Source: Candidatus Omnitrophota bacterium (GTDB taxonomy: Bacteria; Omnitrophota; Omnitrophia; JAHJGZ01). Taken from it: DNA of 36,856 bases. A program made the position numbers and the translations under genes. Location: positions 1-36,856 of the forward strand of contig JAHJGZ010000012.1 of assembly GCA_018823795.1 (NCBI GenBank), given 5' to 3'. The notes beneath the pieces are model-generated. The model saw only the letters and a list, made by a program, of their open reading frames with translations, was not told the origin of the DNA and ran no database searches. Shown piece after piece: positions 1 to 36,856 of this stretch; the stretch's first letter is position 1, and each line of letters starts with the position of its first letter.

Positions 1-188
1 ATTATGTTTTATTATATTTATTAATATCAATTTGTCAATACCTAATTTTAATATTATTTTTTAACATATCTTTTTATAAACAGCTCATTACTCTATACCG
101 TGTGAAGTTGTAAGTCGGGTAGGCATGCCTACTTGCAGTACTTTACGTGGGCAACTCTGTAACTATCGAATTTAGAAACGGTTATCTC
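1..188. other. AT-rich left edge, no gene seen
   Basis: No convincing reading frame is visible here. The stretch is AT-rich except for a perfect 14-bp palindrome, GTAGGCATGCCTAC, at 119-132. Weaker flanking complementarity (AGTTG near 106 with CAACT near 152) could extend it into a larger stem-loop. It lies upstream of the promoter proposed for the small zinc-ribbon gene, so it is probably not part of that transcript. It may be the 3' end of a unit outside the window or a mobile palindrome. Confidence 0.4.
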
Positions 189-216
189 TTGAAATTTTCA
201 ATAATTATGCTATTCT
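189..216 (+). promoter_or_regulatory. Extended -10 promoter for the zinc-ribbon gene
   Basis: TTGAAA at 189-194 (-35) is followed by a 16-base spacer and TATTCT at 211-216 (-10). The -10 is directly preceded by TGC, an extended -10 element. Transcription would start near 222 and leave a leader of about 70 nt before the GTG start at 292. The same TGC-TATnnT arrangement occurs in two other promoters of this window, which supports the call. Confidence 0.55.
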
Positions 217-291
217 TTATATATCCACTAAGTTGGTCTTATGTATTTAACTCGTTTATTATCAAATAGTTAGGAAGAAAAAAGGATTAAT

Positions 292-465
292 GTGGAATGT
301 CCACGATGCCGTAAAGAAATTGAGTACTTACTATATAATACCATAAAGAAGATATGGGGGCTTCACCATATCAATGATGATCATTCCCATGAAACAAATG
401 AACGAGCTATTACTACCTATTATACCTGCCCACGATGTAATACCATTGTAGAAGAAGTTGCTTAA
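292..465 (+). CDS. Small zinc-ribbon protein (57 aa)
   Basis: This is a 57-codon ORF with a GTG start. An AAAGGA ribosome-binding site lies 5 nt upstream and the promoter above it is good. The product begins with a CPRC motif (residues 3-6) and has a second CPRC near residues 46-49, with about 40 residues between. That is the spacing of a four-cysteine zinc ribbon. A central His-rich stretch (HHINDDHSH) could also bind metal. No other domain is visible, so the function is unknown; such small proteins often bind nucleic acid or serve as accessory zinc ribbons, but nothing here shows which. An overlapping ATG at 290 opens a different frame that closes after 18 codons, so the GTG frame is preferred. 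It is the only supported gene on the plus strand. Confidence 0.6.
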   Translation: MECPRCRKEIEYLLYNTIKKIWGLHHINDDHSHETNERAITTYYTCPRCNTIVEEVA

Positions 466-472
466 ATGACAA

Positions 473-506
473 CATCAGTTATCGAATGAAATGAAGATAA
501 CTGATG
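473..506. repeat. Inverted repeat after the zinc-ribbon gene
   Basis: CATCAGTTATC at 473-483 pairs perfectly with GATAACTGATG at 496-506, an 11-bp stem with a 12-nt loop. It starts 8 nt after the zinc-ribbon stop codon. No T-tract follows on either strand, so it is not a standard intrinsic terminator. It could still act as a 3' stem or as a REP-like element. Confidence 0.6.
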
Positions 507-515
507 CGTTGGAAT

Positions 516-536
516 TTATCCAGCTATGCTGGGTAA
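516..536. repeat. TTATCCAGC hairpin, copy 1
   Basis: TTATCCAGC, loop TAT, then GCTGGGTAA: nine base pairs counting one G-T pair. A near-identical copy lies at 622-642. Both are preceded by the same AATT context, so they look like two copies of one small palindromic repeat. Confidence 0.6.
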
Positions 537-561
537 ATGAAATGAATATGCCAGAATGTAT

Positions 562-608
562 ACTTAGCGAACCTGCCGGCCGGCAGGCAGGTGATAATGA
601 AGCTAAGT
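562..608. repeat. Nested palindrome with a GC-rich core
   Basis: An outer stem ACTTAGC (562-568) / GCTAAGT (602-608) encloses a perfect 16-bp palindrome, CCTGCCGGCCGGCAGG, at 572-587, followed by another GCAGG. The GC-rich core stands out sharply from the AT-rich surroundings. CCTGCCGGCAGG-type palindromes are typical of dispersed elements in many uncultured bacterial genomes; family membership here is an inference. Confidence 0.55.
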
Positions 609-621
609 TATATGCCAGAAT

Positions 622-642
622 TTATCCAGCTACGCTGGATAA
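622..642. repeat. TTATCCAGC hairpin, copy 2
   Basis: A perfect 9-bp stem, TTATCCAGC / GCTGGATAA, with the 3-nt loop TAC. It lies about 20 bases beyond the stop codon of giant protein 1 on the minus strand and could be the first stable 3' structure of that mRNA. No T-tract follows, so a terminator role is unproven. Confidence 0.55.
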
Positions 643-664
643 GTCTATCTAATCCGAGTCAGCG

Positions 665-3600
665 CTAGGCCGCCTGCTTCACCAGTTTTTCGGTTGCGTC
701 ACGTTTCACTGCTGCCATAAAATCACTGATTCTCATAAATATGCCTTTCCCCAGCAAATTGCCGTTCTGATCGACGACCTGTTCTAAAACGATCTCCCCT
801 TTGCCGCCGAGAAGCGCGGTAATAATATAGGGAAATAAAAAGGTAATAAATACCGACCGATGTTCTTTATTGCCGCCTAACGATGTCCAGGCTTGTACCC
901 GCTCCCGATGATCTTCTTTAACAAGCAGTATATCACGCGATTCTGTTCCGACGAACACCACTACGGTTTCTGCAGCAATGGTATCCATTGCATTAAATTC
1001 TGCTATTCTTTTGACAGCAACCGATAGTGCATCACAAGACACAATACTTTTCTCAAAAATGGTAAAAAATCTTTTTTCTACCGATTCTTTGAGCCGTTTA
1101 AGTTCATCCTCATCCAACCGCTCATCCGCAACAACAAAGAGAATGTCATCGCTGCGGTCCACGTCTGTCTTTATCTTTTTCCGTGCTATCATAGCAGCTA
1201 AAAGTTTTTTTGCCGCACGAAGTAATTCACGGTGAATGTCATCCTGTATGACTTCTTTAAAAGAAGCGTGTTCGGCTATCTCTGACGGCTCTTCATCGTC
1301 GACCTGCAGCGTCATTGGTTCGGCCGGTGGTGAAGGTTTGGTAACCGCAGCTTCTTTAACAGGAGTGACCGCAGGAGGCACCTCACGTTTTTTATCCTTC
1401 CCGCTTGAGTCATCGCCATTATCCTGATCTTTCATCTTCTCTTTTAATATGCTTTTCTTCATGGCTTCTTTTACAATGCTCATTGCCGCACCACAGACAC
1501 CACTGGCGGCAACAAGTATGCTCCATTTTTTCCTCCGTGTGATCCGCGCTATTTCTTTGGCTCGAAATAATTCATCTTCGCGTTTTTTCTCAGCTATGCT
1601 AGCCAAAACCGTATCCACCGTTTTTTGTCTGACCTCCCACCCGTCGGGATCCTTTTCATTCTGAACTAACGCACGGTCAAAATGATCACCAACCATGGTC
1701 TCGACCCTTTTAAAAAATTTTTCATGACGGGCAAGATCGGGTAAATACGTTATTTCTTTTCTGAAGATAGCATACAGTTTTCGCATACGTGTGCACAGCT
1801 CTGCAACGGTAATCTCCTTGCGGCGTCTTTTTTGCGTAGTATCCCATAATGTTTCAAGCTCACGTTTCATTATTTTTTGCATCTTGTGCGTTCCCGTTTT
1901 CTTTATAACTTCATTCAGCATAAACCGAAATAACACCGCTAGGGTAAAATGAGGCAGCGGTCCATATATGATACCGGCAATTGCCGAGGCAATGTTTACC
2001 AGGATACCGAGCTCAGCCTCGTCGGGAATAACAAGCTGTATCACATTATTCACGGCAACGGTCTGTAACATTTTCCTCATGCGTTCCTTATACAAAATTT
2101 CTTGAAGATCCAACCGAAACATATCTGTCATACTATCAAGAAAAGCCTTATGCTCAAATGAAATCCCTGCGTTTTTCATGCTCTCCTCGGTAACACCGGG
2201 CAAGGTAAAATCACCTTTCATGGTGCTACTTATATCATCCAATTGCATGCGTGTTTCACTTATAGCGAGCATAAGTTTATCTTCCTTATAAATAATATAT
2301 CCGGTTGAGCGACCAAAGTCATCGCGTGAAACAATCCCGAAGTAGTCTATCGTAGAAATTTCTTTCAATGTATCCTTTTCCTGTATACGGATCGGATCAC
2401 CGATAAGACGGAAATGGAATATCTTCCTCGGTATATTATCTTCCATGGAGGTAATCTCAATATGTGCCTGACGCGTTATCGTTCGCAGATCCTCTATAAT
2501 AGTTCCGATATCGACTGACGGCTGCGCATATATCTCTTCACGCCATACGGTCACCAGTTTAAAAAGAAGGTCGCCGCTTTGCTTGACTTTCTGTTTGGTG
2601 CGCACAGCCTCAGGCAGATGAAAAAGGGTGCTGAACCGATTACATATCGTCATCTCAAGATGGGGTTCAAGACGATCCCCCGACTCGACCATCTTAAACC
2701 AGGGAAGGACAACATGCTCGTAAAAAAAAGCGGCGTCAGTCCATGTTCGTCTCTGCCATAGATTAATCTCGATCATTTCTGCTATCTCACGACGGATCTT
2801 TTCAATCCCCTCACTTTTATAATACTCAAAAGCATTATGTGCCTCATCAAAATCGATATTATAATATTGTCTGATATTAAAAATCATTTCTTCTTCAGTA
2901 AGAAGCTTATCCAACACCGCACCAAGCAGCTCCTTTGCGGTCGAATGAAATCCTATCCCGGGCGTCGCCTCACCTTTTTTTTGGATATAGGTAACAAAAT
3001 GTACAAAGGCCAAAGCGAGAAAATCACGCATAGCAGGGACCCGCAGATCAGTCGCAAGCACTTTTTGAGGGGGAACACCGGGAATCATCTTCTTAAATAT
3101 TTTCATTATATAGTCATCAGTTATCCTCTGTAACTCACTTTCCGAAAATCCACTGACTTGCGCTTTCTCCTTCAGCATTTTAAATTGTTCGAACAATACC
3201 CCTTCATCATTCTCGTCCCGTGTATGGAGGCCTATTAAAAACTTATTACGAACTAGCCGCAACGCTTGGACGCGCAAAAAATCGATCTCATTAACAACAT
3301 AACCAACCTGTGCTATCTTATTATCAACATGCATGACATATGCCATATATAAACGATTTTTACTTGTAGCGGGGACTAGCAGATTTTTTTTCCCGGGAAT
3401 ATGCGTCCTCTTGTCAATCACGGTAAGCATGTCCTTGATAACCGCTTGATGATCACGAGCCATCTTCTTTGTGAAACCGGAATAATCCGGCATATCTAGT
3501 TTTAAACGACGCCGACTATCGATAACAACGAGATAGAGATCGTTCATATACTGACCGCAAGCACGCGGATTAAAGGTCTGGCTTCCTATTTTTTGATCTT

Positions 3601-6600
3601 TAAACGTTTGCTCCCACTTCTCCTCATCGGTAAAGAGCGGCATGAAAACCCCGTCTGAAACAGCGGTAAGAGCATTCTGCAAATACTGTTTTGCATAAAA
3701 GACAACTTCAAGAGTGACTTCTTTTTCTGTTTCTTTAGGAGGAGGAGATGGTTTTTGTGCCCATGAGAGTTTTCCGGATACTGCGGCACTGAAACCAAAC
3801 GCTAAAAGTATTTTTATAAAGGTACGACGCGTGTGGGATCCACTTCTGGACATTGGTGCACCATTATTCGGTGCACACTGCTCGCGTAATTCATAATAGC
3901 GCTCTTTTGTCATTCCGTCTTTTCGTTCCTCGTCGGTTGCTGCTGCAAAAACCTGTTGAAATATTTCACCAAAGGAAAAAAGATGCTGGTACATATCAGG
4001 CCTTTTACCCCTCTTACTCAGGGCGGATAAGGTTCTTTGATTACCGATAAGTGCAAGCTTGTCAATGCCGCGGGTTTCATCAACCAGTAATAACGCCGGA
4101 TCATTGATAATCGAGGGAAAATACGTCGCTTTCTTCTTCGAGCGCACAAATGAAACTAATACAACCTTTTTTTCACCCCCTTGAATTCTTCGGGAGGTAA
4201 TTACATTATTGAGGAGTGCGTCCATTTCTTCGGCTGAAAGGCTTGCTTGTAATTCTTTATCTACTTGTATTTTTTTCTGAATCAACGCGACCTGGCCGTT
4301 GTACGGAGTAATGATCAGTATATCATCCGCCGTATACGGGGTCCCTTCTTCGCTCACTTTTCCTAAAAATTCCTTGAGTTTCGTTACAATCCACTCTGCT
4401 TCAAAGGTGTTAGAAAAACCGTCTTGTGCATCATAGTCATCATAGGCCTTACTTGATGACGTATCATACACACACAGGGTATTTTGCTTCACACGGTCTC
4501 CACGCTCATCACTTATGCTCTTAAGCTTCAGATTTTGATAAAAAAACTGTGCCAACTCAATGATCATCCAATGATTGCGATAATTTTTAAGAAGCCGGAC
4601 TCTATTAAATGTATTCCAATTGACTAATTCTTTAAAAAGACTGGTATTGTAACGATCGCGAATCTGCTCAAAATTTTTGGTTTCTTTCGTAACGCGCTCA
4701 GCAACCTGTTTTCCATGTCCCCTGAGCGTCGCCTCAAGGGGATATGAATCAAATTGAATATGGTCCCCCATCAGAATAAGACTCTCGGGCGAAAGATACC
4801 ACAACGTCGCAATAAGTTCCGGATAATTAATAAGAGCGGCTTCATCAACAATGATGGTCAGATTTTCCAAATACTGCTTTGCGTTCGGATTACGATGTAT
4901 GCGAAGTAGCCAGTCAAAATTGCCACCCATCGGGGTTGCGGCAAAAAGGCATCCTGCATCCCCCTTATTAGTATTGAGATCTCTATATGCCTCGGCAAAA
5001 CTTTTTCGTGCTGCTTCCGAACGCCGACTAAGGGAATCTTTAATATCCGGATCAAATTTATCTTCTGCCATGCCAAAACGATACATGGGCATCGCTCGTT
5101 CGCCTTTTTCTTCAACGTCACTGACAAAACGGTGCATAATATCATCCGCAAGTTTATGCTGCGGTGTGATAAGGAGCACCGGTTTTTTCTCTTCCAAAAC
5201 AAGATTCTTCACCCCTGCCATTAACGTCTTTGTCTTCCCGGTACCGAAGAAACCATGAATAAAAGCAAACGTTGATTTGATAATCATATTGACTGCGGCA
5301 CGTTGAAATTTGTCAAAACCTTCAGTGTACGGTCTGGCTTCTTCAAGCTCTTCGATAGTGATAATATCTTCAGGCGGTGCTCTCAGTCCTAAAAGATAAT
5401 CAAGGATGAAGTTTGCCGTTGTTGATGGATGCTCCTGCCCCTTCAGTGTAACCAGTGCATTAACCTTAATCGTTGCATGAAGCTGTTCTAACGCTTCACG
5501 CTGAGCACGTTCCTGTTGAAGATCAGGTGCCGTATAGAACGTTGTCTCTCTACCAGCCCGTTGGGTATCAATATTTCGAAAATGGCTTTTTTTCTTCTCG
5601 CTTCCTTCACTGATGTAAGCAACAACAGTTGTATATTTCCCGAATCTTTCGATTCGTTTTACGGTGAGCATATAATGAGTGCCCTTGAAATACATAGAAA
5701 TTTTTCTGCCGACATCAAGAGCGGCTGAAAATTCGTCTTTTAGTATCATCAATTCTATTTCAGCTTTCTCTTTCTGTTTTATCACGGAGTAGACCGCTAC
5801 CGGTTGTACGCCATGGGCTTCAATGCTCTTAAAAAGGTCGATCTGTCCTTGAAGGTGGCGCATAAGCACCGTAGGGTCAACGGGACGAAAATTCTCTTTG
5901 CGGAATAACGTAATGGCATCATCATATTCTAATTCTTTTTGGCGCCGGGCAATAGAGCCCCCCTCGGTTCCCGCAAAATCTGCCAGCACCACATCAACTT
6001 TTCCGTCGAGAACAAGACCGCCGAGCTCACGGGCCGTATCAATCGTTGTTTGTATGTGTTCAAGGGTAAACCGCTGTGCAATAAAAATGAAGAAACGCTC
6101 TGCCTGTGTTCCTTTGATACCATTAATAAGGTCGAGCCGTGTACGGAATGAATCAGGATCATAGTCACGGCAAAGGGCAACAAACGCGGCTCTCATTTTC
6201 TCTCCGACTTCTGAATTTTCATCAGGAAGCAGCTCAATTTCTTTCTGATACAATTTATAAGCCCGCAACATATTGATCTTAATTTTTTCGACACTAAAAT
6301 CAAGGCCAAGCTCATCGGCAATAATTTCTATGAGATCCCGTACCTTTCGAACCCATGCAGGGCCTAATTCCTCCTGCACGGCATCAAACGCACTTACCGG
6401 TTCCGCATCTACTTCCGTCACCGGTGGCTGAACCTGTTTTTCTGAAAACCGTTTGGCAATGCGCCTTGTTTCATAAAGCATTTCCAAAGCACTTTCCGTC
6501 CGCCGGATCATCTTCGAATGTTCAGATTTCGTCCCTTCTAAAAACCAGATAGATTCCTTGAGCTGAGTTATGGTAAGGTCACGCTGAGCGCGTTCCTCAG

Positions 6601-9600
6601 CAGTAAGCATATTATCTCCATTCAAAAGTACGATCTGTTTTTCAACCTTTTCCTCAAGCATACGTAAGAGCGAAGTGCGGTCATACGGAGGCAGCGTCGC
6701 TTTCGGTACATCGGTTATGTCACCGCCAAAACGGTTTTTAATTGCCTCGGAAGAAATCAGAAGTGGCATAGTAAGGCCGTCCAACCATTGCCCGCAACGA
6801 ATAATACCCGGTCGGATAGCTTTTAAATAGTCCTCATCACTACTTTCCGCAATGGCTTCTTCCCACTCGTTATGTATTGTGACGAGCGTTTCATAATGGT
6901 CTTCGTTAATAGTGCGATGCCGATACACCCGCTCAAGGGTATTCTTAAATCTATTTAAAAGTGTTGTCACTTCTTGTCTCGTTCGATCAATAGAAGGAAT
7001 CTTAAACGCTTTTATCTTAGGCACCGGAACAACAGGTTTTCTATCGGGCTCCTTTTTCTCTAGGGCCGCATCGGTACCTACTTTCAGCATACGGAGTGCC
7101 TCCTTTTCCCTTTTCTGTATCTCTGCTATTTTTCGCTGACGCCTACGTTCTTCACGTTCATTACGCTCAAGGGCAGTAAGAAAAACAGCAATACGCACCA
7201 GCTCTTTCTTAAACTGTTTGAGATTTACCGGTGTCTGAGTGTTACGTATCGCAGTGATATATGATTCAAGATGCTGCCGCAAGAGAACAAGATCATAGTC
7301 CATAGCACCTTTTTTCATCTGCTGATACTTATTAATCTGAAGCACTAACCGTTCTAATACAGTCAACACAGCACGTTTCTCTTTTTTTTGAAGATTGCCT
7401 GCGATAAGAGGAAGTGGCACTGAAATAGTACGCAATTGATCGGGAGCGTTTTCAATGAGCGGAAAATATTCGAATGGTTCCATAATTTCCCCTTGTTTGA
7501 GCGATCGACGCGCAAACCATTTTTGAAGTCTATACTGAATGAGATTACATAAAAAATGGAGTATGGTCGTTTCAATACTGAGGGAAACAAAAATATTCCA
7601 TGGCGTAAAAACCGGATACCAGGACAGCATAACACCACTGACAATAGTAAAGATGCTAATACCTAACGCTATGGGTTCAGGTACTCCTTCATACTCCTCA
7701 TGCAAAGTTTCAAAATAAGCACTATTTGCTGCGATAAAAATTCCAATAAAGAATATTTCGAGCATCATTAACCAGAGTGGCGTAACCGGTAATATATCCG
7801 GTGTAAATGCTATAAGGGCAATTAATGGAAGTCGTGAGGCAAGAAATAACTTAACGAATCGTTCTATGCGCCCTATGAACCCTATGGTGCTTTTTGTAAC
7901 CATGCCAATCAGGCCGAGCAGAATAGCTGTTTCTTCCAGCGGAGCAAGAAAAAATTCTGTCACAAGTTCAGGCGCCCCGAGTTCTCGGCCAATATCTTGT
8001 GTATACTTTGTCGTTGCTTTCCATCCGGCACCGTCGCGTCTTTTCGTTTTTTGTGTAGATACTTCGCTCCTGCCGGTTTCGGCATGTGAAAAATAAGGCT
8101 GGGCGAGCAGAAGATGTTCATATTCAGACTGCATGACCTGAGAAAATTTTTCAAGATCTATCTGCTTGTCGATGGTATCGCCAAGACGCGTACGTACACT
8201 CTCAGTAACAATCGTGGTAACTTTTGCAGGCATATCACCCAGTGTGTATCCTTCACTGAGTAATCGGTCAATAAGCTTTTTTTCAACGATCTCATCATAA
8301 ATAGTTTTTAATGCATCGGCAATGAGCGTATCATGCGGCTTACCGCTTTCGGTTAATCGCGCAATAAGTTCCTTCACGTGTGCGGGGGATACTAATTTCC
8401 CTTTCATATTAAGCAAGGTTTCTCCGAGAATATCTTTTTTTGCCGTGCGGCGAATATCATTAAAAAATGTTTCATTAATAGCCTGCACAGAACTATTCAG
8501 CCGGCTGATTTGAAATGAACTGGTAAACAGAGGATCGAGCGGTGCAATATGTCCCATCATACGATTTAAATACGCGACATCTTCTACGGCACTATCCAGA
8601 TGGGGTGTTACCGTAAGATAGGAAATACCTCTTTCTTTAAGTAATTGTATAATGCTCTCTGAATGATATCCGCCGGCAACAAGGACACCGACCAATTGTC
8701 CGGTCTCATCCATTTTTTTTATGAGGTTATCTACCATTGCCCGGTCTCGTTTATCGGCATAGGCATAGAATTGGTCGATACAGTCAAACATCTGTTCTCT
8801 GTTAATGGTATCGGCAGAATGCGGTCTGCCGGCACCGAAGTTGCTGTCAAGCTCTGCTATCTCATCACCGATCACTTTAAACGCGTACTGCTCTCGTTCC
8901 TTCCGAAATTTTTCCACATCTTCTTTCTGTGCTCTGAGTGCAACAAGCTGCTTAAGGTGCATGATGCGTTCAGCTAATGCAATAAGTTTTCTTTCATCAC
9001 GAGAGGTAGCTAACCGATTTCTTATTTCATGAGTAACCATGCGCGTATCTCGTACCAGTGCTGCCATATCAAGCAGTGCGGCTTTATTCTCATGGATGTT
9101 CTGCGATACTTCTTTGAATTGTGCAAGATGGACATACTCAAACACATCTATCTGTAATTGTTCTATTTTTTCATACACTACAGGAAAAAATTCGAGCAGT
9201 GCCAGGGAGCCATTTTCATACTGAGCGGCGGTCTCATCAAAGCTTTTTAACCGCTTATTATATGTTGCTTCCTTGAGGCGCATTACGTGCTCTTCAAGAA
9301 TACGTATCTCCCCTGCAAGCTCTTTGTGTTTGAGCATCACAGTATAAAAAGCACGGTACTCGTCGCGGAATAAATCCTTATCTTCAAGGCCGTAAAGAGT
9401 AAAATCGTTATCAGCAATAATATTAGCGAACTCCGCCCCAATAAATTTTCCCTCTTGTACATATTCTGCACCGACTGCCTCTTTTGTTTCCTGAATAGGA
9501 AATTCCCTAAGCTCTTTAAGGTCGTAGGAACCGACAGCACCTTCAATTCCAATGAAAGGAACAGAGGTCAGATTTTTCTTTTCTGTTGTCTGTTTTCCGT

Positions 9601-9871
9601 CTTCTGTTTTCTTAATTTGTGGAATCAAATCACAGATTATCCTCGCAAGGTTTTTCTGTGCTTCAAAACTGGAATGGGCATCCTGAATGTTGATGATGAC
9701 TTTTTCCGAGGTGCCTTTATATCGTTGTTTAACCTTTCCATATTTCTCTGGTACGCGGACCTTATAGGCAAAGTCCGGGCTTGACCACACAATGGTATTG
9801 GTGGCAAACACTACCATAATCAACAAAGCAATTATTTTAAGCATCGTACTATGCTTCATATAATTCATCAT
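665..9871 (-). CDS. Giant membrane protein 1: shared N-terminal domain, CPBP-like block, SF1 helicase, internal Tat-like signal
   Basis: This 3068-residue ORF is unbroken. Residues 5-31 form a signal peptide. Residues 38-500 match giant protein 2 (QDAH at 63-66, GIEG near E110, AGGYH at H403) and look like a ChaN/TraB-type fold, by motif resemblance only. Residues 640-790 hold about five membrane segments with partial CPBP-protease motifs: EE at 646-647 without the usual Arg, FETLH 720-724, HFLCN 772-776. Coiled coil follows (about 820-940). A UPF1-like SF1 helicase occupies about 1400-1960: Walker A GTGKT 1543-1547, DEAA from D1676, GDHIQ, RIQGGE with Q1897, and a TRG arginine. An internal Tat-like signal runs 2007-2038. 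Further membrane segments lie near 2620-2650 and 2780-2800, then a Pro-rich linker and an unknown C-terminal domain. The start overlaps the transposase gene by 23 nt; Met-Met at 1-2 and Met5 are alternative starts. Overall function is unknown. Confidence 0.85.
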   Translation of the reverse strand: MMNYMKHSTMLKIIALLIMVVFATNTIVWSSPDFAYKVRVPEKYGKVKQRYKGTSEKVIINIQDAHSSFEAQKNLARIICDLIPQIKKTEDGKQTTEKKNLTSVPFIGIEGAVGSYDLKELREFPIQETKEAVGAEYVQEGKFIGAEFANIIADNDFTLYGLEDKDLFRDEYRAFYTVMLKHKELAGEIRILEEHVMRLKEATYNKRLKSFDETAAQYENGSLALLEFFPVVYEKIEQLQIDVFEYVHLAQFKEVSQNIHENKAALLDMAALVRDTRMVTHEIRNRLATSRDERKLIALAERIMHLKQLVALRAQKEDVEKFRKEREQYAFKVIGDEIAELDSNFGAGRPHSADTINREQMFDCIDQFYAYADKRDRAMVDNLIKKMDETGQLVGVLVAGGYHSESIIQLLKERGISYLTVTPHLDSAVEDVAYLNRMMGHIAPLDPLFTSSFQISRLNSSVQAINETFFNDIRRTAKKDILGETLLNMKGKLVSPAHVKELIARLTESGKPHDTLIADALKTIYDEIVEKKLIDRLLSEGYTLGDMPAKVTTIVTESVRTRLGDTIDKQIDLEKFSQVMQSEYEHLLLAQPYFSHAETGRSEVSTQKTKRRDGAGWKATTKYTQDIGRELGAPELVTEFFLAPLEETAILLGLIGMVTKSTIGFIGRIERFVKLFLASRLPLIALIAFTPDILPVTPLWLMMLEIFFIGIFIAANSAYFETLHEEYEGVPEPIALGISIFTIVSGVMLSWYPVFTPWNIFVSLSIETTILHFLCNLIQYRLQKWFARRSLKQGEIMEPFEYFPLIENAPDQLRTISVPLPLIAGNLQKKEKRAVLTVLERLVLQINKYQQMKKGAMDYDLVLLRQHLESYITAIRNTQTPVNLKQFKKELVRIAVFLTALERNEREERRRQRKIAEIQKREKEALRMLKVGTDAALEKKEPDRKPVVPVPKIKAFKIPSIDRTRQEVTTLLNRFKNTLERVYRHRTINEDHYETLVTIHNEWEEAIAESSDEDYLKAIRPGIIRCGQWLDGLTMPLLISSEAIKNRFGGDITDVPKATLPPYDRTSLLRMLEEKVEKQIVLLNGDNMLTAEERAQRDLTITQLKESIWFLEGTKSEHSKMIRRTESALEMLYETRRIAKRFSEKQVQPPVTEVDAEPVSAFDAVQEELGPAWVRKVRDLIEIIADELGLDFSVEKIKINMLRAYKLYQKEIELLPDENSEVGEKMRAAFVALCRDYDPDSFRTRLDLINGIKGTQAERFFIFIAQRFTLEHIQTTIDTARELGGLVLDGKVDVVLADFAGTEGGSIARRQKELEYDDAITLFRKENFRPVDPTVLMRHLQGQIDLFKSIEAHGVQPVAVYSVIKQKEKAEIELMILKDEFSAALDVGRKISMYFKGTHYMLTVKRIERFGKYTTVVAYISEGSEKKKSHFRNIDTQRAGRETTFYTAPDLQQERAQREALEQLHATIKVNALVTLKGQEHPSTTANFILDYLLGLRAPPEDIITIEELEEARPYTEGFDKFQRAAVNMIIKSTFAFIHGFFGTGKTKTLMAGVKNLVLEEKKPVLLITPQHKLADDIMHRFVSDVEEKGERAMPMYRFGMAEDKFDPDIKDSLSRRSEAARKSFAEAYRDLNTNKGDAGCLFAATPMGGNFDWLLRIHRNPNAKQYLENLTIIVDEAALINYPELIATLWYLSPESLILMGDHIQFDSYPLEATLRGHGKQVAERVTKETKNFEQIRDRYNTSLFKELVNWNTFNRVRLLKNYRNHWMIIELAQFFYQNLKLKSISDERGDRVKQNTLCVYDTSSSKAYDDYDAQDGFSNTFEAEWIVTKLKEFLGKVSEEGTPYTADDILIITPYNGQVALIQKKIQVDKELQASLSAEEMDALLNNVITSRRIQGGEKKVVLVSFVRSKKKATYFPSIINDPALLLVDETRGIDKLALIGNQRTLSALSKRGKRPDMYQHLFSFGEIFQQVFAAATDEERKDGMTKERYYELREQCAPNNGAPMSRSGSHTRRTFIKILLAFGFSAAVSGKLSWAQKPSPPPKETEKEVTLEVVFYAKQYLQNALTAVSDGVFMPLFTDEEKWEQTFKDQKIGSQTFNPRACGQYMNDLYLVVIDSRRRLKLDMPDYSGFTKKMARDHQAVIKDMLTVIDKRTHIPGKKNLLVPATSKNRLYMAYVMHVDNKIAQVGYVVNEIDFLRVQALRLVRNKFLIGLHTRDENDEGVLFEQFKMLKEKAQVSGFSESELQRITDDYIMKIFKKMIPGVPPQKVLATDLRVPAMRDFLALAFVHFVTYIQKKGEATPGIGFHSTAKELLGAVLDKLLTEEEMIFNIRQYYNIDFDEAHNAFEYYKSEGIEKIRREIAEMIEINLWQRRTWTDAAFFYEHVVLPWFKMVESGDRLEPHLEMTICNRFSTLFHLPEAVRTKQKVKQSGDLLFKLVTVWREEIYAQPSVDIGTIIEDLRTITRQAHIEITSMEDNIPRKIFHFRLIGDPIRIQEKDTLKEISTIDYFGIVSRDDFGRSTGYIIYKEDKLMLAISETRMQLDDISSTMKGDFTLPGVTEESMKNAGISFEHKAFLDSMTDMFRLDLQEILYKERMRKMLQTVAVNNVIQLVIPDEAELGILVNIASAIAGIIYGPLPHFTLAVLFRFMLNEVIKKTGTHKMQKIMKRELETLWDTTQKRRRKEITVAELCTRMRKLYAIFRKEITYLPDLARHEKFFKRVETMVGDHFDRALVQNEKDPDGWEVRQKTVDTVLASIAEKKREDELFRAKEIARITRRKKWSILVAASGVCGAAMSIVKEAMKKSILKEKMKDQDNGDDSSGKDKKREVPPAVTPVKEAAVTKPSPPAEPMTLQVDDEEPSEIAEHASFKEVIQDDIHRELLRAAKKLLAAMIARKKIKTDVDRSDDILFVVADERLDEDELKRLKESVEKRFFTIFEKSIVSCDALSVAVKRIAEFNAMDTIAAETVVVFVGTESRDILLVKEDHRERVQAWTSLGGNKEHRSVFITFLFPYIITALLGGKGEIVLEQVVDQNGNLLGKGIFMRISDFMAAVKRDATEKLVKQAA
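3856..3876 (-). repeat. Hairpin just upstream of internal Met2007 of giant protein 1
   Basis: GTGCACC (3856-3862) and GGTGCAC (3870-3876) form a perfect 7-bp stem with a 7-nt loop. It ends 2 nt before the in-frame ATG (3853-3851) that begins the internal Tat-like signal. It sits exactly at the join between the helicase part and the Tat-led part. It could be a fossil of a former intergenic region. Confidence 0.5.
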
Positions 9872-10430
9872 TCTCCCATTCGCCCGGATTATTGATAATG
9901 TATTCGCATATTTTGTTCAATTCACACTCATTTCGTATGATGTGATCATAAAATGACCGCTGCCATAATTTTTTATCAAATGGTTTCCAATCATATGCAC
10001 GAACGCCATGCATATATTTGTTTGTTGTCATTGTTTTAAACCATTGAATGATTTGTGACATCCCCATCGTTTTTTCATTCGGGCAGGCACGTGGGTCTGC
10101 CCCTACATTCGCATTCGTACCATCATGATGTAGGGGCGAACCCATGTGTTCGCCCGTCGTATTTCCTGACCCGATTATGATAATGCCATGAATATGTTTG
10201 GGCATAATAATGTAATGATCAATTGAAATATGGTCGAATTTTTTTGACAATCTATTCCACATGTCATCAACCATGGTCCCCGCATTATTCAATACCATAT
10301 CGCCATTAACAACATCGCCGAAACAACAGGTGCGGTCTTTGTTACATATGGTCACAAAATAATACCCATTCTTTGAATAATCATACTGTGATAACCGCAT
10401 TGATTTTTTTCTCGTTTTCATTTGTTTCAC
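9849..10430 (-). CDS. REP-associated tyrosine transposase (RAYT, Y1/HUH family)
   Basis: This 193-aa product is a Y1-type single-strand transposase of the REP-associated group. These enzymes nick and join single-stranded REP palindromes. The family signature is clear: an NGYYFVTICNKDR-like N-terminal strand, the metal-binding HIH at His79/His81 (PKHIHGII), and the catalytic tyrosine region SFYDHIIRNE with Tyr161. Length is normal for the family. Residues about 90-118 are an insertion encoded by REP-like palindromes. The GTG start overlaps the TGA of the HTH-PilZ gene (GTGA), which suggests translational coupling; an ATG three codons in is an alternative. The last 23 nt overlap the start of giant protein 1. 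RAYTs are normally single-copy, non-IS genes, so its place inside a riboswitch-led operon is unusual. Confidence 0.9.
   Translation of the reverse strand: MKQMKTRKKSMRLSQYDYSKNGYYFVTICNKDRTCCFGDVVNGDMVLNNAGTMVDDMWNRLSKKFDHISIDHYIIMPKHIHGIIIIGSGNTTGEHMGSPLHHDGTNANVGADPRACPNEKTMGMSQIIQWFKTMTTNKYMHGVRAYDWKPFDKKLWQRSFYDHIIRNECELNKICEYIINNPGEWENDELYEA
10081..10155. repeat. Pair of REP-like palindromes inside the RAYT gene (BIME-like)
   Basis: Two 22-nt imperfect palindromes lie at 10081-10102 (arms GGGCAG/CTGCCC) and 10134-10155 (arms GGGCGAAC/GTTCGCCC). Between and overlapping them is a perfect 9-bp inverted repeat, CCCCTACAT (10100-10108) / ATGTAGGGG (10128-10136). The whole folds as a double or nested hairpin like a BIME. 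It stays in frame and is translated as a Gly/Pro/His-rich insert between the HUH motif and the C-terminal half of the transposase. Confidence 0.7.
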
Positions 10431-10960
10431 CCAATGTACTCTGCTAATATACTTCTCTCTATATTTCTCAGACCTCTAAACTTAACCGCTATCAAATATC
10501 TTCCGGTTTTTTCTACTCGTACAACCCTCGTTTTTATATGATAGGTTCTGTTAATACGTTCTTCTTCTTCTAATGAAAAATGAAGGTCTAAAGGATCGTC
10601 ACAAGTAGGGCGATTATTATGAACAGTGAGATCATCTCCGCATAACAACGCTCCTCCGCAGCTCAGATTTTTAATTTTAGTTGTTTTGATTATTGTACTA
10701 TGTAATGGTAGATGTATCTGACAGGATATGTCTGAATTAATGCGTGGAAACTGTCTATGTTCACCTTTCATTTTGGTTCGACGCGAAGGGAAAATACTAT
10801 CGATATCCTCTTTCACATAGCGCCAGTGCTTACCAATCTTGACCGCCTGAATATCCCCCTTTTGTGTAAGGTAGTACACACTATTAAGAGGAATCCGCAG
10901 ATAGTCGCTGACCTCTTGCGCTGTCATGAAATGAGATTGATTATTTTTGTTTTCGTTCAT
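10427..10960 (-). CDS. Excisionase-type HTH fused to a PilZ domain
   Basis: This 177-aa protein has two domains. Residues 11-60 form an excisionase/MerR-like winged helix (MTAQEVSDYLRIPLNSVYY, then KIGKHWRYVKEDID), a DNA-binding module. Residues 66-177 form a PilZ domain carrying both c-di-GMP signatures: RxxxR (Arg69, Arg73) and NxSxxG (Asn98, Ser100, Gly103). PilZ domains bind cyclic di-GMP, so this is probably a c-di-GMP-responsive DNA-binding regulator; that role is inferred. It is the first gene after the c-di-GMP-I riboswitch candidate and overlaps the transposase gene by 3 nt. A GGA ribosome-binding core lies 6 nt before the ATG. No membrane segment or receiver domain is present. Its targets are unknown; palindromes in its own leader are candidates. 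Confidence 0.85.
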   Translation of the reverse strand: MNENKNNQSHFMTAQEVSDYLRIPLNSVYYLTQKGDIQAVKIGKHWRYVKEDIDSIFPSRRTKMKGEHRQFPRINSDISCQIHLPLHSTIIKTTKIKNLSCGGALLCGDDLTVHNNRPTCDDPLDLHFSLEEEERINRTYHIKTRVVRVEKTGRYLIAVKFRGLRNIERSILAEYIG

Positions 10961-11082
10961 GATATATCCAAATGCTATTCCAAATCCTTAGTTATCCCAG
11001 TTATTTGAAATTTTGTGGTGTAAAGAGAGACAGAAACTATTTCATATGTTTGCTGTCCCTAAGCGATAATAAAAATGTGCAA

Positions 11083-11125
11083 ATCCGCCGTAAAAAGCAT
11101 GTGCATCCTGCACATTATGGCGGAT
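11083..11125 (-). repeat. Compound stem-loop in the HTH-PilZ leader
   Basis: An outer perfect 7-bp stem ATCCGCC (11083-11089) / GGCGGAT (11119-11125) encloses a second perfect 7-bp stem ATGTGCA (11099-11105) / TGCACAT (11109-11115) with a 3-nt loop. A third ATGTGCA lies just outside, at about 11075. The element lies between the terminator and the HTH-PilZ start codon, so it is in the mRNA only when the terminator is read through. It could be an RNA structure or an operator for the HTH protein. Confidence 0.5.
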
Positions 11126-11135
11126 CATTTCATCC

Positions 11136-11183
11136 TAAAATGAAAAAGCCAGTTACACATATTTTTCATATATGTAGCTGGCT
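11136..11183 (-). terminator. Intrinsic terminator serving as the riboswitch expression platform
   Basis: On the minus strand a 16-bp stem with one G-T pair and one mismatch (5' arm begins AGCCAGCTAC, 3' arm ends ACTGGCT), with a 5-nt loop, is followed by TTTTCATTTT. Bases 11174-11183 of the 5' arm are also the conserved 3' end of the c-di-GMP-I aptamer, so aptamer and terminator cannot form together. This predicts that ligand binding prevents termination (an ON switch). Confidence 0.8.
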
Positions 11184-11286
11184 GTCTTAAGCTTCCGAAA
11201 ATCCTTTGGACGTTATTCTAATCCATTAGGCCTCTTAGACCCTTTAGCTTTGTGTCACTGTCTTTCGACAGTTTTACCTCACTTAA
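11174..11286 (-). promoter_or_regulatory. Cyclic di-GMP-I (GEMM-I) riboswitch
   Basis: On the minus strand the leader shows the GEMM-I core in order: GGTAAA (11278-11273), a perfect 6-bp P2 stem ACTGTC-GAAA-GACAGT with a GNRA tetraloop (11272-11257), then GACACAAAGC (family consensus GACGCAAAGC), GGGTCTAAG, a variable P3 region, and GACAGCCAGCTAC as the 3' strand. A short outer TTAAG/CTTAA pairing encloses most of it. The class binds c-di-GMP with the GAAA loop docked on P3. It sits between a good promoter and a terminator, upstream of an HTH-PilZ gene, a c-di-GMP-binding protein family, so the context fits. One core base differs from the common consensus (GACA for GACG), and P1 looks short. 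Confidence 0.8.
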
Positions 11287-11301
11287 AAATAATTTGTTCA
11301 A

Positions 11302-11329
11302 AGTATAGCATATCTCATTGCAATTACAA
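11302..11329 (-). promoter_or_regulatory. Promoter of the riboswitch-HTH-PilZ-RAYT-giant 1 unit
   Basis: On the minus strand TTGTAA (11329-11324) is followed by a 16-base spacer and TATACT (11307-11302), preceded by TGC as an extended -10. The start would fall near 11295, a few bases upstream of the aptamer. The promoter lies 137 bp downstream of the giant protein 2 stop codon, so the two giants need not be co-transcribed. No clear terminator was seen between that stop and this promoter. Confidence 0.65.
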
Positions 11330-11438
11330 GGGTTGCAATAATATATTTAATGTTATTTATGGGGTTTTTTTAAACATAATATTTATAAACACTTAGGTTA
11401 ACATTCACTTTTTACAATATAAGAAAATGTGTTTTATT

Positions 11439-14400
11439 TTAAGCGGCGATCTTGAAGAGTTGCGTCCGTACTGCCTTGATAAGTTCTTTATTCACCCGTT
11501 CCAGGCTTTCCTTGGCAAGGGTAAACACCCCATTTTCGAAGTCAAATAAATGTTCATACACATTTTCAGGAATGCTATCACCGCCGCGCTGGAGTGATTC
11601 AATATATTTTGCAAGTAAAACAAGTAAGATACTATGGAAAAAGGTGATCTCTGTCGTTGCATTTTTCTGGGAAAAGGCAAATGCTTTTGATTTTGCTTCT
11701 TCAAGGCCGAGGTCCTCATTGTCCATCTGAAGCAGCAGTGCATAATCACCTCGTTTGACCGCATCGTTATCGATCGCATCACCCCGGTCGATACGGATGG
11801 TAATATTGCGTTTTGTAAATTCTTCATTCTGTAAAATAGTTTCAATAGCAGGGATCAAATCCTTATTTGTCACAACCCCTTCTGTAATACCGATCCGAAA
11901 AATCCCTTCCTGTCCAGAAACAAGTAACTGGTCAAAGATCTCCCATACATTGCCGATATTCACGCCGCCGTCGCGGAACATCTTGGTTGTCTCCTCCTGC
12001 CACTGCCCAAGAAGCGAGAGGGATTCAGCATATTTATCCATTGCCATAAACGCAGTTATTAAAAGCTCATCATCAGTTATTAATGTAGAAACTGCCTGTG
12101 CCACATTAGATCGATTAACATCATCAAGCGCCATCTGCCGTACTACACGTCTCATGGTATCAGTATCGGTTAACTGATCTTTTGTAATACGATTTTGGGC
12201 TTCGACTGGAATAATACCGCGCTTAAAAAGTTCGAGGCGGTTACGATAGGTGAGCCACAGTTCTTCAAAATATTCGACATCATCTTTTCTTTTCGGATCG
12301 AGTAAGTCACCTTTGCGGTTTAAAATTGTTGCAATAATTTCACGTTCCCGCTCATCAACCCGATTACTTTCATGCCAGAATTCATGAAAAAGTTTTATAG
12401 CTGCTTCGATGCGATACTCATGAGAAGTAAGAGCTTTTTGAAAGAGGTTAAAAGGAATATAGATAACCCCGTCATTCGTTCCATCATGAAAATATCTATC
12501 ACCCTTTTTATCACTAATGTGTATTTTTCCTTGCTCCTCCATAAAATCGCCGATAAGGCTAAAAGAATCCCGTTTTATTCCTTCAATCAATGTTCCTAAA
12601 AGATTGATCATCTGCTGTTTTACCGCATCAGTAAGCAACCCTTCTGATACATCAAATTCTATGGTCACACCGAGCAGTGTACTATCCTGTGCAAGCCGGT
12701 ATTCTCCCACAACAAATGCTGCAGCCTCAGGAACACTGACTTCGTCAACACCCCCTTCCAAATCATCTTTTGGGCTGAACCGCAGTTTCCCCTTTCTATA
12801 TTGACCAAGGAGATAACGCATGATAGCTGCGATTTCGTCTTCATTATGGATATCGCCAAATCGTCTTTGTATTTCAAGTGCTTGATTATAGATATTAAAA
12901 GCCAGCCACCGGAGGCCATCGGTCTCTTGCAACACTTCACTATCCCGTCTGATACGAGCTTCTTTGTACTCATTCAGAAAATTGAGCCAAAAACGGGGAG
13001 TCTCTTTCATCAAGACTGTTGTCTTACCTTCAAGGTAATCCGCAATATGTTCTGCAAGCATTTGAATTTCTGCTGCACTTACTTCAGGTACTGCATCTAC
13101 CTCATCTTCTATCCGTGCTTGCTGTTCAGCTTCAGCAGCTTCCAGACTCTTCTTGAGCTGACGCACTTGCCGGTCAATGTGATCACGCATAGCAACTGCA
13201 TGTTCGAGATTCCATACGGTATGATTATTTTCCTCTTTTACGGTCGCCGCAATATGACGCAAAAGAGTAATGAGGGATACTGCCTCATCTTCATTGATGG
13301 TAGGCTCAGCCTCTCCTTCCACAGGAAACTGCTCAGCAAAACGGGTCCAGTAGCCCGGATCACTCATATACTGCTGCTCAGGGTACGTAATAGCGGCTCC
13401 TTCATTCTCTGGTTTCTCAAAACGGGTGATATTCCCCTCAATTTTTTTTGCGATAATCTTTAATAATGTAATATCTCTTAACGTAACGGCTTTCGTCACG
13501 ACCCTTTCGACAACAACAAACATTTCTTTATAAATCCGATAATCAGGATTTCTGGTAATAGCCGCCACCTGTCGGTTAGAATCAAAAAAGTCGGTGAAGT
13601 GGTCTAAAATATCTTCCCTATTATGATCGGTTATGAGGCTTGACGGAAAGGCTATTATTTTGAGGAGAACCGCGGCAAATCCAAGACACACATCAAGGCC
13701 GTACGCTTTCCCCAGCCCTCGTAATAGTACCGCTATCTCGTCGGAGGTGATTTTTTCAGGAGACTGGTCAAAATCAAACGCACTCTCTAAACTCGCCAAT
13801 TCTTTTTTTGAAATCGTACCGTTTTTTCTGACGTCCATTAAAATTTCACGGACCGACTTTTCTTCCAGAAGTTTTTCTCCATTTGCCATTGACTGGGAAT
13901 CGCTGTAGTGGATTGTCCCGATCGTTTCTTGTAAATTTTCAGGCTTATACTGCCCTCTGTTATCTTTATATTTCTCTCCTTTATATTCAAAAGCTTCACC
14001 ACGCCCTGTATCCTTAAATATTCCAAACCGATACCCCACTAACCTTGTTTTCGTCCCTTTTATCAATTTATCACCGCCGATACCGTTTTCTGTCCACACC
14101 ATGCCTACCGGCGCATCTTTGGGGCCAAATCCATTTTTGAAGAGGGCTTTATCTATCAATACCCCTAAATCGGTTGCGTCTTTTTCAGATTCTGTGTAGA
14201 TGGCGATGACTTTCCCCCGTTGTGTTATCGATTTCCCTGTTGCTTGATTTAATTCATTAAGCACATCCATGTTCATAGCGACTTTATGAATCGTATTATG
14301 GCGTTGAAGCAGCGGCAGGACTACCTGAAATATTCTTGCTGCATTGTCTTCACGAGCTGCCACATGTAATTTCCATCCCCCTTCCGGTAAATCAGCAATA

Positions 14401-17400
14401 GTTCTGGCTTCGCCATTTTCGCGTTTACCCCAGAACACGCGCCATGGCGGCCACGGCTCATATTTTCCTTCGTCAAAAGGGGCATACCGCACAAAGGGAT
14501 CAGTGATACCAATATCAAAAAAATCTTCTTCTGCAATCTGTCCGGCAAGTTTTCCAAACACACCATTCAAGAGGGTTAAATGCCGCGCTTCTTCCATAAA
14601 GGTATCCAATGCTCCTTCCCGAACCGCATCTACACGCTTAAGAAGCATCGTACGAAGCGCTACAAAATCTTCTCGCTCCCTCTTGTCCCTAAAAGTAAGA
14701 TATTTCTTCATTGTCTCTATACTCAATGGAAACTGATCGCTGCTCAACAATATCATTTCCGCACGGTGAAAGATATCGTAGATACTTCCTAACCTTTTAA
14801 GTTCCCGCTGAACAGTAGCAATATCAGGCAGGTCAGCAAATAAAGAGAGCGCTTTTATCAGCCGCCGTTGATTATCAGAGACGAGTGTAAGAAATTTGAG
14901 ATCGACCTCAGCTCCATCATCGGCAGGCACCGGGGTAGGCTCTTTTATTTTTGCTTCAGGTATTGCCTCGATCAGTGCTGCATCATCAAGTTTTGGTTTT
15001 TCTCTTTCTGCCTCAGGTATTGCCGCTATCAGTACTGCGGCATCGGCGAAACCTGCATACTCGCGCAATGCATTATCGTGTTGCAATAGCTGGTTCGCTG
15101 CTCTCATGTAACGATCTGCTAATCCATCTTGCACTTGATTCGCAACTTTCAAAAGTAATGCCCTGATGCTTCTAAAACCCTCTTTTCTCTTTTCTCTAAA
15201 AGACATATACTCCCGTACCATTTGTTTGCTTAAGTCGGCTCTCGCCTCACTCAATAGCATATGTACCAATTCAATAAATATCTGTGGCCGTCCTGTACCA
15301 CTTTGAACATCTTGGATAATTTGTTCAAGATCAGCTTGCTGTGCTATATGAGCCAGTACGCTAATAAGTCGCGTCTGTTCATCGGACAGTTTACTGAAAA
15401 GCTCTCGTCCCTCTTCCTCATCAAACGTATCCTGAGCACTGTAGCGACGGCGTTCTTCTTGGAGTGGAACATCAAATGCCCCTTTTTTATTAATATTTAA
15501 ATTATCTTCATTAAAAAAGGTTAATTTTTGAAAAGATCCACCTATATTCATTAGTCGATTAATATGATTAGTTCTTGCATCAGTTTTGTCATTTTTAAAT
15601 ATATCTCCGATCAATACAAAACTTACCCACATGATCCCATCTGTATCGATTTTACCAACCACTAAAGGAACCTGAGCTCCGCGGATATTCCACAGTAACA
15701 TGTCACCTTCTTTTAATGACTGAACATCTGTGTCTGAAAGCTGTACCAATGTAACCAATGTGTTTTCCACTGATTCCTTAATCCTTTGTAACAGTTGGTC
15801 ACCCATTTCCTTATTATCCTTTAATACATTGTCAATGCCGCCCATCTCCTCAATATAATCTTCTCTTTCGGTTGGATGGAGCCACGATATTCTGTTTATT
15901 TCTTTGGTTAATGCCATAATGGTACGAATATCGCCTACATTTTTCAGCATTTCAACAAACCTACTGAGAGCTAAATTTTGTCCGCTTTTCAACTCTTTTG
16001 ATGGAATATTGTGCATCTTCAATAAAATTGTTACCGATTCTTTATATCGTCCTTCTTTAAATGTACTAACAAACTGTCCCTGTAAGTCATTAAAACTTTC
16101 ACCTTTTATTTCTAAAAATTCTGACTGATTTACTAAATCGGTAATTTCGTCTTTAGCTGCTTCAATAGTCAAATCTTGACTGAAGGCTTTCTCAATAACT
16201 TGTTTGACTACCGAATTTTTAATATGTAATCCTTCGCCTATTCTCCTTAGCTGTTTTATGCGAAAGTCTCTTCCACTTTGTTCGTCGCGTAATGTACATA
16301 ATGCATGTGCAAAAAGTAAAAAGTTTTCTTTGGCCTTTTCCGCCCCCTCCTCCTCATCAAACGTATCCTGAGCACTGTAGCGGCGCTTTCCATCAGATAA
16401 GAGGGTGCTCCTGACGGTCTCCTTCTTCAATGCTGCATTTCTTGTATGATAATCACGAATGACTTCCTCATCGGTTGGTTGATATGAGATTAATTCTCTT
16501 TCGTATGTCATACGGGAACGCTGAATACCTTCCGCCATTTTTTTTGCTATTGCTCTGTCTAATCCGAAATAAGATACTAATTCTGTTTCCGCACTTCTGC
16601 GAAGTGTCTTCATAAAAACATCCAAATCATGTGCTTTATCATCTTCATTATCATAGAATCCTTTTCCTATATTTTCACTCACGCTTGAAACAAGGATGAT
16701 ATTATAGACAAACAGTTCGTCATGATATTCATTAATAAAAGCTGCGAGTGCCTGCCCCATCTCATGGGCAATCTTTTTAAGCCACTGAACAGCTTCTTGA
16801 TTGCCTCTTTGGGCTTCATGGGTAAGCGTTTTTAGAGTAAAAAGGCTTCCTGCTTCTTTAAGCCGGCTCTCTAAACCAGGCCCGGCAAGTCTATCCTCCA
16901 TATCTCGTAACCCTGATGCCCAGTCAAGTATCGGATAGTCCGGATATTGTTCTTCAAATTTTTTTCTATCGTTCACATATAACTTGCCAAAATCACCACT
17001 TTTTCGAATTATTTCCTCATCGGTATTTCCCTGCTCAATAGGATGTCTTCCTTTCGCTTTTTGCCCTACCCATTGATAATGAAGTGTATCATCAGTCGGA
17101 TTGCAAACTTGAATACAACTGTGCGCACCTTCGTAAATATCTTTTGTCAACCCGGTATAATTCCTTCCTTCTTTTTTAACCGTAATATTGCCGCCTGTGC
17201 CAAAAATCACAATAGCCCCGTCGTCAACATCTTTTAAGAGACCCTGCGGCGAAAAGGTTTCACCGCGTAGTGCACCGATTGCATCATTATAGATTGTAAC
17301 AGCAACAGATATACCAGCATTGTCGAGTATCCTTCGCAATTCGTCCCTAAAAGGATATTTATTAAACGGAAGATTGGGTGCGGGAAACTCTTCGCCATAT

Positions 17401-19571
17401 ATTCCTTCTTCTTCATTAACGGGTCCCGCAAGACTCGCACTTACCTGTGCAATAGTCTCTTTTTCTATTTTGTTTTTTTCGAGAAGCCTCTCTATCGTTT
17501 GAGCAACAATCCTCATAACGTCATTGGCATCTTTTGGATCGAGCGATTTTTGTTTTGTCTTCCAGTCATCAAATACGTCATCCCACTTGACTTCATCATA
17601 AAATAGAATTGCATTATGTCCGTCAAGTCCAGCAACCGCAAGTTTAGTACCTCCCATTGATATACCGATATGGCGATATGACGATCGTGCTTCATCTATC
17701 TCCTGCGCACTGTAGCGTACTTTGGGAACGGCTCGGGAAAGTTTTCCAACGACATCCTGTATATAACTCTTATTATTTATTAACGTGTGTATATCATTGA
17801 TGACTGTATCAGTCGGTATCTCATCTTTGCTCGCAGTCATTGCATCGCGGACAATCTGCTCCGAAACGTCCCAAATCGCATCAGCAACCGGCCTGAAGTG
17901 TTCGTCTTGATCAACACGAGCCTGGAGTTCTGCGGCCCAGTCGATATTTTCTGCAGTTCTTTTCCTGACATTATCGATAAAATTCCTGATCACGCCGTGA
18001 AGTTCTGCTTCATCGGCAATGGCAGGAAGAAGCGCGTTTAATCTACTCACCTGTAAATTGCTCGTAAGATGCGAACTGAGTGGAACGACTTTGCCCAGCA
18101 TCCGGTCCATATACGCACCATCACTGGCAAGGGAACTTATGTTTGGCACAACGGTCACAAAAGAAAGGTCCTGTTCTTTGAGTAATTTTAAAATACCGGA
18201 TGAATGATAGCCGCCAGCAACTAAGACGCCGACATCCTGTTTTTTGGTATCCATTTTCGTAAGAAGATTATCAAGCATCGCCTTATCCCGTGCTTCAGCT
18301 AAGGTGTAAAACTCATCGACATCTTTAAGGAGCATATCAATATCAACAGCGGGTTGTTTAATATCAATAGTGAGAGAGGCTCGATGGGCAAGGCGTTTTA
18401 TTTCCTGAACCATTGTTTCAATAGTATACAGATCCTGGTGATTTCTAAACGCAGCAACATCTTCTTTGACCGCTTTAAGTGCTAAAAGACTCTTCAGACG
18501 CGTAATCCTCTGCGTGAGGTCGATAAGTAGTTTTTCATCCTCGGTAACGGCAAGGTGATTTCTAATTTCGTGATTAATCGCATAAACTTCGTTTAAAAGT
18601 TGTGCAATATCAACCATCGCAAATTTATTCCAGTACTGCTGAGCGCGCAGTATGGTCTGATATTCGTGTAGCGCAATCTGTGCCTGCACTGCCTTGCCGC
18701 ATACGTAGGAAACGATCTCTTTCTGTGTAATTTTTTCTGCCTTGTAGTTTTGGTAGTATTCTGCTACTCCCGCATCGACAAAAGTCATTACGAGATCTGC
18801 AAGCTGTTCGATTTCAGTATCGAGCTCTTCGTAGTCAATGGTCTGCTCAAGGAGAAAAGCCTCTTTAAATTGCATAAGTTGTACATGATTCACGAGATCG
18901 ATATCAAAGGAATCTATCTGCTCGTAGAGGAGTCCGAGATATTCAAGAAAAAAGGCTTGGTCTTTTTCATAGCGTGATGCATCTTTATCAAACGCTTTGA
19001 GCTCATCATTATAGATGGCACCTTTCAGTAACGCAATATAGCCTTCCAATATTTCCAGTTCTTTTTCCAAATCATCCTGCTTCAATGCAACGGTATAAAA
19101 TGCCTTAAAATCTTTATGGAAAAGCTCCGTATCTTCAAGCCCCCACAACTCGATATCCTTCTTTGATGAAGCAGCGGCAAGTTCAGCCCCCGTAAATATA
19201 CCTTTCCGTACAAAATCTTCTCCAACTGCTTTACGTGCTTCTTCAAGCGGAAACTGTCTGAAAGGGACCATATTCACTTTTCCCATTGCTCCTTCAACAC
19301 CAATAAACGGTGTCTTATCACTACCCAGTTGCGGTGTAATATGCTGGATAATTTGCGCAAGGTTTTTTTGTGCTTCAAAACTGGCGTGGGCATCCTGGAT
19401 ATGGATAATTACTCTTTCAGACTTCCCTTTATAGCGTTGTGATACTTTGCCATTTTCCTCAGGGACGTTAATCGTATAGGCAGACGGTGCCGCAGAAAGT
19501 ATTGTCGTAAAGCTAAAAATACTTACGGTCACCACAGCCATTATTTTTGTGAGTTTGGTGTTTATAGTCAT
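11439..19571 (-). CDS. Giant protein 2: shared N-terminal domain, ROK-like kinase, lyase-like domain, HEFWH motif
   Basis: This 2710-residue ORF starts with a Sec-type signal peptide (residues 1-28) and the same domain as giant protein 1 (QDAH 59-62, GVEG near E93, AGGYH with H456). RYSAQ linkers at 619, 1064 and 1376 divide the rest. Residues about 630-1000 look like a ROK sugar kinase: GGTK 640-643, Asn762-Asp763 with Asp as likely base, and GTGG 791-794. The ROK CxCGxxGC zinc motif is missing. Two helical units (about 1390-1500 and 1556-1665) are a tandem duplication. Residues about 1730-1860 resemble the phosphothreonine-lyase domain of class III/IV lanthipeptide synthetases (WKLH with H1736; K1763). 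An HEFWH at 2396-2400 suggests a zinc peptidase. The C-terminal part is unassigned. A signal peptide on a kinase-like protein is odd, since ATP is scarce outside the cytoplasm. Overall function is unknown. Confidence 0.85.
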   Translation of the reverse strand: MTINTKLTKIMAVVTVSIFSFTTILSAAPSAYTINVPEENGKVSQRYKGKSERVIIHIQDAHASFEAQKNLAQIIQHITPQLGSDKTPFIGVEGAMGKVNMVPFRQFPLEEARKAVGEDFVRKGIFTGAELAAASSKKDIELWGLEDTELFHKDFKAFYTVALKQDDLEKELEILEGYIALLKGAIYNDELKAFDKDASRYEKDQAFFLEYLGLLYEQIDSFDIDLVNHVQLMQFKEAFLLEQTIDYEELDTEIEQLADLVMTFVDAGVAEYYQNYKAEKITQKEIVSYVCGKAVQAQIALHEYQTILRAQQYWNKFAMVDIAQLLNEVYAINHEIRNHLAVTEDEKLLIDLTQRITRLKSLLALKAVKEDVAAFRNHQDLYTIETMVQEIKRLAHRASLTIDIKQPAVDIDMLLKDVDEFYTLAEARDKAMLDNLLTKMDTKKQDVGVLVAGGYHSSGILKLLKEQDLSFVTVVPNISSLASDGAYMDRMLGKVVPLSSHLTSNLQVSRLNALLPAIADEAELHGVIRNFIDNVRKRTAENIDWAAELQARVDQDEHFRPVADAIWDVSEQIVRDAMTASKDEIPTDTVINDIHTLINNKSYIQDVVGKLSRAVPKVRYSAQEIDEARSSYRHIGISMGGTKLAVAGLDGHNAILFYDEVKWDDVFDDWKTKQKSLDPKDANDVMRIVAQTIERLLEKNKIEKETIAQVSASLAGPVNEEEGIYGEEFPAPNLPFNKYPFRDELRRILDNAGISVAVTIYNDAIGALRGETFSPQGLLKDVDDGAIVIFGTGGNITVKKEGRNYTGLTKDIYEGAHSCIQVCNPTDDTLHYQWVGQKAKGRHPIEQGNTDEEIIRKSGDFGKLYVNDRKKFEEQYPDYPILDWASGLRDMEDRLAGPGLESRLKEAGSLFTLKTLTHEAQRGNQEAVQWLKKIAHEMGQALAAFINEYHDELFVYNIILVSSVSENIGKGFYDNEDDKAHDLDVFMKTLRRSAETELVSYFGLDRAIAKKMAEGIQRSRMTYERELISYQPTDEEVIRDYHTRNAALKKETVRSTLLSDGKRRYSAQDTFDEEEGAEKAKENFLLFAHALCTLRDEQSGRDFRIKQLRRIGEGLHIKNSVVKQVIEKAFSQDLTIEAAKDEITDLVNQSEFLEIKGESFNDLQGQFVSTFKEGRYKESVTILLKMHNIPSKELKSGQNLALSRFVEMLKNVGDIRTIMALTKEINRISWLHPTEREDYIEEMGGIDNVLKDNKEMGDQLLQRIKESVENTLVTLVQLSDTDVQSLKEGDMLLWNIRGAQVPLVVGKIDTDGIMWVSFVLIGDIFKNDKTDARTNHINRLMNIGGSFQKLTFFNEDNLNINKKGAFDVPLQEERRRYSAQDTFDEEEGRELFSKLSDEQTRLISVLAHIAQQADLEQIIQDVQSGTGRPQIFIELVHMLLSEARADLSKQMVREYMSFREKRKEGFRSIRALLLKVANQVQDGLADRYMRAANQLLQHDNALREYAGFADAAVLIAAIPEAEREKPKLDDAALIEAIPEAKIKEPTPVPADDGAEVDLKFLTLVSDNQRRLIKALSLFADLPDIATVQRELKRLGSIYDIFHRAEMILLSSDQFPLSIETMKKYLTFRDKREREDFVALRTMLLKRVDAVREGALDTFMEEARHLTLLNGVFGKLAGQIAEEDFFDIGITDPFVRYAPFDEGKYEPWPPWRVFWGKRENGEARTIADLPEGGWKLHVAAREDNAARIFQVVLPLLQRHNTIHKVAMNMDVLNELNQATGKSITQRGKVIAIYTESEKDATDLGVLIDKALFKNGFGPKDAPVGMVWTENGIGGDKLIKGTKTRLVGYRFGIFKDTGRGEAFEYKGEKYKDNRGQYKPENLQETIGTIHYSDSQSMANGEKLLEEKSVREILMDVRKNGTISKKELASLESAFDFDQSPEKITSDEIAVLLRGLGKAYGLDVCLGFAAVLLKIIAFPSSLITDHNREDILDHFTDFFDSNRQVAAITRNPDYRIYKEMFVVVERVVTKAVTLRDITLLKIIAKKIEGNITRFEKPENEGAAITYPEQQYMSDPGYWTRFAEQFPVEGEAEPTINEDEAVSLITLLRHIAATVKEENNHTVWNLEHAVAMRDHIDRQVRQLKKSLEAAEAEQQARIEDEVDAVPEVSAAEIQMLAEHIADYLEGKTTVLMKETPRFWLNFLNEYKEARIRRDSEVLQETDGLRWLAFNIYNQALEIQRRFGDIHNEDEIAAIMRYLLGQYRKGKLRFSPKDDLEGGVDEVSVPEAAAFVVGEYRLAQDSTLLGVTIEFDVSEGLLTDAVKQQMINLLGTLIEGIKRDSFSLIGDFMEEQGKIHISDKKGDRYFHDGTNDGVIYIPFNLFQKALTSHEYRIEAAIKLFHEFWHESNRVDEREREIIATILNRKGDLLDPKRKDDVEYFEELWLTYRNRLELFKRGIIPVEAQNRITKDQLTDTDTMRRVVRQMALDDVNRSNVAQAVSTLITDDELLITAFMAMDKYAESLSLLGQWQEETTKMFRDGGVNIGNVWEIFDQLLVSGQEGIFRIGITEGVVTNKDLIPAIETILQNEEFTKRNITIRIDRGDAIDNDAVKRGDYALLLQMDNEDLGLEEAKSKAFAFSQKNATTEITFFHSILLVLLAKYIESLQRGGDSIPENVYEHLFDFENGVFTLAKESLERVNKELIKAVRTQLFKIAA
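14935..15045 (-). repeat. Imperfect tandem repeat in giant protein 2
   Basis: Two back-to-back units encode DAAVLIAAIPEAEREKPK and DDAALIEAIPEAKIKEPT. Together they form an Ala/Glu/Pro-rich linker. It separates two homologous helical modules (about residues 1390-1500 and 1556-1665), so the linker repeat and the module duplication are probably connected. Confidence 0.6.
15415..15446 (-). repeat. 32-bp direct repeat, copy A (RYSAQDTFDEE linker)
   Basis: This 32-bp sequence is identical to 16351-16382 and encodes RYSAQDTFDEE at residue 1376 of giant protein 2. It immediately precedes the first duplicated helical module. Identical DNA, not just identical protein, points to recent duplication or gene conversion of the linker. 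Confidence 0.8.
16351..16382 (-). repeat. 32-bp direct repeat, copy B (RYSAQDTFDEE linker)
   Basis: Identical to 15415-15446, 936 bp away and in the same frame. It encodes residues 1064 onward of giant protein 2 and follows the ROK-like module. A third, diverged copy is at 17690-17717. Confidence 0.8.
17690..17717 (-). repeat. Diverged RYSAQ linker copy at the entry to the ROK-like module
   Basis: Encodes RYSAQEIDEARSS from residue 619, the same linker as the two 32-bp copies but with several base changes. It lies directly before the GISMGGTK phosphate loop, so all three copies mark module boundaries. Confidence 0.6.
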
Positions 19572-19595
19572 TTCTCACTTACTCTTTCAATAGAA

Positions 19596-19639
19596 CCGGG
19601 GTTATACATAATGACACACGTCATTACATATAACCCCGG
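19596..19639 (-). promoter_or_regulatory. Large stem-loop in the giant protein 2 leader
   Basis: Two 20-nt arms pair at 18 of 20 positions around a 4-nt loop; the outer 11 bp (CCGGGGTTATA / TATAACCCCGG) are perfect. It lies in the predicted 5' leader, ending about 25 nt before the start codon. No T-tract follows, so it is not an ordinary terminator. It may stabilise the mRNA, bind a regulator or limit ribosome access. No known riboswitch core was recognised. Confidence 0.6.
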
Positions 19640-19682
19640 CTATCAATTTCTCATTGTAAGTCGCCTATTGACGACTATTTAA

Positions 19683-19711
19683 AGTATGCCACCTTTATGG
19701 TATTTTGTCAA
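19683..19711 (-). promoter_or_regulatory. Promoter of giant protein 2
   Basis: On the minus strand a perfect TTGACA (19711-19706), a 17-base spacer and CATACT (19688-19683), with TGG just upstream of the -10. Transcription would start near 19676, giving a leader of about 105 nt that contains a small AGTCG/CGACT stem and then the large hairpin. Confidence 0.7.
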
Positions 19712-19782
19712 ATTTGTTACTGGAATAAATATCTTTTTGTAACTCTTCATATGATAACATGATAGATACGCTCATGACACCT

Positions 19783-19805
19783 ACTCTGACTTACGATGTC
19801 AGAGT
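19783..19805 (-). repeat. Small inverted repeat after the lipoprotein gene
   Basis: ACTCTGAC (19783-19790) and GTCAGAGT (19798-19805) form a perfect 8-bp stem with a 7-nt loop, 14 bases beyond the lipoprotein stop codon on the minus strand. No T-tract follows. It may mark the 3' end of the envelope operon. Confidence 0.45.
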
Positions 19806-19819
19806 TACGTCTCAGGAAT

Positions 19820-20566
19820 TTATATCGTTGGAGCTGAACCACCACTTTGCCTGCGGTGATGCATTTTTAAAGGTTGTCCGCTTATGTCTTGTAACCCTGC
19901 TTCGTATATAAATTTACTCACCATCGAATCAAAAATTTTTCCCACAACTTTTTGCGGATAGTAGTGAGCAACATCCTGCCAGCTTGAACCTGCGCTAACC
20001 TTTGACTGCATAACTGAGTAGTCATAGGGTGCCCTGTCTTTTCCACTCAATGTTCCCTCCCATACTAGATCTCCGGCCGGTGCGCTATATACTTTCATAT
20101 CGAGGGAAACTTCTGATTTGATCGTGGAGCCCGGCCCAAATGCAATTATTAAGTGCAGTAACGTATAATCTAAGGAAAATTTTCTGATCGTTGTTTCGAC
20201 AAATAAGTGATCCTTCGGAAAATTTCCAATTGAATCGAGTGTGAGATGCTGCTGGTAGCTTGCAGGAATCCCGCCAGCAATCATTTTGTCAACCAACAAA
20301 TTTGCAGTGACTTCTGAGAGTGGTTCGGAACTTTTGTATTGGAACCAGAATATGGGTACGATGACATAGCCGACGAGATCGACACCCAAATAATTCGCTC
20401 CCTTACCGCGCGCATCTTCGACCTTTAAGATGGTCACCGCGGCATCAGCAATGTTCGGCGGCGGTGTCTGTTCGCGCAAGCGAAACGTGGAGCAACCCGA
20501 TATGAGTACTATGAGTACTGCCAGTACGGCACTCAATTGTTTTTTTATCTTTTTATAATACCCCAT
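19820..20566 (-). CDS. Small lipoprotein of unknown function
   Basis: This 248-aa product begins MGYYKKIKKQ, then a hydrophobic segment and the lipobox LISGC with Cys25, so it should be lipidated and held in the inner or outer membrane. The mature part starts a Val-Thr-Ile-Leu-Lys-Val-Glu-Asp-Ala-Arg strand and reads as a mixed alpha/beta domain. It loosely resembles YajG-type lipoproteins, a weak resemblance. The frame stays open 38 codons upstream, but that stretch overlaps the M48 gene. The ATG at 20566-20564 is preferred because AAAGGA lies 8 nt upstream and the lipoprotein signal begins there. It is the last gene of a three-gene unit with the M48 protease (25-nt gap) and the TPR/PDZ lipoprotein. 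Confidence 0.75.
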   Translation of the reverse strand: MGYYKKIKKQLSAVLAVLIVLISGCSTFRLREQTPPPNIADAAVTILKVEDARGKGANYLGVDLVGYVIVPIFWFQYKSSEPLSEVTANLLVDKMIAGGIPASYQQHLTLDSIGNFPKDHLFVETTIRKFSLDYTLLHLIIAFGPGSTIKSEVSLDMKVYSAPAGDLVWEGTLSGKDRAPYDYSVMQSKVSAGSSWQDVAHYYPQKVVGKIFDSMVSKFIYEAGLQDISGQPLKMHHRRQSGGSAPTI

Positions 20567-20591
20567 GAGTCGGATCCTTTCGTATAAGCCG

Positions 20592-22613
20592 TTATTTTTT
20601 CCAGAATTCTTTACCCCAGATTTTCTCAATCTTTTCGAGCCGTTCGGCAGTTCGGGGATGCGTTTCGAACATTTTATCAATTTGCATATCGGTTGGATTA
20701 TAATCCGGGTCTGTTTTGACCCATTGAGCTCTTTTTTGCAATCTTCTTTTTTCAGAGGGCATCATATCATCAAACATGTTTTTAACCGCCTGTTTGGAAA
20801 CACCGGAGGCGAGTGCGTATTGTACTCCGTTGCGGTCAGCCTCCTCTTCCTGCTCGCGCATGTATCCACGGAATTGTACCTTACGGGCGAGTTCTACATA
20901 CATGTCATTTTTTTCCTCATCACTGTGATAGGGCTGTAATATAAAATCTTTTAAGTCGATTACAGAAGTCGCCTTTGCACGAACAAATCCTTTGATCACA
21001 TGATCGTTTTGTATATGGGCAAGCTCATGTGCGGTGACCACGGTAAGTTCATCCCTCATCATTTTCGGATCACCCTTGTATTTTTTCTGCAATTCTTTCA
21101 GATATTCACTGTCATAATAAATCGTTGAGGTGGACGCTTGCGCACCAAACGAATATTTTCCGGGCCCTGAACTGTCGAGAATTTTAAACGGAATATCTTC
21201 ATTCGGATATGGTGAGACCAGTTTTATCTGGTCGATAATTCCTTTAAGTTCATCTTCAAGATCCGGGTCCTGGTAGACGCCATATTCATTTACAAATATC
21301 TTGTCTTGTTCATCTCCATACTTTTTATTAAACCGGGCAAGACCTTGGTGCAATACTCTTTCAGCAATAGGCGGTTTTGTCTCCTCCCGTTCGGTCGCTA
21401 ATATATGCCCGATCGGGGAGGGCGGTGCTTTTATCGCGAGAGATCTAATTTTTTCCTCAACCATTTCACGCTTCCAACTCACCTCGCACTGGGCAGCAGT
21501 CAACTCCGCACGTACTTGTTCGCGTGTTTCATGTAATTTTTTTAACGACTCATACACTTCTGCCAATCGCTGTTTTTGAGTTTCCATATCAATAGAGGGG
21601 TCAGCACTTGCCTGATCCAATGCCTCTTTTGCTTTTTGGTACATGAACGCCGCCTTTTTATACCGTTCATCAGCAAGTATTGACCGATCAGAAAAATACA
21701 TATGAGAATCTTTTGCGGTCCGGTATTCATTGTTCATCGTTTGAAATTCTAAAAGTCCCTTTTCGTCAATGACCGGTATTGCATCGTGAGGAATCGAGAC
21801 AGAAACCTGTTTCCCTTGGGTCGCGTTCAGCGCTTCTTCCATTAAGAACTGAGCATCGTCGGTCGTTGATTGTGCCGCCGCTTGTGCTAAATAAACCCCC
21901 TGTTGCAGATGGCGCAAGTCAACAACGTTCGGATCATTCATCCCCTGAGCATCGCCACCGCCGAGACCAAAAAATGAGGTTCCCTGCGGACGAAGGTCGA
22001 CAGTTGAAGTATCGTCCATACCCATCAGTTCTAAGGATCCCTGACTTTCAAATCCCATAAGATTCAGTTCGAGCGGTTTCTGATCAGTCCCCATAAGATC
22101 GAGCGTTCCGCCATCCTGGAGAAACATCATATCGGATAACATTTTTTGTTGTATTGCCTGAAGGCGCAGCCTTCTCTCTTCTTCACGCCTGCGCCGTTCT
22201 TCTTCAAGCCTGCGTTGTTCTTCTTCACGCCGCTGGGCTTCAAGGGCACGTTGCTCGCGCGCTCGGCGTTCCTGTTCCGGATTTCCAAATAATGAGTTTG
22301 CTAGTTCCTGCCCCATGGCATTAAAAAACATTTCCATCACCGGCATCATGGCATCAAAATAAGGGTCACCTGAACTCCCATAGCTTCCATAGCCGCCATA
22401 ACCGCCGCCGGAGGAGGAAGACGAACCGCACGCAGCCGAATGCCGTTGGGCAAAGTTATTCCTATGCGCACTGTCACTAGAGGCAAAATTGAAAGTCTGC
22501 CCGCAATTGGGACATGTCCAGGAAAGGGCGTAGGCCGGAAGTGAAAAAAGACAGATACAAATGCCACAGACAAGAAAGAAAGAAAAAACCTTGATCACGG
22601 TTTTGGTATACAT
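20592..22613 (-). CDS. Secreted M48-family zinc metalloprotease
   Basis: This 673-aa product has a signal peptide (about residues 1-28) and then a C2H2-like finger (CPNCG, later His, Cys). A Ser/Gly/Tyr-rich stretch, a long Arg/Glu-rich coiled coil and three L-x-L-M-G repeats (about residues 165-200) follow. The C-terminal third is an M48 peptidase: HELAH (His529, Glu530, His533), EEEADRNG with Glu591 as third zinc ligand, and a THPRTAERLEKI tail as in BepA/HtpX-type enzymes. It probably degrades or handles proteins at the envelope. An upstream TTG at 22637 is in frame but overlaps the preceding gene; the ATG at 22613 lies 7 nt after that gene's stop and starts a normal signal peptide. No strong ribosome-binding site is visible, so translational coupling is likely. 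The large N-terminal extension is atypical for M48. Confidence 0.85.
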   Translation of the reverse strand: MYTKTVIKVFSFFLVCGICICLFSLPAYALSWTCPNCGQTFNFASSDSAHRNNFAQRHSAACGSSSSSGGGYGGYGSYGSSGDPYFDAMMPVMEMFFNAMGQELANSLFGNPEQERRAREQRALEAQRREEEQRRLEEERRRREEERRLRLQAIQQKMLSDMMFLQDGGTLDLMGTDQKPLELNLMGFESQGSLELMGMDDTSTVDLRPQGTSFFGLGGGDAQGMNDPNVVDLRHLQQGVYLAQAAAQSTTDDAQFLMEEALNATQGKQVSVSIPHDAIPVIDEKGLLEFQTMNNEYRTAKDSHMYFSDRSILADERYKKAAFMYQKAKEALDQASADPSIDMETQKQRLAEVYESLKKLHETREQVRAELTAAQCEVSWKREMVEEKIRSLAIKAPPSPIGHILATEREETKPPIAERVLHQGLARFNKKYGDEQDKIFVNEYGVYQDPDLEDELKGIIDQIKLVSPYPNEDIPFKILDSSGPGKYSFGAQASTSTIYYDSEYLKELQKKYKGDPKMMRDELTVVTAHELAHIQNDHVIKGFVRAKATSVIDLKDFILQPYHSDEEKNDMYVELARKVQFRGYMREQEEEADRNGVQYALASGVSKQAVKNMFDDMMPSEKRRLQKRAQWVKTDPDYNPTDMQIDKMFETHPRTAERLEKIEKIWGKEFWKK

Positions 22614-22620
22614 GATATTT

Positions 22621-24264
22621 TTATATGCTGAGAACAAGAACCGGTGTAAGAGTATGTTCTTCTCCGTAACGTTCTACGGTAATAGACACTTTATCGCCTG
22701 CATTACTATACTGCACTTTTTTAACAAAATCTTGAGTACTCGTAATCGGTTGTCCGTCAAAAGTAAGCAGCACATCTCCTACTTTAAAACCGGCTTTATA
22801 AGCCGGACTTCTTGACTCAACACGATCTATTATTGTCCTCGTTCCTGCTTGATATAAAGCAACACCAAGCCATACTTTTACCTTTGTTTCCGCGGGGTAG
22901 GAATCCAAGATCATCCATAAAGTGTGTTGTTTCCCGTCCCGATCGACGACAATACTTACCAGATCCCCCTTTTTTCGATTGTAAATGATTTGGTAGAGGC
23001 CATCAAGTGTTTCGATTTTTTCATTGCCAAAGAAAATAATCCTATCCCCGACTTGAAGGCCTGAACGCTCAGCGCCCGTGTTGACTATAAGTGCATCGAT
23101 TTTAACTGCTCCCGCATCCTGTATACATTGTGCGCCGACCCATCCTTTTGATGATTGCGCATCCTCCGCATCACGCCCTCCCTGCGCTTCCCATTCATAG
23201 ATCCTATCCTGCGCAGTTCTGACATTGGCGGCATCAGGTGCGATTTCAAGGTACCGTTTCATCCAAAAAATCGCCTTACTAAAATTTTCTTCCTTGTTGC
23301 CGTTTCCGGTTTCTGCTGCAACCGATCCTAATTTTCCATAGAGAAGCGCCTGATTAAAAAAGCCTGCTGGATACCAGGGTGCGATTTCACTTACCTTTCG
23401 GTACGTCGTAATCGCATCAGCGTCCCGCCCTGCCTCCACATGAACTTTTGCCTGTACAATGTAGCGCCGCGCCGATTCAAAAAGTTTTGGTTTCGGAGAA
23501 CACTTTTGGTACGCACGGATTAAACAATCGGTAAGAAGTTTACCCCGGTCCTCCTCATAATCAGGTTTTAATAACGCATAGGCTTTACCGTAATGCTGAA
23601 ATGCTAAAAGAAAATTACCTTCCCCCTCAGCTTTTGCGCCTGCAGATTCTTCCGTATTTACTAAATCATATCTATTATCATGAAAGACCGAAAGCCCTAA
23701 CGACTCTTTATATGGCCCGTAGCGCGGTGAATGTTCAATCCACTGATCGAGAGATTCAAAAGCCTGTGAAATTTTATTTGCCTTAATGCGCGAGTCACCC
23801 ATACGATGGATAAATTCCTGCCACGGATATGCACTGTAAGCTTTTTGCCACCACACGTCCGCTTCCTCGTACTGCCCTTTATCGTAGAATACCAATGCCG
23901 CTCTATGTGCAGCATGAGATGCCACATTCGTCGGACGATAAAAAGTATTAATCCCAACGGTAAATGCACGTAAGCCATCCCGCGCCATCGGTTGTTTACC
24001 CGCATTGAGAAAATCTTCATACGCTTTGGTATATTCCCCTGCATCCCAATAGAGCGTACCGCGGCTGATCCATGACCACACGTAGGTCGGATCAGCGTCA
24101 ATCGCTGTTTGATACGATGCAAGAGCTGCTTCTTTTTGTCCCTGCCCGTATTCATTTGTTCCCTGGCTATAATACTTATAAGCCTTATCACGAGGAAGTA
24201 CCACACACCCCGTAAGCATAATGATGAATAAAAAAAGGACTAGTGTTTTAAAATAATGTGACAT
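22621..24264 (-). CDS. TPR and tandem-PDZ lipoprotein
   Basis: This 547-aa product has a lipoprotein signal with lipobox MLTGC (Cys20). It is followed by TPR-like helical repeats, clearest at about residues 28-90 and again near 280-350, and two consecutive PDZ domains in the last 180 residues (GAERSGLQVGDRIIFFG and SPAYKAGFKVGDVLLTFDG). TPR and PDZ domains bind peptides or partner proteins. With an M48 protease directly downstream, this is probably an envelope scaffold or substrate adaptor; that pairing is inferred from context. AGGTGA lies 5 nt before the ATG. The gap to rpoD is only 69 bp. A weak TTGAAC-N17-TAATTG could be a promoter there, or the gene may be read from rpoD. Confidence 0.85.
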   Translation of the reverse strand: MSHYFKTLVLFLFIIMLTGCVVLPRDKAYKYYSQGTNEYGQGQKEAALASYQTAIDADPTYVWSWISRGTLYWDAGEYTKAYEDFLNAGKQPMARDGLRAFTVGINTFYRPTNVASHAAHRAALVFYDKGQYEEADVWWQKAYSAYPWQEFIHRMGDSRIKANKISQAFESLDQWIEHSPRYGPYKESLGLSVFHDNRYDLVNTEESAGAKAEGEGNFLLAFQHYGKAYALLKPDYEEDRGKLLTDCLIRAYQKCSPKPKLFESARRYIVQAKVHVEAGRDADAITTYRKVSEIAPWYPAGFFNQALLYGKLGSVAAETGNGNKEENFSKAIFWMKRYLEIAPDAANVRTAQDRIYEWEAQGGRDAEDAQSSKGWVGAQCIQDAGAVKIDALIVNTGAERSGLQVGDRIIFFGNEKIETLDGLYQIIYNRKKGDLVSIVVDRDGKQHTLWMILDSYPAETKVKVWLGVALYQAGTRTIIDRVESRSPAYKAGFKVGDVLLTFDGQPITSTQDFVKKVQYSNAGDKVSITVERYGEEHTLTPVLVLSI

Positions 24265-24333
24265 AGTTCACCTCGTAGAAATAAAACAATTATTCTTTTG
24301 CTGCGTCCCGTTCAACTCACGAAAAGCAAGTGT

Positions 24334-26301
24334 CTACTGCAAACGCAGGTCAAGAAAGTTTTTTAAACGACGTGAGCGGGTCGGATGGCGTAGTTTCCTC
24401 AACGCTTTTGCTTCAATCTGACGGACACGTTCACGGGTAACACTAAAGATTGTTCCGACTTCTTCAAGGGTGCGCGGATAACCATCACCAATACCAAACC
24501 GCAGCCTGAGGACTCGTTCTTCCCGTTCGGTTAATGTACAGAGTACATCGTCCATTTGTTCTTTAAGCAGTGAATAGGCGGTTGCATTTGCCGGTGAGAC
24601 TGCCCCTTTATCTTCAATAAAATCGCCAAAACTTGTATCGCCGTCATCACCAATCGGTGTCTGCAACGATATCGGTTCTTGCGCAATCTTTAAAACCCCT
24701 TTGACTTTATCAAGCGGCAGATGCATGATCTTTGCTACCTCTTCCGGTGTCGGCTCATGCCCGGTTTCCTGTACAATATGGCGTGATGCCCGATAAAATT
24801 TATTAATGGTTTCTATCATATGTACCGGAATACGGATGGTGCGCGCCTGATCAGCGATAGAACGGGTAATCGCCTGTCGTATCCACCATGTGGCATAGGT
24901 AGAAAACTTGTATCCCCGTTTATATTCAAACTTATCAACCGCTTTCATAAGACCGATGTTGCCTTCCTGGATCAAATCAAGAAATGTAAGACCGCGGTTG
25001 GTGTATTTTTTTGCAATACTCACGACCAAACGAAGGTTTGCTGCAACAAGTGACTTTTTTACTTTCGAAAGTTCTCGTGAACGTTTCACAATAAGTTTCA
25101 AACGTTCCATAACGGCACTGGATGACTCACCCAGTTCACGAAAAAGGATGCGGTATTTTGTCCGCTTGTCTCGTAAGGCCTTTTTTTCTTCTTTACTCTT
25201 AAGTTTGCTCTTTTTCTTTTGCCGTTTCAATTCTTCTTCAAGCTCACGCATTTCTCTATAGTGCGCTTTATAATTCGCAATCATGGTCTCGACAATATCC
25301 ATACCGAGAGAAAATTCCATAAAAAGTTCAGCCAGGCGTGCGTTTTTCCGGCTTGCTCGCAGGCGACGGGTAAGCGTCTTCAGTTTCCGTTTGGTCAGTG
25401 CCACCGCCTCCCAATCGTCATCAATGGTCGACTCCAAGCTTATTTCATCAGAAAGAATATCATTGGCAACGGTCAAGACTTCATTACGCGCAGCTTTTGT
25501 TTCATATATTGCCATACGCAGGCGGTCTTCTGCTTCTTCGATCCGTTTTGCAATGTCTATTTCCTGCGCACGCGTCAAGAGCGGAATCTGTCCCATCTGA
25601 CGCAGATAGGTTCGTACCGGATCATCCATTTTGACACCGGATTGAAACTCAATAAGCCCCTCTTTTTTACCTTCTAAGAGGGCTGCTCGTCTACGCCGCG
25701 TACTCATTTCTTTCTCAAGCCGCACACTATAGCGGGTGTTTTGAGAAGAGGTGATTTCTATTTTTTTTGTCTCAAGCAGAATAATAATTTCTGCTAACTT
25801 ATTCGTATTCAGAATTTCCTCTGGCAGGAGCATATTAAGTTGTTCATAGGTAATAAACTTTTGCCGTTCTCCAAGGTGCACCAGACGATCAACATACTCA
25901 CTGATTTTGACACTCTTTGACTGTGGTTTTTGCATCGCGGCGAGGCGGGCGCGCTTGTGCGCTATGATATTGCGCTTATCGGTTTGGGTAAGCGGTGGCG
26001 GCACGAGGGATTTTTTCTCCTTTGGTATGCGCCCTTTATGCTTGATGAGGCCCTTTTTAAGGCGTTTCGCTGGTCGTCCTCTTTTTCTTTTTTTATGAAA
26101 AGGTTTTTTGCACTTTTTTACTTTGTGCTTTTTCACCGTACGTCTTTTTACTTTTTTCTTTCTTTTCTTTTTACGCGGTAAACGCTTGGTGCGCTTGTTT
26201 GTTACACGCTTTTTTCTCTTTTTCTTTGTTCTTTTCGTTACCCGTTTTCGTCGTTTTGAAGCACGAACTTTTTTCTTTTTTTTCTTCTTGCGTTTTTTCA
26301 T
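24334..26301 (-). CDS. rpoD: Primary sigma factor RpoD with a Lys/Arg tail
   Basis: This is the housekeeping sigma-70 factor, 655 aa. Region 1.1 is at about 115-170 ([20 protein letters not shown]), 1.2 at about 224-256 ([17 protein letters not shown]), region 2 at about 410-490 with the -10 recognition helix ([15 protein letters not shown]), region 3 next, and region 4.2 near 600-640 ([21 protein letters not shown]). The first 100 residues are almost entirely Lys and Arg. That is far more basic than usual, although actinobacterial SigA proteins have Lys/Ala-rich tails. The ATG lies 2 nt after the dnaG stop, so coupling is likely. A Met near residue 115 would give a conventional sigma and is the alternative start. 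dnaG-rpoD adjacency is the usual macromolecular-synthesis order. Confidence 0.95.
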
Positions 26302-26303
26302 GG

Positions 26304-28094
26304 TTACACCATACTACCCTTTGTTTTAAGTTCCTGGATTTTCTCCTGAAGGTCAATTTTCATCTGTTGATATTTCTTAAGATTTTCATCGTCGCCATTT
26401 TGTACAGCACGCATAATACATTCATGAATTTCCATCTTTTTCTTTTTATATCCTCTCATCTTGATTTCACAGATACGATACGCTAAGGCTTCTTCTTCAC
26501 TGTCTTCTTCAACCTTAAAAAAGGGAAGTTCGCTTAAGATCGCCCGTGTATCGTCATGTTGAATTCTATTCATTAAAGTATTAAAATCGATGCGCCGCTC
26601 TCCTTCCTGATACATTTTCCCGAGATAGACAAATATTTCACGTGCATCGGGCCGCTCAAAATCATCAGCACTCAATAAAGCAAATGCCCTCTCGCACAGA
26701 ATGGGTTCACTAATAAGAATATGAAGAAGGCTCAGTTCTTCGAGATATTTCCGAGCCGCGGGTTTTGTTTTCCGTTCGGTAACGGCATGATCCGGATCGA
26801 ATCCATGTTTTTTTTTCTTATGCATCTCCTCCCGCAAAGAACCTTCGTGGATACCAAGACACTCTGAGAGTTTCCGTATATAACGGTCTCGAAGTATCGT
26901 ATTCTTGACGGCATGAAGCATCTCAAACATTTCATCCGTAATTTTAATGAGCCCCGATGAATCATTTTTATCAAATTTTTTCAAAAGATAATTCAATTTA
27001 AAATCAAAAATGTCCTGAGCGTCCTTCAGCATATGACAGAAAGCATCCCGTCCCTGCTCGGTGACGAAACTGTCCGGGTCATATCCTTTGGGAAGGATAA
27101 CAATTTCAACGCATAATGATTCTTCTAAAAATGCATTGATACTCCTGAGGGAAGCATTGAGACCTGCACTGTCGCCGTCAAAAATCATTATTGCTTTTTC
27201 GGCATATCGTTTCAAAATGCGTACATGATCACGTGTGAGCGCCGTACCAAGCGGGGCAACTACATTTTCAAGCCCGACTTGATAAAGACGCATGACATCA
27301 AGATATCCTTCAACAATAATCACCGTTCCCTCTGCCTCACGAATTTTGCGGCGTGCCCGATAGAGCCCATAGAGTTCAAACCGTTTTCTAAAATGCTCGG
27401 TCTCCGATGTATTAATATATTTTGGCTCTTCTTGTGTCAGCGTGCGGCCGCCAAAGGCAACCACCTTTTCTTTGATGTTTATAATGGGAAAAATAATTCT
27501 ATCTCTAAAAAAATCGTATGGCGCCCCCTTGCTTGACGGCAGCACCAACCCTGATGAAAGAATAGCACTTTCATGAAACTCCTTCTGACGCAAATAATCC
27601 AGAAGACCACGCCATTCATTGCGTGCATAGCCGACACCAAAGGCGTCAATGATAGAGCGTGAAAACCCCCGTTTTTCTAAATAGATCTGCGCACTTTTGC
27701 TTTCAGCTTTCATAAAATTTCCACGGTAATAGTCAAACGCGGCTTTATAAACATCCAAAAGGAGCCGTGTCCGCGAAACCTCGTTTTTTGAAGCCGTACG
27801 TTTTTCCGGAACGGTAACACCGCATTTTGCTGCCAAGTGTCGCACTGTTTCCGGAAAGGTCATATTTTCATATTTCATGATGAATGAAAAAACATTTCCG
27901 CCAGCACCGCATCCGAAACAGTGATATATCTGCTTCTGAGGACTAATCATAAAAGAAGGGGTCTTCTCCTGGTGAAAAGGACATACTGCTTTAAAATTAG
28001 CCCCCGCACGTTTGACCGGAATATAACCCGCAATAACCTGAACAATATCGGTCATGGCACTTATTTGATCAATTGTTCGTTCATCGATACTCAT
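26304..28094 (-). CDS. dnaG: DNA primase DnaG
   Basis: This 596-aa primase synthesises RNA primers for lagging-strand DNA replication. The N-terminal CHC2 zinc finger is complete (Cys38, His41, Cys59, Cys62). The catalytic core and TOPRIM domain follow, with VEGYLDV (Glu262) and FDGDSAG (Asp306, Asp308) as metal-binding residues. The C-terminal part is the helicase-binding region. Length is normal. The ATG overlaps the preceding stop codon by one base (TAATG), typical of coupled genes, and rpoD follows after 2 nt. Confidence 0.97.
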
Positions 28095-29050
28095 TATTTT
28101 CTCTTTGCTCTCCGGAAACCACTTGCCTCTATCAGAGCAAGTTTTTCCTTTTTCATTATTGTATCAAGAAGCAAATTGAATCCCAAATTATCAGAAGAGA
28201 TATGTCCGGCATTGATAATATTAATCCGCGATTCTTTCGCCTTTCTAAAATGAGCTTCCGTAAAATGCATACCCACAACAGTACTAATACCGCTCTGAAC
28301 AAGGCGTGAAAAAATCTCTTTTGACCCTTCGGTGCCGCCGGTCATATCTACTAAAATCTTTCCTGCTCGACCTTCAGGGCCGCCAAGCAGAATGCGGGGT
28401 ACAGTACCCTCCTGCGCCGCCTTTTTATATTCAGGTTGTTCATTTAGAATATCTAAAACATTTTTTAAATATAGCGGCTTTTTCCTGTCAAATAGTTTCT
28501 GGAGATACGTATAGACATGATTATCCACTGGTGTATGAGCACAGAGGAGAGGAATGTTGAGCAAACGGGCAGCATCAACGGTACGTGCATGGTTTGCACT
28601 CGATACGCTTCTGCTCACCTCCGCCATTCTTTCATTTGTTAAACTTTCTGCTATGGCAATGGGGACACCGCGTTTACTGAATACGTCTGCCTGCAGTGAC
28701 ATGACCTCATAAAAACGAGCCAGCGCATGGCCATCGGGATGATGCGCAAGTACACAATCGATCTTCTTCCCTTGCTCACGCAAACGGTCTACCATCACCA
28801 TTTCACCCACCTCCATATCAATACCGACCATTACAGTAGAAATTTTCATGTCGGGATCACCAAAAAGAAGACGGCTGTCCGCATAAGGATTCCACAAACA
28901 ATCAGTATCAAAAACTTCTTTTTGTTTTTTTTCGAGCTGTTCATATTTCTTCTTTGTTTTTGTTAAAAAAACTTTTACCCCGGCACGTCCACGAGGATCA
29001 TTATTAATACCTTCCTCGATAATAGTTTCGTATAGTTTCTGCAGTTTCAT
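28094..29050 (-). CDS. NIF3-like (DUF34) protein
   Basis: This 318-aa product matches the NIF3/DUF34 pattern: an AHHPDG motif (about 101-106), an AHTPVDN motif about 70 residues further on, and near the C-terminus a GMHFTEAHF stretch followed by INAGHISSDNLG. These His/Asp positions form the family's two-metal site. NIF3 proteins are conserved putative metal-dependent hydrolases or GTP cyclohydrolase I type 2-like proteins, with no settled role. The N-terminal 70 residues, rich in Lys and Glu, do not look like the family core. GGGAG lies 5 nt before the ATG. The gene sits in the operon 14 nt after the glycosylase and overlaps dnaG by one base. Confidence 0.75.
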   Translation of the reverse strand: MKLQKLYETIIEEGINNDPRGRAGVKVFLTKTKKKYEQLEKKQKEVFDTDCLWNPYADSRLLFGDPDMKISTVMVGIDMEVGEMVMVDRLREQGKKIDCVLAHHPDGHALARFYEVMSLQADVFSKRGVPIAIAESLTNERMAEVSRSVSSANHARTVDAARLLNIPLLCAHTPVDNHVYTYLQKLFDRKKPLYLKNVLDILNEQPEYKKAAQEGTVPRILLGGPEGRAGKILVDMTGGTEGSKEIFSRLVQSGISTVVGMHFTEAHFRKAKESRINIINAGHISSDNLGFNLLLDTIMKKEKLALIEASGFRRAKRK

Positions 29051-29064
29051 TTGAGCTCCCTTGT

Positions 29065-29649
29065 TTATGTTCTTGAAATAAACTTATTTCCTTTAATATA
29101 AAAACGATACAGTAACTTTTTTCCCTCCCGTATTCCAATACGCGGAGTAACGGTAATCATCATCACGTCATTTTGTGAGGCGGTATCTTCTCGAACGACA
29201 ATTACACCTCTTACGACATCACATCCGGAATGTTTCTTCGTAATTCCCAACGCGTGCGTTAACTTCCCTGGTCCGTTACTCATATGATGCGCAGCGCTAA
29301 CCTGACGCCGTTTCTTCATGAGCGAAAGTCCACACATCGGTTCAACCGCTCGAATCAGTACCGCTCCTGCTATCCCTTCCTTTTCTGTTACAATATTAAA
29401 ACAATAGTGATTACCGTAAATAAAATATACATACGCATAACCCGCCGGGCCAAACATCACTTTATTTCGCGGCGTGGGTCCATGATAGGCGTGAGACGCC
29501 GGATCGGTTCTTCCATTATACGCTTCTGTCTCAACAATCCGCGCAGTGAGCCGCGATCTTCCACACGGAACTACCAATACTTTTCCCAGTAATTCAACAG
29601 CAACAATACGACTACTTCGCTCGTAAAACTGCCTCGGTAATATCTTCAC
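29065..29649 (-). CDS. mpg: 3-methyladenine DNA glycosylase (AAG/Mpg family)
   Basis: This 194-aa enzyme removes alkylated and deaminated purines to start base-excision repair. Family motifs are plain: FYERSSRIVAVELLGKVLV, RIVETEAYNG holding the catalytic Glu (E40/E42), HGPTPRNKVMFGPAG, the YVYFIYGNHYCFN damage-binding strand, and NGPGKLTHALGI. Length is normal for bacterial Aag. The start is a GTG 2 nt after the cvpA stop, so the two are probably coupled. Confidence 0.93.
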   Translation of the reverse strand: MKILPRQFYERSSRIVAVELLGKVLVVPCGRSRLTARIVETEAYNGRTDPASHAYHGPTPRNKVMFGPAGYAYVYFIYGNHYCFNIVTEKEGIAGAVLIRAVEPMCGLSLMKKRRQVSAAHHMSNGPGKLTHALGITKKHSGCDVVRGVIVVREDTASQNDVMMITVTPRIGIREGKKLLYRFYIKGNKFISRT

Positions 29650-29651
29650 GT

Positions 29652-30224
29652 TTAATACGTATTTCCCGGAAAGGTTATCTCACTTATACCCGTTATTACA
29701 CGCATCCAATAATCGTGTACATTCATACAAAGATTGCTTATCTTTTGTCCAGAGTGTGACGGTTGTTTCATAAAGTTATCAATGATGGGGATGGTGAGTA
29801 TATTAATAAAAAATATAACCAACCCTAATAACAGAACAAATCGTAATGCCCCGACAAGACCGCCAACGATACGCTCCCAAAAATAAACAAAAGTTACATT
29901 CCCTATTCTCTGAATCACTATGAGAATAAGTCGTGTTACCACATTAGCACCAATAGCCAAAATAAGGAATGACACCAACTGGGCAATATCTTTTGGGATG
30001 ATAGAATGTGCAACGACTAACGAACCGATTCGATCGTAATAATGAACTGCGACAACGATCGTAATGATGATTGCAATAAATCGCGGGAATTGATGGCTGA
30101 ACCCGCGTACATATCCCACAATAACGCCCAACACCAGTACCACCACAAGAGCAATATCAAGAAACCCCAAATGTGATAGCAACATACCTATTTTAGATGA
30201 TCCGAAAAGTTGTAAGAGTATCAT
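29652..30224 (-). CDS. cvpA: CvpA-family membrane protein
   Basis: This is a 190-aa integral membrane protein with about four hydrophobic segments and the CvpA family layout: FLDIALVVVLVLGVIVGYVRGF at the N-terminus and RIVGGLVGALRFVLLLGLVIFF later. CvpA was named for colicin V production in E. coli; its general function is not settled. The frame is open to a TTG at 30242, but the ATG at 30224 has GGGAGG 6 nt upstream and is the better start. It follows mtaB by 38 nt and precedes the glycosylase by 2 nt. Confidence 0.85.
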   Translation of the reverse strand: MILLQLFGSSKIGMLLSHLGFLDIALVVVLVLGVIVGYVRGFSHQFPRFIAIIITIVVAVHYYDRIGSLVVAHSIIPKDIAQLVSFLILAIGANVVTRLILIVIQRIGNVTFVYFWERIVGGLVGALRFVLLLGLVIFFINILTIPIIDNFMKQPSHSGQKISNLCMNVHDYWMRVITGISEITFPGNTY

Positions 30225-30262
30225 ATATTTCCTCCCGATCAACAGTTAATAGAATAAGGCTT

Positions 30263-31561
30263 TTAGGCTATACGCTCGCCCTTTAAATAATCTTTACCAT
30301 TATCGAGGATCGTTACCGGTATAATGGTATTAATGAGAGAAGCATCACCTTTTACTAAGACCTTCACATACTGTCGGGTCCTCCCCCTCAATTCGCTTGA
30401 GTAAGAATTAATGCTGCCTTCAATTAATACGTTTTGCGTTGTTCCCCTCAGTTCTAAAGCCATTTTATTAAAAAGCATATCATTTATCTGCTGTACATTC
30501 TGTTCACGTCTTTTGACGATAGATGAAGATACTTTATTCTCAAAGCAATAGGCATCAGTGCCTGCTCGTGGACTAAAGGGAAATATATGTATCTTGAATG
30601 GCCGGACATCCTCGAGAAGAGATAGTGTATTATAAAAAGCATTATTATCTTCACTCGGAAAACCAACAATAACATCCGTACTTAACCCAAAAGAAGGTAT
30701 TGTTTCCCGCAAACAATCAATCAATTCTTTATACTGTATTCGTGTATACGGCCGCCGCATCAAGCGTAATATTTGATCATCCCCACTCTGTAGTGGAATA
30801 TGAAGATGAGGACAGAGTCTTTCTGTAATAGCCATAGAGTGGATAAGTTCCCTGCTCACATCAAATGGTTCGATAGAACTTAATCGCACTCTCTTGATTA
30901 ACGGAATAGTGAGTATCTCATCAAGGAGATCAACCAGTCCTTTCTTTTCCTTAAAATCTTTGCCGTACGCACCAATCTGGATCCCGGTAAGAACAATTTC
31001 CTGATATCCATTGTCTGCTAATCGCCGTACCTCATCGCGTATATCCGACAATCTCCTACTGCGTGATGAACCCCGTACAATACGCACCTTACAATAGGAA
31101 CAGTTCATATTACAGCCATCCTGCACTTTTACGAAAGCGCGCATATGCCCTTTAAATGATGAGATGCCGCGGCATGTATCCTCCATATTAGTTTTGATAG
31201 GATGAGGTGTCTGGGGTAATAAGGCGTGTGCAATATTCATTTTTCGATCATTCGGAAGGATAATATCAACATCCACGTTTTTGAGGAGCCCCGTAAGATT
31301 ATCATGCGTAAGGCAACCGGTAAGAACTACTTTTCCCTGTGGATTATGTCTTTTAAATCGTCGAATATAATATAGCGCCTTCCGGTCACTATGATGAGTC
31401 ACGGTACATGAATTGACAACACAATAATCAGCCTCTTCAGGACGATCCATTTCTGAAAAACCGTTTCTTATAAGCGATTCCCGCATCCCTTGTGTTTCAT
31501 ATTGATTAACTTTACAACCGAGCGTTTTAAAGTATACTGTTTTGGGCATAGTAACTTTCAT
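30263..31561 (-). CDS. mtaB: tRNA (t6A37) methylthiotransferase MtaB
   Basis: This 432-aa radical-SAM enzyme converts t6A37 to ms2t6A37 in tRNAs reading ANN codons. The UPF0004 domain opens with FKTLGCKVNQYETQ, the MtaB form of the motif, and has Cys16, Cys52 and Cys83 for the auxiliary iron-sulfur cluster. The radical-SAM motif CNMNCSYC supplies Cys150, Cys154 and Cys157. A TRAM domain ends the protein. Length is normal. An ATG four codons into the frame (MPKTVYF) is an alternative start. The gene is preceded by a 118-bp palindromic intergenic element. Confidence 0.95.
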   Translation of the reverse strand: MKVTMPKTVYFKTLGCKVNQYETQGMRESLIRNGFSEMDRPEEADYCVVNSCTVTHHSDRKALYYIRRFKRHNPQGKVVLTGCLTHDNLTGLLKNVDVDIILPNDRKMNIAHALLPQTPHPIKTNMEDTCRGISSFKGHMRAFVKVQDGCNMNCSYCKVRIVRGSSRSRRLSDIRDEVRRLADNGYQEIVLTGIQIGAYGKDFKEKKGLVDLLDEILTIPLIKRVRLSSIEPFDVSRELIHSMAITERLCPHLHIPLQSGDDQILRLMRRPYTRIQYKELIDCLRETIPSFGLSTDVIVGFPSEDNNAFYNTLSLLEDVRPFKIHIFPFSPRAGTDAYCFENKVSSSIVKRREQNVQQINDMLFNKMALELRGTTQNVLIEGSINSYSSELRGRTRQYVKVLVKGDASLINTIIPVTILDNGKDYLKGERIA

Positions 31562-31565
31562 CGTG

Positions 31566-31680
31566 ACGCAAATTTAAGCAATTACACGCAGATGCACGCA
31601 AATGTTCGCATATAACAATGTGCGTTGATTTGCGTTTTTTTCCTGCTGCGGGCAGCAGGGATTTGCGATAATCTGCGTTT
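31566..31680 (-). repeat. Palindromic element between rsmE and mtaB
   Basis: The whole 118-bp gap is one imperfect hairpin. On the minus strand ACGCAGAT-TAT-CGCAAAT near 31680-31661 pairs with ATTTGCG-TGC-ATCTGCGT near 31603-31585. Inside is an 8-bp stem CCTGCTGC/GCAGCAGG at 31642-31659 and further GCAAAT/GCGTTG copies. A T-run is seen only on the plus strand. It resembles the dispersed ACGCAGATT repeats of many uncultured bacterial genomes. Confidence 0.65.
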
Positions 31681-32447
31681 TACAGGCATTGTTTTAAAAC
31701 CGTAACACAGCCAATCATGGCGGTATCAGTCTTTAAGATATTTTTCCCTAAACTAAATGTAATACCATCATGCGCCTTTATCGAGTCACGTTCCTGCGGG
31801 GTAAACCCCCCTTCAGGTCCGATGAGTAATAAAATAGAAATCGGTGATGAACTATCCTGCCGCGCTTCCTGTATCATAGAAATCACTTCATTAATAGTGA
31901 CTGCCTCACCAGGAAACGGCATCAACAAAAAATCATACTGAGCATGCCGGTCAATAATATCATATAATGATTGAGGTGCTTCAATATCGGGCAATGTTGC
32001 TTGTCTGCTTTGCTTTGCTGCTTGAATACTGACCGTTTTCCATCGTTCAACGACACTTTGGGACCGTTCTCCCGAAAGTTTATTACTTGTCCGATCAGTA
32101 AGAAGAGGAATAATTGATTGAATACCGAGTTCGGTTGCCTTTTCCACAATACGGTCAAATACCTTTTTTTGAGGAATTGCTTGTGCAACCGTAATCTGAA
32201 CCGGCGGTTTTTCCTTTTCCTGCCTTTTTTCGATAATTCGTGCTTTAACCCTATAAGGAGAAATATATTCTGCTATTTCAATGGTATAGGTACTTCCTAT
32301 GCCGTCGAAGGCCTCACAGCGCTCGCCGAGCGGAAGCCGGAGCACATGCTGCATATGATGCACTTCTTTTCCCGTAATGTACAGTTCGTCCTCATATACA
32401 TTAGCGGGATCTGTATAAAATAACCGTAAAGCTTTTTTTTCTCCCAC
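31680..32447 (-). CDS. rsmE: 16S rRNA m3U1498 methyltransferase RsmE
   Basis: This 255-aa SPOUT-fold enzyme methylates N3 of U1498 in 16S rRNA. An N-terminal PUA-like domain (about 1-70, with EVHHMQHVLRL) is followed by the SPOUT domain with FDRIVEKATELG, LLIGPEGGFTPQE (SAM-binding loop) and SLGKNILKTDTA, the family's LG-x-x-IL-x-TETA knot. Length is normal. The GTG start has only a weak A/G-rich ribosome-binding site; no better start is visible. It heads the run rsmE to rpoD. A candidate TTGAGA/TAAATA promoter upstream is too weak to list. Confidence 0.93.
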   Translation of the reverse strand: MGEKKALRLFYTDPANVYEDELYITGKEVHHMQHVLRLPLGERCEAFDGIGSTYTIEIAEYISPYRVKARIIEKRQEKEKPPVQITVAQAIPQKKVFDRIVEKATELGIQSIIPLLTDRTSNKLSGERSQSVVERWKTVSIQAAKQSRQATLPDIEAPQSLYDIIDRHAQYDFLLMPFPGEAVTINEVISMIQEARQDSSSPISILLLIGPEGGFTPQERDSIKAHDGITFSLGKNILKTDTAMIGCVTVLKQCL

Positions 32448-32569
32448 GGTTCTTTCTTTGTACCCCTTTTTATTTACATCACCGAAAGCTTTCTCAAAAT
32501 AAGTACCGCAGAAAAAATTGCTCGCTGTTTAAAAGGTGCTTGAGCGATCATTTCATCGGGTAAAAGCGT

Positions 32570-32602
32570 AAAAAACCCCATTATTTATTTATGGGGTTTT
32601 TC
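32570..32602 (-). terminator. Intrinsic terminator downstream of the HU gene
   Basis: AAAAACCCCA (32571-32580) and TGGGGTTTTT (32592-32601) form a perfect stem, with one more A-T pair and a 9-nt loop. Each strand has A and T runs, so it can work in both directions. On the minus strand it terminates the HU transcript before rsmE. The remaining bases in the 32448-32768 gap show nothing recognisable. Confidence 0.85.
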
Positions 32603-32768
32603 ACATCAATCAATAGTATATTTTACGTTATAACTATGAAGGTGTTATATATATGGTGTAGGAAATGTTCCGTCTTCTATCTCCAGACTTGCAATAATGT
32701 ACTTATTGGGTAAAATATATCTTTACTGCATCATTGTTATCAAAGAAAAATGTTCGGATGTGCAGTAT

Positions 32769-33041
32769 TTATTTTACCTTATGTTTTAAAATCAATCCTG
32801 GCTTGAAAACAACAACCCTTTTTTCAGGGACTGGAACTTCTTCACCAGTACGAGGATTTCTTCCCATGCGACCGCGTCTTTGTTTCACTTTGAATACACC
32901 AAAATTTCTCAGTTCTACGGTCTCACCACGCTCTAAACTCTCCAAAATAGTGTCTAAAGTCTTTTGTACAACTTTCTTAACATCAATCTGTGTTAAATTT
33001 GAATCACTTGCAACCTTCATAACAATATCTTTCTTTGTCAT
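32769..33041 (-). CDS. hup: HU-family DNA-binding protein
   Basis: This 90-aa histone-like protein has the full HU/IHF fold: MTKKDIVMKVA at the N-terminus, VELRNFGVFKVKQRRGRMGRNPRTGEE in the DNA-binding arm, and a basic C-terminus. HU dimers bend DNA and compact the nucleoid. The arm motif GRNPRTGEEVPVPEKRVVVFKPG fits HU better than a specific IHF subunit, although that distinction is soft. Translation is strong: AAGGAGG (33057-33051) lies 9 nt before the ATG, under a near-consensus promoter, as expected for an abundant protein. It forms its own transcription unit. Confidence 0.95.
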   Translation of the reverse strand: MTKKDIVMKVASDSNLTQIDVKKVVQKTLDTILESLERGETVELRNFGVFKVKQRRGRMGRNPRTGEEVPVPEKRVVVFKPGLILKHKVK

Positions 33042-33103
33042 TTCCTAACACCTCCTTCTTGATTTATTAAAAACTTATCTTTCCTAAACCATTACTATGC
33101 AAG

Positions 33104-33132
33104 AAAATAGCAAATTTTGCTTTTTATGTCAA
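33104..33132 (-). promoter_or_regulatory. Promoter of the HU gene
   Basis: On the minus strand TTGACA (33132-33127), a 17-base spacer and TATTTT (33109-33104) preceded by TGC, an extended -10. Transcription starts near 33097 with a leader of about 55 nt. It is the strongest promoter candidate in the right half of the window. Confidence 0.75.
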
Positions 33133-33210
33133 GGTTTTTTTTCTTTATCTTATTGTAAAATAATACGTTGTGTGATAATACTATGGAAGAGTAATTGTAT
33201 AACGCACTCA

Positions 33211-33350
33211 CCCCGTTAGAAATGGAAAATGCTTACAGTTTAACTCACCGGCATTTATGTAACTTATTGCTAATAAACACCTATTTATTTAAACAACTCT
33301 TTTATTAAACGCCTGTTTATAAATAACATCAGGCGTAATTTCTAACGGGG
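33211..33350. mobile_element. GTTAGAAAT terminal-inverted-repeat element (MITE-like)
   Basis: A perfect 13-bp inverted repeat, CCCCGTTAGAAAT (33211-33223) and ATTTCTAACGGGG (33338-33350), bounds a 140-bp AT-rich segment. Inside is ACGCCTG (33309-33315) / CAGGCGT (33330-33336), and a diverged direct repeat near TTAAACGCCTGTTTAT. No ORF is present. One end abuts the dnaE stop codon with one base between. This fits a small non-coding mobile or palindromic element; transposition itself is not shown, and no target-site duplication is obvious. Confidence 0.5.
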
Positions 33351-33351
33351 C

Positions 33352-36300
33352 TCACAGCGTTATTTTTATGGTATTTTCTCCCAATAGTGTTTCAACCTCA
33401 GTAAATAAGTCCTCGGTTGAACTCACCTTAACATCTTCTCCTGCAATAACTTGTGTATATTTTCCATCCGGTTCTTTAAAATTTAAATATACCGGTACTG
33501 CTCCTCTATGTCTTGTCAATATATCCCTCAACTGCCCAAGAATCTCTTGATTCAGCCCAGCAGTAAAAAGGTCAATCGTAAACACCTTCGTAAGTCGTTT
33601 CCGTACTTCATGAAGCGGTATAATTTCATTAGCAATAATCTTTGCTTCATCTTCACGTGCATTGACCTTCCCCCTTACAAAAACTAAAGCATCGTTCTGG
33701 AGAATTCCTACTGACTTTTTCAATACTTCGGGAAAAACCACTATCTCACACTTACCCTCCAAATCCTGAAGGCGCACGAAACACATCGGGTCACCCTTAC
33801 GGGTTGTTTTATTGGAAATCGAATCAATAATACCGCCAACACTGACCTCTGTTTGATCTGAAAAAGTAACTAAGGTGGCGCTATTGGCTGTTGTATACAC
33901 TTTAAGGAGCCTTTCATGTTTAGCAAGTGGATGTGATGAAATATAAAATCCGAGCACTTCTTTTTCAAAAGCCAGAAGCTGTCCCTCCGCCCATTCGCTA
34001 ATATGAGGAATTTTTTGACCATTATGCTGAAATTCTTTTTGTTCTTCAAAATCTTTAAAAAAGGAAAGCTGCCCGCTAATACGATCTTTTTGTACCTTGC
34101 TGCCCACCTCTAAGGCATTATCCAGGGAAGCCATGAGCTGAGAACGTTTATAACCAAAACTATCATACGCACCACATTTTATAAGGCTTTCCACGACTTT
34201 CCGATTGGTGACGCGCAAATCAACATTTTCAGTAAAATTATATAATGAGGAAAATTTTCCGTTATGGTTACGCGTACTAATAATCGAGTCAATTGAGGTA
34301 ACACCAACATTTTTTACGGCTGAAAGACCAAACCGGATTGAATTATCGTCGAGGGAACAGGTAAATGCAGATTGGCTTTCATTTACACAGGGAGGCAAAA
34401 TGGTAACTCCCAACCGTTTTGCCTCGTCAATATAACGAACAATTTTATCGGTATTATCTTTTTCTGAAGTCAATATTGCGGTCATAAATTCTAAAGGGAA
34501 ATTTGCTTTCAAATATGCCGTTTGATACGAAATAAAGCTATATGCCACAGAATGGGATTTATTGAAACCATATCCGGCAAAGTATTCGATTAAATTGAAG
34601 ATCTTTGCCGCGACATCTCTTTGTATTTTATTTTTGACCGCTCCTTCAATAAAATTTTTCTTCTGTTCTTCCATAATTTCAGGTGTCTTTTTTCCCATTG
34701 CTCGCCGCAAGAGATCGGCTTGAGAGAGACTAAATCCCGCAAGTGCACTGACAATCTTCATTACCTGTTCCTGATACAAAATAACCCCATAGGTTTCTTT
34801 CAAGATGGGCTCCAGCAACGGATGATCGTAGATAATAGCCGCATTATTATTTTTCCGATTAATAAAATCATCAACCATACCACTGCCTAATGGTCCCGGA
34901 CGATAGAGGGCAAGAAGTGCGGCAATATCCTCAAAATTACGTGGCTTTAACTTTCGTAAAATATCACGCATCCCCGAACTTTCAAGCTGAAACACGCCAA
35001 ATGTTTCACTGTGACAGAGAAGGTCATATGTTTTTTCGTCATTAAAGGGAATATCTTTGATGGTAATAGTCTCGTTTCGTGTCTGTTGAATAATTTTAAC
35101 CGCTTCATTGATAACGGTCAAAGTCTTGAGACCCAAAAAATCCATTTTAAGTAGTCCGATTTTCTCAAGGTCTTTCATCGTATTTTGTGTGGAAATAACA
35201 TCATTGGCCTTAAAGAGCGGTACATAATCGGTAAGTATCTTATCAGAAATGACAACACCCGCGGCATGAACTGATGCATGACGTGAAAGTCCTTCAAGCG
35301 CTTTTGCAGTTTTAATCAGCTGGGCAACTTCATGGCTGGTATTAACCAACTCTTTCAATCGTGGTTCGGCTTTCAATGCTTTATTGATGGTAATATTAAG
35401 TTCTTCAGGAATCAATTTTGCAATTTTATCTACCTCTCCGTACGGCATTCCCATAACACGGCCAACATCACGTATTGCGCCACGCGCAGCCATTGTATTA
35501 AAAGTAATTATTTGTGCAACATTATCCTGCCCGTAACGTTTTGCAACATAATTAATCACCTCATCTCGCCGTTCATAACAAAAATCGATGTCAATATCAG
35601 GAAGACTGACACGATCGGGATTTAAGAATCGTTCAAAAATAAGTCCAAATTGTAACGGATCCACTTCGGTGATATTTAAGACGTAGGAAACAAGACTGCC
35701 TGCAGCAGATCCCCGGCCAGGCCCTACGAGAATATTATGATCTTTCGCAAATTTAACAAAGTCCCATACAATCAAAAAATAACTCATATACCCCATTTTA
35801 TTAATCATAGAAAGTTCATAATCAAGGCGTTTTTGATATTCGCTGGGTATTTTTTTCCCAAAATGACTTTCAAGGCCGTTTTGGCATAATTCTTTAAAGT
35901 ACAACACCTCGGTCTTTCCTTCAGGAACTTTAAAATGCGGCAGATGTGTTGACGCCAAATCTATTTCAACATTACAGCGCTCTGCAATTTCAAGTGTATT
36001 ATGAAGCGCGTGAGGAATATCGTTAAAAAGTGCCCGCATCTCCTCTTCAGATTTCAGATAAAAATTTGGGGTGGACATTTTCATACGGTCGGGATCGCTC
36101 AACGTTGTGCCTGTCTGAATACACAGCAAAGCCTCATGCGCCGAGGCGTCTTTTTGCGAAAGGTAATGGACATCATTGGTTGCAACAAGTCCCACGCCGG
36201 TCTTTTTTTCCAATGCACAAAAAGCCTGATTAATTATCTTCTGTTCCTTAAGACCATGATCCTGCACTTCAAGAAAAAAATTATTTTTCCCAAAGATGTC

Positions 36301-36801
36301 TACATATTCACTCACTACCTTTTGCGCTTCATCGCCTCTTTTGTTAAGTACTAAATACGCTACTTCACCGCGCAGACAGGCACTGAGTCCGATTAAACCG
36401 GCCGAATATTCCCGTAAAACATTTTTATCAATACGGGGTCGATAATGAAACCCTTCCCGATAACCGATAGAAGAAAGTTTCATGAGGTTTTTATATCCCT
36501 CTTCGTCCCTAGCAAGAAGAACGATATGAAATGCGGTCTCTCTCAAACCTGCTGTTGATTTATCAAAACGTGATTGAGGAGCAATATAGGCTTCCATGCC
36601 AATGATAGGCTTAATGCCCTGCTTCATGGCTTCAGTATAAAAATTGATGACACCAAACATATTACCATGATCAGTGATAGCAATAGCAGGAAAACGTAAT
36701 TCACACGAACGCTTTATAAGATCCGTTACTTTACAACCACCGTCAAGAAGACTGTATTGCGTATGGACATGTAGGTGAGTAAAACTTGTATGTGCAGGCA
36801 T
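33352..36801 (-). CDS. dnaE: DNA polymerase III alpha subunit DnaE
   Basis: This 1149-aa replicative polymerase subunit is complete. The PHP domain is at the N-terminus (THLHVHTQYSLLDG, AITDHGNMFG). The palm has PDIDIDF with Asp402 and Asp404 and a third catalytic Asp554 in LLKMDFLGLKTL, matching the E. coli D401/D403/D555 triad. Fingers (GVILYQEQVMKI, GYGFNKSHSVAYS), a helix-hairpin-helix region and a C-terminal OB fold (VGGIIDSISNKTTRKG) follow. Length is normal for DnaE1. AAAGG lies 6 nt before the ATG. The gene is read alone; a 310-bp gap with a repeat element separates it from HU. Confidence 0.98.
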   Translation of the reverse strand: MPAHTSFTHLHVHTQYSLLDGGCKVTDLIKRSCELRFPAIAITDHGNMFGVINFYTEAMKQGIKPIIGMEAYIAPQSRFDKSTAGLRETAFHIVLLARDEEGYKNLMKLSSIGYREGFHYRPRIDKNVLREYSAGLIGLSACLRGEVAYLVLNKRGDEAQKVVSEYVDIFGKNNFFLEVQDHGLKEQKIINQAFCALEKKTGVGLVATNDVHYLSQKDASAHEALLCIQTGTTLSDPDRMKMSTPNFYLKSEEEMRALFNDIPHALHNTLEIAERCNVEIDLASTHLPHFKVPEGKTEVLYFKELCQNGLESHFGKKIPSEYQKRLDYELSMINKMGYMSYFLIVWDFVKFAKDHNILVGPGRGSAAGSLVSYVLNITEVDPLQFGLIFERFLNPDRVSLPDIDIDFCYERRDEVINYVAKRYGQDNVAQIITFNTMAARGAIRDVGRVMGMPYGEVDKIAKLIPEELNITINKALKAEPRLKELVNTSHEVAQLIKTAKALEGLSRHASVHAAGVVISDKILTDYVPLFKANDVISTQNTMKDLEKIGLLKMDFLGLKTLTVINEAVKIIQQTRNETITIKDIPFNDEKTYDLLCHSETFGVFQLESSGMRDILRKLKPRNFEDIAALLALYRPGPLGSGMVDDFINRKNNNAAIIYDHPLLEPILKETYGVILYQEQVMKIVSALAGFSLSQADLLRRAMGKKTPEIMEEQKKNFIEGAVKNKIQRDVAAKIFNLIEYFAGYGFNKSHSVAYSFISYQTAYLKANFPLEFMTAILTSEKDNTDKIVRYIDEAKRLGVTILPPCVNESQSAFTCSLDDNSIRFGLSAVKNVGVTSIDSIISTRNHNGKFSSLYNFTENVDLRVTNRKVVESLIKCGAYDSFGYKRSQLMASLDNALEVGSKVQKDRISGQLSFFKDFEEQKEFQHNGQKIPHISEWAEGQLLAFEKEVLGFYISSHPLAKHERLLKVYTTANSATLVTFSDQTEVSVGGIIDSISNKTTRKGDPMCFVRLQDLEGKCEIVVFPEVLKKSVGILQNDALVFVRGKVNAREDEAKIIANEIIPLHEVRKRLTKVFTIDLFTAGLNQEILGQLRDILTRHRGAVPVYLNFKEPDGKYTQVIAGEDVKVSSTEDLFTEVETLLGENTIKITL

Positions 36802-36842
36802 TTTAACCTTTCAATACACTAATCAACATTAAGAATATCAAT

Positions 36843-36855
36843 GTAATTTCTAACG
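36843..36855. repeat. Further GTAATTTCTAACG copy upstream of dnaE
   Basis: GTAATTTCTAACG at 36843-36855 is identical to 33335-33347 and has the same orientation, so dnaE is bracketed by 13-bp direct copies about 3.5 kb apart. The window ends one base later, so the rest of the element cannot be seen. Confidence 0.5.
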
Positions 36856-36856
36856 A

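Follow-up and report, generated by a model that had tools for sequence, protein, structure and literature searches.

In Geobacter sulfurreducens, 17 GEMM-I riboswitches make up a regulon whose targets are cytochrome, pili and polysaccharide genes (PMC6456294). The pilM element of Geobacter metallireducens, a GEMM-Ib ON switch, combines an aptamer and a terminator that are mutually exclusive, with the terminator sequestering the ligand-pairing C, and Cd1, a c-di-GMP-I element, is an OFF switch (PMC9262584). At the protein level, MrkH is a PilZ-type c-di-GMP transcriptional activator (PMC3161979) that binds DNA via its PilZ domain (PMC5055493). Giant ORFs are a hallmark of the phylum Omnitrophota, and have been described as having TM helices, few annotated domains and poor conservation, and tied to host attachment or predation (PMC10066038); the terms riboswitch, c-di-GMP and PilZ are absent from that paper. 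We found no paper in the open-licence literature, to which our search was limited, that joins Omnitrophota with c-di-GMP.

The window analyzed here, i.e., the whole stretch of 36,856 nucleotides, is one contig (C151) of the genome of a Candidatus Omnitrophota bacterium (GenBank assembly GCA_018823795.1; 3.19 Mb in 250 contigs, 99.25% complete, 5.6% contamination). Its features are collected in Table 1.

Table 1. Features of the riboswitch locus and of the neighboring giant genes in the window.
Feature	Position	Strand	Support
Second QDAH giant, 2710 aa, upstream, with ROK-like and RamC/lanthionine-synthetase N-terminal-like regions	11439..19571	(-)	
Putative sigma-70 promoter, TTGTAA - 16 nt - (TG)C TATACT	11302..11329	(-)	9/12 consensus + extended -10
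c-di-GMP-I (GEMM-I) riboswitch aptamer with 49-nt P3 insert	11170..11288	(-)	RF01051, 59.9 bits
Intrinsic terminator hairpin AGCCAGCTACATAT...ATATGTGTAACTGGCT, then TTTTC	11147..11183	(-)	fold -18.6 kcal/mol
HTH_17 + PilZ protein, 177 aa	10427..10960	(-)	Pfam HTH_17 45.1 bits, PilZ 36.1 bits, both above cut-off
REP-associated tyrosine transposase-like (Y1_Tnp) gene, 193 aa, overlaps both neighbors	9849..10430	(-)	PF01797, 24 bits
Giant, 3068 aa: signal/TM segment, QDAH domain ~40-440, TM helices, IGHMBP2/SF1-helicase-like region 1520-1950	665..9871	(-)	

A preliminary description of this DNA had proposed, without giving a strand, a GEMM-I core followed by an overlapping terminator, and had named a covariance search with RF01051 as a check. 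This search (Rfam covariance models) gave a match on the minus strand over the full model (positions 1-87 of 87, E 1.9e-9), above the gathering cut-off of 35 bits, and a search of the whole window gave no other Rfam match. All the named motifs, i.e., GGTAAA, ACTGTC-GAAA-GACAGT, GACACAAAGC and AGCCAGCTAC, are found in the aptamer, and the criterion of a P2 with a GNRA tetraloop and an A-rich conserved strand with the A47 equivalent is met by the second and third of these. The equivalents of the ligand-site bases G20, A47 and C92, in the numbering of the Vc2 structure, are all kept, and the ligand-contact bases in the Rfam alignment are the G preceding UAAA and the C within GCUAC. One departure from the consensus is compensated, with GGUAAA...GACAC in place of GGCAAA...GACGC and so a U-A pair in place of C-G. 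The window riboswitch is therefore a further member of the known c-di-GMP-I class (RF01051), with which it shares the full model match, the P2 GAAA tetraloop, the ligand-site bases and a 5′ leader with terminator. It differs in its P3 insert, which is common to four other copies in the genome, in heading an operon whose first gene encodes an HTH-PilZ protein, and in that the genome's copies are used ahead of a giant-protein family.

GEMM-Ib elements also match RF01051, and ON switches of the terminator type, e.g., pilM, are among them (PMC9262584; PMC6456294), so that the aptamer could in principle respond to 3′,3′-cGAMP and not to c-di-GMP. We regard this as very improbable, given that position 20 is G in the window aptamer and in the other copies read, that PilZ proteins, i.e., c-di-GMP receptors, are co-encoded (13 PilZ matches in the genome, together with 11 GGDEF matches), and that the Hypr motif GxxGS occurs in none of the 10 GGDEF domains read in the genome, 9 of which have GxxGD and one GxxGN. 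A GEMM-Ib identity, which would call for A20 and for a Hypr GGDEF in the genome, was rejected on G20 and on the lack of the Hypr motif in the domains read. Because the GGDEF proteins that could be read lack the Hypr serine, c-di-GMP is the expected ligand and a likelier one than cGAMP; binding is inferred.

The terminator does overlap the aptamer as had been proposed: the hairpin AGCCAGCTACATATATGAAAAATATGTGTAACTGGCT, followed by TTTTC, begins within the aptamer, whose P3 3′ strand, with the ligand-pairing C, doubles as the 5′ arm of the hairpin (11183-11170). The aptamer and terminator folds are therefore mutually exclusive, and an ON switch is thus predicted, so that the ON logic of the preliminary description is upheld as a prediction, with the behavior itself inferred. 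This is the same exclusive-fold logic, with the ligand-pairing C in the terminator, as in the pilM switch (PMC9262584), but pilM senses cGAMP, whereas G20 and the lack of Hypr motifs in the GGDEF domains read indicate c-di-GMP in the Omnitrophota genome. The free minimum-energy fold contains the terminator (-42.0 vs -32.1 kcal/mol with P3 forced), and read-through therefore requires co-transcriptional ligand capture. At low c-di-GMP, the nascent leader would form the terminator, which takes up the P3 3′ strand with its ligand-pairing C, and transcription would end; at high c-di-GMP, the bound aptamer would keep this strand and RNA polymerase would read through into the overlapping operon, i.e., the genes for the HTH_17-PilZ protein, the REP-type transposase-like protein and the 3068-aa QDAH-family giant.

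Of the promoter that had also been claimed, a well-placed candidate (TTGTAA-16 nt-TGCTATACT) is present, with its -10 ending 13 nt upstream of the aptamer and with a score that beats 96% of shuffled upstream sequences and is reached by only 4%, but the claim is not proven: sites with 9 of 12 consensus matches are as frequent in the region as expected by chance, and because of this we consider the promoter no more than plausible on sequence grounds. A promoter common to all the riboswitch copies was unsupported (mean best score 7.84 vs 7.35 in shuffles). The terminator is separated from the PilZ gene by another palindrome, and it cannot be ruled out that the PilZ gene has its own promoter. Co-transcription of the three overlapping genes, across this palindrome, is inferred.

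Our survey of the genome identified 17 c-di-GMP-I elements, i.e., 16 at E ≤ 1e-3 (15 of them above the cut-off) and one degenerate element in contig C67. Twelve of the 17 lead to genes of the QDAH family, to which both giants in the window belong, and a thirteenth (C188) leads to a different giant of 2049 aa. At 11 loci (C136, C151, C46, C117, C110, C44, C50, C103, C72, C176 and C67) at most small genes lie between the element and the QDAH gene, and the C209 element reaches its QDAH gene across an intervening 1395-aa gene. We judged this linkage against relatives, because an in-genome chance estimate rests on an assumed gene count: a QDAH gene was present within the fetched stretch at 1 of 80 riboswitch loci in the relatives, compared with the 12 of 17 here (Fisher P about 1e-10). 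The stretches fetched from relatives had a median of 3.8 kb, some being ended by contig ends, and just one of the sampled relatives, 77% complete, is of the same order. In the genome itself, 16 of 28 QDAH genes have no preceding riboswitch, and QDAH genes in most relatives are without riboswitch control. As a proposed cyclic-dinucleotide regulon, this set is similar in element number to that of G. sulfurreducens (PMC6456294), but differs in its targets, which are cytochromes, pili and polysaccharides there and, at 12 of 17 elements, one giant family in the Omnitrophota genome. Elsewhere in this genome, the element in C215 (L018) lies ahead of a pilin-like (N_methyl) operon, and its terminator does not overlap the aptamer. 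Several Omnitrophota relatives (L254, L239, L264, L272, L267, L292 and L274) have c-di-GMP-I aptamers in tandem, seen as neighboring same-strand matches.

All 13 giant-linked elements have an overlapping terminator. The P3 3′ strand was found to serve as the 5′ arm of the terminator at 12 loci, and the same holds for the C67 element and for an element in the relative G011. The terminator arms at the 12 loci fall into four sequence groups (AGCCAGCTG..., GCCGGGTTGC..., AGCGTACCG... and GAGCTCACC...), with the 3′ arm altered correspondingly in each, and pairing averages -21.3 kcal/mol with the arm's own partner vs -6.9 kcal/mol between groups; both arms therefore changed together. The terminator in C176 has lost its T-run. 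In C72 (L030) and C176 (L031), a palindromic, probably REP/MITE-like insert of ~100-130 nt lies in the riboswitch P3 loop, where the Rfam match stops, with the true 3′ strand and the terminator coming after it. In the degenerate C67 element (L309/L042; 26.8 bits), which lies before a QDAH gene and keeps the overlapping terminator, an insertion lies between P2 and the GGAGGCAAAG strand.

These terminators bear on the possibility that the riboswitch is real but its terminator constitutive or its logic OFF, in which case the PilZ-giant operon would not be ligand-gated. The fold with the terminator is favored by ~10 kcal/mol over the one constrained to the aptamer, and OFF switches, e.g., Cd1 (PMC9262584), exist among c-di-GMP-I elements. 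However, OFF logic of the Cd1 type requires aptamer and terminator to coexist, and here they cannot, since one strand is common to both, an arrangement that recurs at 13 loci, where the arms co-vary; we consider a constitutive or OFF element improbable. With no expression or binding data, and with ligand and ON direction inferred, we hold with good confidence that the window element is a transcriptional c-di-GMP-I riboswitch, of ON type, reading into the HTH-PilZ/giant operon. Variants of this switch head 12 QDAH giant genes, in one case with the 1395-aa gene in between, as well as a giant outside the family, and c-di-GMP would in this way co-induce a giant regulon.

A BLAST search with the window element identified four full-length copies with 79-85% identity, in which similarity runs from the aptamer start to the terminator end. 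Comparison of the window with C50 demonstrated a gap-free block of 80 nt, spanning the P3 insert, with 95% identity, against ~40% identity in the upstream DNA and 24% identity between the proteins; the two DNA values are ungapped, gapped ones having been discarded because random sequence reached 72-74%. Shuffled sequences fold as well as the P3 insert, and for this reason recent common origin accounts for its near-identity better than any shown structural constraint, although such constraint cannot be ruled out. The riboswitch-bearing QDAH proteins are not one clade, with the protein tree needing at least 3 label changes, and this, together with so similar a switch block on such dissimilar proteins, favors copying or gene conversion onto diverged genes. 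The comparison suggests that the switch block spread by copying within the genome. Passive linkage, i.e., one ancestral riboswitch and QDAH gene duplicated in tandem without a selected c-di-GMP regulon, would agree with the clustering of riboswitch-bearing members on the protein tree beyond shuffled labels and with several QDAH genes adjoining one another, but the label changes, the 95% identity of the switch cores against 24% for the proteins, and the expression platforms kept, with co-varying arms, at distant members all make it unlikely. In the fullest form of the copying proposal, a cassette of aptamer and overlapping terminator (~135 nt) would have been copied onto a dozen already diverged giant genes, making a c-di-GMP giant regulon, and at the ancestral-type locus, with its conserved HTH-PilZ pairing, a single operon would sense the messenger both through RNA and through protein; for this complete proposal, we see the case as evenly balanced.

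The product of the first gene had been described as a PilZ protein, and its PilZ domain (PF07238) has both motifs of the PilZ receptor criterion, RxxxR (RQFPR) and NxSxxG (NLSCGG). What had been missed is the excisionase-type HTH_17 domain fused to it, in the sole HTH_17-PilZ fusion found in the genome. This protein is probably a c-di-GMP-responsive DNA-binding regulator, with DNA binding inferred. Like MrkH (PMC3161979), it is a PilZ protein proposed to regulate the transcription of surface-related genes in response to c-di-GMP, but whereas MrkH uses its PilZ domain for DNA (PMC5055493), the PilZ domain in the window is joined to an HTH_17.

In other genomes, HTH-PilZ, or its HTH part, lies directly upstream of a same-strand QDAH gene in 10 of the 13 best homologs, one of these 10 being an HTH-only gene and one an HTH fused directly to the QDAH protein. 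RxxxR is kept in all 8 HTH-PilZ homologs linked to QDAH genes, and the [DN]xSxxG motif in 6 of the 8. In contig C183 of genome G044 (L336), HTH_17 is fused in frame straight onto the signal segment and QDAH domain of a giant. The association holds in one direction, from HTH-PilZ to QDAH: HTH-PilZ was found ahead of none of ~108 QDAH loci from other genomes, and we rejected it as a general rule for QDAH genes. The suggestion in the preliminary description that RNA and protein sensing of one messenger at a single locus is unusual gained a second, independent case in contig C129 of G011 (L340), from another family of the same class, where a riboswitch (74.1 bits) with overlapping terminator is followed by HTH-PilZ and then by a QDAH gene. 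HTH-PilZ is probably the older and more widespread QDAH partner, and the riboswitch a further c-di-GMP input gained by this lineage and by one relative. Beyond dual sensing at a single locus, the most unusual feature is the genome-wide placing of the c-di-GMP-I elements before the QDAH family.

The gene between the PilZ gene and the giant was absent from the preliminary description. Its product passes the Y1_Tnp cut-off (23 bits) only narrowly, and with NF047646 (REP-associated tyrosine transposase) it reaches 60.2 bits, below the cut-off of 80; we therefore claim only that it is Y1_Tnp-like. Genes of this Y1_Tnp/RAYT-like kind end at the start of a QDAH gene in three cases in the genome, i.e., at 9849-9871 in the window and at L044 and L046 (C162).

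The last gene, previously noted as encoding a giant membrane protein, can now be placed as a member of an Omnitrophota giant family with a common N-terminal domain, and its SF1 helicase-like domain had gone unmentioned. Like the giant ORFs described for this phylum, the window giants have TM helices and few annotated domains; few domains and poor conservation are described for those ORFs, and riboswitch, c-di-GMP and PilZ are not mentioned there (PMC10066038). An internal Tat-like signal, MSRSGSHTRRTFIKILLAFGFSAAVSG, lies at about residue 2010 of the 3068-aa protein, as if two genes had been fused. Ahead of the 2710-aa giant, even permissive thresholds gave no riboswitch, and all that lies there is a palindrome lacking a T-run. 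Both products have an N-terminal region of ~500 aa that recurs in many further giants of the genome and in which a signal/TM segment precedes the motifs QDAHxxxxAQ, EGAxG and GGYH. We identified about 28 such QDAH genes in the genome, with open frames of up to 13,298 aa, and members in 54 of 58 relatives, with frames of up to 35,113 aa; in GTDB genomes, stretches with the family numbered 384, and the best 80 of these are titled as Omnitrophota or related.

No Pfam family covers the QDAH domain, and it has no significant sequence match in the PDB. Its AlphaFold2 model is confident (pLDDT 85.7), and a Foldseek search of the PDB with this model gave nothing at E ≤ 0.001; a link to the erythromycin-esterase fold (EreC, rank 9, E 1.2) was too weak to claim. 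In the 58 genomes, all 7 sub-threshold matches to PF04187/PF01963 (ChaN/TraB) are in QDAH proteins, and ChaN matches occur in 4 of 52 QDAH members, with no score above the cut-off in either case; these sub-threshold profile matches alone suggest that the domain may be distantly related to the ChaN/TraB (Tiki) superfamily. The regions behind the QDAH domain vary greatly, from SF1 helicase-like in the window giant to ROK-like and RamC-like in its neighbor. A pyruvate:ferredoxin oxidoreductase-like region that is nearly complete is found in the C50 giant (L025:1742-10336), together with a signal/TM segment and a QDAH domain, and this combination is odd for an exported protein. Any role of the QDAH giants is inferred.

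As far as could be checked, neither such a c-di-GMP giant-gene regulon nor an HTH-PilZ module paired with a giant family has been described. The control and function of Omnitrophota giant ORFs are so far unclear (PMC10066038). The QDAH domain marks one large, phylum-wide family of them, and c-di-GMP is a concrete candidate for a signal that would turn on a set of giants. Probing of the riboswitch and binding by the HTH-PilZ protein are both feasible without culturing the organism, and the set of loci offers a case for studying the spread of a riboswitch across a genome to form a regulon.
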